This document shows, one piece after another, positions 1 through 64,000 of a stretch of 64,000 bases of DNA. Source of the DNA: Betaproteobacteria bacterium (GTDB taxonomy: Bacteria; Pseudomonadota; Gammaproteobacteria; Burkholderiales; Burkholderiaceae_D). The translations under genes were made by a program, and so were the position numbers. How positions within the stretch are numbered: the first letter of the stretch is position 1; each line of letters starts with the position of its first letter. The stretch is taken from contig JABDED010000004.1 of assembly GCA_013287275.1 (NCBI GenBank), forward strand, positions 1 through 64,000, in the 5' to 3' direction. The notes under the pieces are model-generated. The model saw only the letters and a list, made by a program, of their open reading frames with translations, had not been told where the DNA came from and did not search any database.

Positions 1-109
1 CTGTTCCCAGCAGCAGGTAATCATCGTGCTGTAAAGGCGAGAGCGTGTTGGGTGTTAGTACAAAATTAATGAGCAGATAACTCAAGACAAGAATGCACAA
101 ATTCTTCAT
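1..109 (-). CDS. Partial membrane or exported protein, N-terminus only
   Basis: A minus-strand reading frame opens with ATG at 107-109 and runs off the left edge of the window without a stop, giving 36 codons. The first 19 or so residues are strongly hydrophobic (MKNLCILVLSYLLINF...), which fits a membrane anchor or a signal peptide. It is followed by a short polar stretch with a Pro-Asn pair. Multi-spanning O-antigen ligase or PglL-type proteins often begin like this, but that is only a resemblance and no family can be assigned from so little sequence. The frame points the same way as the secreted-protein and secretion genes upstream of it. No strong ribosome binding site is visible. Confidence 0.45.
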   Translation of the reverse strand, partial: MKNLCILVLSYLLINFVLTPNTLSPLQHDDYLLLGT

Positions 110-354
110 GACGTTGAGATAAGGGCTAGGTCGCGCTTGACCAGAGGAATGGGAAAACAAAGAAAGAAACTCCCGATGACAGAACAGTAACAAACGTCGG
201 AAACTTAATCCATGCTCTCACCTTCGCAAAGGGAAAATACGAAAGCGATGTGCTGACACGAGAGCACGTTTCTGGCTGCGCGGTACAAGTCACTTGTTAA
301 GGCCACGCAGTGTGGATTGCTATGTGCTTACAAAAAAACTAACAGTCTTCTAAG
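110..354. other. Intergenic region, no gene seen
   Basis: These roughly 245 bases lie between the truncated gene at the left edge and the terminator at 356-382. I see no convincing reading frame, RNA gene or repeat. The part next to the truncated gene presumably holds its minus-strand promoter, but no clear -35/-10 pair stands out. Confidence 0.5.
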
Positions 355-355
355 C

Positions 356-382
356 AAAAAAGGCGGCTTACGCCGCCTTTTT
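356..382 (-). terminator. Rho-independent terminator after the 500-aa secreted-protein gene
   Basis: A perfect 7-bp GC-rich stem (AGGCGGC at 361-367 with GCCGCCT at 372-378) has a 4-base loop and is flanked by five A on one side and five T on the other. It therefore works on paper in either direction. It lies 21 bases past the stop codon of the minus-strand gene at 404-1906, which it most likely ends. Confidence 0.85.
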
Positions 383-403
383 ACCAGAGACTAACTAACA
401 AGA

Positions 404-1906
404 TTAGTTAGATGGCGCGTTCGCTGTACCGTTGATAGCACTGAGGTTAGTGATAACGCCGGTTGGGTTCAACAGCAATGGCTGAACAGCCAATTTGCTT
501 GTTGCTGCCGTCACCAACAATGCAGTCCAGCCAGACGTCAGTCCCAATTGTGAAGATACAACTGCTGTGTCCAGAGTAACAGAACCACCAGATGCCAATG
601 CAGCTTTAACAACAACTGGAGTACCAACTGCACCAGTTGCGGAATTGTATGTGGCAACATTGATGTCAGCAGCGATAGAACCTGTGTTCATCACACGCAG
701 GTAGGCACCGTAGCCTGTACCAACTGCACCTGTAGGTGGAATGAAGGATGGAACGATTACAGAAGCACCGTTAGAAACCAGATTGTAAACGTTGCCACCT
801 GTCAAAGCGCCGCCTACGATTGTTGCAGATGATGCAACTGCATCAGCACCGAACGCAAATTGAACGCCGTAAGGAATCGCTGATTTTGTAGAAACGGTAT
901 AGCACAGGAACTGATTCGCGTTAGCTGTTGCAGCAGCTACGCCAGCAAATTTCACACTCTTTTTATCCGTTGCAACAACACCTGCAACACCAGCGGAGCA
1001 ATCCTGGTTGGGAGACAAAGATACGTTGCCGTTAGCCGCATTAGCTGGATCTACGATACCAGAGAAGTCACCTGTTGCAGACAGATCAAACGTCGTGAAG
1101 TCACCCAATGCAGCTGTTGGAGCTGAGCCATTAGGCCTTTTCAAAGTCAGATCTTGGGTAACAACAGTTGCACCCAGGTTGATAGTTGCCAAAGATGCGC
1201 CGGCAGCCAACGATGCTACGTCAAATTTCTTCAAGCTCGCATTAACTGCGTCAACTTTTTTGGTTTCAGCTGCAGTAAAGAAACCAGCTTTGATCGCGTT
1301 AGAGTTAACGTTCTTTTGGCTCAAAGACACGGCGGAAGTCAAAACAACAGCCGTAGATGGCGCCTCAACAAAAGTCATTGCTGGCGAAAAATCACCAGGT
1401 TGCGTGCTGTAACCAACTGTTGCAGCAACCGTACCACCAGCACTCAAGCCAGCAGCCAAAGTAGTCAAAGCAGTTGTGCCTTGTGTAATATTAACAATCG
1501 CGCCTGCAGGGATACCGCCCTTGCCAGCTACTGCTGTCAAAGTGAAGTAGTAACCAGCTTTATCAGCGTCGATAGTTGCAGCTGTAATTGTGTAATTCGC
1601 AACAGCAACTGGACTACCGTTCAAAAACAAACCGATATCTGTGTAGTTAGTAGCAGTGGCCGTGATGGTTGGCAAAGTTGCAACTGCGCCAGCCGAAAAA
1701 CGCACGTGAACTTGAACAGTTGCACCATCATTGATCAGGGATGCAGTTTGATAAGTGATAGTTGGTTGATTAACTACAGCAGCATTTACCAAGTATTCAG
1801 CAGCTAAAGTAGAACCAACGTTCACACCGATTTGACCAGCGTTTGCAGCTAACGCTACAAAACCCAGCGTCGCAGCAACAGCAACACGCATCATAGAATG
1901 TTTCAT
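404..1906 (-). CDS. Secreted Ala/Thr/Val/Gly/Asn-rich protein, function unknown
   Basis: A 500-aa protein with a classic Sec signal peptide (basic start, hydrophobic core, A-N-A cleavage near residue 23). The mature part is rich in Ala, Thr, Val, Gly, Ser and Asn, has alternating hydrophobic residues typical of beta-rich surface proteins, and holds only two cysteines (in NQDCSAG and QFLCYTV), which could form one disulfide. No catalytic motif is visible and I do not recognise the family. A purine-rich ribosome site (AAGGAA) lies about 9 bases before the ATG and a strong terminator follows the stop, so it looks like a single, well-expressed gene. It sits just downstream of the type II secretion operon in the same direction. 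It could be a secretion substrate or a surface-layer-like protein, which is inference from position and composition only. Confidence 0.75.
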   Translation of the reverse strand: MKHSMMRVAVAATLGFVALAANAGQIGVNVGSTLAAEYLVNAAVVNQPTITYQTASLINDGATVQVHVRFSAGAVATLPTITATATNYTDIGLFLNGSPVAVANYTITAATIDADKAGYYFTLTAVAGKGGIPAGAIVNITQGTTALTTLAAGLSAGGTVAATVGYSTQPGDFSPAMTFVEAPSTAVVLTSAVSLSQKNVNSNAIKAGFFTAAETKKVDAVNASLKKFDVASLAAGASLATINLGATVVTQDLTLKRPNGSAPTAALGDFTTFDLSATGDFSGIVDPANAANGNVSLSPNQDCSAGVAGVVATDKKSVKFAGVAAATANANQFLCYTVSTKSAIPYGVQFAFGADAVASSATIVGGALTGGNVYNLVSNGASVIVPSFIPPTGAVGTGYGAYLRVMNTGSIAADINVATYNSATGAVGTPVVVKAALASGGSVTLDTAVVSSQLGLTSGWTALLVTAATSKLAVQPLLLNPTGVITNLSAINGTANAPSN

Positions 1907-2159
1907 ATTTTTTATTTCCTTGTATACAAAGTTAAATTTGCAATTGCAATTGCGTCTTTCTCTAAAGACCGACGTAGCATATCAAAAAATATTGTTATGT
2001 CAAAGTAATTCAGTATTGCGGAACAGCAACAAGCAGATTCAACAATTGAATTACCCCCTTTGGCGATGGCTTACCGCTGCCTTCAAGCCGGAATGTAACC
2101 TAACATTCGTATAAAAATCAATATATACATGGCCATTCAGGGCATTAATAACAAAATAA

Positions 2160-4526
2160 TTATTTTTTCACTCCCTGCTGTAACGCCCGTATTTCCTCAA
2201 TGATCTTTGGGTCAGTCACTACCTGTCCTTGATTTTGTTCGGCTTTGGGCGGTTTTTCCGGGGTCGCCTCCTTTTTGTCTTCCATGTTATTGACATTAGA
2301 CTGATTCACAGTTCCAGCTTCGTCAATATCAGAAGAATAATCACTCGAGCTTTTTTCACTACCTGTCTCTTTTTTGCCACTTTGTATGTTTTGCGGCGCC
2401 CGCTTCAATAGAGAGACCGGGGTATTTGCAGGAATCGGCGCCGCCGCCGCCCAAGTACCTAACTGATTACGGAATGCCTGGGTGATCGATTGAGCAGTCT
2501 GATCATCTTCCACTATGTAGGGGGTGATCAGCACAATCAGTTCGGTCTTGTCATTAGTATCAGCCTGGTTGCGGAACAAGGCGCCTAGGAGCGGGATGTC
2601 TTTCACTAAAGGCACGCCATTGTTTTGACGTGAGTTATTGCCAGAGATTAGACCAGCCAACAACACGGTGGCACCATCCTGTATCGACAGCTTGGTTTCG
2701 ATCTTGCGGTTGCTGAAGGTCGGGGAACTACTAACCCCCGTGGTAGTGGTGCCAGCAGAGCTGACCTCTTGTGAAACATCGACATCTATACGCCCGCCGG
2801 CATGGATCACTGGTTTGACCTTCAGAATGATACCTGTATCTTTATATTGGATGGTTTGGGTCACGCCGGGCACGCCTGGTATTGTTGTACCGGTGGTCTG
2901 TTGACTGGTCAGGATGGGAACTTGCTGACCGACAGAAATGGTCGCAGTTTCGCCATTGCGCGCCATGATGCGCGGGCTTGACAATATCTGCGCACGCTTA
3001 TTACCTGCCAATGCATTCAAAGCGGCCTTGACATTGCCGTTGACCAGATTAAAGCTCAAACCGCCAGTCGCCAGGCCAAGGTTACCAAGCGTACCACCGA
3101 CAACGTGAGCGGTGCTACTACCATTATTCAACGCCCATTCAACCCCGAGGTTCAGGCTATCGGTCAGCGTGACTTCCGCCACGGTCATTTCTATTAAGGC
3201 CGAACGGGCGGGCTTGTCGAGTTCTCGCAGCAAGCCTATCCATTGCGAATACTGGTCGGCGGTACCCTGGATAATCAGGGTATTGGTTGGTTTATGTACG
3301 ACCACGCGCGCCGCGACTTTGGCGGTGGTAGTTGCGGTGGCAGCTGGCGTGGCGGCGACGGTCGCGCCGCCCAGTAAATCCTGCACGGTCTTGGCCAGAT
3401 CATCGGCATCCAGATTCTGTACTGCATAGGTGAAGTAGCCATTACCGCCACGTGCCTTGGTCGGCTGATCAAGTTCTCTGACCCAGTCGGCGACGTGTTT
3501 CAAAATCGCATCGTCACCCGCAAACACGATCAGGCTATTATTCGCGGCGATAGGCAATAACATAATCGGCATGCTGGTCGCCCCCTGCCCCATGCCGACT
3601 TGGGTAGTATAACCTTCTGCCGCTAGCAGTTCCCTAAGTTTGGACGCCAACTCATCGACTGTCCAGTACACAGGATTAATGCGTTGGCTGGTACGGCCAC
3701 GCATAGTAGGCTGATCCATGACGCGTATCACGTCTAGTGCCGCTTTGACATCTTCGGTCTCGCCCGACACCAACAGGGCGTTAAATTGTGCACTTTCCGT
3801 CAATTGCAGGCGGTTACCAAACATCTGCGCCAGCCAGGCTCGCATCTCTGCGGAGCGCAATGCATTCATTTCTACATACTGATAAATCGGCCGCAAGGCC
3901 ATCGGCACTTCCGGCAAGGCGCGGCCACGACGGATTTCCGGCGAATAGCCAAGTTGCGCATTGTCCGGCACTATCCTATAAAAGCCGCCAACATCATTGA
4001 CGGTGACGCCATAGCTTTTCAATAACATCTGGGCGGCACGCAACACCTCAGTCGGAGTTTGCGCGCGTGAGGTGCGCAGTGTAACCAGGTCTTTGCGTTC
4101 CAATACCTTCGGGTCAACGCTGAAGTTGGTCTTCAATACCGCGCCATATACGGTGTTGATAAACGCAGGCAATGCGATCTGGTCGAACACCAGCGAAATA
4201 TTGGCTTTTTCATTTGCCGGTACTTCTTGCGGCTTACTGACTTTGCCCACCGCCTCAGTTGGCGGGTGCGGGGTCTTTCTAAATACGGGACGGCCTTCCG
4301 GCGCTGTACTGTTGTCTACCATAGCAGCGGCAGCGTCGTCGGCCCCTGGTGCAGGTACTTGCAAAGGCGTAGGCAAATTCGGCGCTTTAGTCAGGTTGAG
4401 TAAAGGATCGTATTGCGCACAACCGGACATCCCCAGAGTGATCAGGCTGGCGATGATGCTCAGTGCAAAGGGCGTAGATGTGAATGAGCGCATAGAAGTA
4501 CGGATACTTTTCAAATTATTTTGCAT
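2160..4526 (-). CDS. gspD: Type II secretion outer-membrane secretin GspD
   Basis: A 788-aa secretin, the outer-membrane channel of the type II secretion system. The N-terminus has a basic stretch and a lipobox-like MSGC with Cys36, so it may be a lipoprotein. N-domains follow, then the C-terminal secretin beta-barrel region with the family signature around residues 630-670 (VPLVKDIPLLGALFRN, then LIVLITPYIV). The last 110 or so residues are a Lys/Glu/Ser/Gln-rich low-complexity tail that many GspD proteins lack; such tails can bind a pilotin, but none is seen here. It is the last gene of the operon, 10 bases after the gspC-like gene. Confidence 0.95.
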   Translation of the reverse strand: MQNNLKSIRTSMRSFTSTPFALSIIASLITLGMSGCAQYDPLLNLTKAPNLPTPLQVPAPGADDAAAAMVDNSTAPEGRPVFRKTPHPPTEAVGKVSKPQEVPANEKANISLVFDQIALPAFINTVYGAVLKTNFSVDPKVLERKDLVTLRTSRAQTPTEVLRAAQMLLKSYGVTVNDVGGFYRIVPDNAQLGYSPEIRRGRALPEVPMALRPIYQYVEMNALRSAEMRAWLAQMFGNRLQLTESAQFNALLVSGETEDVKAALDVIRVMDQPTMRGRTSQRINPVYWTVDELASKLRELLAAEGYTTQVGMGQGATSMPIMLLPIAANNSLIVFAGDDAILKHVADWVRELDQPTKARGGNGYFTYAVQNLDADDLAKTVQDLLGGATVAATPAATATTTAKVAARVVVHKPTNTLIIQGTADQYSQWIGLLRELDKPARSALIEMTVAEVTLTDSLNLGVEWALNNGSSTAHVVGGTLGNLGLATGGLSFNLVNGNVKAALNALAGNKRAQILSSPRIMARNGETATISVGQQVPILTSQQTTGTTIPGVPGVTQTIQYKDTGIILKVKPVIHAGGRIDVDVSQEVSSAGTTTTGVSSSPTFSNRKIETKLSIQDGATVLLAGLISGNNSRQNNGVPLVKDIPLLGALFRNQADTNDKTELIVLITPYIVEDDQTAQSITQAFRNQLGTWAAAAPIPANTPVSLLKRAPQNIQSGKKETGSEKSSSDYSSDIDEAGTVNQSNVNNMEDKKEATPEKPPKAEQNQGQVVTDPKIIEEIRALQQGVKK

Positions 4527-4536
4527 GGGAACTATC

Positions 4537-4998
4537 TTAGTTGCGTCCTACGGACAGCATACTGTGCTTGCCATTGATCGCAATGACGACCCAGTTCTGC
4601 TCAATACGGACAATAGGAAAACCCCCAGGCAATTTGTCGCCAATATTCAGGGTTTGCAAATTGTTGGGATTATCTTTAAAACTGATGACCATCTGATTAG
4701 AGCCGCCGACCTTGATGACGGCGGCAATCCTCCAGTCTGGTGGCGTCAGCGGCTTTTCTTCGGCGGCGGGATTATTACCGGCTGCGACAGGCTCTTTCCA
4801 CAAGGTGCGGCTAATTAATTGTTCAACTTTTAATTTTGGATCTTGTTTAAAAACAGTAGGGATCTCCCACTGCTGGGCATCGCCATTGACGAGTTTGACC
4901 ACCGGTAAGGGTGGCAAAAACACTTTCATTAAAAGTAGGCTAAACAGGCTGAGCAAGGCTGCGACGATGACGCTGAGACGAATTTGCTGCCACATCAT
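4537..4998 (-). CDS. Short GspC-like inner-membrane component
   Basis: A 153-aa protein with one N-terminal membrane segment (about residues 9-29), a short linker, and a C-terminal periplasmic domain resembling the homology region of GspC or PilP (pattern I-A-A-V-I, then L-N-I-G-D-K-L-P-G-G-F-P-I-V-R-I). In type II systems this domain docks the inner-membrane platform to the GspD N0 domain. Classical GspC is larger and adds a PDZ or coiled-coil domain, which is missing here. The ATG overlaps the stop codon of the GspM-like gene by 4 bases (ATGA), and gspD follows 10 bases later. The position directly before gspD supports the GspC role. Some annotations would call it GspN or PilP-like. Confidence 0.75.
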   Translation of the reverse strand: MMWQQIRLSVIVAALLSLFSLLLMKVFLPPLPVVKLVNGDAQQWEIPTVFKQDPKLKVEQLISRTLWKEPVAAGNNPAAEEKPLTPPDWRIAAVIKVGGSNQMVISFKDNPNNLQTLNIGDKLPGGFPIVRIEQNWVVIAINGKHSMLSVGRN

Positions 4999-5687
4999 GA
5001 CTTGCCTTTCTCTGCATCGCTTACGGGGCTTTTTACTCTGCCTTTGCCGGCGGCATCGTCTAAAGAGTCGCTTTGACTGACCGGATTGGACGCCTGTCCG
5101 GACAAATGGGTAAAGGCTTTGAGGTTGATTTCGGCTCTGCCGGTGGTTCCCAGCCAGTTATAGGTAAGGGTTTCCACCACCATGCTTTGTTTGTTGGTAT
5201 CGATGACCTGTAAGATGTTATACAGGGTTTTCGGCACCGCTTCGAAGCGTAATTTTGCTTTCATGATGCCCATGCCCGGTACACCACTATTGCCCACCCC
5301 TTGACCACTCTTGGCGGCTGCCTCATCGGCGACGTTTTCCGACAAGGCGACGGAGGCATTGACGGTTTGTTCCTGATTCAGCAAGGTTTGCAGGCTATCA
5401 TTCCATTTGGACTGAATCAGTCCGTTGCTGCTGTCTATCCAATCGCGTCCACGCAATTCTTCTAATACCTGACTGGCTTCCTTGCTACGGCTGAGCCAAG
5501 CGGTGTCGGTGGCTTGCTGACGCGCCTGTTCGAGCTGGACGCTGAGCTTACGATAGTCCTTTTGATGTTTGGCGACTTGTTCCGATTTATCCAGTGTCAG
5601 GTAAGCACCCACGATGGCAATGATCAATGCTAGACCTACCCGTAATCTGACATTGTTGGCGAGTTGCGTGCGTATGCTATCAGCCAT
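4995..5687 (-). CDS. gspM: Type II secretion GspM-like protein
   Basis: A 230-aa inner-membrane protein starting MADSIRTQL. I chose this ATG at 5685-5687 over a longer in-frame opening because a good ribosome site (GGAAGGGG) precedes it and it overlaps the previous gene by only 8 bases. One membrane helix at about residues 16-34 is followed by a heptad-rich coiled coil (about 38-75) and a ferredoxin-like periplasmic domain ending in a Ser/Asp/Lys-rich tail. This matches GspM/PilO, which pairs with GspL in the assembly platform. The call rests on architecture and position between gspL and gspC, since the family is weakly conserved. Confidence 0.8.
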   Translation of the reverse strand: MADSIRTQLANNVRLRVGLALIIAIVGAYLTLDKSEQVAKHQKDYRKLSVQLEQARQQATDTAWLSRSKEASQVLEELRGRDWIDSSNGLIQSKWNDSLQTLLNQEQTVNASVALSENVADEAAAKSGQGVGNSGVPGMGIMKAKLRFEAVPKTLYNILQVIDTNKQSMVVETLTYNWLGTTGRAEINLKAFTHLSGQASNPVSQSDSLDDAAGKGRVKSPVSDAEKGKS

Positions 5688-6819
5688 TGCTACCCCTTCC
5701 ATCGGCATTCGGTTTGTCTTGTAGCATGCTAACGCCTTTCTTCGGCAATACCACCATGCGAAAAGACAGACTCTTATTGTCGCGCGCCAACAAGTTTTGC
5801 ACTTCACTGAAATAGCCACTGCTCATCAGGGTTTTGGTGATGTCTGCACGCGATGGGGTTTCCAGACCGCCATAGACGATGATCCTGAGTTTATTTTCAG
5901 TAAATTCCCATTCGCGGATGGTGGAGTCCGATGGCAGGGCGTCGGCCACAGCGCTCATCATCTCCAACTGGCTGGGATAGGGGTCAAGCCGCTGGCGATT
6001 GGCAACTTCATCGACGGCTTTTAATGCGGCATCACGGGCCTGCACCAGGCTATTCGCCTGCCCGGTAAGTTGGGCCATAGCTTGTTTGTTGCGCTCGATC
6101 CCGTCGCTAATTTGATGATCGCGCATACTATACCAGCCGTACGGCAATGTTACGCATAAGAACAATAAGACGTACAGCCATTGCTCCATGGCTGGATTGA
6201 CCGACAACAAGCCAGCACCAGTCACTACCGGCAACCACGGTTGCACCTGATCGCCAGCCGATTGTGCTGGCGGTACTTGGGTAAGGTGAGCGACCGGATG
6301 ACCAACTTCACGACAAAAGGCAATGTACTCCTGCATTTCCGGCATCTGAGCCCACCATCGACTGGCGTACAATTGGCCATTCTGCCAATACTGTACCTCA
6401 ACGCCATCGAGACAACGAAGTATGCGCATACTATCGACTGACGGCGCCCAAAGTACGGTTTCTGGCATCACTTCGGCGTTGTGCCAGAGTGTTGGCAGCT
6501 GGGCGCGCTGAGTTTGTAGCCACGTTGCATCCCAGCACCACACCAATGCAGCATCAGCCTCAAATATGATCGCAAAATCGGGCTGGGCAAACGGCGCCCA
6601 TTGTTTAAGCTGCAATTGCAAAGCCTGAGCGCGGCGCTTGATAGGTATCGCCTTCAAATCAAAACGTGAAAAACGGCAAAAACCGCGCGCAATAACGATC
6701 TGACCTGGTAAATACGCCTTCCCAGGCTTATTGTGGGGGGGCTTCGAAGATAGATATATTCGACGCGGCGCTGGGAGGCGCAGCCTTAAGGTCGAAAGGA
6801 TTTGACGAAATTGCGTCAT
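5680..6819 (-). CDS. gspL: Type II secretion GspL-like protein
   Basis: A 379-aa assembly-platform protein. A cytoplasmic actin-like N-terminal half (about 1-215) is followed by one membrane segment (LYVLLFLCVTLPYGWY) and a periplasmic part with a coiled coil and a ferredoxin-like fold. GspL normally recruits the GspE ATPase to GspM. The start is uncertain. I favour ATG at 6817-6819 (MTQFRQIL), which overlaps the end of gspK by 92 bases and has a poor ribosome site; the frame is open further upstream, but that would bury more of gspK. No usable start codon is seen right after the gspK stop. Its coding stretch overlaps gspM by 8 bases. Confidence 0.8.
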   Translation of the reverse strand: MTQFRQILSTLRLRLPAPRRIYLSSKPPHNKPGKAYLPGQIVIARGFCRFSRFDLKAIPIKRRAQALQLQLKQWAPFAQPDFAIIFEADAALVWCWDATWLQTQRAQLPTLWHNAEVMPETVLWAPSVDSMRILRCLDGVEVQYWQNGQLYASRWWAQMPEMQEYIAFCREVGHPVAHLTQVPPAQSAGDQVQPWLPVVTGAGLLSVNPAMEQWLYVLLFLCVTLPYGWYSMRDHQISDGIERNKQAMAQLTGQANSLVQARDAALKAVDEVANRQRLDPYPSQLEMMSAVADALPSDSTIREWEFTENKLRIIVYGGLETPSRADITKTLMSSGYFSEVQNLLARDNKSLSFRMVVLPKKGVSMLQDKPNADGRGSNG

Positions 6820-7747
6820 TGTTTTTTTGTGTGATTCGTTGAGGAACACTATAGTAATAATCGATACGCCACGGTGCATCAGCGGCGATCGGGGTAAGCG
6901 CGACATTATATCTGATCGAAGTCTCTTGCCCGCCAGAACCGAGACTGACCCGTATTGTGTCTGCTGGAAAAGCAATCACTTTCAAAAGCAGTTGCTGTGA
7001 ATCTATACCTAGTAAATTTGCCAGTTGCACTTCATTCAAGATGGGTTCAATGCTACGGTATTGCAGTAACTTTGGCAAAACCGTCGGTGTCACCCCCGGC
7101 AAAGTCAGCAATACCGGTGCAGGTGCTGTATTCGGGTTCAACGCTATCGCTCTGGCAGTGGTGATCCAGTCGGTCAACGGTTCATCGCCCTGCCACAAGA
7201 CTTTCTGGTCTCTCCAGCCGTACACCTGACGCAATTGATCCGGGGTGATCAAAGGATGTCCGGTAGGCTCCGGTAGACCTGCTTCTTTGTAGGCACTTTT
7301 AGCGACCCCGTTGAGCCGGTGCACGTTCGGATTCGGATCTACATAATCCATTAGCGTGTCGTACAGTTTGTCATGCTCGGATTCCGGCACCGCTTTTTGG
7401 TTCAGCAGAATACCGAGCGAATCGCGATTCGCTCCATTGATCAGGTACAGTCCGCGGGTGTCTTGCAGGCGGGCGATGCAATCACCTTCCATCCGGTATG
7501 CCTGATTATCGAGCTTGATATGGGCCGCCACATCACCTATGCCGTACATACTCAGCGGCCTAGTCGCGAGTATATAGGCGATTTCTGCTTTGCTATCACT
7601 ACACGCAACCTGACTCTGGATGTGTGCATCATATTGTTTTGCCAATTGTATCGAGCTGGCTATTCGTTGCGCGAAAAAGGCAGCGGCAATAGTGATGCCG
7701 GCCAGTATCCACAGTGTAGCCACCAGAATAAATCCACGCTGTTTCAA
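6728..7747 (-). CDS. gspK: Type II secretion minor pseudopilin GspK
   Basis: A 339-aa minor pseudopilin. It opens MKQRGFILVATLWILAGITIAA, the prepilin-peptidase site (cleavage after Gly5) followed by the hydrophobic helix. A large globular domain inserted in the pilin fold makes GspK longer than the other pseudopilins, as usual. It caps the pseudopilus tip with GspI and GspJ. The start codon is TTG at 7745-7747. It is supported by a GGAG ribosome site 7 bases upstream and by a 4-base overlap (TTGA) with the gspJ stop, which suggests translational coupling. Confidence 0.92.
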   Translation of the reverse strand: MKQRGFILVATLWILAGITIAAAFFAQRIASSIQLAKQYDAHIQSQVACSDSKAEIAYILATRPLSMYGIGDVAAHIKLDNQAYRMEGDCIARLQDTRGLYLINGANRDSLGILLNQKAVPESEHDKLYDTLMDYVDPNPNVHRLNGVAKSAYKEAGLPEPTGHPLITPDQLRQVYGWRDQKVLWQGDEPLTDWITTARAIALNPNTAPAPVLLTLPGVTPTVLPKLLQYRSIEPILNEVQLANLLGIDSQQLLLKVIAFPADTIRVSLGSGGQETSIRYNVALTPIAADAPWRIDYYYSVPQRITQKNNDAISSNPFDLKAAPPSAASNISIFEAPPQ

Positions 7748-8364
7748 TTTAATACTCCAGCGAGCGCTTTTTGCAGGTCAGGCAAGGGATTGACCGGCCC
7801 GGCGGGATTAAATGACAGTATCCACGGCTGACCGTCGCGCTCTGTTTCCAGACGTATGCTGGCTGGAATTTGCCGGCTGTGATCGAGTTCCGGCGGCCAA
7901 CTCTCATACTCACGCTGTTTGTTATCAATGTAGATAAATCTACCGCGACTGCCCTCCCAGCTCCATAGCTGTATGGGCCTATCTTTGTGTAACTGGTCCG
8001 CGTATTCGACGACTGTGCGATTATCAGTGATGTCGTAACGCATTTTCAGGCTGAAGGGGGTCGGCATACCGAATTGTTCGGTCAACACCGAAGTACTGAG
8101 ACCACTGATCTCGTTACCATTGCCCTGAAATTTATTTCCACCATCGTCAAGATCGGGCTGCAATCCTTCCATCAATTGCCTTATCCACGACTGCGCTATG
8201 GCTTGTTGTCGGTTGCGGTCCAGTTCCACTCCGAAACGATGGTGCAACGTCATTACATGTTGCAAAGCCTGCAATAAAATCATGACGATCATACCAGACA
8301 TGGCAATCACGACCAGCATCTCCAAGATGGTAAAACCCGCAAGACGTCGCCTAGAAAATACCAT
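7744..8364 (-). CDS. gspJ: Type II secretion minor pseudopilin GspJ
   Basis: A 206-aa prepilin-like protein with the cleavage motif RRLAGFTILEMLVVIA near its start (Gly10, with Glu at +5 after cleavage) followed by a hydrophobic helix. The length and the position between gspI and gspK match GspJ, part of the pseudopilus tip. It overlaps the end of gspI by 14 bases and shares 4 bases with gspK, so the pseudopilin genes form one coupled unit. Confidence 0.9.
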   Translation of the reverse strand: MVFSRRRLAGFTILEMLVVIAMSGMIVMILLQALQHVMTLHHRFGVELDRNRQQAIAQSWIRQLMEGLQPDLDDGGNKFQGNGNEISGLSTSVLTEQFGMPTPFSLKMRYDITDNRTVVEYADQLHKDRPIQLWSWEGSRGRFIYIDNKQREYESWPPELDHSRQIPASIRLETERDGQPWILSFNPAGPVNPLPDLQKALAGVLN

Positions 8365-8773
8365 TTTGCTCGCGTACTTTCTTGAAGCCGGCTAATTTCA
8401 AGTGCAAGGTGAACCAAGATGGGTCTTGAGTCGTTTTGGCGTTTACTTCCACGTCATACAAACCCACTTGATACAAACCTATGCCCAACGGGTAGGCTCG
8501 GTTATCTGCGACCGGGCCTAATACCTTAGATTGCCACTGGATACCGTAGGCACCGAATTCTGCCTTGCCTTCAGGATTTTGCATGGGATTGATCGCCTGC
8601 ATATAGCTAATCACATTCGCAATAGCATCGTTGCGGGCATTAATAGACTGGACTTTACCTAGCGAAATGATACTCGTGTTGATCCATGCGAACAAAGTCA
8701 TGCCTATCGTACCGACCAGAGCAAAGGCGACGATCGCTTCTAGCAGAGTAAATCCTTGTTGTTTTTTATTCAT
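8351..8773 (-). CDS. gspI: Type II secretion minor pseudopilin GspI
   Basis: A 140-aa minor pseudopilin starting MNKKQQGFTLLEAIVAFALVG, the canonical K-x-x-G-F-T-L-L-E prepilin site. The ATG at 8771-8773 was chosen because it places this motif at the N-terminus, as the family requires; a longer opening upstream would add 20 unrelated residues inside gspH. The start overlaps the gspH stop by 8 bases. The position in the G-H-I-J-K order identifies it as GspI. Confidence 0.9.
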   Translation of the reverse strand: MNKKQQGFTLLEAIVAFALVGTIGMTLFAWINTSIISLGKVQSINARNDAIANVISYMQAINPMQNPEGKAEFGAYGIQWQSKVLGPVADNRAYPLGIGLYQVGLYDVEVNAKTTQDPSWFTLHLKLAGFKKVREQNGIF

Positions 8774-9194
8774 TACTGACTCCACATCCCGGAGCCTGTA
8801 AACGCAAGGATTCAGGTGCATGATCCGGCGCATTCAGGATCACCACTCCGCCACCGCAGTAACCATTGAACTGATAATGTATCGGAGTCGGCACCCGCAC
8901 CACCCATCCGGCCGGCACATCAAGTGCAGGCTGATCGTCTTTGAGGGTATCGCTGATATTTTCGGTGCGCAAAGTATAATCTTGCGCTAGCAGGTAATTT
9001 CGATAACTGAGGGCATTGATCTGCGCAATCACACTTGAACGTTCGCTACGATAACGCAGACTGTCTATCAGTTTTCCTAGTGCCGGGACAGCGAGCGAAC
9101 CCAACAATCCCATCATTGCCAACACGATCAGTAACTCCAGAAGCGTAAAACCGTACTGTCGCGACGCCGATTGCTTATTGCTGTTTGTCGGCAT
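8766..9194 (-). CDS. gspH: Type II secretion minor pseudopilin GspH
   Basis: A 142-aa minor pseudopilin. After a 14-residue leader (MPTNSNKQSASRQY) comes the prepilin motif GFTLLELLIVLAMMG. The ATG at 9192-9194 is preferred over a longer frame that would read back through gspG. The C-terminal half (GYCGGGVVIL and a final CG pair) is compact and could carry a disulfide. The gene starts 20 bases before the end of gspG, keeping the pseudopilin genes tightly packed. GspH normally links the pseudopilus tip to the GspG shaft. Confidence 0.88.
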   Translation of the reverse strand: MPTNSNKQSASRQYGFTLLELLIVLAMMGLLGSLAVPALGKLIDSLRYRSERSSVIAQINALSYRNYLLAQDYTLRTENISDTLKDDQPALDVPAGWVVRVPTPIHYQFNGYCGGGVVILNAPDHAPESLRLQAPGCGVSNE

Positions 9195-9633
9195 GGCTGC
9201 CAGTGGGAACGATACCAATCGCGCCTTCACCATTCTGGTTACCGTCTGGGCCCAGTGAATACAATGCAAATGGTTTCCCCGCCGGGCCAGGTACTGCATA
9301 CATATACGACGCCCCCCATGGATCGGTAGGCAAGTCTTCGTCGAGGTAAGGGCCTTTCCACTTGTTTTTGATTTTTTCGTCCGTCGGAGGGTTATTCAGC
9401 AAGGCCAGCCCTTCGGATTGAGTAGGGAAGCGGCCAAGGTCGAGACGCATGGTTTCTAGTGCGCCTTTCAGCATTTTGACCTGGGTTTGCGCTGTCTGCA
9501 CTTTGGATGAGTCCAGTTTGCCGAATAATTTAGGCCCGACCAGACTCGCTAGCAAACCTATGATCACAAGAACAACTAACATTTCTATCAGCGTAAAACC
9601 CGCTGTGCGGTACATTTTTTTCATCAATTTCAT
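9175..9633 (-). CDS. gspG: Type II secretion major pseudopilin GspG
   Basis: A 152-aa major pseudopilin that builds the pseudopilus shaft. The prepilin motif AGFTLIEMLVVLVIIGLLA lies near the N-terminus. The C-terminal part has the features of GspG, including LGRFPTQSEGL and DPWGASYMY, which carry the conserved calcium-site region. The open frame also allows GTG at 9637-9639, but ATG at 9631-9633 has the better spacing to GAGAG, so I start there. A 145-base gap separates it from gspF, the only real break inside the gsp operon, and that gap holds a 14-bp palindrome. Confidence 0.95.
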   Translation of the reverse strand: MKLMKKMYRTAGFTLIEMLVVLVIIGLLASLVGPKLFGKLDSSKVQTAQTQVKMLKGALETMRLDLGRFPTQSEGLALLNNPPTDEKIKNKWKGPYLDEDLPTDPWGASYMYAVPGPAGKPFALYSLGPDGNQNGEGAIGIVPTGSHADKQQ

Positions 9634-9648
9634 ATTCACTCTCGCTTA

Positions 9649-9662
9649 TCTTGTCGACAAGA
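9649..9662. repeat. 14-bp perfect palindrome just upstream of gspG
   Basis: TCTTGTCGACAAGA is its own reverse complement. It lies 16 bases before the gspG start, within the only sizeable gap between gsp genes. It could be an operator or a small hairpin near the ribosome site that lets the abundant major pseudopilin be controlled apart from gspE/gspF. This is inference from position; no known operator is recognised. Confidence 0.4.
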
Positions 9663-9784
9663 CATATACAGGGCATACATAGCATTGGAACAGCAAAATA
9701 TAGCGACGAGGGAAATACGCTTCGCCTATACTTTGTGCCATTGAGATCCGTCACGCCATTGGTGCGGCGTTGCGTCACTTTACT

Positions 9785-10987
9785 TTAAACAGCGATATCA
9801 CTGAGGCTGGTAATAGCCATCATGATAGCAGCCATGATCAAGCCTATCACAGAGCCTATCAACAAAATCGTGATCGGTTCCAGCATAATCAAAAATCGTT
9901 TCATGCGTTCTTGCCCAGCATTGGTATGCAGTACTGACAAAGTTTTGAGCGTCGTCGACAATTCGCCGGTACGCTCACCGACTCTGACCAGATTCAGCCC
10001 CATAGGGTTCAAAGTCCGATGCATGCCCAGGGATTCGGCCAGTGATTTCCCCCCCTTTAAGTCTTTTACGGCAAGCCCTAATTGCTGCTTCAGTAAGCTG
10101 ATCTGCACTCCACCCTGCGCCAGTTCCATGGCTCTGACTATGGGCACCTTGTTTTCCAACAGGGTCGATAACATCCCTGCCCATCTGCCGATTTCAGTTT
10201 CTATCAACCAAGCACCGATTAAGGGCATACGTGCCAGCCCGTCCCAGAATTTTTGCCGCACTTGCGGTCGCGAAAATAGGCTCGCCAAAAAAAACACGGC
10301 AATCGCCACACCGGCTCCTAGTATCAGCAAATGTTCTTTGACAAACATCCCCGTCTGCAACACCCACACTGAGATGTCCGGCAACTTGCCCTTGCTGTTT
10401 TTTAATAGCCCGGCGAACTTTGGTACGACGACGATAAAAATCAACAAGGTGGCGAGTACCCCGGATACCGCTAGTACGGTAGGGTAAGTCAGTGCATTGC
10501 GCATTTCCTGACGAATTTTTTCTTCGTATTCCATCTGATTCGCACCGTGATGCAAGGAGCTTGCCAGTTTGCCGGTCATTTCACCCGCAGAGACCAGTTG
10601 TATCAGATAGTCAGGAAAGCTGATGCCGCAAGAGGTCAAGGCACGGGATAAATTGCCGCCACCGCGCAACACATGATAAATCTGGGTTGATGCCTGTCCG
10701 ACCGGGGACGCGCCGGCAGCTTCGCTCATGGACTGTATCGCTTCGACCAGAGGCACGCCCGCCGCCAGCAAGGTTGCCAGTTCGCGCACCATCAACATCT
10801 TATCCTGAGCGCTGACGACACGTCGCCCGCTCGCCTGTCTGGCCGCCGGCGACTCGATCGCGTGGAGTGCAATCGGCGTTAAACCTTGCTGTTTGAGTAA
10901 GCGCATCGCATCGGTTTCGTTCGGGGCTTCGATCTGGCCTTTGACCAGGCGCCCATCCGCAGAGCTGGCTTCGTATTGGTAAGCCAT
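9785..10987 (-). CDS. gspF: Type II secretion inner-membrane platform protein GspF
   Basis: A 400-aa polytopic protein with two repeated T2SSF cytoplasmic domains and three membrane helices (about residues 170-190, 225-245 and 375-395). It forms the centre of the assembly platform that GspE drives. Conserved features are visible: ELATLLAAGVPLVEA, SAGEMTGKL in the first repeat, and VRVGERTGEL in the second. Its ATG overlaps the gspE stop by one base (TGATG), so gspE and gspF are translationally coupled. The length is normal for the family. Confidence 0.95.
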   Translation of the reverse strand: MAYQYEASSADGRLVKGQIEAPNETDAMRLLKQQGLTPIALHAIESPAARQASGRRVVSAQDKMLMVRELATLLAAGVPLVEAIQSMSEAAGASPVGQASTQIYHVLRGGGNLSRALTSCGISFPDYLIQLVSAGEMTGKLASSLHHGANQMEYEEKIRQEMRNALTYPTVLAVSGVLATLLIFIVVVPKFAGLLKNSKGKLPDISVWVLQTGMFVKEHLLILGAGVAIAVFFLASLFSRPQVRQKFWDGLARMPLIGAWLIETEIGRWAGMLSTLLENKVPIVRAMELAQGGVQISLLKQQLGLAVKDLKGGKSLAESLGMHRTLNPMGLNLVRVGERTGELSTTLKTLSVLHTNAGQERMKRFLIMLEPITILLIGSVIGLIMAAIMMAITSLSDIAV

Positions 10988-12708
10988 CAGCTCGCCACCT
11001 GATTACTCAACCCAGTCACGCGCATCACTTCATCTATGGTCGTCATGCCGTTACGCGCTTTGATTAGGCCATCTTCCCGCAAATTACGATAGCCATCGCG
11101 TTTGGCTAAAAGATTGACTTCATGCGTAGGCAAGCGCTGCACGATCGCAGCCTGCAACTCGGTAGTGACTTCGACAAATTCATAAATGCCGACGCGACCG
11201 CGATAGCCGGTGTTCTGACATTGCGGACAACCAGTCGCATGGTGCCACTTCGGCGGCTCGGCCATCAAAGCCGGGAAACGTTCCTGCAGCTCCTGCATTT
11301 GTTCAGCAAAGTCGGCGGGCGCCAGTTGCATCAACTCTTCATCGCTTAAGCTTTGGGCGCAATGAGGGCATAAGCGTCGTACCAGCCGTTGTGCCTGAAC
11401 CGCCCGCAGAGATGATGCCACCAGGAAAGGCTCCAAACCCATATCGATCAGACGGTTGAACGCACCTATCGCATCATTTGTATGCAAGGTCGAAAACACC
11501 ATGTGACCGGTCAATGCAGACTGTACGGCAATTTCTGCGGTTTCCAAATCGCGGATTTCACCGATCATGATGATGTCTGGATCATGCCGCAAGATTGCCC
11601 GCAAAGCGCGGGCAAAAGTGTACTCGATCTCGGCATGGGTCTGAATCTGGGTAATTCCATCCATCTTGTATTCGACCGGATCTTCAACGGTGATGATTTT
11701 CTTCTCACGATCATTGGCTTCCGCCAGTGCAGCATACAGGCTGGTACTTTTGCCGGAACCGGTCGGTCCGGTCACGAGGACTATGCCATGCGGCTCTTTA
11801 ATCCATTTGCGGAACTTGTCCAGATGATCCTGTTCCATGCCGAGACGCTTGAGGCTGAAATCCTTGCGTTCTTTGGGCAGTAAACGCAATACAATCGATT
11901 CGCCATGGACACCGGGAATCACGGATACACGAATGTCGATATCGATGCCGCTGGCACGGATACTAATGCGGCCGTCTTGCGGTAAACGCCGCTCCGCAAT
12001 ATCCAGGCCGGAAATCAATTTGATACGCGATACAACGGCATCAAAACGATCGCGGCCAAAACTCATTTTGGTGGTTAGGATGCCGTCAACCCGGAAACGA
12101 ATTTCAAAGCCGTGTTCCTCCGGTTCTATGTGGATATCGGAAGCACCAATATCAATAGCCTGTGCCCACGTATTATTTACCAGCTCAATGACCGGCGCTT
12201 CTTCAGCCAATTCGCGTAAGTGCGCGACTTCATCGGAAAACGCAGCAGAGATGGAATCCGAGCGGATTAGATTGGCGATACGTTCAATATCGCGCGAACG
12301 AACAAAACCCCACTGCAATTGATGTTGCGGGTAAGCATTGCACAGCGTTTCCCTGGCAAAGCTGTTCAAGGGATTGGTGGAGGCGCAGGCGATCGTACCG
12401 TCGGCACTTTCCCATAAAATAATTTCTTGTTCCAATAGCCATTCGGTACTTAATCCGCCAAGCTGGGCCGCCTGCTCGACCAGCTGTGCGGTGGCTGGTA
12501 ACAGGGCCTCGTCCAGCAAGGGAATATCCAACTGTTGTGCCAGCACTGGCAATAAATTGTCTTCGGATATCGCGCCAATACGGATCAAAATTTGCCCAAG
12601 ACGCGCCCCAAGCTGGGGTTGCAGCTGTAATGCGCGTTCTATGTCTTGCTCTAAAACCAGTTGCTTCGCAATTAATAATTCACCAATTGGTGTCAAGTTC
12701 ATGGACAT
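10987..12708 (-). CDS. gspE: Type II secretion ATPase GspE
   Basis: A 573-aa secretion ATPase. The N-terminal domain (about 1-150) contacts GspL. The ATPase core has Walker A GPTGSGKST near residue 315, the Asp-box region (ITVEDPVEY), Walker B-like IIMIGEIRD and the His box (STLHTNDA). A zinc-binding loop with two CxxC pairs (CPHC near 446, CPQC near 496) is typical of GspE and PilB. It powers pseudopilus assembly from the cytoplasm. It starts 8 bases after the SoxZ-like gene. A second ATG two codons in (12700-12702) is also possible. Confidence 0.95.
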   Translation of the reverse strand: MSMNLTPIGELLIAKQLVLEQDIERALQLQPQLGARLGQILIRIGAISEDNLLPVLAQQLDIPLLDEALLPATAQLVEQAAQLGGLSTEWLLEQEIILWESADGTIACASTNPLNSFARETLCNAYPQHQLQWGFVRSRDIERIANLIRSDSISAAFSDEVAHLRELAEEAPVIELVNNTWAQAIDIGASDIHIEPEEHGFEIRFRVDGILTTKMSFGRDRFDAVVSRIKLISGLDIAERRLPQDGRISIRASGIDIDIRVSVIPGVHGESIVLRLLPKERKDFSLKRLGMEQDHLDKFRKWIKEPHGIVLVTGPTGSGKSTSLYAALAEANDREKKIITVEDPVEYKMDGITQIQTHAEIEYTFARALRAILRHDPDIIMIGEIRDLETAEIAVQSALTGHMVFSTLHTNDAIGAFNRLIDMGLEPFLVASSLRAVQAQRLVRRLCPHCAQSLSDEELMQLAPADFAEQMQELQERFPALMAEPPKWHHATGCPQCQNTGYRGRVGIYEFVEVTTELQAAIVQRLPTHEVNLLAKRDGYRNLREDGLIKARNGMTTIDEVMRVTGLSNQVAS

Positions 12709-12716
12709 GCTGAATT

Positions 12717-13025
12717 CTAAATGGTGACGGGAAAAGCTTCGATCGCGGTTTTACCCGAATTATCCAGCCACTCAACTTTGATGGTGTCTTTTTTGAGTAT
12801 ATGCTTTGCCCTGAAAACTAGATTCGGGCGGGATGCCATACCCGGATTGAACTGGGCAGAAAACAGGACGCGTTCATTACAGGTGACGCTGAGTTCCTGT
12901 ATAAAATTTCTATAATTTACTTTTCCGGAATGAGCCTGAACTGCGCTGTCGTCACGAAAAGGGTTATCGATAGACATAGTCATTTCCAGATAGTCATTCT
13001 GGCGTTTAAATGTCATTGCAATCAT
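12717..13025 (-). CDS. SoxZ-like protein in the type II secretion operon
   Basis: A 102-aa protein resembling SoxZ, the immunoglobulin-like partner of the SoxY sulfur carrier. It shares the HFIQELSV-like core (here NFIQELSVTCNERVLFSAQFN), then NPxLxF-like RPNLVFRAK, and the ending IKVEWLDNSGK. The family's HPMETG loop is replaced by NPFRDD. The start ATG lies only 2 bases after the stop of the SoxY-like gene and the stop is 8 bases before gspE, so all three are probably co-transcribed. There is no signal peptide; classical SoxZ also lacks one and is exported bound to Tat-targeted SoxY. No other sox gene is present in the window. The fold assignment is from memory of the family. Confidence 0.7.
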   Translation of the reverse strand: MIAMTFKRQNDYLEMTMSIDNPFRDDSAVQAHSGKVNYRNFIQELSVTCNERVLFSAQFNPGMASRPNLVFRAKHILKKDTIKVEWLDNSGKTAIEAFPVTI

Positions 13026-13027
13026 GG

Positions 13028-13492
13028 TTATTCAGTCAAAAGTTTGTTGTCCAGAGGCACCGCGATTTTGACTTCTTTTTGCGCGGTATAGAGTTTGCCT
13101 CCGGCACGGACCACCAGTTGCAATGTAGTCGTCCCTTTTAATTTAATCTGGGTTTGAATATCGGCTTCTGTACCGACCAGAATATTAAACTGAGCCAGTA
13201 CCGGAGGAACGGTATTGGCAGTCATCAACAACATCATATCTGTACCTGGCAACTCACTACGTAAATGTATGGCAACGCGATCCGGATCCGCACTGATTTC
13301 CGGTACCCCGATCAGCAAACGGTTGCTGGGCTCGAGAGCATCTTTCTCCGGCAAATTCTTCAATGCTTCCGCCGTCGAATTTGCTTCAAACATTTTTCTG
13401 CTGGCAGCAGCGAAAGACAGTTTGGCAAGAAACCCACTGGCTATAGTGACTAATCCGGATAAAATATAAAGACGTCGGGATTTATCTAACAT
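13028..13492 (-). CDS. Cysteine-free SoxY-like protein with Tat-type signal
   Basis: A 154-aa SoxY-like protein. The N-terminus has a twin-arginine motif (SRRLYIL, residues 5-11) before a hydrophobic stretch, so Tat export to the periplasm is likely. The middle follows the SoxY pattern (ADPDRVAIHLRSELPGTDMM, then VPPVLAQFNI and KEVKIAV). True SoxY ends in a GGCGG-like swinging arm whose cysteine carries the sulfur intermediates. This protein ends in DNKLLTE and has no cysteine anywhere, so it cannot act as that carrier. It heads the operon that continues through soxZ-like, gspE and the rest. The ribosome site is weak. Function unknown. Confidence 0.65.
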   Translation of the reverse strand: MLDKSRRLYILSGLVTIASGFLAKLSFAAASRKMFEANSTAEALKNLPEKDALEPSNRLLIGVPEISADPDRVAIHLRSELPGTDMMLLMTANTVPPVLAQFNILVGTEADIQTQIKLKGTTTLQLVVRAGGKLYTAQKEVKIAVPLDNKLLTE

Positions 13493-14162
13493 GTCGGGAA
13501 AGCAATCATTGGAAAAGTAATAGTATCTTAATGCGCATAAAGAAATCCTCTGAAACCCTTTTGGGACGCCAGCAAAGCCGTCACAGCAACTGGCTTCTTG
13601 CCCGCGCCTTCTGCTTTTTTGCAGTGACAGGCACGTACTTTACACGTTTCTTTGCACGTTTATGCCATTGATTTTGTCGACATAACAGGAAATCATCCGT
13701 GACGTCGATGTCAGCAGCTACGATTCGCGTCCAAAAACCGGATACCGATATGCAATCGTATCGACTGAGATTATTGCAAAGACACTGCAAAGGTGCAGCA
13801 AGTGATGGCATGTCTCATGAAAAATCCAAACAAAAACATGAAATAATGTTATTATTGCAACTAAAATACCATTCTTGCTATACTTATGGATTTTACATCG
13901 GAAAAGGCATGTAAAGATTCATTTCAATGCCTGCTGGAGTGCAACAATTTGTATTTTCCAGCATCAGTCTGCAGGCATAAAGTAAAATGCGGGGCGATTA
14001 TTCAAAACCGCCCAACCGCGCTGTGCGGCTCCTAGCCTTATGGTTGTACTGTCTTCGCTACGCCTTGCTATAGCAATTTTGCTTAAGCCATACAATATTT
14101 GTCTCGATTTACCCAATGAATCTTTCTTCTGCAATAAATTCATCTGCTAATCCCCTCCAACA
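13493..14162. other. 670-bp divergent intergenic region between the secretion operon and the polysaccharide island
   Basis: No convincing gene. The minus-strand half next to soxY-like should hold the promoter of the secretion operon. A minus-strand frame of 76 codons at 13581-13811 has a Lys/Arg-rich end but no recognisable family. On the plus strand a promoter-like pair lies at 13855-13884, and overlapping inverted repeats lie at 13928-13977. A short palindrome (TTGCTATAGCAA) lies near 14085. Base composition turns AT-rich here. Confidence 0.5.
13855..13884 (+). promoter_or_regulatory. Candidate sigma-70 promoter for the wzm-wzt operon
   Basis: A -35 like TTGCAA (13855-13860) and a -10 like TATACT (13879-13884) are separated by 18 bases. 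Transcription from here would give a leader of about 270 bases before the wzm start, holding the overlapping inverted repeats at 13928-13977. Assigned by consensus match only. Confidence 0.4.
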
Positions 14163-15005
14163 ATGCGTCTGATCAATTCTTTACTGAGTTTCGCTCAGGC
14201 GCCGTGGACCGTTTTGTGGAAAAACCGGACCTTGCTCTTTCAATTGTGCCAGCGTGATATTAACGCCAGGTATAAGGGCGCGTCCCTGGGCTTAGCATGG
14301 TCGATTTTGTTGCCGCTGATGATGCTAGCGATCTATGCTTTTGTGTTTGGTGAAATCTTCAAATCGCGTTGGGGAAATTTACCTGCGCCACAAACTTGGT
14401 CAGAACGGCTGAGTTTCGCATTGATCCTTTACGCTGGCTTGATTGTTTTCAATTGGTTTGCAGAATGTCTGTCTAAATCGCCGACAATGATATTGAATAA
14501 TGCCAATTTTGTGAAACGCGTCGTATTCCCTCTAGATATTTTGCCGGTTATTCCTGTAGTTATTGGCGCGTTCCATTTCTCCATGAGTTTTGTGGTGTTG
14601 ATGGTGTTTACCGTACTTTCGCCAATGGCATTCAGTTTTTATTGGCTGATGGTACCTATGCTGCTGATTCCTTTTGTCTTATGCCTGATAGGAATTGCAT
14701 GGTTTCTTGCATCGCTGGGGGTCTATTTCCGAGATATGGAACAAGTGATGCCAGTATTGACCAGCGCGTTAATGTTCTTAAGCCCCGTGTTCTATTCAAT
14801 AGAGGTGTTACCCGCTTTTTTTCGCCGCTGGCTGATGGCGAATCCACTGACTTTTATTATCGAAGCATTAAGAAATTTACTATTTTGGCAAACTCTTCCC
14901 AATAAAATCGAAATTGCTCTGCTTTACCTGATGGCGGTCATTGTTTTTTATTTGGGCTTTCTCAGTTTTAAAACCTTGCGTAAAGGGTTTGCCGATGTCC
15001 TCTGA
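14163..15005 (+). CDS. wzm: ABC-2 polysaccharide exporter permease Wzm
   Basis: A 280-aa integral membrane protein with about six hydrophobic segments, of the ABC-2 family that exports finished O-antigen or capsule chains across the inner membrane. It has an amphipathic N-terminus with the family pattern RDINARYKGASLGLAWSILLPL, and a C-terminal region with LSPVFYSIEVLP and NPLTFIIEALRNLL. It is directly followed by its ATPase partner wzt, whose start overlaps its end by 11 bases. The pair shows that the polysaccharide is made by an ABC-transporter-dependent route rather than by a Wzx/Wzy route. Confidence 0.93.
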   Translation: MRLINSLLSFAQAPWTVLWKNRTLLFQLCQRDINARYKGASLGLAWSILLPLMMLAIYAFVFGEIFKSRWGNLPAPQTWSERLSFALILYAGLIVFNWFAECLSKSPTMILNNANFVKRVVFPLDILPVIPVVIGAFHFSMSFVVLMVFTVLSPMAFSFYWLMVPMLLIPFVLCLIGIAWFLASLGVYFRDMEQVMPVLTSALMFLSPVFYSIEVLPAFFRRWLMANPLTFIIEALRNLLFWQTLPNKIEIALLYLMAVIVFYLGFLSFKTLRKGFADVL

Positions 15006-16257
15006 TGTCATGATCCGCGCAACCGGACTGGGAAAGGCTTTTACTCTGGATGCTAGCCCGTTGAAGCAATTGCTCGCGCAATTGATGCCAGCAGCCCGAG
15101 CCTCGCATGAATTTTGGGCCTTGAAAGCGCTTGATCTGACGGTTCAGCGCGGTGACGTAATCGGTATTATTGGTCAAAACGGTTCTGGCAAATCCACGTT
15201 ACTGCAAATGCTGTGCGGCACCCTCACACCTACTTGTGGCGAAGTTCAAGTGAATGGGCGCTTAGCGGCATTGCTGGAACTAGGTGCTGGCTTTAATGCC
15301 AACTTTACTGGTTGGGAAAATATACGCTTAAGTGCATCCCTATATGGGTTGAGTGCCGAGGAAGTAGAGCGAAAACTACCTGCAATAGAAGCGTTTGCCG
15401 ATATCGGTGAATTTATTAACAAGCCGGTAAAAACTTACTCAAGTGGTATGTTTGTTCGCCTTGCCTTCGCTGTCATTGCCAATATCGACGCCGATATTTT
15501 AGTAATTGATGAGGCGTTGGCGGTCGGGGATGTATTTTTCACTCAAAAATGTATGCGCTTTTTGAAGGAATTCGCAAGGAGAGGAACAATTCTCTTCGTC
15601 AGTCACGATAGCACCAGTGTAGTTAGCCTTTGCAACAAAGCGCTATTGCTCGATCATGGACAGTTACTGGCGGTCGGCGCCCCGAAGACAATAACTGAGT
15701 ATTATCTCAAGAGGCAATATGATAGACGCCAAGCAATAGATACTGGAGGGGTGCCGGTTTCATCTGAAACGAAAGCCAGTCAAATCGCTGCGACTGCATC
15801 TTTCGAACAAAACAGCTTCGGCTTAGGTGGTGCGACAGTAACCCATTGCATCGTGACTGACGAAAAGGGGCACCCCGTGTTACAAGTCAATGGTCCAACA
15901 AAACTACGGCTGGTAATTCAAGTCTTTGCTAACGCTGCAATTGCTAAACCTATTGTGGGATTCTCAGTGAAAGACCGGCTTGGACAGGTTCTGTTTGGTG
16001 GGAACACTGAGAATTCACTTTCCAGTATCGATCCATTAACCGCTGGGCAGTCTGTTGAGACAACCTTCGACATCACTGTGCCCGGATTAGCACTCGGTGA
16101 TTACATGGTAAGCGTTGCTGCTGGAGAAGGAACGGCTACGGACCATGTCATGCACCATTGGATACACGATGCTTATCCTTTCCGGTCCGCATTACCCGTT
16201 CAAAGTGGAATGATAGAGCTTCCCATTGAACAAGTTAGCTTTAGGACGCTCAATTAA
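14995..16257 (+). CDS. wzt: ABC polysaccharide exporter ATPase Wzt with C-terminal binding domain
   Basis: A 420-aa protein. Residues 1-240 form the ATPase with Walker A GQNGSGKST, a signature region YSSGMFVRLAFA and Walker B ADILVIDEALAVGD. Residues from about 275 to the end form an extra beta-rich domain like the one that in E. coli O8/O9a Wzt recognises the capped non-reducing end of the O-chain. I start at ATG 14995 (MSSDVMI) because it has an AAAGGG ribosome site and a short overlap with wzm. The presence of the C-terminal domain predicts that chains carry a terminal modification, and the next gene supplies a methyltransferase that could make it. Confidence 0.93.
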   Translation: MSSDVMIRATGLGKAFTLDASPLKQLLAQLMPAARASHEFWALKALDLTVQRGDVIGIIGQNGSGKSTLLQMLCGTLTPTCGEVQVNGRLAALLELGAGFNANFTGWENIRLSASLYGLSAEEVERKLPAIEAFADIGEFINKPVKTYSSGMFVRLAFAVIANIDADILVIDEALAVGDVFFTQKCMRFLKEFARRGTILFVSHDSTSVVSLCNKALLLDHGQLLAVGAPKTITEYYLKRQYDRRQAIDTGGVPVSSETKASQIAATASFEQNSFGLGGATVTHCIVTDEKGHPVLQVNGPTKLRLVIQVFANAAIAKPIVGFSVKDRLGQVLFGGNTENSLSSIDPLTAGQSVETTFDITVPGLALGDYMVSVAAGEGTATDHVMHHWIHDAYPFRSALPVQSGMIELPIEQVSFRTLN

Positions 16258-16259
16258 AA

Positions 16260-19200
16260 ATGAATAACATTAAAAATGACGTCATGTCGGTAGCGCAACG
16301 CTATTCATATGATATTGACATCAATGCAGGTACGGCTGCAGCACAAGTAATCCGCCTAACAGGGCAAAATAAACGTGTTCTAGAACTAGGACCGGGCCCC
16401 GGCACCATCCTGCGCTTTCTTGCTCAACATAATCAATGCGAAGTAAATGCTGTGGAGTTTGATCCTGAGTGCGTGAAATTACTGCAACAGGTCTGCCATA
16501 CAGTCGTGGAAGGTGATTTGGATAGAAGCGATTGGCTGACAACTTTCGAGGGCCAACAATTTGATGTAATCATTGCCGCCGACGTATTGGAGCATCTTAA
16601 AAATCCTTGGCAATGCTTATCGAATGTACGCAGCTTACTCGCTCCAAACGGGTATTTGATTGTTTCAATTCCAAACGTTGGCCATAATTCGGTATTAGCC
16701 TCTCTAATCAGCGGGCGCTTCCCGTATCAGCATCGTGGGCTGCTGGACAAGACACATCTTCGATTCTTTACTCGTCAAGATTTCGGAAAAACATTATTTG
16801 AGGCCGGCTTTTTACCGAGTCATTGGTACGCAGTTCAAATGTCAGCGGCACAGGCTGAATTGGGTCACCATTGGCTCAATTTAGATCCAGCGCAACAAGC
16901 TGCACTTAATTCCAATCCGTACGGTGAAGATTACCAATACGTAGTAAAAGCCTTTTCAAGTAACGAAGCTGGGACTGTGGCTAGAAGCGAGCTGCTACAA
17001 GATGAATTACAAGCCATCAACACCCGCCAAGCTGAAGAACTTACAGATGCTCATAAAAAAATTGCGCAACTGCTTGCGACATATGAACAACAAGAAAATC
17101 ATTATTCGGATCAATTGGCTCAAGCTATAAAACAGGTGGGCGACTATCGCAAATTGCAAGAAAATTTAGCGCAGCTTGAACAACTGCAAAACCTCACCTC
17201 GGACCAAAATGTAGAGTTACGAAGGAAAATTGAAGACATATGGACTTCAACATCTTGGCGTTATACCGCACCTTTCAGGGGGATGAAAAAAATCCTGACG
17301 GGGACATCAAAACATAGTTTTCGCGACTACCTGCGCAGCTTTTACAGGATACTTCCCTCGGGAGTTAGAGCCCTCTTGGATCGAAGTGGCATAAGTTCCA
17401 CCGTCCGCGGCATTGCGCAGGACATGCCGGCGTCGAATAGATTAACTCTTCGACCTGGAAGCATAGGAAATGCTCACGCGCTGAAGATAATAGAAAATCC
17501 ATTCTCGCAAAATAGTGCGACGCAGGATGCATCGCCAACGGAAGACGTATTTTTTTGGGGCGTAATTGATTGGAATTTTCGATTTCAACGTCCTCAACAG
17601 CTCGCCCTTGGATTTGCGAAGCGTGGGCATAGAGTCTTTTACATAAGCTCAGAATTAGTCAATGATAAAGAGCCCGGATTCCAGGTAGAAGCAATTCCCA
17701 ATCATTCAAACATTTATCAAATTCGCTTTCATGCAGAATCAGCACCCTCGATATACGAGAGCAAAGCAATTGGAAAACTACTTCACCAGCTTCTACAAGG
17801 TTTAGCGTACCTCGTTCAATCCGCAAATACTAACGATTCAATTTCAATTGTGCAGCACCCATTCTGGCTGCCGCTGGCACGGAGTTTGCCAACAAATCAT
17901 ATGGCCTATGATTGTATGGACCATCATGAAGGATTCGGCAATGTTCCCCCAGAAGTAATCTCAGCTGAACGGGCGTTAATGCGCGAATCTGACACTTTAA
18001 TTGTCACTTCGGATTGGCTGTATAACATTGCAGAACATAAAAATAGAAATGTTTCCGTTGTACGTAACGCTTGCGAATTTAGCCACTTTAGCCCTTTTCC
18101 TGCTGTACGATTTCAAGATTCAAAAGCTAGAAAAATTATCGGCTACTTTGGAGCAATAGCAAACTGGTTCGACTGTGCCCTGATCGCAAAATTATCCGTC
18201 GAGCTACCTGACTGCTTGATATTGTTGATAGGCAACGATACCTGTGGGGCTCAAGAGCAATTTTCCAGTTTTAAAAATATAAAAATGGTCGGCGAAGTTA
18301 GCTATGAAAAATTACCGTATTACTTGCACGCGTTTGACGTTTGTATTTTGCCATTCCAAATTAGTGACCTGACACTGGCAACGAACCCCGTCAAGGTATA
18401 TGAGTATTTATGCTCAGGGAAGCCTATTGTGAGCGTAGATTTGCCCGAACTACATGGCATGAGCGAATTGGTTCACTTGGCAAAGGATCACCAGCAGTTT
18501 GCCGATAAATGCAAAGAAGCATTGCAAGAAACAATCGATGCTCCCGTTAGAAAAGAACGCGTTGAATTCGCCAGTAAACAAACTTGGGCCCATCGCGCGC
18601 AAGAATTTGAACTTGCTTTAGAGAAAAGTAAAGCTGCTTTCGTCAGTATTGTTGTAGTGACTTATAACAATTTAGACCTTACCAAACTTTGCTTAGCAAG
18701 CATCGACTCATATACCACCGGCGTCCGTTACGAAATTATTGTTGTTGACAATGCCTCCGCAGACGAAACGCCAAAATATTTAGAAGATTTCGCTAAGAAT
18801 CGGAAAGACGTTAAATTAATTCTAAATCAGGACAACCTGGGTTTTTCCAAAGCAAACAACCAAGGCCTTAATCTAGCGACTGGGGATTATCTCGTTGTCC
18901 TTAATAACGATACGGTAGTAACTCGCGGTTGGGCGAGTGGTCTTATTCGTCACTGCCGAAAAGATCCAACTATCGGTTTAATCGGTCCTGTGACGAATAA
19001 CATAGGTAACGAAGCGAAAATCAATATAGAGTATCAATCCTTAGATGAGATGCCAGGCAAAGCACGTGAGTATACACTTGCTCACCTCGGAGAATCTTTT
19101 GATATTCATACCCTTGCGTTTTTCTGCGTCATGATTACTCGAGGCGCTTATGAAAAAATTGGTGGATTGGATGAGGCATTTGGTCTTGGATTCTTTGAGG

Positions 19201-19394
19201 ATGATGATTATTGTCGCCGAATTGAACAGGCAGGTCTTCGCTTAGTTTGCGCAGATGATGTATTTGTTCATCACAATCTTTCCGCATCCTTCAATAAACT
19301 TGGAGAAGAGCGGAAGAGAGAATTATTCTTGCGAAATAAAACAATTTATGAAGCCAAGTGGGGTCAGTGGATCCCCCATAATTATCGCGTATAA
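16260..19394 (+). CDS. Methyltransferase / coiled-coil / double glycosyltransferase fusion
   Basis: A 1044-aa cytoplasmic multidomain protein. Residues 1-230 form a class I SAM methyltransferase (LELGPGPGT at 41-49, then DVIIAADVLEHL). Residues 235-320 are Gln/Glu/Leu-rich coiled coil. From about 429 to 790 lies a GT-B type glycosyltransferase (WGVIDWNFRFQRPQQLA, later VYEYLCSGKPIVSVD). Residues 792-1044 form a GT-A family 2 glycosyltransferase (VSIVVVTYNN, VDNASADET, VVLNNDTVV, FFEDDDYCRRI). It follows wzt after 2 bases. A methyltransferase joined to a coiled coil next to a Wzt with a binding domain recalls WbdD, which caps O9a chains and measures their length. Here the fused transferases could elongate and the methyltransferase could cap. 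Individual specificities are unknown. Confidence 0.85.
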   Translation: MNNIKNDVMSVAQRYSYDIDINAGTAAAQVIRLTGQNKRVLELGPGPGTILRFLAQHNQCEVNAVEFDPECVKLLQQVCHTVVEGDLDRSDWLTTFEGQQFDVIIAADVLEHLKNPWQCLSNVRSLLAPNGYLIVSIPNVGHNSVLASLISGRFPYQHRGLLDKTHLRFFTRQDFGKTLFEAGFLPSHWYAVQMSAAQAELGHHWLNLDPAQQAALNSNPYGEDYQYVVKAFSSNEAGTVARSELLQDELQAINTRQAEELTDAHKKIAQLLATYEQQENHYSDQLAQAIKQVGDYRKLQENLAQLEQLQNLTSDQNVELRRKIEDIWTSTSWRYTAPFRGMKKILTGTSKHSFRDYLRSFYRILPSGVRALLDRSGISSTVRGIAQDMPASNRLTLRPGSIGNAHALKIIENPFSQNSATQDASPTEDVFFWGVIDWNFRFQRPQQLALGFAKRGHRVFYISSELVNDKEPGFQVEAIPNHSNIYQIRFHAESAPSIYESKAIGKLLHQLLQGLAYLVQSANTNDSISIVQHPFWLPLARSLPTNHMAYDCMDHHEGFGNVPPEVISAERALMRESDTLIVTSDWLYNIAEHKNRNVSVVRNACEFSHFSPFPAVRFQDSKARKIIGYFGAIANWFDCALIAKLSVELPDCLILLIGNDTCGAQEQFSSFKNIKMVGEVSYEKLPYYLHAFDVCILPFQISDLTLATNPVKVYEYLCSGKPIVSVDLPELHGMSELVHLAKDHQQFADKCKEALQETIDAPVRKERVEFASKQTWAHRAQEFELALEKSKAAFVSIVVVTYNNLDLTKLCLASIDSYTTGVRYEIIVVDNASADETPKYLEDFAKNRKDVKLILNQDNLGFSKANNQGLNLATGDYLVVLNNDTVVTRGWASGLIRHCRKDPTIGLIGPVTNNIGNEAKINIEYQSLDEMPGKAREYTLAHLGESFDIHTLAFFCVMITRGAYEKIGGLDEAFGLGFFEDDDYCRRIEQAGLRLVCADDVFVHHNLSASFNKLGEERKRELFLRNKTIYEAKWGQWIPHNYRV

Positions 19395-19487
19395 ATTTCC
19401 AGCTTAAATAAAATTCCAACTGAGAATGTTTTGATACCCTCAAGCATCTGAATACACGAATGCTCAAGCTCACGTGAGCAGGCCATA

Positions 19488-20591
19488 ATGAATATGAAAA
19501 AAATTATTTGCGTAGTAGGCACCAGACCCGAAGCCATCAAGATGGCACCTGTGATTCAACACCTATCAAAAGAACCGTGGGCCGAAGTCAAAGTTTTAGC
19601 AACTGCGCAGCATCGTCAAATGCTGGATCAAGTTCTCAAGTTATTTAAGATAGAACCGGACAGGGACCTTAACGTAATGGAGCCAAACCAAACTTTGACT
19701 TCGCTTACGTCAAAGCTGTTAAGTGAGTTAGATACGGTGTTCAAAGAAGAGCTTCCCGACGCTGTGTTAGCGCAAGGTGATACAACTACTGTCATGACGG
19801 TCGCTTTATGTTGTTTCTATCATCGGATTCCATTTGGACATGTCGAAGCGGGTTTAAGAACTGGTGATATTTGGAATCCCTATCCTGAGGAAATGAACCG
19901 GGTTGTTGCCGGTCGCCTCGCTAAATGGCACTTCGCTCCAACGGAGGGCGCGCGTCAAAATCTATTACGAGAAGGTATCGCAGAAGAAACCATACATTTG
20001 ACAGGCAACACTGTGATTGACGCACTTTTAAGTGTTTCAAAAGAAAGTGATGCACTCGATATGGCTATCGGGCATGATAAACGACTTATATTGGTGACAT
20101 CTCATCGTCGTGAAAATTTTGGAGAGCCGTTTAAAGAAATTTGTCGAGCGATTTTGTATTTAGTTGAGAAAAATCCCGATATTGAAGTCCTTTATCCTGT
20201 GCATCCTAATCCGAACATTCAGGCAGTCGCCCATTCACTTCTGGGTAATAACCCCCGTATTCGTTTGTGCGAACCGCTTGATTATTTACCGTTTGTCACG
20301 GCTATGAAGAAAGCGTATTTAATACTAAGTGATTCGGGAGGAGTGCAAGAAGAGGCTCCCGCCCTGGCAAAACCGGTACTAGTTCTGCGCCGTGAAACTG
20401 AGCGCCCGGAAGCGGTGGAACATGGGGTAGTCAAACTCGTTGGTACCGACTTTGAGGCTATAGTTTCTGAGGCTCAACGATTACTTGATGATCCCGAATA
20501 TTATAGCCAGATGGCAAAGGGGGTTTCCCCCTATGGCGATGGTTTCGCTAGCGAGCGAATTACGCAAGTTTTGAAACGTGCATTAAGTTAA
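19488..20591 (+). CDS. wecB: UDP-N-acetylglucosamine 2-epimerase (non-hydrolysing)
   Basis: A 367-aa enzyme that interconverts UDP-GlcNAc and UDP-ManNAc in the cytoplasm for polysaccharide synthesis. Family features are visible: GTRPEAIKMAPVI at the start, then TAQHRQMLDQVL, AQGDTTTV, HVEAGLRTGD, NPYPEEMNR, TSHRRENFG, and DSGGVQEEAP near the end. The length is normal. Starts at codon 1 or codon 3 (both ATG) are possible. The usual partner WecC, which oxidises UDP-ManNAc, is not in the window, so the product may be ManNAc itself. Two bases separate it from the next glycosyltransferase gene. Confidence 0.93.
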   Translation: MNMKKIICVVGTRPEAIKMAPVIQHLSKEPWAEVKVLATAQHRQMLDQVLKLFKIEPDRDLNVMEPNQTLTSLTSKLLSELDTVFKEELPDAVLAQGDTTTVMTVALCCFYHRIPFGHVEAGLRTGDIWNPYPEEMNRVVAGRLAKWHFAPTEGARQNLLREGIAEETIHLTGNTVIDALLSVSKESDALDMAIGHDKRLILVTSHRRENFGEPFKEICRAILYLVEKNPDIEVLYPVHPNPNIQAVAHSLLGNNPRIRLCEPLDYLPFVTAMKKAYLILSDSGGVQEEAPALAKPVLVLRRETERPEAVEHGVVKLVGTDFEAIVSEAQRLLDDPEYYSQMAKGVSPYGDGFASERITQVLKRALS

Positions 20592-20592
20592 C

Positions 20593-21744
20593 ATGCGCTT
20601 ACTCTATTTCGCACCTGTTCCATATCGGAGTTATTGGCAGAGGCCTCACTATATGGTTCGGTCTTTGCTTGAGACTTTATATGATGAAGTTTATTGGATT
20701 GATCCAACCATAACTCGGTTACCGCGCTGGTCTGATCTACACCGCTCAACTCAAGCAAGTGAGCATCGTGCTGCGGAACCACTCCTACCGAAGCTAACTG
20801 TTTTTCGTCCTGGCAGCTTCCCTGTTGAGCCATTGCCAATTATTAACCGTATTAATGACGCCTATGTATGGCGCAATATCAAATCCCAGATTAGCAGTCT
20901 AGAAATTGACGAAAGCTGGGATATAGGTATTGGGCGCCCTAGTAGACTGGCCTTGTGGGCGATGCGCGCATTATCACCTCGGGCTAGGTTTATGGACGTG
21001 ATGGACGATTTCCCCGCATTTTATAGAGGAATCTCGCGCTACTCCATGGAACGCATACAAGGTGATTTGGCGAGGCGTTGCGACTATCTTTTTTGTAGTC
21101 AGCAATCGTTAATAGAAAAATTAGCACTGTATGCTCCAGAAACGCCCATTCGGCTGATACCAAATGGTTACGACATGCGACGTTTGCCGAATTTCTTTTC
21201 AATTAAGCCTGAAAAGGAAATTATTGGCTTTGTTGGCACTATAGCTGCTTGGTTTGATTGGAAATTAGTAATAGAAATGGCGCAAGCGTTACCTAACATT
21301 TGTGTTCAACTCATTGGCCCGAGAGCTGGGTACATACCAACGAACTTGCCTGAAAATATTGAGCTTTTACCCGCCTGTACCGTTGAAGAGGCTATAGTTT
21401 ATTGTCAAAACTTTAATGTTGGCCTAATCCCTTTTGTTAATAATCAGTTGACCACGTCAGTCGACCCGATCAAATATTATGAGTTACGTGCTTTAGGGAT
21501 TCCAATTTGGACTACCGCTTTTGGCAGCATGGTTAACCGTATTGGCGAACCTGGCGTCTCAAAGATCCAAAGCGGTATTGATTGGAAAAAATTGTGGAAT
21601 GAAAAATCGAATGATGGAGTTGTTAAAAGCGACATGTCGGTGTTTCGCAATAACAATGATTGGAGTGAGCGATTTAAAAGTATGCCTATTTGGCTAGACC
21701 TTGCCGCAAGCAATATTGATGAACATGAGATCGATACCAAATAA
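20593..21744 (+). CDS. Glycosyltransferase, GT-B type
   Basis: A 383-aa protein resembling the GT-B domain of the 1044-aa fusion: it opens LLYFAPVPYRSYWQRPHYMVRSL, and contains FIGFVGTIAAWFDWKLV and DPIKYYELRALGIPIW. The two may be related by duplication. It probably adds one sugar of the exported polysaccharide; donor and acceptor cannot be told. It begins 2 bases after wecB and is the last gene of the wzm-wzt unit. A 9-bp hairpin lies just after its stop. Confidence 0.82.
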   Translation: MRLLYFAPVPYRSYWQRPHYMVRSLLETLYDEVYWIDPTITRLPRWSDLHRSTQASEHRAAEPLLPKLTVFRPGSFPVEPLPIINRINDAYVWRNIKSQISSLEIDESWDIGIGRPSRLALWAMRALSPRARFMDVMDDFPAFYRGISRYSMERIQGDLARRCDYLFCSQQSLIEKLALYAPETPIRLIPNGYDMRRLPNFFSIKPEKEIIGFVGTIAAWFDWKLVIEMAQALPNICVQLIGPRAGYIPTNLPENIELLPACTVEEAIVYCQNFNVGLIPFVNNQLTTSVDPIKYYELRALGIPIWTTAFGSMVNRIGEPGVSKIQSGIDWKKLWNEKSNDGVVKSDMSVFRNNNDWSERFKSMPIWLDLAASNIDEHEIDTK

Positions 21745-21749
21745 AAATG

Positions 21750-21773
21750 CACTGACTCTGTGAAGAGTCAGTG
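21750..21773 (+). terminator. Hairpin between the glycosyltransferase and hipB-like genes
   Basis: A perfect 9-bp stem (CACTGACTC with GAGTCAGTG) and a 6-base loop begin 6 bases after the glycosyltransferase stop. The T-run expected of a rho-independent terminator is missing, so it may only protect the 3' end. The genes on its two sides converge. Confidence 0.5.
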
Positions 21774-21820
21774 ACCTGCTCCCCAATTTAGTCAATAGAT
21801 ATGAGTTTCACAGAAACGAA

Positions 21821-22111
21821 TTATCGCTGACGCGGTTTGGGCACTGCACTTGGTACCATCCCCATTGGTCGCAGCAGCTTTTCGGCCGTGGCAAGTGTAG
21901 GGCTCGACTCTTCGCGTTCGATATCCTGCAATGTCCGCGCCGACACGCCGCATAGCTTTGCGTATTCAGCTATCGTTAGGCGTAAGTTCGCGCGGATCTT
22001 CCTAATTACTGCCGGAATCGGCATACTGGGATCAGCTGCAAGTTCGTTAGCCAACACTCGTCGTGCTTGCAGTTCTTCAGCCGGCGAAAGCGGTTTAAAT
22101 CGTTTGTCCAT
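21821..22111 (-). CDS. hipB: HipB-like helix-turn-helix antitoxin
   Basis: A 96-aa XRE-type DNA-binding protein. The helix-turn-helix lies at about residues 47-75 (TIAEYAKLCGVSARTLQDIERE). It probably neutralises the HipA-like kinase encoded directly upstream and represses the shared promoter. The ATG follows the hipA stop with no gap (TAG then ATG), so translation is coupled. Classical hipBA operons put the antitoxin first; here the order is toxin then antitoxin, which makes the antitoxin depend on translation through the toxin gene. Confidence 0.8.
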   Translation of the reverse strand: MDKRFKPLSPAEELQARRVLANELAADPSMPIPAVIRKIRANLRLTIAEYAKLCGVSARTLQDIEREESSPTLATAEKLLRPMGMVPSAVPKPRQR

Positions 22112-23410
22112 CTAAAGCTTCTCCAGCTGCGCGCGAACATTCTCTACCGTCTTTACTAGAGGAGTTAGAAATTGTTCTTCTATGCCTAGCGCTCGTGCAT
22201 CAACAAATAGCGTTTCTAGCGGTGTGGCCATCATCTGAATGCTGTTCTTCACACTTGTGTGGTCCACTTTTGCTGCGTCGCAGGCTTGGTCAATGGCACT
22301 CGCCCAATTGGGAGAGCCACCGTCGTCGTCTTGCCATCGGATACGTCTTGCTATTCCATCAGGGTGGAGCCACATCGGAGCGAAGTCAAATAAAGGAGTA
22401 AGGGATACTGTGCCGTCGTGCCTGCGTTGGATCGCTGTGTTGCGCGCATGATTGTCTTTGTTGCCAAGGGCGATGTTCGCAATATCTCGCTTTATGTACT
22501 CAATAACTTGGTGTGTCGGATCGGTTACCACTTCCCCTAACCGCCGGCAAACCTCATTATGAGAGGGGACTGCTCCGAATCCACCGATAAGGCAGAGCGA
22601 AGCGATGCTCTCTTGACCGTAACGCATTACTCGGCCGCCTGTTACATCTCGGTCGAAACGCGGTATGAACAAGGCGCGCTCGCGCAGTGTAAGGTCCGCA
22701 TAAACATTGAGTCCTAGCCCTTGTGCAAGACGCATGTATGGTGCCTCCAAGCGCAGGATATTGGCCAAAGATTCGTCTTTGCCTCGTCCAAACTTAACAA
22801 TAAAGTGCTTTTGTGCCTGATTGTCTGAAAGCGTGTGGTCGAGGTAGAAAAGCCCATCGTTTGCCTGTGTGAGTAAGATCTTTGGCCATTCGCCTTGAAT
22901 GCCCGAAGAACCCGCTAAAAATAATCCGTGTTGTGCTAAGTATTCGTTAAAATCACCGGCTCTGGATGCGACTTCATCCATGGTGAATCCACGTGTCGTG
23001 TTTCCAGTTCGAGCAGTAACCCACTCGTGCGCTTCCTTTACTCGGACGTTGCCGATTGGATTGCCAGCACCTGCACACAACAGCACCCAATCTGCGGCGG
23101 ATCCGGCAGCTTCATCTCTTTCTAATTGTTTCAACAACTCAATTCGCCCATAGCCTTGGGGAAGCAAGTCAACTAGAAAAGGTGGCCAAGTTTCAGCGGG
23201 ATAGGTGATCAAATCAACTGGGACGTTTACAGATAGTGCCGCCGCGTCGGATCTGCCCCAATACCCGAGGGCATGGTTAGGCAAGTAGATCAGATAAGTA
23301 GAGGCATTCATTCCAAGTCCAATATTACCTGTCAAGTCGAGCGCTGCCGCATCTCGCCAAGCGTCATCAATGAATATCTGAAGTGTGCAAGTAGAGGAGG
23401 TCATATGCAC
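22112..23410 (-). CDS. hipA: HipA-family serine/threonine kinase toxin
   Basis: A 432-aa HipA-family protein. The N-terminal about 120 residues form the subdomain seen before the kinase in full-length HipA. The kinase core has an AGSSGIQGEWPKI loop, where HipA carries its regulatory serine, then NIALGNKDNHARN near residue 315 (catalytic Asp) and LTPLFDF near 340 (metal Asp). HipA of E. coli phosphorylates glutamyl-tRNA synthetase and induces dormancy; the target here is unknown. The open frame starts at GTG 23408-23410; an ATG two codons later is equally possible. Its position inside the polysaccharide island suggests acquired, island-stabilising DNA. Confidence 0.85.
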   Translation of the reverse strand: MHMTSSTCTLQIFIDDAWRDAAALDLTGNIGLGMNASTYLIYLPNHALGYWGRSDAAALSVNVPVDLITYPAETWPPFLVDLLPQGYGRIELLKQLERDEAAGSAADWVLLCAGAGNPIGNVRVKEAHEWVTARTGNTTRGFTMDEVASRAGDFNEYLAQHGLFLAGSSGIQGEWPKILLTQANDGLFYLDHTLSDNQAQKHFIVKFGRGKDESLANILRLEAPYMRLAQGLGLNVYADLTLRERALFIPRFDRDVTGGRVMRYGQESIASLCLIGGFGAVPSHNEVCRRLGEVVTDPTHQVIEYIKRDIANIALGNKDNHARNTAIQRRHDGTVSLTPLFDFAPMWLHPDGIARRIRWQDDDGGSPNWASAIDQACDAAKVDHTSVKNSIQMMATPLETLFVDARALGIEEQFLTPLVKTVENVRAQLEKL

Positions 23411-23439
23411 ATTATAGTATCACCAATAAACTAAATAAA
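23411..23439 (-). promoter_or_regulatory. Candidate promoter of hipA-hipB, probably leaderless
   Basis: On the minus strand a perfect -10 TATAAT (23411-23416) touches the hipA GTG codon. A weak -35 TTTATT (23434-23439) lies 17 bases further up. Transcription would begin about at the GTG/ATG start codons, giving a leaderless mRNA; this agrees with the lack of any ribosome site there. Confidence 0.4.
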
Positions 23440-23599
23440 GTGTTCATTCATGATAGAAAAGTACGGAAGTGTATTATCCGAAGGTGCAATGGTAGATATA
23501 ATAACCATTGCCGAATGATAGGCAAGTGAAAGAACTTTTCGTTAGCTTTCTCACTGAAACGACGGAGATCCGAGACGCAAGTATGCGCTATCCGATCAG

Positions 23600-24094
23600 T
23601 TAGTGCGCTCTATTCCTTGCACCAAAAAAAGCTGCGCCGAAGATAGAAAAACGACCGTCAAGGCACAGAGTGGGGAAATCCATAAAGGCCCTCTCCACTA
23701 GCTTCGTCGCGATTCCTTGTCTGCGAAATGTATCGTCAACATAGATGCTTGCAATTACAGGCTGATTCAATGAGTTTACATTCAATGCCAAGGCACCTAA
23801 TGTCATTTCCGGATGTGAAGACAATTGATAAATTTTCCTCTCACTTTTTCCTCGAGTCTTCGATGGAAGTTGAAGATAGCGAATGTAGTAACTGCCGGTA
23901 CAAACAATGAAATTATCGTCCTGGAACAAAATACGTTCGTCACCAAATAGTGCGCGCGCCAATGCCGTGTTTGGGAGTGCTGCCATCGAAATCGTCGATT
24001 CCATTGGATTGCACGGACCGATTGTCACCGGTCCCATTATTGGCAACCTACTTGGCAGCGGGCGCTTACCTTTCCGGCATTTAGGTTTTGACAT
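23600..24094 (-). CDS. GNAT-family N-acetyltransferase
   Basis: A 164-aa protein with a GNAT core in its C-terminal half: IASIYVDDTFRRQGIATKLVERAF is the acetyl-CoA pyrophosphate-binding motif (R/Q-x-x-G-x-G/A type). The N-terminal 30 residues are Lys/Arg/Pro-rich and poorly conserved in appearance, so the true start could be a later Met. The substrate is unknown. It lies 190 bases upstream of hipA on the same strand but with a clear gap, so I do not treat it as part of that operon. Codon use is AT-rich like the rest of the island. Confidence 0.65.
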   Translation of the reverse strand: MSKPKCRKGKRPLPSRLPIMGPVTIGPCNPMESTISMAALPNTALARALFGDERILFQDDNFIVCTGSYYIRYLQLPSKTRGKSERKIYQLSSHPEMTLGALALNVNSLNQPVIASIYVDDTFRRQGIATKLVERAFMDFPTLCLDGRFSIFGAAFFGARNRAH

Positions 24095-24865
24095 GAATTA
24101 CTTTCAGCCAAAAAAAGGAAGAAATAATTATGCCAATATCTTGAGAGAATCACCGTATCGGAATGTCTAAGCATGTAACCAAAGTGTAAAAAATGTATGT
24201 GGATTTTTAACGAATAAAGAGAGCGACATTCAAATACTATTAACTTCTTGGCGGATTACCGTGGCATGGAGCATGACTTACGGTTGAGTACGGTTGACTG
24301 TGAAGATGGTACTCGATCGTACGCATACGTTTGATGCTTGCCCACCTCGTATCTAGCTGGCTTCGCCTAATTGTTTGCCTCGCAAACACGCAGAATAGGA
24401 AGTGGCATGGGCTGACAAATGTTCGTTGAACTAGACATTGAAACTGTCGACCCTCGCATTGTCGATCGGCTTACCTGGATGAAAATGATTGTTCAATGTC
24501 CCGCCCGCGTCAAAAGCAATTTGCTCTTGGTTGAGTTTCCGCTTTTGACATCATTGATTCCAAAACCATCAGTAAAAAAATAACGCCGGAAGTTCTATCT
24601 TTAAACGGACTATTTATTGGGCCAACCTAAAACCCAAAAATTAACCCTTCTATTGGTCATCTTTATTGTAAACTACACATCAAATTGTTATTTTCTACGC
24701 AATACAAATAATGAGGTAATGTCCATTTCCCGTCATAGCGGCGTTTTACCGATGGACCGCAAAAATGGCTCGTGAATGCGTAAAAACGCTCAAGCATCAT
24801 ATTTCATTGTGACTGCATTACCCTTAAACAATCGCAGGTCGTTGCAGGATCTATAGAAAGACCAC
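24095..24865. other. 770-bp AT-rich gap with no supported gene
   Basis: No family-level gene is visible on either strand. The longest tidy frame is plus-strand 24419-24583 (54 codons, ATG to TAA) with an AGGA site about 20 bases upstream. Its translation resembles nothing I know, so it is not called. The region separates the AT-rich GNAT gene from the GC-rich manC, and may be decayed or recombined DNA. The promoter of manC should lie in its last 100 bases; I see no strong consensus. Confidence 0.5.
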
Positions 24866-26320
24866 ATGTTACTTCAACCAGTGATTTTATCGGGCGGCTC
24901 CGGCACGCGCCTGTGGCCGCTGTCCCGGGAAAAGCATCCGAAGCAATTGCTCGCCCTGGTCGGCGAAGAAACCATGCTGCAAGCCACCGCTACCCGCCTG
25001 CAGCAGTTTGCCGGCGACTTGCCGGTGGCCCAGGATATGATCGTGGTCTGCAATGAAGAATACCGCTTCATTACCGCCGAGCAATTGCGTGCGGTCGGCT
25101 TCAAGGCTTCTACCCTGCTGCTGGAACCGGCCGGCAGGAATACCGCGCCGGCGCTGACCCTGGCGGCCCTGGCGGCCACCGCCCAGCAGCAGGATGCGGT
25201 GTTGCTGGTGATGCCGGCCGACCATGTGATCGCCGATACCGAGGGCTTCCACCGGGCTATCCAGCAGGGCTTGTCGCAGGCGGTGGACGGGGCGATGGTG
25301 ACCTTCGGCATCGTGCCGGACCGGCCGGAGACCGGTTACGGCTATATCCATGTGGGCGAGGCCTTGCCGGGCTCGCCGGTGCGCAGCTTGCAGGCCTTTG
25401 TCGAGAAGCCGGCGCTGGAGACCGCGCAGCAGTACCTGGCCGGCGGCGCCCATGTATGGAATAGCGGCATCTTCATGATGCGCGCCAGCGTCTGGCTGAG
25501 GGCGATTGGGCATTTCAATCCGGCCATGCTGGAGGCTTGCCGGCAGGCCATGCAGCAGGCCAAGGTGGATTGCGACTTTGTGCGGGTGGATAAGAGCGCT
25601 TTCCTGGCCTGTCCTGCGGATTCGATCGATTATGCGGTGATGGAGAAGCTGCCCAAGGCGACGGCGCTGGGCATCGCTGGCTGCGTGGTGCCGTTTGATG
25701 CGGGCTGGTCGGATGTGGGGGCCTGGGATGCGGTGTGGCAGGTGTCGGCCAAGGATGGGGACGGCAATGCACTGCAGGGCGATGTGATGATGGAGGACTG
25801 CCGGGATTGCCTGGTGGTGTCGGACAGCCGCCTGGTGGCTTGCCTGGGGCTGGAGGACGTGATCGTGGTGGAGACGCCGGATGCGGTGCTGGTGACCACC
25901 AAGAGCAATACCCAGCATATCAAGCGTATCGTCGGCCGTCTGCGCGACGGCAATTATGCGCAGGCCGACAATCATCGCAAGGTGTACCGTCCGTGGGGGC
26001 ATTATGATTCGGTCGACAGCGGCGAGCGTTTTCAAGTCAAGCGCATTGTGGTCAAGCCGGGGGGACGTTTGTCGATGCAGATGCATCATCATCGCGCCGA
26101 ACACTGGGTCGTGGTCAGCGGCGCCGCTCTAGTTACCCGGGGTGAAGAAACCATGACCTTGGTCGCCAATCAGTCTACCTACATCCCACTGGGAGTTAAG
26201 CACAGGCTGGAAAATCTTGGAGAGATAGACCTGGAGCTGATCGAAGTGCAGTCCGGCACCTATCTGGGCGAAGATGATATCGTCCGCTTTGATGACGTCT
26301 ATGGACGTATAGGCAATTAA
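24866..26320 (+). CDS. manC: Mannose-1-phosphate guanylyltransferase / mannose-6-phosphate isomerase
   Basis: A 484-aa bifunctional enzyme. The N-terminal nucleotidyltransferase domain has the signature LSGGSGTRLWPLSREKHPKQ and the FVEKP motif. The C-terminal cupin isomerase domain shows RPWGHYDSVD, KPGGRLSMQMHHHRAEHWVV and the metal-binding His/Glu set. It makes GDP-mannose from mannose phosphate. Its codon use is far more GC-rich than that of its neighbours on both sides, most clearly up to about 26.1 kb, suggesting a different origin or a recombination patch. GDP-mannose would feed the exported polysaccharide or the downstream rmd-like reductase. Confidence 0.95.
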   Translation: MLLQPVILSGGSGTRLWPLSREKHPKQLLALVGEETMLQATATRLQQFAGDLPVAQDMIVVCNEEYRFITAEQLRAVGFKASTLLLEPAGRNTAPALTLAALAATAQQQDAVLLVMPADHVIADTEGFHRAIQQGLSQAVDGAMVTFGIVPDRPETGYGYIHVGEALPGSPVRSLQAFVEKPALETAQQYLAGGAHVWNSGIFMMRASVWLRAIGHFNPAMLEACRQAMQQAKVDCDFVRVDKSAFLACPADSIDYAVMEKLPKATALGIAGCVVPFDAGWSDVGAWDAVWQVSAKDGDGNALQGDVMMEDCRDCLVVSDSRLVACLGLEDVIVVETPDAVLVTTKSNTQHIKRIVGRLRDGNYAQADNHRKVYRPWGHYDSVDSGERFQVKRIVVKPGGRLSMQMHHHRAEHWVVVSGAALVTRGEETMTLVANQSTYIPLGVKHRLENLGEIDLELIEVQSGTYLGEDDIVRFDDVYGRIGN

Positions 26321-26490
26321 CCTTTTCGACTCAAGATTTGGTGAATCCAAAATTAGTAGACACCACGCCAATTACCAAACACATGGGGCACAAGAAATTA
26401 GAGAACTCCAATTAACACTATCAATTCATTTTACATAAACGTAGCGTTTTAAATTCCAAGCAGAAACGACGCTGTCTATACACTCATCTA
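26321..26490. other. Gap between convergent manC and rmd-like genes with a possible gene fragment
   Basis: The plus-strand frame from GTG 26341 to TAA 26413-26415 encodes 24 residues ending in TKHMGHKKLENSN. The MGHKKLE part faintly recalls the LGHxxLETT motif at the end of tyrosine recombinases. It is too short to call and may be chance. The rest is AT-rich with no clear terminator. Confidence 0.25.
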
Positions 26491-27417
26491 CTAAACATTA
26501 AACATCCAGGCCAAGGTTTCTCGTATAGCAATTTGTGGTTGGTCACCGATACAGGCCTTCAGCTTATTTGCATTCCCGGTAAGTATTTTGACCTCATTCG
26601 CCCTGACAAACGCTGGGTTAACCTTCACTGTGATCCTATAGCCTGCCAGCTCCGCCACCTCGTCCAGTATTTGCCGCAGAGTATAGGCCCTGCCTGAACA
26701 GATGTTGAAAGTCTGCCCCGCTGGTGCTAGTTTCAGTAAGCAGGCATAAGCTTGAGCAACGGTCCTAACATCAGAGAAGTCACGCGCCACATCCAGGTTG
26801 CCAAGTTCTATCAAACTGGCGCGACGACGATAGTGGCTGACAATCTTTGGCAATAAAAAATTCTCTGCCTGCCCTACGCCAGTATAGTTGAAAGGTCGAG
26901 TGATAATAATTGGCAATTGCTCCATCCAAAGCCGGGCGACATGCTCCATCGCGAGCTTACTGATACCATAGTCATTAGCGGGTTGTGCAGCCTCTGTTTC
27001 ATCAATGACTTCCGTACGTGTATTCCCGTAAATGTTGGCACTACTGGCAAGTAACACAGCTTTGGGAGATTTCTCCAATGCTGCCAACGCTTCCAGCAGA
27101 TTGCGGGTCCCAACGACGTTGGTACGATAGATAGCCTCAACGTCTCCATGTGCAACAAAGGAAACCGCAGCTAAATGAGCAACAATATCAGGCTGAACTT
27201 CTTCCACCACTTGCTGCACACGTCGACGGTCCTCCATAGCAACCGCATAGACACCTTCACCACAATTTTGCCGCATGTGAGTAGTGCCGCAGATTTGGTA
27301 GCCGGCGGCAGCTAGTTCTAAAGCCAGATAACGACCAGTGAAGCTGTGCAATCCCGTAATCAGAGCACGCGGACGCATTGATTCGGATTGTATGCTACCG
27401 TTAGATGGATGCGCCAT
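26491..27417 (-). CDS. NAD(P)-dependent sugar-nucleotide reductase, Rmd-like
   Basis: A 308-aa extended SDR protein. It has a Rossmann start (ALITGLHSFTG), HLAAVSFVAH, and the catalytic YGISK motif with upstream SSANIYG. The overall look is that of GDP-4-keto-6-deoxy-D-mannose reductase (Rmd), which makes GDP-D-rhamnose after GDP-mannose 4,6-dehydratase (Gmd). The glycine normally third in the TGxxGFxG motif is Ser25 here. No gmd gene is in the window. ATG at 27415-27417 overlaps the end of pyrE by 17 bases; a start at the internal Met14 (MRPRALITG) is also plausible, as neither has a good ribosome site. Other sugar reductase roles cannot be excluded. Confidence 0.72.
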   Translation of the reverse strand: MAHPSNGSIQSESMRPRALITGLHSFTGRYLALELAAAGYQICGTTHMRQNCGEGVYAVAMEDRRRVQQVVEEVQPDIVAHLAAVSFVAHGDVEAIYRTNVVGTRNLLEALAALEKSPKAVLLASSANIYGNTRTEVIDETEAAQPANDYGISKLAMEHVARLWMEQLPIIITRPFNYTGVGQAENFLLPKIVSHYRRRASLIELGNLDVARDFSDVRTVAQAYACLLKLAPAGQTFNICSGRAYTLRQILDEVAELAGYRITVKVNPAFVRANEVKILTGNANKLKACIGDQPQIAIRETLAWMFNV

Positions 27418-28069
27418 ATTTCTGTCGATAGCTTTCTACAGCATCTCTATATTTTGTAAGCTGTGTATCGGAACCCGCTTTGGATAAATAGTCGAACAGA
27501 TCGTTGAGATTTCCTATAGAGATTACTGGCAAACCGTAAGTGTCGCTAACTTCTTGAACCGCGGAAAACTTAGACAAAGCACCGTCTTTGCCAGATCGCT
27601 CCATTCTATCTAACGCAATCAGCACTGCACACGGTGTTGCGCCTGCAGCATTGATAATTTCTATTGATTCGCGCACAGAAGTTCCTGCGGATATTACATC
27701 GTCAACGATAACCACATTACCTTGTAATTTAGCACCCACGGTCAAGCCACCTTCGCCGTGGTCTTTGATCTCTTTGCGGTTATACGCAAACGGAACATTA
27801 CGCCCGCGCGACGCTAATGCGACAGCAGTCGCAGAGGCTAATGTAATACCCTTATAAGCTGGACCATAAAGCATATCAAATGCAATCCCAGCATTAAGCA
27901 ATGTCTGAGAATAATAATGGGCCAGCTTCCCTAAATTTTCGCCGTCATTAAACAAGCCAGCATTAAAAAAATAAGGAGAGTTACGTCCAGCTTTAGTCAG
28001 AAAATTCCCAAAACTAATCACACCAGACTGGACAGAAAATTCTATGAATTGTTGCCTTAGATTATCCAA
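27401..28069 (-). CDS. pyrE: Orotate phosphoribosyltransferase
   Basis: A 222-aa enzyme of pyrimidine synthesis that joins orotate to PRPP to form OMP. The PRPP-binding motif VVIVDDVISAGTS is clear, with the flexible-loop region AYNRKEIKDHGEGG before it. The N-terminus RQQFIEFSVQSGVISFGNFLTKAGRNSPYFFN matches the family. The start codon is TTG at 28067-28069 with an AAAGG site about 11 bases upstream; no better start is in frame. It marks the return to core chromosomal genes at the edge of the polysaccharide island and lies back to back with xthA. Confidence 0.95.
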   Translation of the reverse strand: MDNLRQQFIEFSVQSGVISFGNFLTKAGRNSPYFFNAGLFNDGENLGKLAHYYSQTLLNAGIAFDMLYGPAYKGITLASATAVALASRGRNVPFAYNRKEIKDHGEGGLTVGAKLQGNVVIVDDVISAGTSVRESIEIINAAGATPCAVLIALDRMERSGKDGALSKFSAVQEVSDTYGLPVISIGNLNDLFDYLSKAGSDTQLTKYRDAVESYRQKYGASI

Positions 28070-28266
28070 GTTATTCCAACCTTTGAGCTTATATTTTAGT
28101 TAATCGTAAAAATGCAGTAATACTCTTAGAATAACATATGGCTTACATTAGCCCAAAAGACTATTGGGCGCAATTACGCTTGATTAAGTCCAAAAAATAA
28201 GCCCCCCCTTACGAATAAATCGGATTCTGGTATTCTCTCCACGACAATTATCACGGTACAATTTTC

Positions 28267-29049
28267 ATGACAAAAATCATCTCCGCCAATTTGAATGGCA
28301 TACGCTCTGCAGCTAAAAAAGGCTTTTTCGAATGGGTGGACAAAGAATCCGCCGATTTCATCTGCGTACAAGAATTAAAAGCGCAGGCCGGCGATATGAC
28401 ACCAGAATTCCTTGCCCCTGCCGGCTACCACGGCAATTTCCACTATGCTGAGAAGAAGGGGTATTCCGGTGCCGGCGTATACAGCAAGAGCAAACCTGAC
28501 GCCGTGTATATCGGCTTTGGCAGTCCGGAATTCGATGCCGAAGGCCGCTACGTACGCTGCGATTTCGGCAATTTGAGCGTTATTTCCGTGTATTGCCCTT
28601 CCGGCTCCTCGTCTCCTGAGCGGCAAGAGGCCAAATTCCGTTTCATGGAATTATTTTTACCGCATCTGGTCGCCTTGCAGGCGGAAGGGCGTGAACTGGT
28701 CATCTGCGGCGACTGGAATATTGCCCATAAAGAGATCGACCTGAAAAACTGGAAGAGCAACCAGAAAAATTCCGGCTTCCTGCCGGAGGAACGCGCCTGG
28801 ATGACGCGCATCTTTGATGAGCTGGGCTGGGTCGACGTGTATCGCCGGCTGTATCCCGATACGACCGGGGACGCCTATACCTGGTGGAGCAATCGGGGCC
28901 AGGCCTGGGCTAATAATGTGGGGTGGCGCATAGACTACCATGTCGCCACCGCCGGCATCGCTGCAAAAGCGAGCAAAACCTCGATCTACAAGGAGCAGCG
29001 TTTTTCCGACCATGCGCCACTGATTATCGAATACAAGCACAAGCTGTAA
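28267..29049 (+). CDS. xthA: Exodeoxyribonuclease III
   Basis: A 260-aa AP endonuclease/exonuclease of the Mg-dependent endonuclease-exonuclease-phosphatase fold, acting in base-excision repair. Catalytic signatures are visible: NLNGIRSA, CVQELKAQ (metal Glu), CGDWNIAHKEIDLKNWKSN, WRIDYHV and the final SDHAPLIIEY (Asp-His pair). The length is normal. The gene is divergent from pyrE across a 197-bp gap and convergent with the pcaQ-like gene, whose stop lies 22 bases away. Confidence 0.95.
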   Translation: MTKIISANLNGIRSAAKKGFFEWVDKESADFICVQELKAQAGDMTPEFLAPAGYHGNFHYAEKKGYSGAGVYSKSKPDAVYIGFGSPEFDAEGRYVRCDFGNLSVISVYCPSGSSSPERQEAKFRFMELFLPHLVALQAEGRELVICGDWNIAHKEIDLKNWKSNQKNSGFLPEERAWMTRIFDELGWVDVYRRLYPDTTGDAYTWWSNRGQAWANNVGWRIDYHVATAGIAAKASKTSIYKEQRFSDHAPLIIEYKHKL

Positions 29050-29070
29050 GACCACAAGGCCGCCGCCCCG

Positions 29071-30003
29071 CTAGCCGGTGCGCTGGCGGGCCGCGACCTC
29101 GCGTATCGCATGTATCATCGCCTCCGTCACCGGCGAAGGCAGCACTGCATTCGACAAGGCCAGCCCCACCATTTGTTCCGACCCCGCCATGGAAAAAGGC
29201 AGGCTGCACAAGATGCCATTTTCCAGGTCCAGCCTGACTGCGCTGGTAGGCACGAACCACACTGCATCATTGCACAGCACCAGTTCGCGCCCCAGCGATA
29301 CCGACAACACCTCGATATAGGAAGTGGGATTACCTACTCCGTGCGCGTTCAGGAAACTATCGGCGGCGTTGCGAATCACGGTACTGAGCGGCGGCAATAG
29401 CAGGCTGTAGGCCATGATGTGCTCCACCGACAGCGTAGGCAGCGCCAGCAACGGGTGATCAGCGCGGACCACGACCGACAACTGGTCGGCAAACAAGTGC
29501 TCAAAGGTCAGGCCCATCATGCTATCCGGCTCCGACAGCCGTCCTATCACCAGGTCCAGCTCTTGCGCCTTCAGCTGCTGCATCAGTTGCACATTCAAGC
29601 CGGATGTGATCCTCACCACCACGTTCTTCCAGTGTTGCTGGAATAATTGCAAGGCCAGCGGGATCAGCGACGGCGCCACTGTAGGCAGCACGCCCAGCCT
29701 TATCGTGCCGCCGCTGACGCCGCCATCGGCGCGATCTCCGCCGGACAGCACGTCCATGCCCTGGCGTAGCGTGCTGACGGTCGCCCCGGCATAGCGCCAG
29801 AACAGTTCTGCCTTGCCGGTCGGCCGAGCGCCGTTGCGGCCCCGTTCGAACAGGCGGGTGCCCATGATTTCTTCCATCTCGGCGATAGTCTTGGACACTG
29901 CCGGCTGGGTAATCGACATCGCATCCGCCGCTTTCTGCAGACTGCGATGCTGCATCACTGCCAGGAAGCACTGCAAGTGCCGAAGTTTGATCCTTCCATC
30001 CAT
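29071..30003 (-). CDS. pcaQ: LysR-family regulator, PcaQ-like
   Basis: A 310-aa LysR-type regulator. The N-terminal helix-turn-helix (about residues 5-65: LRHLQCFLAVMQHRSLQKAADAM, then TQPAVSKTIAEMEE) precedes an effector-binding domain. It is divergent from pcaH/pcaG with a 129-bp shared promoter region, the usual place for PcaQ, which activates protocatechuate catabolism in response to a pathway intermediate such as beta-carboxymuconate. The naming rests on this position plus the typical N-terminus. The shared region holds the inverted repeat TACCT/AGGTA at 30061-30080. Confidence 0.85.
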   Translation of the reverse strand: MDGRIKLRHLQCFLAVMQHRSLQKAADAMSITQPAVSKTIAEMEEIMGTRLFERGRNGARPTGKAELFWRYAGATVSTLRQGMDVLSGGDRADGGVSGGTIRLGVLPTVAPSLIPLALQLFQQHWKNVVVRITSGLNVQLMQQLKAQELDLVIGRLSEPDSMMGLTFEHLFADQLSVVVRADHPLLALPTLSVEHIMAYSLLLPPLSTVIRNAADSFLNAHGVGNPTSYIEVLSVSLGRELVLCNDAVWFVPTSAVRLDLENGILCSLPFSMAGSEQMVGLALSNAVLPSPVTEAMIHAIREVAARQRTG

Positions 30004-30060
30004 CGCCTAAGACCCAATTCATTCCAGTTAGTTATGGAAAACCTGAAATTTGATCAATTG

Positions 30061-30080
30061 TACCTATATTTTCTCAGGTA
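30061..30080. promoter_or_regulatory. Inverted repeat in the pcaQ-pcaH promoter region
   Basis: TACCT (30061-30065) and AGGTA (30076-30080) form a short dyad with a 10-base AT-rich spacer, about 50 bases upstream of pcaH. LysR regulators bind such T-rich dyads near the activated promoter, so this is a candidate PcaQ site. Not matched to a verified consensus. Confidence 0.3.
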
Positions 30081-30132
30081 TATAGTGATTGAACATATCA
30101 ATAACAATTGGCAAAAAAATCAGGAGATGATC

Positions 30133-30843
30133 TTGTCTGAGCCCACTCTTTTAAACCCGCGTGACTGGGAAGCCCATCCCGCCTACCTGTCCCGCGACTA
30201 CAAATCCACCACTTTACGCGGCCCCACCCGTCCCTTGCTGCCGGCCAGAGCCAGCATGCAAAACTTGCGCGCGCCGGTCTACGGCCATGATGCGGTCACA
30301 GCGCTGGACCATGACTTGACCCGCAATGCGGTGCGCAACGGCGAGCCGATAGGCGAACGCATCATCGTCACCGGCCGCGTACTGGATGAAAACGGCAAAC
30401 CGGTGCAGCATACGCTAGTGGAGATCTGGCAGGCCAATGCCGCCGGGCGCTACGTGCACAAGGTGGACCAGCACCAGGCACCGCTGGACCCCAACTTCCT
30501 GGGCGCAGGCCGCTGCATCACAGACAAGGACGGCCGCTACCGTTTCATGACCATCAAGCCCGGCGCCTACCCGTGGGGCAACCACCCCAATGCCTGGCGC
30601 CCCAACCACATCCATTTTTCGCTGTTCGGTAATTACTTTGCGACCCGGCTGGTGACCCAGATGTACTTCCCCGGCGATCCGCTGCTGGCATTTGACCCTA
30701 TCTACCAGGGCACACCGGAAAACGCGCGCGAACTGCTGGTATCCCGCTTCACGCTGGACGTGACCGAACCGGACTTTGCGCTCGGCTATGAATTCGACAT
30801 CGTACTGCGCGGCGAGCGCCAGACCCCAATGGAGAGCCGATGA
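30133..30843 (+). CDS. pcaH: Protocatechuate 3,4-dioxygenase beta subunit
   Basis: A 236-aa iron-binding subunit that opens the protocatechuate ring between C3 and C4 to give beta-carboxy-cis,cis-muconate. Iron ligands fit the family: the first Tyr in GRYVHK, the second in GAYPWGNHPNAW, and two His in NHIHFSLFG. I start at TTG 30133 (MSEPTLLNPRDW). The AGGAG ribosome site at 30122-30126 is 6 bases before it, whereas the nearest ATG (30127) directly abuts the site and is unlikely to be used. It overlaps pcaG by 4 bases. Confidence 0.95.
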   Translation: MSEPTLLNPRDWEAHPAYLSRDYKSTTLRGPTRPLLPARASMQNLRAPVYGHDAVTALDHDLTRNAVRNGEPIGERIIVTGRVLDENGKPVQHTLVEIWQANAAGRYVHKVDQHQAPLDPNFLGAGRCITDKDGRYRFMTIKPGAYPWGNHPNAWRPNHIHFSLFGNYFATRLVTQMYFPGDPLLAFDPIYQGTPENARELLVSRFTLDVTEPDFALGYEFDIVLRGERQTPMESR

Positions 30844-31430
30844 TGAAACTCAAACAAACCCCTTCGCAAACCGTGGGGCCCTACTTTGCCTACGGCCTGA
30901 CGCCGCAACAATACAACTACGACATGGCGAGCATGTTCGACGCCGTCATCGCCGACAATAGCGCCAAAGGCGAGCACATACAAATCATCGGCCAGGTGCT
31001 GGACGGCGCCGGCAAGCCGATCGCAGACGCCATGCTCGAATTCCTGCAAGCCGACGCCGACGGCAACTATGTCGCCAGCACCGGCGACATTGTCAATACC
31101 GGCTTTACCGGCTACGCCCGCATAGGCACAGGCACCGACGCCCAGCAGCGCTATATTTTGCAAACCGTCAAACCCGGCGCCATCGCCCCCGGCCAGGCGC
31201 CGCACATCGACATCATCGTCTTCATGCGCGGCCTGCTGGTGCATGCGTACACCAGGCTGTACTTCGACGACGAAGCGCGCGCCAATACTGAAGATGAAGT
31301 TCTCAACTCGGTGCCGGAGGATCGCCGTCACACGCTGATCGCAAAACGCGAGCAGCAGGCGGGCGGCGCCGTCTATCAGTTCGACATACAGATGCAGGGA
31401 CAGGACGAGACCGTATTTTTTGACGTGTGA
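30840..31430 (+). CDS. pcaG: Protocatechuate 3,4-dioxygenase alpha subunit
   Basis: A 196-aa structural partner of PcaH. The family start TPSQTVGPYFAYGL is clear, followed by the beta-sandwich core (GKPIADAMLEFLQADADGNY) and PHIDIIVFMRGLLVHAYTRLYF, where the iron-ligand histidines of the beta subunit are replaced, as usual for alpha. Together they form the (alpha-beta)n dioxygenase. ATG 30840 overlaps the pcaH stop; an ATG one codon later is equally possible. pobA follows after 85 bases. Confidence 0.95.
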   Translation: MMKLKQTPSQTVGPYFAYGLTPQQYNYDMASMFDAVIADNSAKGEHIQIIGQVLDGAGKPIADAMLEFLQADADGNYVASTGDIVNTGFTGYARIGTGTDAQQRYILQTVKPGAIAPGQAPHIDIIVFMRGLLVHAYTRLYFDDEARANTEDEVLNSVPEDRRHTLIAKREQQAGGAVYQFDIQMQGQDETVFFDV

Positions 31431-31461
31431 ATACATGTAGCGAGGAAACCGACCTTCATGA

Positions 31462-32691
<1,230 letters not shown>

Positions 32692-32693
32692 CC

Positions 32694-32726
32694 GAAAAAA
32701 AGCCAGTCTGTCCGGACTGGCTTTTG
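32694..32726 (+). terminator. Rho-independent terminator after pobA
   Basis: An 8-bp perfect stem (AGCCAGTC at 32701-32708 with GACTGGCT at 32715-32722) is preceded by a run of seven A and ends in a T-run, starting a few bases past the pobA stop. The A-run lets it also serve the convergent nucleotidase gene that ends at 32754. Confidence 0.85.
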
Positions 32727-32753
32727 TGTTCATCCTGCATCTAGCGAGCCGGT

Positions 32754-34433
32754 TTACTCCAGGCGCTTGACCCTCTGCATGTCGACATCCGACAGCTTGG
32801 CGCCATTGGCAACCATATACGCTTCCATCGCATCGATATCGCCGCCCAACAGCTGGCGCTGGGTACCGGATTTCAGCACCGTATAACCATCGCCGCCGTC
32901 CGCCATGAAGCTGTTGACCACGACCGCATATTGCTTGCCGGCGTCTATCGGCTGGTCGTTCAGACGCACATCGGTCAAGCGGTCCGCTATCGGTGCTTCG
33001 GCGCGCCAGCGATAGCTAAAACCTTGCGATACCGACATCATCTTGGGGTTATCCGCCGGGCGTCCATCCCACTGCTGCTTCAGCAGTTCGATAAGCTGGG
33101 CCCCGCTCAAATTCATGCGCACCACGCCATTCCCGAACGGCTGCGTGGCATAGATATCGCCGAAAGTGACATTTAAATTCTGCAGGTCGCTGCGGATGCC
33201 GCCGGAGTTCATGAAAGAAATGTCCGCCGCGCCCGAGCTGCGTGCAAAGCTTAGTTGCGCATCCGCAATCACATTGCCCAGGCTACTGTCGGAGTACGGA
33301 TAGCTATGTTTCCTGCTGAGCAGGGTGGTCAGCGTAGCGATAGGGCGCTGGCGTATCTTGTCGGTCAGCGCGGCGACCTGGTCTGCCAATTTTTTAGCGT
33401 CCGGATCCGGCGCCAATACGCGCTGGTCTATCGCATAATTATGCGCCGTTGCAGCTATCACCTGGTTACTGGTCCGGTCTATCTTCAGCTTCACCTCGGT
33501 CAACAGCGAGCCGTAATTACGGCCGGACACCACCAGCTTGCCGCCGATTTTGCAGGTATACGCCTGGTGCGTATGCGCCGACACGATCAGGCTGATTGCA
33601 GGATCGAGTTTGTTGGCGATATCGATGATCGGCCCCTGCAGGCCTTCGCAACGATAGGATGGATCGTTCGCAGCACCCTTGTAGTTGGCGCCCTCGTGGA
33701 TAAGCACGACGATCGCGGCGACGTTCTGGCGCTTGATTTCAGGCACATAGCGGTTGATCGCCTGCGCCTCGTCGATGAATTGCAGGTTCTGGATACCGAC
33801 GGCGGAAACGATGGACGGGGTTTCCTTGGTCACGGCGCCGATGAAGGCGACATTGACGTCGCCTACCTTCTTGATCACATACGGTTTCAGCCACGGTTGC
33901 GAGGTCGATTTATCCAGCACATTGGCCGCGATATAGCTGAATCTGGCGCCGGAAAACCCTGGAAATTTGCAGCCTGTGCCCGGACACTCCCCTTTGATCT
34001 TGCGCTCCAGTTCCTGTTGCCCGGCGTCGAATTCGTGGTTGCCGACCGAACTGACCTCCATCCCCAGCTGGTTCAATGCCTCTATCACCGGCTCGTCTTT
34101 CAGTATCGAAGAGCCTGCCGGGGACGCGCCGATCAGGTCCCCGGCACCGACCAGGATATTGGCGGGCGCCTGCTTGCGGCGCTCTTTGAGCATGGTCGCC
34201 AGATAGGCGAAACCGCCGGACGGCACGGAGATTTTCTGGCCCGGATAGACGGGATCATCCTCCTGCTCCATATACGGCACCGGATTATCCGATTGCACAT
34301 GGCCATGGAAGTCGTTAATGCTGAAAATCGTGATTTCCGTGGTGCCGCCGACTTGCGTGGACGGCATTGAACAGGAGGCCAGCAATGAAAAAGCGAGCAC
34401 GGGCAGCAAGGCGAGAGGTTTAATCGACGGCAT
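32754..34433 (-). CDS. 5'-nucleotidase / UshA-family lipoprotein
   Basis: A 559-aa periplasmic metallophosphatase. The N-terminal calcineurin-like domain has IFSINDFHGHV, VGAGDLIGASPAG, VGNHEFDAG and SAHTHQAYTC (metal ligands). The C-terminal 5'-nucleotidase domain (about 370-530) has INSGGIRS-like FMNSGGIRSDL and VNSFMADGGDGY. I start at ATG 34431-34433 because it gives a clean lipoprotein signal (LLASC); the frame is open 15 codons further, without a ribosome site at either place. It probably removes phosphate from nucleotides or related esters. It follows the TonB-dependent receptor on the same strand, separated by two hairpins. Confidence 0.88.
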   Translation of the reverse strand: MPSIKPLALLPVLAFSLLASCSMPSTQVGGTTEITIFSINDFHGHVQSDNPVPYMEQEDDPVYPGQKISVPSGGFAYLATMLKERRKQAPANILVGAGDLIGASPAGSSILKDEPVIEALNQLGMEVSSVGNHEFDAGQQELERKIKGECPGTGCKFPGFSGARFSYIAANVLDKSTSQPWLKPYVIKKVGDVNVAFIGAVTKETPSIVSAVGIQNLQFIDEAQAINRYVPEIKRQNVAAIVVLIHEGANYKGAANDPSYRCEGLQGPIIDIANKLDPAISLIVSAHTHQAYTCKIGGKLVVSGRNYGSLLTEVKLKIDRTSNQVIAATAHNYAIDQRVLAPDPDAKKLADQVAALTDKIRQRPIATLTTLLSRKHSYPYSDSSLGNVIADAQLSFARSSGAADISFMNSGGIRSDLQNLNVTFGDIYATQPFGNGVVRMNLSGAQLIELLKQQWDGRPADNPKMMSVSQGFSYRWRAEAPIADRLTDVRLNDQPIDAGKQYAVVVNSFMADGGDGYTVLKSGTQRQLLGGDIDAMEAYMVANGAKLSDVDMQRVKRLE

Positions 34434-34485
34434 GATTGCTTTGAAACACAAATAGGAAGAAAAAAAGAGAAACATCAATGCAAAT

Positions 34486-34560
34486 GGGCCTGCAACATCG
34501 CGATGCGTTGTTGCAGGCCCATAATTCCATCACAGGCGGCCTCCGCTGGCAGAGGCCGCC
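34486..34560 (-). terminator. Two hairpins downstream of the TonB-dependent receptor gene
   Basis: Reading on the minus strand, a 9-bp stem (GGCGGCCTC/GAGGCCGCC, 34535-34560) comes first, then a longer 10-bp stem (GGGCCTGCAA/TTGCAGGCCC, 34486-34520). A T-rich stretch follows about 15-20 bases later. They lie between the receptor stop and the nucleotidase start. Either could end transcription or set a lower level of nucleotidase expression. Confidence 0.6.
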
Positions 34561-34567
34561 ATGTCAA

Positions 34568-37027
34568 TTAAAAGTCCGCTTGCAAAGTGACTGTCACCAA
34601 ACGCGGCGCGCCCAGGTAGTAGAACACAGACTTTGCAGTCACCGACCCAACCGGCTGTGCATTGAGCACCGATTGCGAAGATGGGTTGCGATACTGTTCA
34701 TTGAAGATGTTGCTGACGTTCAGGCGGATAGTCGGTTTCTTCAACCAGCCGCTGTTCGGGAACTGATAGCCGGCATCCAGATCCGTCAGGATATAGGATG
34801 GGACGAACTCATCATTCATCAAAGTGGCTTGCTGGCCGCTGGTGTATTTGGTTTTCAAACGAGTGTACCAAACGCCGGTTTCGTACTGCGCGCTCAAGCC
34901 GAATTTCCATTGCGGTGTCAGCGCCATTTCCTTGCCGGCCAACGGCAATACTTGCGGAGCACCGGTTTTAGGATCCTTGCCCACAATCAGATTGTCCTTG
35001 ATCTCGCTCTTGCTGTATCCCAGCGAGCTATAGAATGACCAGCCGTTGACAGGTGTGTTACCGGCTTCCAGTTCAAAACCCTGGGTTTTGACTTTACCAA
35101 CGTTGGCCAGCGAACTTGTCTGCGTTACAGGATCATAGGCGGTCGCCTGACGGTTTTTGAAATCCACCGAGTAGATAGTCGCCTGGGCAGTCAGCTTGTC
35201 GCTTTGATGGCGATAACCCAGATCCAGATTGTAGGAAGTTTCAGCCTTGACTTCATTGTTCAGGTAAACATTGCCCTGGGCATCCAGTTTAGGTTTGCCA
35301 GTCGCATCCACGGCCAGGTTGTTGGTGCCGGAATAGACAAAATTTGGCGGCGCCTTCATGTTTTTTGCCAGGCTGGCAAAAACTTGGTTATACGTATCGA
35401 TCTGATAGCGTCCGCCCAGTTGCGGCAGCACTTCCGAGTAGTTACGCTTGATGTTGTACGTATACGCAGAGTTGGAGCCTTCGTTTGCGTAGTTGGTGAA
35501 GTCGCGCTTCATGGTCGGTGCGCGCACGCCGAGGTTCACGCTCAGCTTGTCGTTCAACAGGCTGATGGTGTCTTGCAGGAAGAATTGATAAGCAGTGCTG
35601 ACCGTCTTCCAGTCGCGCGATTGAAATGGCGTACCGTCTGGACGAGTGATCCTGCCGTTACGCAACCAGATATCTTCCGCATTACCGGCAGCATCGACCG
35701 GTACCATAGGGCCGAACTGCTCATGGGTTGCGCGCTCAAACCAGAAACCACCGAGGATTTCGTGATTTTCGTAGCGGCGTATCAAAGAAGCAGTCAGGCC
35801 GGGACGGTTGGTACGGGTAACGCTGCTGTTTGCAACGATTACTTTGTCCAGCGTGTCGCCATCGCCGTTCAGGTCGACGCCGGCAGTATTCTTGTGGGTA
35901 ACCGGATCCAGGAACGCGTTTTCAGCCTGCAGCCTTTGCTGATTGCTGCCGGTACCGTAGCCATACCAGAAATAAGGCAAGATCTTGATGTCGGTGTCTT
36001 CGTTCAGGCGGAATTTGCCGGTTGCCGAAGCGATCACGTTTTGGAACGGATTCTTGGTCAACTGGTAATAGGCATCTGCAAACGCAGGGTTAGGATCGTT
36101 GTCGGCCTTGCCTTTGGTCGGTGTTACGTGACCCTGGAAAGTCGGCGAGTAATCGTAGTAGTAGCCGTGCTTGGCCAAGTCTGCCAGATTGAAAGTGCTG
36201 ATGTTTTGGTTGATCGCACGGTTGTACAAGATGGTGCCGTTAATCGAGTTGAAACGGTCGAAATCGATGCGGAAGCCGAGATCCATATGATCGCGCTTGG
36301 CGCCGCCTTCGCCTTTCCATTTGTCCGCCTGGGCATGGGACGCGGAAATAAAGAAGCGGCTCATGTTATCCGACAGCAGGCCGGTGTCGAAACGGCCGTA
36401 GGTTTTGGACAGGTGCAAGCCGCCCACCGTTTGCATGATGCGGAAATTGCGTTCTTTCAAAGGATCGCAGGTGGTGATGCCGAAGTTACCGCCGGTCGCG
36501 CCGATTTGCGGCGAATCGACGTCGGTCGAGCCCTGGGTCACAAATTGGCTGCAAGTGTTTTCAGGATCTACGAATTCTTGAGGATAAACGGAAAAGCTGC
36601 CGGAATCATTGACGGGTACGCCATTGATGGTCGCGCCGATCTGGTCGCTGTTGAAGCCGCGCAAAGTCAGGCCGCCGCCGAACAGGCCGGTTGCGTCGTA
36701 GTTATAACTATTCACTGCAGGCAACAGCTCCAGCGCCTGGTAGGCGTTACCTGTAGGGCGCTGCTTGCTCAGTTCTTCCGCAGTGATCGTGCTGCGAGCT
36801 TTAGGCGCGCTTTCTTGCACCATCAAACCCATACCGACTTTTTTGCCGGTAATCGTTACACGTTTTACGTCGTCTTTTTCGGTTGACTCAGCATTTTGCT
36901 TTGCTTCGGCCGCCGGCGCGGTTTGTGCATACGCGCTGGCCGACATGCCCAGGCACACCAGTTGGCATGCCACGGCCAGCATCGACAGGCGCGACGGGAG
37001 TGGTGAGAATTGTCCGGATTTCTTCAT
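34568..37027 (-). CDS. TonB-dependent outer-membrane receptor
   Basis: An 819-aa receptor with a signal peptide (cleavage near ASAYAQ), a TonB-box-like segment (VKRVTITG, about residues 55-62), a plug domain (about 70-200, including GLTLRGFNSDQIGATINGVPVNDSG) and a 22-strand barrel ending in Phe (VTVTLQADF), the outer-membrane assembly signal. The ligand is not identifiable from sequence. Two LacI-type operator-like palindromes 200-250 bp upstream point to a sugar or nucleoside rather than to an iron chelate, and the next gene is a nucleotidase. This is inference. No regulator or TonB gene lies nearby. Confidence 0.92.
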   Translation of the reverse strand: MKKSGQFSPLPSRLSMLAVACQLVCLGMSASAYAQTAPAAEAKQNAESTEKDDVKRVTITGKKVGMGLMVQESAPKARSTITAEELSKQRPTGNAYQALELLPAVNSYNYDATGLFGGGLTLRGFNSDQIGATINGVPVNDSGSFSVYPQEFVDPENTCSQFVTQGSTDVDSPQIGATGGNFGITTCDPLKERNFRIMQTVGGLHLSKTYGRFDTGLLSDNMSRFFISASHAQADKWKGEGGAKRDHMDLGFRIDFDRFNSINGTILYNRAINQNISTFNLADLAKHGYYYDYSPTFQGHVTPTKGKADNDPNPAFADAYYQLTKNPFQNVIASATGKFRLNEDTDIKILPYFWYGYGTGSNQQRLQAENAFLDPVTHKNTAGVDLNGDGDTLDKVIVANSSVTRTNRPGLTASLIRRYENHEILGGFWFERATHEQFGPMVPVDAAGNAEDIWLRNGRITRPDGTPFQSRDWKTVSTAYQFFLQDTISLLNDKLSVNLGVRAPTMKRDFTNYANEGSNSAYTYNIKRNYSEVLPQLGGRYQIDTYNQVFASLAKNMKAPPNFVYSGTNNLAVDATGKPKLDAQGNVYLNNEVKAETSYNLDLGYRHQSDKLTAQATIYSVDFKNRQATAYDPVTQTSSLANVGKVKTQGFELEAGNTPVNGWSFYSSLGYSKSEIKDNLIVGKDPKTGAPQVLPLAGKEMALTPQWKFGLSAQYETGVWYTRLKTKYTSGQQATLMNDEFVPSYILTDLDAGYQFPNSGWLKKPTIRLNVSNIFNEQYRNPSSQSVLNAQPVGSVTAKSVFYYLGAPRLVTVTLQADF

Positions 37028-37227
37028 TACTGCTCCTAGATCGTGGTGGATTTATATTGAATGCTTCAAATTTAAGATTTCTGCTGCTCATGAACCGAAT
37101 TGCCAGCGCATCGCTCACTGCCTAGCTTCAACTAATTGTGAAAATGCGACAAATATTACAAATACTTACCAGATGTATCTTCCCGAGATCTTGTGACGTC
37201 TTGATGACTGCTATCCGCTTCTAGTTG

Positions 37228-37280
37228 GCAAACGATTGCTTTTTGTAATAAATGTTTGAAAAAGATACGCAATCGATTGC
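37228..37280. promoter_or_regulatory. Pair of LacI-type operator-like sites upstream of the receptor gene
   Basis: GCAAACGATTGC (37228-37239) and the perfect palindrome GCAATCGATTGC (37269-37280) differ at one position and are 41 bases apart, close to four helix turns, on the same side of DNA. Both have the central CG and flanking A/T typical of LacI/GalR-family operators. They lie about 200-250 bases before the receptor start, so they could serve looping repression or an upstream promoter. No LacI gene is seen in the window. Confidence 0.5.
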
Positions 37281-37723
37281 TTTGTATCTATTGAACATAC
37301 GAACAAAAGATTTTTTATGACAAAGTTCTTGCCGGGTGATTGCGAAATTAGGCATGAAAAACAAAACCCGCTGAGTGTGGCAGTGATTTATGAAATCTTA
37401 ATGACAAGATAAAACGCTCGCCGCGCAAGCTTTAACGTCATTAGAAGATGCACTTTGACATGATTTATATCAATATTTTGGAAATATGCCTCGAATAATG
37501 GCAAAGAGCAAGAGACTGGACCCACGCTGTATTTTTCGGGACACAGGACAAAATGAGGGGATGGACAAGCAGGAGTCTGGATGCGTGCGCAAAATTTGTG
37601 CGTTACATTTACTTACATCCACTGGTAGATATAGCTTGCGCACAGAACAAGTGCAGCAGCTTATGTATCAAAATGTGGCGAAAAGTGTAAAGACATTGAT
37701 CGTTCCCGCTTGCTTTCAATGAC

Positions 37724-37751
37724 AAAAATTAGAGTGTTTACTCTAATTTTT
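37724..37751. terminator. Bidirectional AT-rich hairpin terminator
   Basis: A perfect 12-bp stem (AAAAATTAGAGT with ACTCTAATTTTT) and a 4-base GTTT loop give A-runs and T-runs on both sides. It begins one base after the stop codon of the weak plus-strand frame at 37486-37722 and lies 108 bases past the DUF488 gene on the minus strand. It could end either transcript. Confidence 0.75.
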
Positions 37752-37858
37752 AACGACATCGCCGACCCTGCACTGCATCGCCAGCATGATTTTATTGCAC
37801 CGAAGCTTCCTGCCGCATCTGCGCCGTGTGCGCCTGAGGCGATATTGCCCCGCCTGGC

Positions 37859-38245
37859 TCAATCAATCTGCGCACCGCGTTCCGCAAGCAACTCACGCAA
37901 TATGGACCGATGGCAGTGGGCTTCGTTTTCGCAATAGCAGCCGACAGAAAAACTGGTCTGGCGCGACAAGGCCACCAACAGGTCCAGCACGCGGCCATTC
38001 TCGGTCGTCGTCATTTCTGCCCGGTAACGCCTGGCGAAGGACTTCCAGTCCGCCTCGCTTTGGGCATCCTTGGCCGCCTGCATGACTTCCACACTGGGGG
38101 CAAGATTGGGGAACCAGACATCGTAATAATTCCGGCTGGAGAATTCGGCCTTGGGCACCCCGCGCGGCGGGCGTCTTACCGTGCCTATGCGCAGACCCTC
38201 GCCTTCCAAGCGCGGACTACCTAAACGGACGATATGTATGGCCAT
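37859..38245 (-). CDS. DUF488-family protein
   Basis: A 128-aa protein of the DUF488 family. Visible marks are the start IHIVRLGSPR, the segment SSRNYYDVWFPNLAPS, and the cysteine/histidine cluster GCYCENEAHCHRSILRELL near the C-terminus, which defines the family. The function is unknown; some members are fused to or sit beside nucleic-acid enzymes, but nothing here helps. It lies 25 bases after the M48 protease gene on the same strand and may be co-transcribed with it. Confidence 0.85.
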   Translation of the reverse strand: MAIHIVRLGSPRLEGEGLRIGTVRRPPRGVPKAEFSSRNYYDVWFPNLAPSVEVMQAAKDAQSEADWKSFARRYRAEMTTTENGRVLDLLVALSRQTSFSVGCYCENEAHCHRSILRELLAERGAQID

Positions 38246-38270
38246 CTCGGCTCTCTCGCTTTAACTGGGA

Positions 38271-39167
38271 TTAGTTGATCGCCGCAATCCCTTTGACATT
38301 GCTTTGGTAAGGCGGCAATGCATTCAGGCTGAGCCCTTTGGCCCTGGCATACAGGGGCATCACTTCAGGGAAATGGCGCTGAATCTCGGCGATGCGGGTG
38401 GGGCCAGCCGGGTGGGTGGACAGCCATTGCGGCGGCGCGCTCTTGTTGACCATGCCCATTTTTTGCCACAGCGCCACGCCGGCGCGCGGATCAAAGCCGG
38501 CGCGGGCGGCAATATCCAGTCCGACCACATCGGCCTCGGTCTCGTCATCGCGTGAGAATTTCAGCATGGCTCCCTTGGCAACCATGCTGCCGGCAGCGCC
38601 GGCCAGATTGGGGTCGTAACCCTTGGCGCCGGCAAACAATTCCAGCGCCTTGATCCCGAGATTTGCTGCCGCAGCCTTGCCGGCGCGCTCGGCGCCATGC
38701 TCGCGCAGCGCATGGGCCATCTCGTGCCCCATCACGATCGCAACTTCATCGTCGGTCAGCTTCAGCGTGGTGAGTATGCCGGTGTAAAAAGCGATCTTCC
38801 CGCCCGGCATGCAATAGGCGTTGATCTGGTTGGAGCCTAGCAGATTGACTTCCCATTTCCAATCCTTGGCGCGCTCATTCCAGCGCAAGGCATATGGAAT
38901 CAGTTTCTTCGCGATGGCGCGCAGGCGTATCACTTGCGGATGATTGTCCGGCCCCAGCGCCTTTTGCTGCTCGGCCTGCTGCATGGTTTGCGTATATTGG
39001 AGCGCCGCCTGTTTTTCCAGCGCGCCGGTTGGTGCGAACTTGCGCATGAAAGACATCTCGCCCACCTTCACGCCATCCTGCACCGGTGCGGCATTGCCTT
39101 GTGCAAACGCGGGAGCCGCCAGGGATAGCGCAACGGCGGCGATCAACGGGCCGATAGCTTGCTTCAT
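38271..39167 (-). CDS. M48-family zinc metalloprotease, exported
   Basis: A 298-aa peptidase with a Sec signal peptide (cleavage after AFAQ). The zinc site is clear: MGHEMAHALREH (HExxH, about residue 146) and the third ligand in DDETEADVVGLD. It resembles LoiP/BepA-type periplasmic proteases that survey outer-membrane protein assembly. It has no membrane anchor beyond the signal. The C-terminal part (STHPAGPTRIAEIQRHFPEV) is a family hallmark. It lies 54 bases after ampG on the same strand. Confidence 0.9.
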   Translation of the reverse strand: MKQAIGPLIAAVALSLAAPAFAQGNAAPVQDGVKVGEMSFMRKFAPTGALEKQAALQYTQTMQQAEQQKALGPDNHPQVIRLRAIAKKLIPYALRWNERAKDWKWEVNLLGSNQINAYCMPGGKIAFYTGILTTLKLTDDEVAIVMGHEMAHALREHGAERAGKAAAANLGIKALELFAGAKGYDPNLAGAAGSMVAKGAMLKFSRDDETEADVVGLDIAARAGFDPRAGVALWQKMGMVNKSAPPQWLSTHPAGPTRIAEIQRHFPEVMPLYARAKGLSLNALPPYQSNVKGIAAIN

Positions 39168-39220
39168 GATTCTGGACCTAGTCTGAAAGTAATAGGGAAA
39201 ATGGTAGCACCATCGCCCGC

Positions 39221-40489
39221 TTACGGCAGTTTTTTTTCAGCTATAAGGGCCGGCACCGGTTCATTCCACGGAGCGACCTTGAGCAGCAGCAGCATGCCCG
39301 GAATCGCCAGCAGGAAGCAAATCAGGAAAAATTGGAACCAGCCGGTTTCTGCGACGATGAAGCCTACGCTGGACGTCGCGAAGGTGCGCGGTATCGCGGC
39401 CAGGCTGGAAAACAGCGCATACTGGGTCGCGGTGTAGCGGGGATCGGAGGTTTTCGCAATAAAGGCAACAAAGGCCGCGGTCCCCAGGCCTACCCCGAAG
39501 GCCTCAAAGCCGACTGCAAACCCTAAAAACCAGGGGTTGGGGCCGGCGTGCGCCAGCAAGGCGAAACCAAGGGAGGTGGATGCCTGGACCGCACCGAATA
39601 TCCATAAGCCCCGGTTGATACCCAGCCGTATCATGAGCACGCCGCCTACAATCCCGCCGACGATACTGCCCCAGAACAAAGTCAGCTTGGCGATCGCACC
39701 GATCTGCGTCAAAGGAAAGCCGAGGTCGATGAAAAACTTAGTGGCCAGCGTCGCCGCCATGCTGTCGCCCAGACGGTACAGGAAAATGAAGCACAATATC
39801 CATAGCGCGCGCGACCAGCCGTCACGGGAAATAAACTCGCGAAAAGGCAACACGATAGCCTCTTCCAGTGTTCTCGGCGGCGCTCCGTAAACAGCAGGTT
39901 CCTTAATTAGCAAAGTGCAAATCAATCCGGGCAGCATGAAGGCGGCGGTAATCCAGAATACCGATTGCCAGGGCATCAGATCGGCCAGGATCAGCGACAG
40001 GGCGCCCGGTACCATGCCCGCCACCTTGTAGGCGTTGACTTTCACCGCCGCGCCAAGGCCCTGCTCATTATCGGTCAATATCTCACGGCTATAGGCGTCG
40101 ATCACGATATCCTGGCTGGCAGACAGGAAAGCAATGCCGACCGCCGCCAGGATGACCAGCGACACCTGCTTCAGCGGGTCCAGCATCCCCATGCCGCCTA
40201 TCGCCAAAAATAATCCGCACTGCGTAAGCGCCATCCAGCCGCGCCTGCGCCCCAGGGGCCCCAGGCTGAACCTGTCCATCAGCGGCGACCACAGGAACTT
40301 CCAGGTATACGGAAACATCACCAGCGCAAACAGGCCCAGCGCCTTGACATCCAGGCCGGCCTTGGCCAGCCATGCCTGCATCAGGTTCAGCAGGATAAAC
40401 AAAGGGAGGCCCGAACTGAAGCCGAGGAACACCAGCGTCAGCATGCGCCGGTTCAGATAGCTATGCCAACTGGCGGAAGGAGTTGTCAC
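39221..40489 (-). CDS. ampG: AmpG-like muropeptide transporter (MFS)
   Basis: A 422-aa major facilitator with 12 predicted membrane segments. Family traits are seen early (LTLVFLGFSSGLPLFILLNLMQAWL, then FPYTWKFLWSPLMDRF) and in the middle (SQDIVIDAYSREIL). AmpG imports anhydromuropeptides from cell-wall turnover, linking recycling and beta-lactamase control. The start is GTG at 40487-40489, 9 bases after the metW stop. Order metX-metW-ampG on one strand suggests one transcript. Confidence 0.9.
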   Translation of the reverse strand: MTTPSASWHSYLNRRMLTLVFLGFSSGLPLFILLNLMQAWLAKAGLDVKALGLFALVMFPYTWKFLWSPLMDRFSLGPLGRRRGWMALTQCGLFLAIGGMGMLDPLKQVSLVILAAVGIAFLSASQDIVIDAYSREILTDNEQGLGAAVKVNAYKVAGMVPGALSLILADLMPWQSVFWITAAFMLPGLICTLLIKEPAVYGAPPRTLEEAIVLPFREFISRDGWSRALWILCFIFLYRLGDSMAATLATKFFIDLGFPLTQIGAIAKLTLFWGSIVGGIVGGVLMIRLGINRGLWIFGAVQASTSLGFALLAHAGPNPWFLGFAVGFEAFGVGLGTAAFVAFIAKTSDPRYTATQYALFSSLAAIPRTFATSSVGFIVAETGWFQFFLICFLLAIPGMLLLLKVAPWNEPVPALIAEKKLP

Positions 40490-40497
40490 GAAGGCGT

Positions 40498-41100
40498 TTA
40501 CTTTTTCTTTAAGCGGAAGACCGCAAGACTACCACGCAAATTCGGCAAGAAGGTGATCGGCTTGCCTTCATGCAGGGCCACGCATTCCAGCACATCCAGC
40601 CCGACGTCGTCGGCCAGGTCGGCAAAATCGTAGATCGTCGCGCAGCGGACATTCGGCGTGTCATACCATTCATACGGCAAGGCTTTGGACACCGGCATCT
40701 TGCCGCGCAGCAGCGCGGTGCGATGCGGCCAGTAGCCGAAGTTGGGAAAGGAGACGATAGCCTCGTTGCCGACGCGCGCGATATCGCGCAGCAAGCCTTC
40801 CACGTGCTTCATCATCTGCAGCGACGACAGGCACAGCACCGTGTCGAAGGCATTGTCGGCAAAAATACCCAGGCCGTTTTCCATATCCTGCTGGATCACG
40901 CTGATGCCGCGCTGCGCGCATACCAGCACCTGTTCATCCGCGATCTCGATGCCGTAGCCGCTGCACTGCTTGTCGCTCTGCAGGTAGTCCAGCATCACGC
41001 CGTCTCCGCAGCCGACGTCCAGCACATGCGCGCCCGGTTCGATCCAGTGGGCGATGAAGGCCAGGTCGGGCCGCAGCACTTTCAATTCCGGGAAATTCAT
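40498..41100 (-). CDS. metW: Methionine biosynthesis protein MetW
   Basis: A 200-aa class I methyltransferase-like protein ([18 protein letters not shown] motif). MetW occurs as a partner of MetX in many proteobacteria and is thought to activate or aid the homoserine acyltransferase. The end has the family pattern [17 protein letters not shown]. Its ATG overlaps the metX stop by 4 bases, so the two are translationally coupled. Confidence 0.95.
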
Positions 41101-42224
41101 GCCAGCTCCGCTGCGATACGATTGTAATAGGCCGCCACCAGGTTCAGGTAGCGGGAGTCCTCCAGCAGGAAAGCGTCGTGTCCGTGCGGAGCGTCGATCT
41201 CCGCATAGGTCACCTTGCGCTTGTTGTCGACCAGCGCCTGCACGATCTCGCGGCTGCGCTCGGGTGAGAAACGCCAGTCGGTCGTGAACGAGGCCAGCAG
41301 GAATTCCGCCTTGGTATTGGCCAGCGCCCTGGTCAGGTTGCCGCCGTACGCCTGCGCCGGATCGAAATAATCCAGCGCCTTGGTGATCAGCAGATAGGTA
41401 TTGGCGTCGAAATAATCGGAGAACTTGTCGCCCTGGTAGCGCAGATAGGATTCAATCTCGAAGTCGACGCCGAAGCCGAACTGGTATTCGCCGGTCTTCA
41501 ATTCACGGCCGAATTTTTCCGCCATGTCGTCGTTCGACAAATAGGTGATATGCCCTATCATGCGCGCCACCCGCAAACCGCGGCGCGGCACTATATTGTG
41601 CGCATAGAAATCGCCGCCATGGAAATCCGGGTCGGTCAGGATAGCCTGGCGGGCGACGTCGTTGAACGCGATATTCTGCGCCGACAATTTCGGTGTAGAG
41701 GCGATCACCACGCAATGCCGCAGGCGGTCCGGATACAGCATGCTCCAGGCCAGCGCCTGCATGCCGCCCAGAGAACCGCCCATCACTGCGGCAAACTGCC
41801 GTATCCCCATCACGTCGGCCAGCAGCGCCTGCGCCCTGACCCAGTCTTCCACGGTAACCACCGGAAAATCGGCGCCATACGGCTTGCCGGTTGCCGGGTT
41901 GGCGTGCATGGGGCCGGTGGAACCGAAGCAGGAGCCCAGGTTATTCACGCCGATCACGAAAAATTTATTGGTATCCAGCGGCTTGCCGGGACCCACCATA
42001 TTGTCCCACCAGCCTATGTTCTTGGGCTGGTCGGCATAGTAGCCGGCCACGTGATGCGAAGCATTCAGCGCGTGGCATACCAGCACCGCATTGGATTTAT
42101 CCGCATTCAAGGTGCCGTAGGTTTCCACCATCAGCGTGTAATCCGAGATGGTGGCGCCGCTCTGCAAAGTCAGCGCCTCTTCAAACCGGTAAGCCTGCGG
42201 CGTAACGATTCCTATTGATGACAT
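41097..42224 (-). CDS. metX: Homoserine O-acyltransferase MetX
   Basis: A 375-aa alpha/beta hydrolase that activates homoserine with acetyl-CoA or succinyl-CoA as the first committed step of methionine synthesis. The nucleophile elbow [10 protein letters not shown], the oxyanion and substrate region ([12 protein letters not shown]), and the acid/base residues in [10 protein letters not shown] and PHGHDAFLL are seen. I start at ATG 42222-42224 ([10 protein letters not shown]), the usual family start, though an ATG 4 codons upstream is in frame. Many beta- and gammaproteobacterial MetX enzymes prefer succinyl-CoA; the sequence alone does not settle it here. Confidence 0.94.
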
Positions 42225-42461
42225 ACACTCTTCCATTGAGACTATCGGTCTCTAATTCTTCTGAATTGTAACGGGGAGCTAAAGGTGGGGCTGAATGAAG
42301 GGACGGGAGAGCATTCAGACTCGCTTTAGCCGTATTTATTATCCAGCGGACAAGTCCACTGGAAGGCGCCCGCAAGCTGATCTCAAATCGGCGCAATAAT
42401 GCAAGGATAGCGAAGTATGCGCCCCTCGTCAAACCGTGATAAGCGTGATATTGACCCGCAC

Positions 42462-44216
42462 CTACGCGACACTGCCGAGGAAATGCAAGGTTTCCTGCAC
42501 CACCTGCGGATCATAGGAGCGCAATATCTTCTTGATGTAGGGCTGCAGCGCTTCCAGATTGGTGTTCAGTATCTCTTGCTTGATCTCCGGCAGCTGTGCT
42601 GCCGGCATCGACAATTCGCGGAAGCCCATGCCTATCAGCAGCCGCGTCAGGCGCCGGTCGCCCGCCATGCCGCCGCATATCGCCACCGGGATGCCGGCCT
42701 TTTCACCGGCCGTGACCGTCATATGCAATAACTGCAAGATGGCCGGGTGGATATCGTTGTACAAGTGGGCCACTTCATGGTCAGCCCGGTCTATCGCCAG
42801 CGTGTACTGGATCAGGTCATTGGTGCCTACCGACAGGAAATCCAGTTTTTTGACGAACAGTTGCACCGTCAATGCTGCGGCCGGAACTTCTATCATGGCC
42901 CCGACCAGAATATTGTCGTCGAATTTCTTGTTCTCCGCCGCCAGTTCGGACTTGGCCTGCTCTATCATCGCCAGCGACTGGTCGATTTCAAACGAATGCG
43001 CCATCATCGGTATCAGGATCTGCACCGGGCCGAACGCCGAAGCCCTCAGCATGGCGCGCAACTGCGTCATGAAAATCTGCGGCTCGGCCAGGCAATAGCG
43101 TATCGCACGCAAACCCAGCGCGGGGTTCAGGATATTGTGTTCGGTCGTATCCAGCGGCTTGTCGGCGCCGACATCCAGCGTGCGTATCGTGACCGGCCTG
43201 CCCTTCATCGCCTGCACCGCATTGCGATAAGCGATAAATTGCTCTTCCTCGGTCGGCAGCCTGTGGGTATGGCCGGTGCGCCCCATGAACAGGAATTCGG
43301 AACGAAACAGGCCGACGCCGCTGGCGCCGGCCTCCATTGCCGCCATTGCGTGGTCGGGCAATTCGATATTGGCCAGCAGCGTAATTTCTACGCCATCCAG
43401 CGTTACCGCCGGGGTTTTTTTCAATTTCAGGAGTTTCTTGCGGGCTTTCAGCAGCAGTGCCTGGCGCTCGCGGTATTGCTCCAGCACCAGCGGCGACGGG
43501 GCGACAATCACCACCCCGGCGTCGCTGTCGACGATCAGCCAGTCGTCCTGCTCTATCAGCCTGGACGCGTTGCCGGTGCCGACCACCGCCGGAATACCCA
43601 GGCTGCGCGACACCAGCGCGGTGTGCGAGTTCTGGCCGCCTTCATCGGTGATGAAGCCGTTAAAGGCCGCATCGCGGAATTGCATCATGTCGGCCGGCGA
43701 GATATCGCGCGCCACCACGACCATGTTGGCGCTGCGTTCGTCTATGCCTTCGGCGCGCGGCAGCGCGTGGGCCGAGCCGGTCAGCACCTTCAGCACGCGC
43801 TCTGCGACTTGCTGGATATCGGCCTTGCGTTCACGCAGGTAGTCGTCTTCTATTTCGTCAAACTGTGCGGACAACACGTCGATCTGGGTTACCAGCGCCC
43901 ATTCGGCATTGTAGTGGCGGGTGCGGATGATATCCAGCGGCGCTTCGGAAATCATGGGGTCGGACAGGATCAGTGCGTGCACGTCGAGGAAGGCGCCCAG
44001 TTCGGTCGGCGCATCCTGCGGCAGGTCGGACCAGATCATCTGCAATTCCCTGTGCACCTGGACGATGGCCTGCTGCAGCCGGCCCACCTCCGCCTCGACC
44101 TGCTCCTGGGCGACCAGATAATGTTGCACATCCAATGCCGCCGGCCGCAGCAAATGCGCTCGGCCTATCGCGATACCGCGTGAAACGGGGATGCCTTGCA
44201 ATGTGAATGAAGCCAT
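42462..44216 (-). CDS. ptsI: Phosphoenolpyruvate-protein phosphotransferase (PTS enzyme I)
   Basis: A 584-aa enzyme I, which takes phosphate from PEP and passes it to HPr. The active His198 lies in DEGGQNSHTALVSRSLGIPAVVG. The PEP-binding C-terminal domain shows GVGLFRSEFLFM, FSVGTNDLIQYTLA-like LSVGTNDLIQYTLAIDRAD and AICGGMAGD with the active Cys. It has a GGGG ribosome site. It lies downstream of ptsH and the EIIA gene, with no sugar permease nearby, as in regulatory PTS systems. Confidence 0.96.
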   Translation of the reverse strand: MASFTLQGIPVSRGIAIGRAHLLRPAALDVQHYLVAQEQVEAEVGRLQQAIVQVHRELQMIWSDLPQDAPTELGAFLDVHALILSDPMISEAPLDIIRTRHYNAEWALVTQIDVLSAQFDEIEDDYLRERKADIQQVAERVLKVLTGSAHALPRAEGIDERSANMVVVARDISPADMMQFRDAAFNGFITDEGGQNSHTALVSRSLGIPAVVGTGNASRLIEQDDWLIVDSDAGVVIVAPSPLVLEQYRERQALLLKARKKLLKLKKTPAVTLDGVEITLLANIELPDHAMAAMEAGASGVGLFRSEFLFMGRTGHTHRLPTEEEQFIAYRNAVQAMKGRPVTIRTLDVGADKPLDTTEHNILNPALGLRAIRYCLAEPQIFMTQLRAMLRASAFGPVQILIPMMAHSFEIDQSLAMIEQAKSELAAENKKFDDNILVGAMIEVPAAALTVQLFVKKLDFLSVGTNDLIQYTLAIDRADHEVAHLYNDIHPAILQLLHMTVTAGEKAGIPVAICGGMAGDRRLTRLLIGMGFRELSMPAAQLPEIKQEILNTNLEALQPYIKKILRSYDPQVVQETLHFLGSVA

Positions 44217-44381
44217 GCTGAGTCCCCTTATTGTCTTTTATGGGCTTGTCTTGCGCTTGCCTGCCTACCGGGCGATCTCCATCGTGCCGGGCCCCGCCCC
44301 CTGATATGCGGAACCATGGCAAGTTGCACGCCTGCAGCCGGGAACGACCAGGCAAGCAGATCGCCAGCTATATAGCCGGCG

Positions 44382-44651
44382 CTACTCGCCCTCGCCGAAC
44401 TTGTCGTTGATCAGCGCCACTATCGCATCAAAGCAGGCTTGCTCATCGGTGCCTTCGGTTTCCAGCGTCACTTTGCTGCCCTTGCCTGCCGCCAGCATCA
44501 TTACCCCCATGATGGATTTGCCATTGACCCTGCGGTTATTCCGGGCCAGCCAGACTTCACTTTTGAATTTTCCTGCGAGTTGCGTGAATTTTGCCGAGGC
44601 GCGAGCATGCAGTCCGAGCTTATTCACAATTTCAATTTCTTGTTGGATCAT
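44382..44651 (-). CDS. ptsH: Phosphocarrier protein HPr
   Basis: An 89-aa HPr. The phosphate-accepting His15 is in NKLGLHARASA. Ser46 (NGKSIMGVMML) is the residue that HPr kinase modifies in organisms that have it. HPr relays phosphate from enzyme I to the EIIA encoded just upstream. The genes are 57 bases apart on one strand. Confidence 0.97.
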   Translation of the reverse strand: MIQQEIEIVNKLGLHARASAKFTQLAGKFKSEVWLARNNRRVNGKSIMGVMMLAAGKGSKVTLETEGTDEQACFDAIVALINDKFGEGE

Positions 44652-44708
44652 TGTTCTGTCACTCTTTCAAATTCAAATTCTGCTGGGGAATGGTGATTCA
44701 GACTGGTA

Positions 44709-45116
44709 TCAGGTGGGCGAAAGCCGCACCCGGTTATCTATCCTCAATGCGCCGTTCTGGCCGCCCGCGAGCGCCATTTCAACGACCACATCCAGGTTAT
44801 CGGAACGATAGGTAATCGCGCGCAGCAACATCGGCAGGCTGATGCCCGCAATCACCGCTACCTCGCTGGGGTCACCCAGGTGGCGGCAGCAGTTGGAGGG
44901 CGTTCCGCCCATCACGTCGGTAATGACCAGTACGCCGGAACCGTCATTCAGGCGTTTGACAGCTTCCCTGGCCAGCCGGTTGACGTCGTCGATATTCTGG
45001 TCGGCGATCACGTCGATAGCTTCCAAGCGTTCCGGCATGCCGCGAAATACATGGCTCGCCGCCTGCACGAAAGCAGAGCCCAGCGGAGCATGCGTCATCA
45101 GGAGAATACCTATCAT
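44709..45116 (-). CDS. PTS EIIA component of the mannose family
   Basis: A 135-aa EIIA(Man)-type domain. The phosphorylated His9 is in ILLMTHAPLG; the second signature DVMGGTPSN is near residue 70. No EIIB, EIIC or EIID gene is nearby, so it probably acts as a phosphorylation-dependent regulator rather than in sugar uptake. It lies between gshB and ptsH, a gene order known from related betaproteobacteria. Confidence 0.92.
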   Translation of the reverse strand: MIGILLMTHAPLGSAFVQAASHVFRGMPERLEAIDVIADQNIDDVNRLAREAVKRLNDGSGVLVITDVMGGTPSNCCRHLGDPSEVAVIAGISLPMLLRAITYRSDNLDVVVEMALAGGQNGALRIDNRVRLSPT

Positions 45117-45149
45117 ACTATTCCGAATTTCTTATCTTAGTACGGCATA

Positions 45150-46091
45150 TTAGCGGATCGCTGCTTCCAGCGCATCGATAAACATGCCGGCGACATTGAA
45201 GCCTTTTTGCTGCGTGATTTCCTGGAAACAGGTAGGACTGGTGACATTCACTTCAGTCAGATAGCTTCCTATTACGTCTAATCCTACCAGCAACAGGCCT
45301 CGCTGGTACAGTATAGGGGCCAAAGTTTCTGCAATTTCCAGATCCCGGGCCGACAACTCCTGCGCCACGCCTATGCCCCCCGCCGCCAGGTTGCCGCGCA
45401 CTTCGCCGTTTTGCGGGATGCGCGCCAAAGAAAACGGCACTACCTTGCCGCCTATCAGCAAGATGCGCTTATCGCCATGGACGATATCGGGAATGTAACG
45501 CTGTGCCATGATGGTGCGGCTGCCGTTATGGGTCAGGGTTTCTATCATCGAGCCCAGGTTCATGCCGTCGGCGCCGACCCGGAATATGCCGGCGCCGCCC
45601 ATGCCGTCCAGCGGTTTCAGGATGATTTCCTGATGGGTCCGGTGAAAGGCCCGGATACGCTTTTCATCCCTGGTCACCAGCGTGGGCGCGGTAAATTGCG
45701 AAAACTGCGCGATCGCCAGCTTCTCGTTGTGATCGCGGATCGCGGAAGGCTTGTTGAATACGCGGGTACCCTGCTGCTCTGCCATATCCAGCAGATAAGT
45801 CGCATACACGTATTCCATGTCGAAAGGCGGATCCTTGCGCTGCAGGACCGCGTCAAAACTACCCAGGCGCTGACTGACCGGCGGTTCCGCCCGGTACCAG
45901 TCGTGCGCGTCGCCGGTCAATGTGATTTTACTGATATTGGCGACGACGACGCCGTCTTCCAGCGCCAGGTCATCCGGCCCGAAGGCGTGGATTTCATGGC
46001 CGCGCCCGCTGGCTTCGCGCATCATCGCATAGGTGGAATCCTTATAGGTCTTGAAGTGCGACAGCGGATCGGTCAGGAACGCGAATTTCAT
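45150..46091 (-). CDS. gshB: Glutathione synthetase
   Basis: A 313-aa ATP-grasp enzyme that adds glycine to gamma-glutamylcysteine. The N-terminus (FLTDPLSHFKTYKDSTYAMM), the ATP-grasp segment (LKPLDGMGGAGIFRV), and the C-terminal VGLDVIGSYLTEVNVTSPT are typical of the bacterial GshB family. It follows gshA by 25 bases on the same strand, so the whole pathway is made from one transcript together with the PTS genes downstream. Confidence 0.96.
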   Translation of the reverse strand: MKFAFLTDPLSHFKTYKDSTYAMMREASGRGHEIHAFGPDDLALEDGVVVANISKITLTGDAHDWYRAEPPVSQRLGSFDAVLQRKDPPFDMEYVYATYLLDMAEQQGTRVFNKPSAIRDHNEKLAIAQFSQFTAPTLVTRDEKRIRAFHRTHQEIILKPLDGMGGAGIFRVGADGMNLGSMIETLTHNGSRTIMAQRYIPDIVHGDKRILLIGGKVVPFSLARIPQNGEVRGNLAAGGIGVAQELSARDLEIAETLAPILYQRGLLLVGLDVIGSYLTEVNVTSPTCFQEITQQKGFNVAGMFIDALEAAIR

Positions 46092-46116
46092 GGGAACCTC
46101 AATTCATTAAGACTGT

Positions 46117-47415
46117 CTAGTAGACTTCAGGATTCGGATCGGTTTTTTCCAGCTCCAGCGATGCAGCCAGCAAGGCCAGGCGGGCCACTACACCATACAT
46201 GTAAAACCGGTTCGGTGCAGCGGTGCCCGGCTTGGCCTGCATGTCCGGCACCGCGTGCTGCTGAGCAAATGCCAGCGGCACAAAATGCATGCCGGGCGCA
46301 TTCAGGTTTTCATCAACGCCGCGCTCTTCGTGCACTCGGTAGAAGCCGCCCACCACATAGCGGTCCATCATGTACACCACGGGCTCGGCCACCGACTCAT
46401 TGATCTGCTCGAAAGTCGGCACGCCCTCCTGCACGATCACGTCATGCACCTCCCGGCCGTCCTTGATCACCGACATCTTGTTACGCTGCTTGCGGTTCAG
46501 GTCCTTGACTTCGCTGGCGTCGCGCACCGTCATCACGCCCATGCCGTAAGTGCCGGCATCGGCTTTCACGATCACGAAAGGTTTTTCCTTGATGCCGTAT
46601 TCCTTGTATTTCTTGCGCATCTTGGCCAGGATGGTATCGACCGTCGCCGCCAGCCTGTCTTCGCCGGTGCGCTCGTGGAAATTCACATCGGCGCATTTGG
46701 CAAAGAAGGGATTCAGCATCCAGGGATCGACGTCCACCATCTTGGCAAACTTCTTCACCACGTCGTCATAGGCGGCAAAGTGGTTGGATTTACGGCGCAC
46801 CGCCCAGCCTGCGTGCAAGGGCGGCAACAAGGTCTGTTCATGGATATTTTCCAGTATCGACGGGATGCCGGCCGACAGGTCGTTATTCAGCAATACCGTA
46901 CAAGGGTCGAAATTCTTCAGACCCAGCCGGCGGCCGTTGGCGGAGCGCTCCAGCGGTTCCAGCACCAGCTGGGTGCCGTCCGGCAGCTCTATCGGGGTAG
47001 GCTCCTTGATATCTTCATCCAGCGTGCCGAGGCGGACATTCAGCCCGGTCTGGCGGAAAATCTGCATCTGGCGGGCCAGGTTTTGCAGGTAAAAGCTATT
47101 CCTGGTATGACGTTCCGGGATCAGCAGCAGGTTTTTTGCATCCGGGCAGTATTTTTCTATCGCCGCCATCGCCGCCTGCACCGCCAGCGGCAACATTTCC
47201 GTCGACAGGTTGTTGAAGCCGCCAGGGAACAGGTTGGTATCGACCGGCGCCAGCTTGAAGCCCGAATTGCGCAAGTCCACCGAGCAATAGAAAGGCGGGG
47301 TATGTTCCTGCCACTCCAGCCTGAACCAGCGCTCGATTGAAGGTGTCGCTTGCAGTATCTTTTTTTCTAGATCTAGCAGAGGGCCGTTCAAGGCAGTGAC
47401 GAGATGCGGAACCAT
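46117..47415 (-). CDS. gshA: Glutamate-cysteine ligase
   Basis: A 432-aa enzyme of the proteobacterial GshA type that differs from the E. coli form. It joins glutamate and cysteine, the first step of glutathione synthesis. Recognised by the start VPHLVTALNGPLLDLEKKIL, the segment YCSVDLRNSGFKLAPVDTNLFPGGFNNL, and KADAGTYGMGVMTVRD. It is the first gene of the gshA-gshB-EIIA-ptsH-ptsI run. The 279-bp region upstream carries no other gene and should hold the promoter. Confidence 0.92.
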   Translation of the reverse strand: MVPHLVTALNGPLLDLEKKILQATPSIERWFRLEWQEHTPPFYCSVDLRNSGFKLAPVDTNLFPGGFNNLSTEMLPLAVQAAMAAIEKYCPDAKNLLLIPERHTRNSFYLQNLARQMQIFRQTGLNVRLGTLDEDIKEPTPIELPDGTQLVLEPLERSANGRRLGLKNFDPCTVLLNNDLSAGIPSILENIHEQTLLPPLHAGWAVRRKSNHFAAYDDVVKKFAKMVDVDPWMLNPFFAKCADVNFHERTGEDRLAATVDTILAKMRKKYKEYGIKEKPFVIVKADAGTYGMGVMTVRDASEVKDLNRKQRNKMSVIKDGREVHDVIVQEGVPTFEQINESVAEPVVYMMDRYVVGGFYRVHEERGVDENLNAPGMHFVPLAFAQQHAVPDMQAKPGTAAPNRFYMYGVVARLALLAASLELEKTDPNPEVY

Positions 47416-47694
47416 ATTGACCTTTGATTGTTATTTGCGCGCTCGGCATCCATCATTCTAAGGCTGGACCGAACTGTACACACCAAGCTTGGGGTTGAGG
47501 CGCAGATAATCAAGAGCAATTACATTAAACCAGACTAAATTCAAGGTCAATTTGCCAGCCGCAGCCGGCTGGCAAACACATCAATAATAAATTGCCAATA
47601 AATTCTGGTACTGCTGGCCGGATATTTTCAATATATTAAGATTTTGATGTTTAATCTGAAATGTTGGCTAATGCTTCAATACTTGTTTCGCTGG

Positions 47695-47997
47695 TTACTT
47701 CGATTCGGTCAGCAGCTTGAAGTGCTCGACAGTCGGCGGCACCGCAAAAAATGGGCCGACGATGGAACGCCATTGCTGGAAAGCCGGCGATTCGCGGAAG
47801 TCGACGGTATGGTTTTCCAGTGTTTCCCATACGATGGTCAGCACATAGCGTTCCGGCGACTCTATGCCCTTGTGCACCTTGTGGCTGACATAGCCCTTGG
47901 CCAGGTGGATGACTTCTTGTATGCCTTTTTGGATTGCCGCATCAAATTCCGCCTGTTTGCCGGGCTGGATGCGTATATCTGCTAATTCGAGAATCAT
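47695..47997 (-). CDS. Antibiotic biosynthesis monooxygenase (ABM)-like protein
   Basis: A 100-aa ferredoxin-like small protein with the ABM pattern: ILELADIRIQPGKQAEFDAAI at the start, HKVHKGIESPERYVLTIVWETLENH in the middle, and FRESPAFQQWR near the end. I start at ATG 47995-47997 because an AAGGA site precedes it by about 7 bases; the open frame continues 52 codons upstream without supporting signals. Such proteins can act on small quinones or heme-like molecules. No substrate clue is present and it stands alone. Confidence 0.82.
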   Translation of the reverse strand: MILELADIRIQPGKQAEFDAAIQKGIQEVIHLAKGYVSHKVHKGIESPERYVLTIVWETLENHTVDFRESPAFQQWRSIVGPFFAVPPTVEHFKLLTESK

Positions 47998-48405
47998 GGT
48001 CTTTCCTTGCTGAGGTTGGAAGCTGCCTGCAGAATACCCGCCAGGCTGAGGAATGAAGATTATGCCATTTCCACGAAAATGCGCCAGGGGAGCACAAAAT
48101 CCAGCCTCTCTACTATCAACCCTACACTTAAGCCGACCAGGATTGCCTTGCAAAAATTGCTTAAATGAAAATATTTAATGCATTCTCTAGGTGTTTGATA
48201 GTGGAGCATGTGCGAAGAACCTGACGTTTCAAGCGTAACTAATAGGTCAAGACAATGAGTTGAAAAATGATGCTGCATTTTGTCAGGCTCTGCAAGTTGC
48301 ACCAACATAGATCAACAAGATCCGGCATGGCAAGCTAGCAATCAGCGCGGACGTAATGCTATGAATGCACGAAATATTTCCAACCTACACATCCTCCTTG
48401 CTTTG
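47998..48405. other. 408-bp gap between the ABM-like gene and acsA
   Basis: No supported gene. An 82-codon minus-strand frame at 48060-48308 has several Cys and His and no known family, so it is not called. The region holds the promoter side of the ABM-like gene and the 3' end of acsA, with no obvious terminator hairpin. Confidence 0.4.
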
Positions 48406-50388
48406 TTACTGAGCCTCTTTCAACTGCTCCAGAATTGCTGGATTTTCCAGTGTGGAAACGTCCTGGGTAATCTCCTCCCCCTTGGCCAGCAATCTCAATA
48501 GGCGACGCATGATCTTGCCGGAACGGGTTTTTGGCAAGTTGTCACCAAATCGAATTTCCTTGGGTTTAGCAATCGGACCGATTTCTTTGGCAACCCAGTC
48601 GCGCAATTCCTTGGCGATCTGCTTGGCTTCATCGCCGGCCGGACGGCTGCGTTTGAGTACCACGAAAGCGCAGATCGCTTCGCCGGTTGTCTCGTCCGGC
48701 TTGCCGACCACGGCTGCTTCGGCAACGATAGGATTGGCAACCAGTGCTGATTCGATTTCCATGGTGCCCATGCGATGGCCGGAGACGTTCAGCACGTCGT
48801 CGATGCGGCCGGTAATGGTGAAATAGCCGGTATCTTTATTGCGTATTGCACCGTCGCCGGCGAGGTATAGCTTGCCGCCGAATTCGGGTGGGAAGTAAGC
48901 GCTCTTGAAACGCTCCGGATTATTCCAGATGGCGCGGATCATGGATGGCCATGGGCGTTTGACTACCAGGATGCCGCCGTGGCCGTTCGGCAATTCTTGC
49001 CCGGCTTCGTCGACGATCACTGCCTGAATGCCTGGCAAGGGCAGGGTGCAGGAACCTGGCACCAGCGGCGTGGCGCCCGGCAGCGGTGAGATCATGTGGC
49101 CGCCGGTTTCGGTTTGCCAGAACGTATCCACGATGGGGCAACACTCGCGGCCTATGTGCTTGTGATACCACATCCAGGCTTCCGGATTGATAGGCTCGCC
49201 GACCGTACCCAGCAAGCGCAGCGACGACAAATCGTACTGCGAAGGATGGATGTTCTTATCAGCATCGGCAGCTTTAATCAGAGAGCGGATCGCGGTCGGC
49301 GCGGTGTAGAAAATGGTGGCTTTGTGCTTTTGCACCATATCCCAGAAACGGCCGGCGTTAGGATAGGTCGGCACACCTTCGAAAATGATTTGCGTGGCGC
49401 CGACTATAGTCGGGCCGTAGGCAATATAGGTATGGCCGGTAATCCAGCCGATGTCTGCAGTGCACCAGTAGACATCGTCCGGCTTGATGTCGAATACCCA
49501 TTTCATGGTCAGCGCGGCCCACAGCAGATAGCCGCCGGACGAATGCTGCACGCCCTTTGGCGTACCGGTGGAACCGGAAGTGTACAAGATGAACAACGGA
49601 TGTTCGGCGTCGACCCATTCCGGCTCACAGATTTCAGCCTGCGATTCGACCAATTCGCGCAGCCAGAGATCGCGGCCCGCGATGAAGTTGATGTCGCCGC
49701 CGGTGCGCTGGTAGACCACCACGTTTCTGATGCTGTCGCAACCGCCTAGCGCCAGAGCTTCGTCGACGATGGCCTTGAGCGGCAAGCGCTTGCCGCCGCG
49801 CACTTGTTCGTCAGCGGTCAGAATGGCAACCGCGCCGGCGTCGATGATCCGTTCTTGCAGCGACTTGGCGGAGAAGCCGCCGAACACCACCGAATGTGTG
49901 GCACCAATGCGGGCGCAAGCTTGCATCGCGACCACGCCTTCTACCGACATCGGCATGTAGATGACAACCCGGTCGCCCTTTTTGATGCCCAGTGATTTCA
50001 GGCCATTGGCAAACTGGCAGACTTTTTTGTGTAATTCCTGATAATTGACTTTAGTGACATCGCCGCTATCGGTCTCAAAGATCACCGCAGCTTTGTTCGC
50101 ATTGCCATTGTGCAAATGCACATCGAGACAATTGTAGGAGACATTCAGCTTGCCGTCGTCAAACCATTTGTAGAATGGCGCATCGGACTCGTTCAGTACT
50201 TTGGTGAAGGGTGTTTGCCATTGCAGGTTTTCGCGGGCCAGGCGGCCCCAGAATCCTTCATAATCCTGCTCGGCTTCGGCCACCAGAGCACGGTACGCGT
50301 CCATGCTCGAAATTGCAGCGTCCTTGGCAAACTCCGCCGGTGGAGGAAAAACACGGGTTTCCTGGGAAAAAGTTTCGATGTTGGCCAT
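48406..50388 (-). CDS. acsA: Acetyl-CoA synthetase
   Basis: A 660-aa AMP-forming ligase that activates acetate. Core motifs are [12 protein letters not shown] (P-loop), [19 protein letters not shown] and the C-terminal [14 protein letters not shown] with the lysine that acetylation switches off. The length is normal. A strong AGGAG site lies 7 bases before the ATG. It sits next to the phosphonate cluster, where PhnA releases acetate, so Acs would put that carbon into metabolism. This link is inference. Confidence 0.96.
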
Positions 50389-50646
50389 TGTATGTCTCCT
50401 GCTATTAGAAAGTATTGATGCAAAAAGGCTCTGTCGAAAATTTTGATAAGGCGAGCAAGGATTCTGGTTTGGAACTTGCTTATGCAGTCAATGGGCTTTG
50501 TTACACAAATAAATTGCTGAGCGCAATATCTCCATGCCAGAAAATTCAGGACAAGCGAATGAGGCCAGGTGCACTCAATTGGGTTAATCGATTAAGGATA
50601 GCGATTCATATTTGTAGTTCCGCCATCCATCGCGAAAACTCCCCTG
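50389..50646. other. 258-bp gap with sequences like insertion-sequence ends
   Basis: No gene. GGCTCTGTCGAAAATTTTG (from 50427) and GGGCTTTGTTACACAAAT (from 50493) each resemble inverted-repeat ends of IS5/IS903-type elements (GGCTTTGTTGAATAAATC in IS903). They are in the same orientation 66 bp apart and no transposase is present, so at most they are remnants. Confidence 0.3.
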
Positions 50647-51645
50647 TCAGCGCAGGCGTGCCATTTCCAGAGTGGTGCTGAGTTTGCCGAAACGGATGGT
50701 AATATCTTCAAACGCCTTTTGCTTTTGCACAGCGCTCAAACTGGCATCGTACATATTGCTGCGCAATAGGCCAAACATTATGAGATCGGCGATCGGTTTC
50801 AACTGGGCGTCAGTAGAATGCTGAAAGCCGGATAAGTCGAGTATGTTTTGCAGCAAATTGGGTTGACTGGCTGGATTTTTCGGTTTGCCATAAGTGATGA
50901 AAAATTCTTCGATCTTGCCTTTGGTAGCGGCCGGTAAATCCTTGCGGTACAGCAGCGGATCGTTGGAGATCAGAGGCGAGGTCCAGATTACCCGCACCTT
51001 GTTGAATTGCTCAGGCGCCTCTTTTTTCAAACGATCCAGTTCTTCGGTATTGTTGGTCGCAACATCGACTTGCCCGTCGATCACTGCTTGCAGATTTTTT
51101 TTGTGATTGCCGACCGTGATTTTCTTGAACAGTCTTTCAGGCTCTACCTTGTTTTTGGCGAATGCATAGTAGGCAGGCACCAGATAACCGGAGGTCGAGC
51201 CCTTGTCGCCATCGTAGAAACTATAGACGCCCTTGTCCGCCAAAATATCTGTCAACGATTTTATCGGGCTGTTGGCCGGCGTAATCAGTACCGAGTTGTA
51301 GCCGCGCGAGCCGTCTTTTTTCACCATCTGCGCAAAAATTGTTGACTGCCGGTCTTCCACTGCATCCAGGGCGGCCTTGTTGCCTAACCACGCTACCTGG
51401 ATGGTATTGGATTTTAACCCTGCCACAATCTTGTTGTAGTCGGCGGAAACGACAACATGGACTTGCATTTTTGTGTATTTTGCAAAATCATCGATGACCG
51501 GCTGCCAGCGTTTTTGGGTATCTTCAGCCGTGGTGGTTGCTATCAGGCCGATGGTGAGTTGTTTTGGAAGGTCGTCATCCCTGGCGAATACGCATGACGC
51601 GGCCATGGAACACAAAACAAGGAAGATTTTCTGCAATATCTTCAT
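50647..51645 (-). CDS. PhnD-like phosphate/phosphonate ABC substrate-binding protein, orphan
   Basis: A 332-aa periplasmic binding protein with a Sec signal peptide (cleavage after VFA). The PhnD family traits are QLTIGLIATTTAEDTQKRWQPVIDDFAKYT, DYNKIVAGLKSNTIQVAWLGNKAALDA, and KGVYSFYDGDKGSTSGYLVPAYY. It would deliver phosphonate or phosphite to an importer, but no matching PhnC/PhnE pair is in the window. It lies downstream of phnW beyond a strong hairpin and a 287-bp gap, so it may be expressed separately. Confidence 0.88.
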   Translation of the reverse strand: MKILQKIFLVLCSMAASCVFARDDDLPKQLTIGLIATTTAEDTQKRWQPVIDDFAKYTKMQVHVVVSADYNKIVAGLKSNTIQVAWLGNKAALDAVEDRQSTIFAQMVKKDGSRGYNSVLITPANSPIKSLTDILADKGVYSFYDGDKGSTSGYLVPAYYAFAKNKVEPERLFKKITVGNHKKNLQAVIDGQVDVATNNTEELDRLKKEAPEQFNKVRVIWTSPLISNDPLLYRKDLPAATKGKIEEFFITYGKPKNPASQPNLLQNILDLSGFQHSTDAQLKPIADLIMFGLLRSNMYDASLSAVQKQKAFEDITIRFGKLSTTLEMARLR

Positions 51646-51932
51646 ACCTTACCTATCTGCATGTTGTTGAAATTTGATGGGAGGTACCTTGCGTCGCCGC
51701 TCTACGAGCGAGGTGCCGCACAAGATATTTACTGTGGCGGTGAACGGCGATCCCTGCCGAAACGGATTTTCTGCGGCGCTCGATTTAAAATTCGATCACT
51801 CTCCGGCGATCTACTATACCGGCGACCCGCTTAGCTTCTAACTATCTTGTGCTTCGAAATGCAACCGGGTAAAGCAGGCGCTGCTGCGGGCGTGGTGCGC
51901 CCCAACACCACGCCCGCTCAGCTCTCGCCAAC
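51646..51932. other. 287-bp gap between phnW and the PhnD-like gene
   Basis: No gene is seen. The end near phnW holds a 12-bp perfect hairpin (51886-51917), 16 bases past the phnW stop. The rest should hold the promoter of the PhnD-like gene, for which no strong consensus is visible. Confidence 0.5.
51886..51917 (-). terminator. Strong hairpin downstream of phnW
   Basis: A perfect 12-bp GC-rich stem (GCGGGCGTGGTG/CACCACGCCCGC) with an 8-base loop starts 16 bases past the phnW stop. It lacks the following T-run, so it may stop or stall polymerase only partly, or protect the upstream mRNA. Confidence 0.55.
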
Positions 51933-53057
51933 TTAGTCCTTGCTGCCGCGCCGGATACCCATTTCGTCCAGCGTATCGCGCACTGCATTGACCGCCGAGC
52001 GCATTTCGGCTTGGCCTATCGCGCCTATGCAGCCGACCCGAAAGGTTTCCGCCTGGGTCAGCTTTCCCGGGTACAGGATGAAGCCTTTGTCGCGCACCCG
52101 CTCATAGAAATCCTTGAAGTTGTACTTCGCGTCGGCCGGGGCATTGATCGTGACGATGATCGGTGCCTGGATCTCGCGCTTCAGGAATTGCGTCAGGCCC
52201 AGTTCGGTCATCCCGGCCATCAGCGTTTCATAATTCTGGGTGTAACGCGCCAACCGCGCCGGCTGGCCACCTTCGGCGAAGAACTGGTTCAGCGCCTCAT
52301 GGAAGGCCACCACGATATGCGTGGGCGGCGTGAAGCGCCATTGGGTGGTTTTTTCCATGTACACCCACTGGTCATACAAATCCAGCGATAGCGACAGCGA
52401 ATTGCCGGCGCACTTCTCCAGCACTTCCTTGCGGGCCAGTACAAAACCCATGCCCGGAGGGCCTTCTATGCATTTGCCGCTGGCGGCAATAACGGCGTCG
52501 AACGGTATCTTCTGCGCATTGATCTCCAGTGCGCCGAAGGAGCTCATGGCATCAATGATCAGGCCCCTGCGGTGATGGGCGACAACCTCGGCAATGTCGG
52601 CCAGCGGATTCAGGATGCCGGTACTGGTTTCACAGTGAATCAGGCCGACATGGGTAATGCTCTTGTCGGCGGCCAGCAGGCGCTCCACGTCCTGCGCCGT
52701 GGTTGGCACATCTTCGGCAGTCTCGAACACCGTCACTTTGCGGCGCATCATCTCGACCAGGCGCGCCAGGCGCTTGCCGTAGGCGCCGTTGATCAGCACC
52801 AGCATGTGGCCGTTGCGCGGCACCAGGGTATTGACCGCGGCTTCCACCGAGAAGGTGCCGCTGCCCTGCATCGGCACGCACACGTGGGTCTCGTGACCGC
52901 TGATGATGTCCAGCAATTGCTTACGTATCTTCGCGGTCACGGCATTGAACGAGGCATCCCACGATCCCCAGTCACGCATCATCGCGCTCTTGGTTTGCAG
53001 GGAGGTGGTCAGGGGTCCCGGGGTCAGCAGGACAGGGTCGCGGCTCACTAAACTCAT
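51933..53057 (-). CDS. phnW: 2-aminoethylphosphonate-pyruvate transaminase
   Basis: A 374-aa PLP-dependent enzyme that moves the amino group of AEP to pyruvate, giving phosphonoacetaldehyde and L-alanine. The start [10 protein letters not shown], the middle [15 protein letters not shown] and the PLP-lysine segment [17 protein letters not shown] (Lys about residue 194) are family signatures. A very good AAGGAG ribosome site precedes the ATG. It is last in the minus-strand transporter-transaminase unit. The fate of phosphonoacetaldehyde is set by the divergent operon: no phnX (phosphonatase) is present, but phnY and phnA are. Confidence 0.95.
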
Positions 53058-53096
53058 GATATGTCTCCTTTATTTATACAAGTTGTCAGGGTGGTG

Positions 53097-54842
53097 TCAA
53101 GTCTGGCGCCGCCAGCCTTGGGTTTTCAGTAACAGCACACGGGTAATCAGCGCATACAGCAGGCAGACGGTGGTCGAGGTCAGCACGATCAAGGTCGCCA
53201 TCGCCGCCGCCGGGCCGATATCGCCGGCCTCTTCCAGATTCAGGATGGCGACCGAGGCCAGCGTGGTATCCGGCGAATACAGGAAGACCACCGCGGAGAT
53301 CGTCGTCATCGCGTTCACGAACAGGTAGCGTCCTATATCCAGGATCGCCGGCAGGCAAACCGGCACGGTAACGCGGAAGAAGGTCTTGTAGAACGGCACT
53401 TTCAGCGACGCCGAGACTGACTCGAATTCATTGTCGATGGCCTTCAGGGCGGTGACCGCGGTCAGGTGACTGGAGGTGTAATAGTGGATCACGGTGGACA
53501 CCACCAGAATCGCCATCGTGTGATACATGAAGTTCAGCGGGTTGCCGGGATGGTTGAAGAACAGGATGTACCCCAGGCCCAGCACCAGCCCCGGCACCCC
53601 CATCGGCAGTATCGCCAGCAGGCGGATGATCGGCCGCACGCCATCCATGCCGCGCGTTTTTTCAGTCAGGTAGGCGCTGCCGAACACCAGCACGATGCCG
53701 CAAACCACGACCCAGCACGCCAACCGGATACTGTTAAAGTAAGACTCCAGGATGCCGCCTTCGACCAGGCCGAAGTAATAGTGACGCAGGCTCAGCGATA
53801 AGTCATATGGCCACAGCTTGATGAACGAGGTATATATCGCCATGCCCAGCACCGCGATCATGAACAGGCAGATCAATGCGCAATACGCAAACATCAGGCT
53901 ATCGAACAGCCGGCGTTTTTTAGGCACGAAAGCCACTGCGCGCGCCGACAGTTGCGACTGCAATTTGCGGCGGATAATGATGTCGATGATGAAGGCGACC
54001 AGCGCCGGCATCAGCAACAGCAGGCTGACTACCGCGCCCTTGTTGAAGTCCTGCTGGCCTATCACCAGCTTATAGACGTCGATAGACAAGACATTGAAAT
54101 TGCCGCCGATGACTTTCGGCACGCCGAAATCGTTCACCGTATACGTAAACACGACCAGCGCCGCGCTGATCAGGCCGTATTTCGCCCCAGGCAGCGTGAT
54201 CGTGAAGAAACGGCGCAGGCGGCTGGTCCCCAACGATGCCGCCACCTCGTACAGGCGGGCATCGGCCATGGTCAGCGCCGTGATGATGATCATCAGCGCG
54301 TGCGGGAACACGCCGTAGAATTCGCTCAGCACCATGCCCAGCGGGCCGTAGATCGTCATTCCGCCCAGCATCCCCTTCAGCACGCCCTGATTGCCGAACC
54401 ATTGGACGAAGGAGATCGCTGCCAGCAGGGATGGCGCCAGGATGGGGATCAGCGACAGCGTGCGGAACAGGGGTTTGGCCGGCATCATGCTGCGCGTCAG
54501 GCCATAGGCGAACAGGAATGCCGCCGGGATTACCAGCACGGTCACGGTGGTCGCCATGAACAGCGTATTGAGTACCGATTGATGCAACGCCGGGGTCGAC
54601 ATGTAGGTGACGAACTGGTGCAGACCGACATACACTCCGTCCTTGTCCTGCACGCTCTTCACCAGGATCGTCAACACCGGCATCAGCAGGAAGGCCGCCA
54701 ACCCCAGGCATACCAGCACCAGCAAACCGTGCGCGATCCTGTCATGCCAGTGGCTTTGCTGGCGGCCGCGAATGGCCGGCGTTGCTTGCTGCGACACCGG
54801 ATTGGCGGCGATGACTACCGCGCTTGTATTGGCGCCGTTCAT
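53097..54842 (-). CDS. phnU: AEP ABC transporter permease, two fused modules (PhnU-like)
   Basis: A 581-aa inner-membrane permease with about 12 membrane segments, made of two binding-protein-dependent transport modules in one chain, as in the alternative AEP importer family. Each half carries an EAA-type loop: ADARLYEVAASLGTSRLRRFFTITLPG and ALKAIDNEFESVSASLKVPFYKTFFRVTVP. A single fused permease explains why no second permease gene follows. The ATG overlaps the stop of the ATPase gene (ATGA), so the two are coupled. Confidence 0.9.
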   Translation of the reverse strand: MNGANTSAVVIAANPVSQQATPAIRGRQQSHWHDRIAHGLLVLVCLGLAAFLLMPVLTILVKSVQDKDGVYVGLHQFVTYMSTPALHQSVLNTLFMATTVTVLVIPAAFLFAYGLTRSMMPAKPLFRTLSLIPILAPSLLAAISFVQWFGNQGVLKGMLGGMTIYGPLGMVLSEFYGVFPHALMIIITALTMADARLYEVAASLGTSRLRRFFTITLPGAKYGLISAALVVFTYTVNDFGVPKVIGGNFNVLSIDVYKLVIGQQDFNKGAVVSLLLLMPALVAFIIDIIIRRKLQSQLSARAVAFVPKKRRLFDSLMFAYCALICLFMIAVLGMAIYTSFIKLWPYDLSLSLRHYYFGLVEGGILESYFNSIRLACWVVVCGIVLVFGSAYLTEKTRGMDGVRPIIRLLAILPMGVPGLVLGLGYILFFNHPGNPLNFMYHTMAILVVSTVIHYYTSSHLTAVTALKAIDNEFESVSASLKVPFYKTFFRVTVPVCLPAILDIGRYLFVNAMTTISAVVFLYSPDTTLASVAILNLEEAGDIGPAAAMATLIVLTSTTVCLLYALITRVLLLKTQGWRRQT

Positions 54843-55942
54843 ACCGCACCCGCCACGGCGCGGTCATCGAAGACGCGGATGCGTTCCGGCAGCAAACCGA
54901 AGCGCCTGCGGCTGCCGACCTGCAGGCCGAACTCCTTCAGCAGGTTGAGCGACATCGACATCGTGACCGGCTGGTCTTCCATCCCCTCCAGCGCTACCGA
55001 CAGGTAGCTGAAGGCGCCCAGGAACTCTATCTTGCGCACTTCGGCCATCGCATTGTGCTCGGTGCGGCTGTCGACATCGCGTGCAACGAAATCTTCGGGT
55101 CGCAGATAAATCTTGACCGGATGCCCGGGCGGCAGATTGCCGAGCTCGGAATCGCAGCCGAACTCGAGCGAGCCGAAACGGAAACGGCCGGCACCGAGCG
55201 TGGTGCCGCGCAGCACGTTGACCTTGCCGACGAACGAAGCGACGAACGGTGAACGCGGTTGCAGATACACTTCTTGCGGCGTTCCGACTTGCTCGATCAC
55301 ACCGTGGTTCATGACCACGATGCGGTCGGCCATCGTCAAGGCCTCTTCCTGGTCGTGCGTGACCATGATGGTGGTGACGCCCAAGCGCTGCTGCAGCTGG
55401 CGGATTTCACTGCGCAGGCGCACCCTTTCCAGCGCATCCAGCGCCGACAGCGGCTCGTCCAGCAACAGCAGGCCGGGCGACGTCGCCAGCGCCCGCGCCA
55501 GCGCGATCCTTTGCTGCTGGCCGCCGGACAACTGGCCCGGGTATTTCTTGCCGCTGGTCGGCAAGCCGGCCAGCGTCAGCAGTTCCTGCACCCGCGCTGC
55601 AATCGCCGCCTTGGGCTGACGCCGATTGACCAGGCCGTAGGCGACGTTATCAGCTATCGTCAGATTGGGAAACAACGCATATGACTGGAACACGATGCCA
55701 TAGTCGCGCTTGATGGGCGGCAACCACGACACGTCCTTGCCGCCCTGGACGATCTGGCCGCAGTCCTGGGCTTCCAGGCCGGCAATGATACGCAGCAGGG
55801 TCGTCTTGCCGCAGCCGGAAGGGCCCAGGAAACAGACGAATTCGCCCTTGGAAATATTCAAATTGATATCGCGCAGCGCACTGAAGTTGCCGAACGATTT
55901 GGTGATGCCTTTCAGGGCGAGATAATTCGCTTGCTGGTCCAT
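54839..55942 (-). CDS. phnT: AEP ABC transporter ATP-binding protein (PhnT-like)
   Basis: A 367-aa ATPase. Walker A LGPSGCGKTTLL, signature LSGGQQQRIALARAL and Walker B LLLDEPLSALD are present, followed by a C-terminal TOBE-like domain (about 245-350). I start at ATG 55940-55942 (MDQQANYLALKG) because of a GGAGA ribosome site; the open frame continues 15 codons upstream without support. It powers the fused permease encoded right after it. Confidence 0.93.
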   Translation of the reverse strand: MDQQANYLALKGITKSFGNFSALRDINLNISKGEFVCFLGPSGCGKTTLLRIIAGLEAQDCGQIVQGGKDVSWLPPIKRDYGIVFQSYALFPNLTIADNVAYGLVNRRQPKAAIAARVQELLTLAGLPTSGKKYPGQLSGGQQQRIALARALATSPGLLLLDEPLSALDALERVRLRSEIRQLQQRLGVTTIMVTHDQEEALTMADRIVVMNHGVIEQVGTPQEVYLQPRSPFVASFVGKVNVLRGTTLGAGRFRFGSLEFGCDSELGNLPPGHPVKIYLRPEDFVARDVDSRTEHNAMAEVRKIEFLGAFSYLSVALEGMEDQPVTMSMSLNLLKEFGLQVGSRRRFGLLPERIRVFDDRAVAGAV

Positions 55943-56121
55943 ATGCCGTCTCCATCTATTTTTTATATGCACATTACATTTACACAACTACAGCTGGCTG
56001 CTGTCGCCGACTGCATTAACAATTTCGGTCAAACATACTGCGATTGCCGGGAGCGGACTCCCACCGATTTCCTGGCGGAATCCACATCCCGTGAAGCCAG
56101 ACTATTCGCGTTCTACTCTAT

Positions 56122-57165
56122 TTACTTCGGTTCTGCCTTGCTGTTATAGCGCTTGCTCCACTCGTTCAGGATGCGCTCGCGGTTTTTTGCGGCCCAGCTG
56201 AAGTCGTTCTTGACCAGCAGTTTTTCGTAGCCATCGGGGATGCCTTCCATTTTTTTAGCCAGGCCCGGATAAGCGACGATCGCCCACCAGTTGGTATTGA
56301 TCTGGTTGGCTTCCTTGCTCGCCATCCAGTCGGCCAGTTTTTTCGCCGCATCCAGGTTCTTGGTTCCCTTCATGATCGCGCTGGATTCGATATCCCAACC
56401 CAGTCCCTCTTTCGGGAAGATCAGTTCAATTGGGGCGCCGCTGCGCAGTACCTGGTGGGCGCGGAACTCGAAAGAAATGCCGATAGGGAACTCGCCGGCC
56501 CCGGCCTGTTTGCAAGGTTTGGAACCGGAGTGCGTGTACTGTGCAATGTTTTCATGCAGTGCATCCATATACTTCCAGCCCTCGGTGTCGCCCATGGTTT
56601 GCAGCCAGGCAGTCACGTCCAGATAGCCGGTACCGCTGGAGGCCGGGTGCGGCATCGTGATCTTGCCCTTATAGATGGGCTTGGCCAGGTCTTTCCAGCT
56701 TTCCGGCTTCGGCAAGTTCTGTTTTTTTGCTTCTACCGTGTTGAAGCAGATCGCCGCGCCCCAGACGTCCATCCCTACCCAGGTAGGCGGCCGGTTGGTA
56801 TCGGAATACGCCGGATTCAATTCCTTGAAACCCTTGGGCTCATACTGCAGCAACATCCCGTCTTGGCGCAGCAGCTCCAGGCTGCTGGCGGCCACACCCA
56901 GGATCACATCGGCTTGTGGATTGGCTTTTTCGGCCAGCAATTTAGCGGTAATGACGCCGGTCGAATCGCGTACCCAGCGGATTTCAATATTCGGATTGGC
57001 TTTCTCGAAACCGTCCTTATACAGCTTCATCGCATCGGTTTCGACCGCGGTGTAGACCAGCAAGGCAGTTTTGGATTGAGCAATTGCAACACCAGTGGTC
57101 AACAGGCCGCCGGCCGCCAGCATGACTGAACCCAGGCTAAAAAATTTACAGAGTGAACGTCTCAT
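56122..57165 (-). CDS. phnS: AEP ABC transporter substrate-binding protein (PhnS-like)
   Basis: A 347-aa periplasmic binding protein of the iron/AEP type with a Sec signal peptide (cleavage after AIAQ). The mature start KTALLVYTAVETDAMKLYKDGFEKANPNIEIRWVRDSTG is typical. I start at ATG 57163-57165 (MRRSLCKFF), since an AGGGAG site lies 6 bases before it; the upstream Met lacks this. It is first in the phnS-phnT-phnU-phnW direction and separated from phnT by 179 bases. A 20-bp element shared with the porin promoter lies about 100 bases upstream. Confidence 0.93.
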   Translation of the reverse strand: MRRSLCKFFSLGSVMLAAGGLLTTGVAIAQSKTALLVYTAVETDAMKLYKDGFEKANPNIEIRWVRDSTGVITAKLLAEKANPQADVILGVAASSLELLRQDGMLLQYEPKGFKELNPAYSDTNRPPTWVGMDVWGAAICFNTVEAKKQNLPKPESWKDLAKPIYKGKITMPHPASSGTGYLDVTAWLQTMGDTEGWKYMDALHENIAQYTHSGSKPCKQAGAGEFPIGISFEFRAHQVLRSGAPIELIFPKEGLGWDIESSAIMKGTKNLDAAKKLADWMASKEANQINTNWWAIVAYPGLAKKMEGIPDGYEKLLVKNDFSWAAKNRERILNEWSKRYNSKAEPK

Positions 57166-57264
57166 AACAAACTCCCTCATGATTTGTAAATAAACAAAGT
57201 AGTCACAACCCTGGTTTTGTTCCCGGATACCGGGGTTTGACTTTACTAGAACTTACTTCATCCT

Positions 57265-57284
57265 GTTTCGATGACAGTAAGCAC
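57265..57284 (-). promoter_or_regulatory. 20-bp shared element upstream of phnS
   Basis: The minus strand reads GTGCTTACTGTCATCGAAAC. The copy at 58398-58417 differs by one base. This one lies 100-119 bases before the phnS start and 35 bases past the porin stop. Equal orientation and similar distance to two neighbouring genes suggest a shared regulatory site. Confidence 0.5.
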
Positions 57285-57318
57285 TGCCACACCATTTCCG
57301 GACCCAGCCGAAACGTGA

Positions 57319-58314
57319 TTAGAATTTGTGACGAATACCAGCGTTGAACAATTTGTCGGTCGCCCCGTTCGCGCCGGCATTATAGGCAACCGCGCTATCA
57401 TTCGAGGTACGCGAGAAGGAGGTGTACAAGTTAGTCCGCTTGGACAGGTTATAGGTGTAGCCGATAGCAATCTGATTGGCGTTGGCATTGGCGTTTGCCT
57501 GATCGGTGACGCGCGTGTAATCGGCCAGGATTGCCCCCAGGCCAACCGGCACCGACACACCGACTAACCAGACGCGGGTATCCAGCGCGCCCGTTCCCTT
57601 GTTGATTTCATAGGTGGCGTGCGCCTTTGCCACACCAAAATTATAGGTGGCGCCCAGCAGGGTTTTCTTGGCAGCATCATTGCCGGTCGCGTCGTTTACT
57701 TTTTCGTAAGCCAGCGATGCCAGCAGCGGGCCGGCGGAATACGAGCCGGACGCGCCGATGACACGGGAAGCGGCAGTATTACCTGCAACCTCGCCGAACG
57801 CATATTGCAGGCTGCCGATGAAGCCGCTCAGATTCGGGGTGAAATAGGTCACCGCGTTATTGTTGCGGTTAGTGGTATTGAACAAGCGGCCTGCGTCACC
57901 CGCCAGACCGATATTGAAGGGATCGAGATCATCCATGATGTCGTAAGTGACCGATTTTTGACGACCCAGATTCACCGTACCGAAATCACCTGCCAAACCG
58001 ACAAAAGACTGACGGCCAAATGCTCTTCCGCCTTGAGCGGACGTTCCGGTATCGGCATTCAGGCCCATTTCCAGCACGAAGTTGGCTTTTAAACCGCCGC
58101 CGAGATCTTCGCTACCCTTGAAACCGAGGCGCGAACCGGATTGCACACCGCTGTCCAGGCTGGTCACGGAACCTTTGGGGCCGCCGTTATCTTCACGAGA
58201 TATGCCGGCGTCCACGATGCCATAAACGGTTACCGATGATTGAGCGCAAGCTGCGCCGGAGAAAGCGCTTAACGACGCCAGTACGAGTGCGATTGCGGGT
58301 GTTGATTTTTTCAT
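57319..58314 (-). CDS. Gram-negative general porin
   Basis: A 331-aa outer-membrane porin of the Burkholderiales trimeric type. It has a signal peptide (cleavage near ACAQ), the hallmark N-terminus SSVTVYGIVDAGISREDNGG, SRLGFKGSEDLGGGLKANFVLE, and an FGRQSFVGLAG-like loop-3 region. It ends in RHKF with the C-terminal Phe. It probably lets small polar solutes cross the outer membrane. Its promoter region carries the same 20-bp element as phnS, so it may be the dedicated outer-membrane route for AEP; this is inference. Confidence 0.93.
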   Translation of the reverse strand: MKKSTPAIALVLASLSAFSGAACAQSSVTVYGIVDAGISREDNGGPKGSVTSLDSGVQSGSRLGFKGSEDLGGGLKANFVLEMGLNADTGTSAQGGRAFGRQSFVGLAGDFGTVNLGRQKSVTYDIMDDLDPFNIGLAGDAGRLFNTTNRNNNAVTYFTPNLSGFIGSLQYAFGEVAGNTAASRVIGASGSYSAGPLLASLAYEKVNDATGNDAAKKTLLGATYNFGVAKAHATYEINKGTGALDTRVWLVGVSVPVGLGAILADYTRVTDQANANANANQIAIGYTYNLSKRTNLYTSFSRTSNDSAVAYNAGANGATDKLFNAGIRHKF

Positions 58315-58397
58315 TGCGACGGCTCCACAGAAATAGGTTTATTTTTTAAATGGGAACAACTTTATGTCATGCAACTTATGAGATGAGCTCTTCTCGG

Positions 58398-58417
58398 GTT
58401 TCGATTACAGTAAGCAC
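58398..58417 (-). promoter_or_regulatory. 20-bp shared element upstream of the porin
   Basis: The minus strand reads GTGCTTACTGTAATCGAAAC, one base different from the copy upstream of phnS at 57265-57284. It lies 84-103 bases before the porin start. Both copies are also preceded by GCAG, with a one-base shift. Confidence 0.5.
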
Positions 58418-58563
58418 CTGCAACAGCATTCAGACGCTGTTGTGAAATTAATCCGGTCGGGAGACGCGATAATGCCAGGGTAATTTCGCAGCAGCTTTTC
58501 AAACAAAAAACTCAGGACAGGAAAATAATACCAGCTAATTGTGACAGTTTGATTAAATTGTTT

Positions 58564-58602
58564 ATTGTCTTTTGTTGACAATCTACACCACCAGGGTATA
58601 AA
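58564..58602 (+). promoter_or_regulatory. Sigma-70 promoter of the phnR-phnA-phnY operon with overlapping operator-like dyad
   Basis: A perfect -35 TTGACA (58575-58580) and a near-perfect -10 TATAAA (58597-58602) are 16 bases apart, about 30 bases before the phnR start. The inverted repeat ATTGTC (58564-58569)/GACAAT (58577-58582) covers the -35. A regulator bound there, plausibly the GntR-type PhnR itself, would block polymerase. Confidence 0.65.
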
Positions 58603-58630
58603 GTGCAACCAACAGAACGGAATATTTGAC

Positions 58631-60575
<1,945 letters not shown>

Positions 60576-60672
60576 AGGAATAGTTTTGCAGGGTGTGCAC
60601 GTAGTGCCCCCTACAACTCCATCCAGGGCCATAGTTGAAAATCTGATTACTTATAACAGCAGGAGACCGGAC

Positions 60673-62136
60673 ATGTCACTACTCAACGATTTGAAGGAAT
60701 TAGGCCAGGGCAAGGTATTGCACCAGAAAATGCGCATCGCCGGCGAACTGGTCGGCAGCGAGCGCCGCATCGAGGTTTTCAATCCCTATAGCGGAGCCTT
60801 GCTGGGCAGCATACCCAAGGCCAGCCTGGCCGACGTGCAGCATGCGTTCCGCACTGCCAAGCAATATAAATCCAGGCTGACGCGCTTTGAGCGCAGCAAG
60901 ATCATGCTGCGCGCAGCGGAAATCATGCGCGCCAACGCCGATGCGATTTCGGACCTGATCACCGCCGAAGCCGGGCTGTGCAAAAAAGATACGCTGTACG
61001 AGGTCGGCCGCGCCTGCGACGTGTTCCTGTTTGCCGCCAACCAGGCGCTGGTGGACGACGGCCAGGTATTCTCCTGCGACCTGACGCCGCACGGCAAGCA
61101 GCGCAAGGTGTATACGCTGCGCGAACCGTTGCTGGGCGCGATCTCGGCGATCACCCCGTTCAACCATCCATTGAACCAGGTTGCGCACAAAGTCGCGCCG
61201 GCCATCGCCACCAACAACCGCATGGTGCTGAAACCATCCGAAAAAACCCCTTTCTCAGCGTTGCTGCTGGCCGATATCCTGTACCAGGCCGGGCTGCCGC
61301 CGGAAATGTTTTCCGTTATTACCGGCGACCCGCGCGAGATCGCCGATGAAATGCTGACCAATAGCGATATCGACCTGGTCACCTTTACCGGCGGCGTGCA
61401 GATAGGCAAGTACATCGCCGCCAAGGCGGTGTATAAGCGCCAGGTGCTGGAACTGGGCGGCAATGATCCCATCATCGTGATGGAAGACGCCAACCTGGAA
61501 GAAGCCGCCACACTGGCGGTATCCGGCTCCTACAAAAATTCCGGCCAGCGCTGCACCGCGGTCAAACGGATGATCGTGCATGAGGCGGTGGCCGATAAAT
61601 TCGTTGAGCTGTTATGCGCAAAAACCCGCGCGATCAAGTATGGCGACCCTATGGATGCGCAGAACGACATGGGCACCGTGATCGATGAAGCGGCGGCCAT
61701 CGCCTTCGAGGCCAAGGTCAAGGATGCTGTGGCGCACGGCGCCAAGCTGCTGGTGGGCAATGAACGGCGCGGGGCGCTGTATGCGCCGACGGTGCTGGAC
61801 CATGTGCCTTTCGATTGCAAGCTGGTGGCAGATGAAACCTTTGGCCCGGTATCGCCGGTAATCCGTTGCAAGGACATCGCCGATGCGATACGGATTTCCA
61901 ATTCCACGCCTTACGGCCTGTCGTCATCGGTATGCACCAACCGCCTGGACTACATCACCCGCTTCGTGCGCGAACTGGAAGTCGGCACCGTCAATGTGCG
62001 CGAGGTACCGGGTTACCGGCTGGAGCTGACGCCCTTCGGCGGCATCAAGGATTCCGGCCTGGGCTACAAGGAAGGCGTGCTGGAAGCGATGAAGAGCTTC
62101 TGCAATACCAAGACCTATTCGCTACCTTGGGAGTGA
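60673..62136 (+). CDS. phnY: Phosphonoacetaldehyde dehydrogenase
   Basis: A 487-aa NAD(P)-dependent aldehyde dehydrogenase that oxidises phosphonoacetaldehyde to phosphonoacetate. Family signatures are TPFNHPLNQVAHKVAPAIA, FTGGVQIG, VLELGGNDP (general base Glu) and NSGQRCTAVKR (catalytic Cys). An ideal AGGAG site at 60661 precedes ATG 60673. The position between phnA and the HD gene, and the absence of phosphonatase, support the specific role. It should not be confused with the unrelated 2-oxoglutarate oxygenase also named PhnY. Confidence 0.94.
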   Translation: MSLLNDLKELGQGKVLHQKMRIAGELVGSERRIEVFNPYSGALLGSIPKASLADVQHAFRTAKQYKSRLTRFERSKIMLRAAEIMRANADAISDLITAEAGLCKKDTLYEVGRACDVFLFAANQALVDDGQVFSCDLTPHGKQRKVYTLREPLLGAISAITPFNHPLNQVAHKVAPAIATNNRMVLKPSEKTPFSALLLADILYQAGLPPEMFSVITGDPREIADEMLTNSDIDLVTFTGGVQIGKYIAAKAVYKRQVLELGGNDPIIVMEDANLEEAATLAVSGSYKNSGQRCTAVKRMIVHEAVADKFVELLCAKTRAIKYGDPMDAQNDMGTVIDEAAAIAFEAKVKDAVAHGAKLLVGNERRGALYAPTVLDHVPFDCKLVADETFGPVSPVIRCKDIADAIRISNSTPYGLSSSVCTNRLDYITRFVRELEVGTVNVREVPGYRLELTPFGGIKDSGLGYKEGVLEAMKSFCNTKTYSLPWE

Positions 62137-62143
62137 CCAGACC

Positions 62144-62758
62144 ATGGGCCTTTCCATCAGCGACATCGTGGCCCTGTTCCAGCAAAAGGGCCACGAACAA
62201 TACGAAGGCGAGCCGGTCACGCAGTTGCAGCATGCGCTGCAAACGGCCAGCTTCGCCGAAGAGGCAGGCGCCGACAGCGAATTGATCACCGCCTGCCTGC
62301 TGCACGACATCGGCCATTTGCTGCATGAACTCGGACCGACCCCGACCAATAAGGGCAAGGATGACGTGCACCAGTATCGCTGCCTGCCCTTCCTGCGGCC
62401 GCTGTTCGGCGCGGCGACGCTGGAGGCGATCAAGCTGCATGTCGATGCCAAGCGTTACCTTTGCGTCGGCGAAATCGGCTATTTCCATACCTTGTCGGCC
62501 GATTCCCGGCGTAGCCTGGTCTTGCAGGGCGGCATCTTCACCATAGAACAAGCCACCCAGTTCGCCGCCCTGCCGCACGCTACCGATGCCATTTCGCTGC
62601 GGCGCTGGGACGACCGCGCAAAAATCGCCGACTACCGCACGCCTGGCCTGCCGCATTTTGTAGCCTATATGGAAGATGCCGCGCGACAGCATGCCATGCG
62701 CTTGAAAAGCAGTACTGCTTCCACCCTGAAACACCCACGTAGCATCCATGTTATCTAG
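62144..62758 (+). CDS. PhnZ-like HD-domain diiron protein of phosphonate operons
   Basis: A 204-aa HD-domain protein, 7 bases after phnY. It carries His30, the HD pair His54-Asp55, His58, His76, His99 and Asp156, plus Tyr20, Glu23 and Lys103 (QYEGEP and HVDAKRYL segments). As I recall PhnZ, the mixed-valent diiron oxygenase that cleaves 2-amino-1-hydroxyethylphosphonate, each has a counterpart there at a constant 4-5 residue shift, including the Tyr/Glu iron-site pair that sets the oxygenases apart from hydrolytic HD proteins. The 2-oxoglutarate hydroxylase that normally makes the PhnZ substrate is absent from the window. It could process another hydroxylated phosphonate. Confidence 0.8.
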   Translation: MGLSISDIVALFQQKGHEQYEGEPVTQLQHALQTASFAEEAGADSELITACLLHDIGHLLHELGPTPTNKGKDDVHQYRCLPFLRPLFGAATLEAIKLHVDAKRYLCVGEIGYFHTLSADSRRSLVLQGGIFTIEQATQFAALPHATDAISLRRWDDRAKIADYRTPGLPHFVAYMEDAARQHAMRLKSSTASTLKHPRSIHVI

Positions 62759-62782
62759 CATATCCTCACAGGAGAACTTACC

Positions 62783-63898
62783 ATGTTGATCGGCGTACCC
62801 AAGGAAATCAAGAATCACGAATACCGCGTTGGCCTGACACCCTCCAGCGTGCATGAAATCGTCGGCCATGGCCACCAGGTGCTCGTCGAGCAACAGGCCG
62901 GCGCCGGCATAGGCGTCAGCGATGCCGACTATCAGGCCGCCGGCGCGCAAATCGTCACCAGCGCCGCTGAAGTCTTCGCCCGCGCCGAAATGGTGGTCAA
63001 GGTCAAGGAGCCGCAAGCTGCCGAACGTGCGCTGCTCAGGCCCGGGCAGATCCTGTTCACCTACCTGCATCTGGCGCCCGATCCGCAACAAACCGAAGAC
63101 CTGGTGAAGAGCGGCGCCGTCTGCATCGCCTATGAAACCGTGACCAGCGACCAGGGCGGCCTACCCTTGCTGGCGCCGATGTCGGAAGTGGCGGGCCGCA
63201 TGTCCATTCAATGCGGCGCCCACTGCCTGGAAAAATCCCAGGGCGGCCGCGGCATGTTGCTGGGCGGGGTGCCGGGCGTGGCGCCCGCCAAGGTAGTGAT
63301 ACTCGGCGGCGGCGTGGTCGGCTCCAACGCCGCGATGATGGCGATAGGCATGGGCGCCGAGGTGCTCGTGCTGGACCGCTCGCTGGAAGCGATGCGCGCA
63401 CTGGTGCGCCAGTTCGGTTCGCGGCTGCAGACCGTGTATTCCACCAGCGATGCGGTCGAACAGCATGTGCTGTCGGCCGACCTGGTGATCGGCGGCGTGC
63501 TGATCCCGGGAGCGGCGGCGCCCAAGCTGGTGACCCGCAACATGATCAAGCGCATGAAAGCCGGCGCCGTGGTGGTCGATGTGGCGATCGACCAGGGCGG
63601 CTGCTTCGAGACCTCGCACGCAACGACGCACGCCGAGCCGACCTATGTGGTTGACGGCGTGGTGCATTATTGCGTGGCCAATATGCCGGGCGGCGTGCCG
63701 CGCACCTCCACCTTTGCACTCAACAATGCGACCTTGCCGTTCGTGCTGGCACTGGCGAACAAAGGCTACCGGCGCGCGATCCAGGATGACCGGCATCTGG
63801 CCAACGGACTCAACGTCTATCGCGGCGCCATTACCTGCAAGGCAGCGGCCGACGCCCTCGGATATCCGTACAAGCCGCTGGCCCAGGCCATGCCTTAG
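62783..63898 (+). CDS. ald: Alanine dehydrogenase
   Basis: A 371-aa NAD-dependent enzyme converting L-alanine to pyruvate and ammonia, or the reverse. The family start MLIGVPKEIKNHEYRVGLTP, the VKVKEPQ segment, the Rossmann motif VVILGGGVVGSNAAMMAIGMGAEV and the ending HYCVANMPGGVPRTSTFALNNATLPF are clear. A CAGGAG site precedes the ATG. PhnW makes one alanine per AEP and uses one pyruvate; Ald in the same operon would close that cycle and release the AEP nitrogen as ammonia. Confidence 0.94.
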   Translation: MLIGVPKEIKNHEYRVGLTPSSVHEIVGHGHQVLVEQQAGAGIGVSDADYQAAGAQIVTSAAEVFARAEMVVKVKEPQAAERALLRPGQILFTYLHLAPDPQQTEDLVKSGAVCIAYETVTSDQGGLPLLAPMSEVAGRMSIQCGAHCLEKSQGGRGMLLGGVPGVAPAKVVILGGGVVGSNAAMMAIGMGAEVLVLDRSLEAMRALVRQFGSRLQTVYSTSDAVEQHVLSADLVIGGVLIPGAAAPKLVTRNMIKRMKAGAVVVDVAIDQGGCFETSHATTHAEPTYVVDGVVHYCVANMPGGVPRTSTFALNNATLPFVLALANKGYRRAIQDDRHLANGLNVYRGAITCKAAADALGYPYKPLAQAMP

Positions 63899-63943
63899 TC
63901 CGTCAACCATCATAGTCACCAAACCATCAACAGGTAAAGCCCC

Positions 63944-64000
63944 ATGCGCCCTTTCTGGATAGAACAAGCCCTTTTCAACGACGGTGCCGACGGCATGCTG
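63944..64000 (+). CDS. Partial gene at the right edge, 19 codons
   Basis: The frame opens with ATG 63944 behind an AGGTAAAG ribosome site, 45 bases after ald, and runs off the window. Only MRPFWIEQALFNDGADGML is visible. FAD-dependent oxidoreductases in phosphonate operons often start with a similar Phe-Trp-Glu-Gln-Ala stretch, so that is my guess, but 19 residues cannot prove it. It appears to belong to the phnR-phnA-phnY-HD-ald operon. Confidence 0.5.
   Translation, partial: MRPFWIEQALFNDGADGML

Follow-up and report, generated by a model that had tools for sequence, protein, structure and literature searches.

We describe a conserved SoxY-like and SoxZ-like protein pair which has lost the sulfur-carrying residue of its family and is linked to a type II secretion system (T2SS). 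The pair was found in the window, the whole stretch of 64,000 nucleotides analyzed here from a Betaproteobacteria bacterium genome (56% complete), where it opens a T2SS operon of the order soxY-soxZ-gspE-F-G-H-I-J-K-L-M-C-D. Judging from sequence evidence, the pair is quite probably a functional and previously unrecognized periplasmic accessory of an S-layer-type T2SS, in which a SoxY-SoxZ beta-sandwich heterodimer without sulfur arm would serve a specialized secretion machine. The best clue to its role is an S-layer-like protein encoded next to gspD, which had gone unmentioned in the initial annotation of the pair. Adaptor, chaperone, assembly factor and cargo may all be considered as roles of the pair. 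The genes of the locus are as follows:

14163 to 21744, plus strand: surface polysaccharide genes, divergent from soxY, assigned by Pfam matches
13028 to 13492, minus strand: SoxY-like gene, 154 amino acids, twin-arginine N-terminus (SRRLYIL), without cysteine or GGCGG arm
12717 to 13025, minus strand: SoxZ-like gene, 102 amino acids, no signal peptide seen on inspection, a single cysteine that is not conserved
10987 to 12708, minus strand: gspE, T2SS ATPase (T2SSE and MshEN domains; T2SSE E 9.2e-134)
9785 to 10987, minus strand: gspF, T2SS platform protein (T2SSF E 5.9e-45)
9175 to 9639, minus strand: gspG, major pseudopilin (T2SSG E 5.7e-32)
7744 to 9299, minus strand: gspH, gspI and gspJ, minor pseudopilins, three open reading frames with N_methyl matches (that of gspJ below cut-off), order the same in relatives; the gspH start as listed (9299) runs into gspG and should probably be placed later
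6728 to 7747, minus strand: gspK (T2SSK_1st E 6.2e-06)
4995 to 6975, minus strand: gspL and gspM, named by position, order conserved in relatives
4537 to 4998, minus strand: GspC-like protein in GspC/N position, 153 amino acids (T2SSC E 0.00096, below cut-off)
2160 to 4526, minus strand: gspD, secretin (Secretin E 7.7e-48)
404 to 1906, minus strand: S-layer-like protein gene, 500 amino acids, rich in Ala, Thr, Val and Gly, Sec-like signal by eye, no Pfam family

Gaps of 2 bases between soxY and soxZ and of 8 bases between soxZ and gspE tie the pair to the operon; its place at the head of the T2SS genes had been proposed with these gaps, and coordinates, strand and spacing were all found as described. 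Membership of the operon in the T2SS family is indicated by Pfam matches above cut-off for E, F, G, K and D and below cut-off for C, together with a gene order that is kept in relatives; a Pfam search of the gspL and gspM reading frames gave no T2SSL or T2SSM match. The S-layer-like gene is separated from gspD by a 253-base gap. No clear operator was recognized among the inverted repeats upstream of soxY. The divergent polysaccharide region encodes an ABC-2 exporter, a Wzt-type ATPase with a Wzt_C domain, a methyltransferase/glycosyltransferase, a UDP-GlcNAc 2-epimerase and one reading frame without Pfam match.

Both proteins belong to the SoxY and SoxZ fold families, as had been suggested at the outset and is borne out by profile and fold searches. 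The SoxY-like protein passes the Pfam SoxY model (PF13501; E 1.1e-12, 48.6 bits, cut-off 28.4) and the SoxZ-like protein the Pfam SoxZ model (PF08770; E 5.9e-16, 58.4 bits, cut-off 25). Matches to TIGR04488 and TIGR04490, the NCBIfam equivalogs for functional thiosulfate carriers, stay below cut-off, with 73.1 of 125 bits for SoxY and 49.5 of 76 bits for SoxZ. In a phmmer search of PDB sequences, the SoxY-like protein retrieved SoxY structures (2NNC, E 8e-11) and nothing was found for the SoxZ-like protein. The AlphaFold model of the SoxY-like protein has a mean pLDDT of 68.1, with values of about 70-86 in the core (residues 51-140) and below 50 for residues 1-32 and 147-154. Its first 15 PDB structure matches are all SoxY or SoxYZ entries, with TM scores of 0.73-0.86 (normalized to the target) against the SoxY chains of 2OXG and 2OX5. 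In case of the SoxZ-like protein, mean pLDDT was 83.9 with a weak stretch at residues 21-40 (56-60), and the best PDB matches were chains A, C and E of the SoxYZ entries 2OXH, 2OXG and 2OX5 (E 4.7e-05 and weaker, TM 0.67-0.74), taken as SoxZ chains since B, D, F and Y match SoxY. The underlying alignments comprised 25 sequences for SoxY, 21 of them ordinary SoxY, and 21 for SoxZ, and the predicted folds lean on the ordinary ones. With respect to known T2SS accessories (pilotins GspS/AspS, GspA/GspB), the only Pfam matches of the pair above cut-off were SoxY and SoxZ. A defense function was considered and rejected, as PADLOC gave no match for the pair or for the S-layer-like protein.

The C-terminus of the SoxY-like protein reads KEVKIAVPLDNKLLTE where sulfur carriers have GGCGG. 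The GGCGG arm is absent from all 14 SoxY proteins linked to a T2SS. All nine with a SoxZ partner lack cysteine altogether, and in four of the five without SoxZ cysteines are confined to the first 31 residues, the presumed signal. A cysteine-free pair had been claimed; this is correct for the SoxY-like protein, in which both cysteine and arm are missing, but not for the SoxZ-like protein, which contains a single cysteine (C49) that among seven aligned SoxZ-like proteins is common only to Undibacterium terreum. Alignments of 10 SoxY or seven SoxZ sequences contain no conserved cysteine column. We surveyed the arm in 55 loci, of which 49 had a readable SoxY reading frame, five were unreadable (L039, L044, L045, L049, L051) and one gave no match (L030), the latter two groups being left out of the arm count and the tree. 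In the eight surveyed loci beside gspE (the window as L001, L002-L004, L015 and L031-L033, where L002/L032 and L003/L033 apparently represent the same two species), the matched part is free of cysteine and shows no GGC near the end. SoxY encoded elsewhere ends in GGCGG, GGCG or GGC in 39 of 41 readable loci. The exceptions are L025, with a frame of 293 residues, and L027, where a cysteine-free SoxY and a SoxZ lie by an M48 peptidase; the latter shows that loss of the cysteine by itself also happens outside the T2SS context.

Two further SoxY loci may be described here. In G059, a genome of another family of the order, a cysteine-free SoxY (tail RVRKGTAG) and a SoxZ directly follow an M48 peptidase (L088, 6195-8421), which by reading is BepA-like, and SoxYZ may have a second use linked to the envelope. 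The genome of the window itself encodes a second SoxY on another contig, away from the T2SS (L086, 1158-2010 of contig C2), which has a cysteine near its end (VTLAACIEGDV) and is followed by a 111-residue reading frame in SoxZ position.

A search with PF13501 returned two SoxY proteins for this genome, one of them in the window. The statement that no other sox gene is present in the window stood for SoxY and for SoxB, whose model gave only a sub-cut-off match of the 5'-nucleotidase type. SoxB above cut-off was found in two of the 14 carriers of a T2SS-linked SoxY, namely G437 (about 75 kb from gspE) and G026 (on another contig), and none was found in the window genome at its 56% completeness. 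Weaker SoxB matches occur in 10 further carriers, and matches of similar kind in 10 of 14 control genomes. The one in the window is a 5'-nucleotidase/metallophosphoesterase gene (32754-34478) about 19 kb from the pair. In G015, G034, G026, G028, G030 and G013, similar weak matches are about 8-15 kb distant from the T2SS; the distance is about 75 kb in G437 and 95 kb in G011. The nearness of this gene to the T2SS is probably ordinary synteny.

A role in sulfur oxidation was rejected on the grounds of the missing arm, the lack of a conserved cysteine and the SoxB survey. A wider reading, according to which the pair carries a sulfur species, a metal or another ligand via a different residue or is a decaying sulfur carrier, would agree with its sequence descent from the SoxY and SoxZ families and with the one SoxZ cysteine in the window. 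We consider it improbable, given that no cysteine column is conserved in either alignment and that SoxB is not above cut-off in 12 of 14 carriers and is distant in G437 and G026. Decay is further opposed by selection. Eight of nine between-genome comparisons of soxY or soxZ gave dN/dS of 0.035-0.10 (gspE: 0.03), dS between the window and U. griseum being close to saturated, and the ninth (soxZ of G223/G186) gave 0.22 on a dS of 0.036. These low values indicate that soxY and soxZ are kept by purifying selection.

The distribution of the pair was examined in Undibacterium (43 genomes), the genus being named via U. terreum, U. griseum and U. oligocarboniphilum, which carry the pair. Nine of the 43 genomes had a gspE match with an E value of 1e-130 or lower. 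Five of these (G000, G437, G013, G030, G015) encode a GspE 85-100% identical to that of the window, and the pair adjoins it in every case, whereas a close SoxZ (E 1e-8 or better) was found in none of the 38 other genomes of the genus. The remaining four (G034, G011, G026, G028) encode a GspE of 47-48% identity; a SoxY-like gene is the immediate neighbor of gspE there, and the approximately 19 kb examined contain no SoxZ. With the window SoxZ as query, none was found elsewhere in three of these four genomes, and G026 has one on another contig. In these SoxY-only loci the order is slp-soxY-gspE, with gspF and later genes on the other strand. Surface polysaccharide genes also lie beside the pair in Undibacterium relatives.

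Beyond the genus, we examined 20 order-level loci, chosen as best gspE matches minus G000 and G030, whose pairs were already known. SoxY lies beside gspE in seven of them (L056, L057, L058, L060, L070, L071 and L072, with L070 and L072 again from Undibacterium). Locus L060 has the window's order soxY-soxZ-gspE, L056, L057 and L058 carry the pair divergent from gspE, and L071 has SoxY alone. The other 13 have no SoxY beside gspE, an absence that is unsure for L061 and L066 (0.8 and 0.9 kb of sequence upstream of the gspE match) and less sure for L059 and L062 (1.1 and 1.5 kb). Within f21, another family of the order, four of 10 genomes encode a GspE of 63-68% identity and exactly these four have a SoxY match, one each. 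The class-level loci L076-L081 (GspE of 51-61% identity) showed no SoxY in the stretch examined. A profile search of 30 loci (L056-L085) with alignments A1 and A2 found SoxY in 11, six of these with SoxZ, and neither in 19. That the pair always lies beside gspE holds in part: it is conserved in relatives, but three loci have it divergent, a second lineage has SoxY only and some T2SS loci have neither gene.

SoxY and GspE are each widespread by themselves. In a class survey of 369 genomes, 179 had a SoxY match and 169 a GspE match with E of at most 1e-115, and order-wide a SoxY match was present in 248 of 399 genomes, a set not used for adjacency. A generic adjacency of SoxY and gspE was rejected: among the matches listed and inspected by eye, the two are adjacent in the window genome only, and the next closest, on one contig, are about 25 kb apart.

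In the SoxY tree, one branch splits the 14 T2SS-linked proteins from the 41 others (support 97/86; 98% of 200 bootstrap trees); the tree is unrooted, built on a short domain and contains very long branches (G409, 3.91), and the bootstrap had not settled. The nine SoxZ-paired and five SoxY-only proteins form two groups, which is compatible with one or with two linkages to gspE. A merely inherited neighborhood that lacks any functional link appears very improbable to us. It is true that the co-occurrence counts share ancestry, so that the tests are not independent and Fisher values are descriptive only. Still, the linkage was kept in three families through changed arrangements (same strand, divergent, SoxY alone), and the six f21 genomes without close gspE gave no SoxY at E 0.001.

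The signals of the two proteins suggest how they may reach the periplasm. The Tat signal first assigned to the SoxY-like protein is recognizable on motif basis, as SRRLYIL near the N-terminus, from which we infer that this protein leaves by Tat. Twin arginines near the N-terminus are present in all nine SoxY proteins with a SoxZ partner and in one of five without (G034), its relative G028 having RH at this position; some start codons behind these counts were chosen by hand, and the difference may reflect a single evolutionary change. A twin arginine in the paired SoxY is what hitchhiking of SoxZ through Tat would need.

A probable substrate of the machine is encoded close by. Every one of the 14 carrier loci encodes, near the secretion genes, an apparently Sec-exported S-layer-like protein of about 475-610 residues, rich in Ala, Thr and Gly; for L057 and L058 recognition was by position, signal and composition only. 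The window protein is called S-layer-like on account of its gene position and composition, a signal recognized by eye and its resemblance to counterparts at other loci; it had no Pfam match, and a PDB sequence search returned nothing credible. The other paired Undibacterium loci (L084, L085, L093, L094) encode, downstream of gspD, relatives that are 45-58% identical to the window protein, and similarity extends to L095 (31%) and L060 (25% over part, E 2e-4) in f21, to which L057 and L058 belong as well. The SoxY-only loci have a second S-layer-like family, encoded beside soxY in L070, L072, L082 and L083 and, in L096 (38%), on the opposite strand about 3.4 kb past gspD. We regard the S-layer-like protein as a probable substrate of this T2SS, which would thus probably export a surface-coat protein.

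How the pair would serve this substrate can be outlined as follows. The SoxY-like and SoxZ-like proteins would fold and pair in the cytoplasm, and the signal-less SoxZ would leave together with SoxY via Tat, as their signals suggest. Once in the periplasm, the dimer (in the second lineage, SoxY by itself) would bind the freshly Sec-exported and aggregation-prone S-layer-like subunit and block its self-assembly. The subunit would then be passed to the GspC/GspD entrance and on to the cell surface. Such an escort is in our view the most likely of the mechanisms, put forward tentatively. Its possible history, which we offer with somewhat more reserve, would be that a sulfur carrier became a Tat-exported S-layer escort with SoxZ hitchhiking, and that one lineage lost SoxZ and subsequently the need for a Tat signal.

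Several S-layer-like genes occur without SoxY, detected by similarity in L067-L069 (38-41%), L081 (36%) and L097 (29% over part) and chiefly by composition in L063, L064, L065 and L098. As at least the T2SS loci L067-L069 and L081 have such a gene without SoxY, SoxYZ is not generally needed for S-layer-type secretion. Further, six of the 43 Undibacterium genomes have the window version of the S-layer-like gene. Five are those with the pair; in the sixth, G436, a contig end truncates the gene, and no close gspE or SoxZ was detected, which counts against an escort.

The position of the pair at gspE also speaks against an escort insofar as it fits a role on the machine side equally well. There, the dimer would be a structural or assembly factor that binds periplasmic GspC, GspD, GspL or GspM or aids secretin assembly. 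This is the main rival reading, which we consider possible though rather unlikely. In line with it, the operon that contains gspE begins with the pair in Undibacterium and in G341, and between species the pair has diverged about as much as GspJ, GspL, GspM and GspC (identities between the window and G015: SoxY 59%, SoxZ 62%, GspJ 59%, GspL 60%, GspM 51%, GspC 57%, GspE 85%). Against it, related T2SS loci with several kb of sequence upstream of gspE are devoid of the pair, for instance L067, L068, L069, L076, L077 and L081, and the SoxY-only Undibacterium loci place SoxY between the S-layer-like gene and gspE with gspF onward on the other strand.

Type II secretion systems export folded proteins, Tat-exported ones included, and a folded Ig-like dimer would suit such a machine as cargo. 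The pair itself might then be exported or be a surface component, for example a minor part of the S-layer. This is unlikely in our estimation, since the paired lineage encodes the pair with the machine and not with the substrate, and since between the window and G437 the pair is far more conserved (85 and 88% identity) than the S-layer-like protein (58%). To our knowledge, no common recognition signal has been accepted for T2SS substrates, and it is likewise, as far as we know, an open question how S-layer subunits pass through the periplasm without assembling on the way. Both questions would become testable with a small conserved pair that belongs to one T2SS and one probable substrate.

Comparison with known systems places the pair among SoxYZ relatives with altered function. 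With the SoxYZ thiosulfate carrier (PF13501/PF08770; PDB 2OX5, 2OXG, 2OXH, 2NNC, 4UWQ) it shares both folds, separate Y and Z genes in tandem, a twin-arginine SoxY and a signal-less SoxZ. It differs in having neither GGCGG arm nor SoxY cysteine, in lying in a T2SS operon and in the lack of a nearby SoxB. Should the T2SS-tied role prove true, a SoxY/SoxZ family match would be shown not to imply sulfur oxidation. The quinoprotein-dehydrogenase-associated SoxYZ-like carrier (TIGR04557) is likewise a SoxYZ relative outside the thiosulfate pathway. Its example PP_2677 is described, in the available part of PMC12997753, as a fused protein of the ped cluster with PQQ alcohol dehydrogenases and a SoxH-like hydrolase. 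The match here is weak and limited to the SoxZ half (24.2 of 140 bits). Divergent SoxY groups with altered swinging arms and other genomic contexts are reported in the accessible sections of PMC11237559, among them SoxY-S1b beside beta-barrel assembly-enhancing proteases; in these sections we found no T2SS context for them. The sox and gsp genes are treated apart in PMC2864759, as far as its accessible text goes.

The closest parallel on the substrate side is Slr4 of Pseudoalteromonas tunicata, an S-layer protein with a predicted Sec signal and no Pfam domain which is encoded adjacent to a T2SS operon proposed to serve specifically this protein (accessible part of PMC7821379). The arrangement is alike, known here from gene position, and SoxYZ is not mentioned for Slr4 in that part of the paper. 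At the level of titles and abstract openings, the open-access literature, with subscription papers outside this search, yielded no pairing of SoxYZ with type II secretion, of SoxY with GspE or of SoxY with an S-layer, and open-access literature likewise yielded nothing on S-layers in Undibacterium.

Finally, two observations concern the wider surroundings of the operon. Genes for a Wzt_C ABC polysaccharide exporter and glycosyltransferases lie near the T2SS in both types of Undibacterium locus (L070, L082-L085 and the window), and polysaccharide genes at this place would fit an anchoring of the S-layer to surface polysaccharide. Further along the window, positions 22112-23410 encode a HipA-type protein (HipA_C E 2.3e-26).
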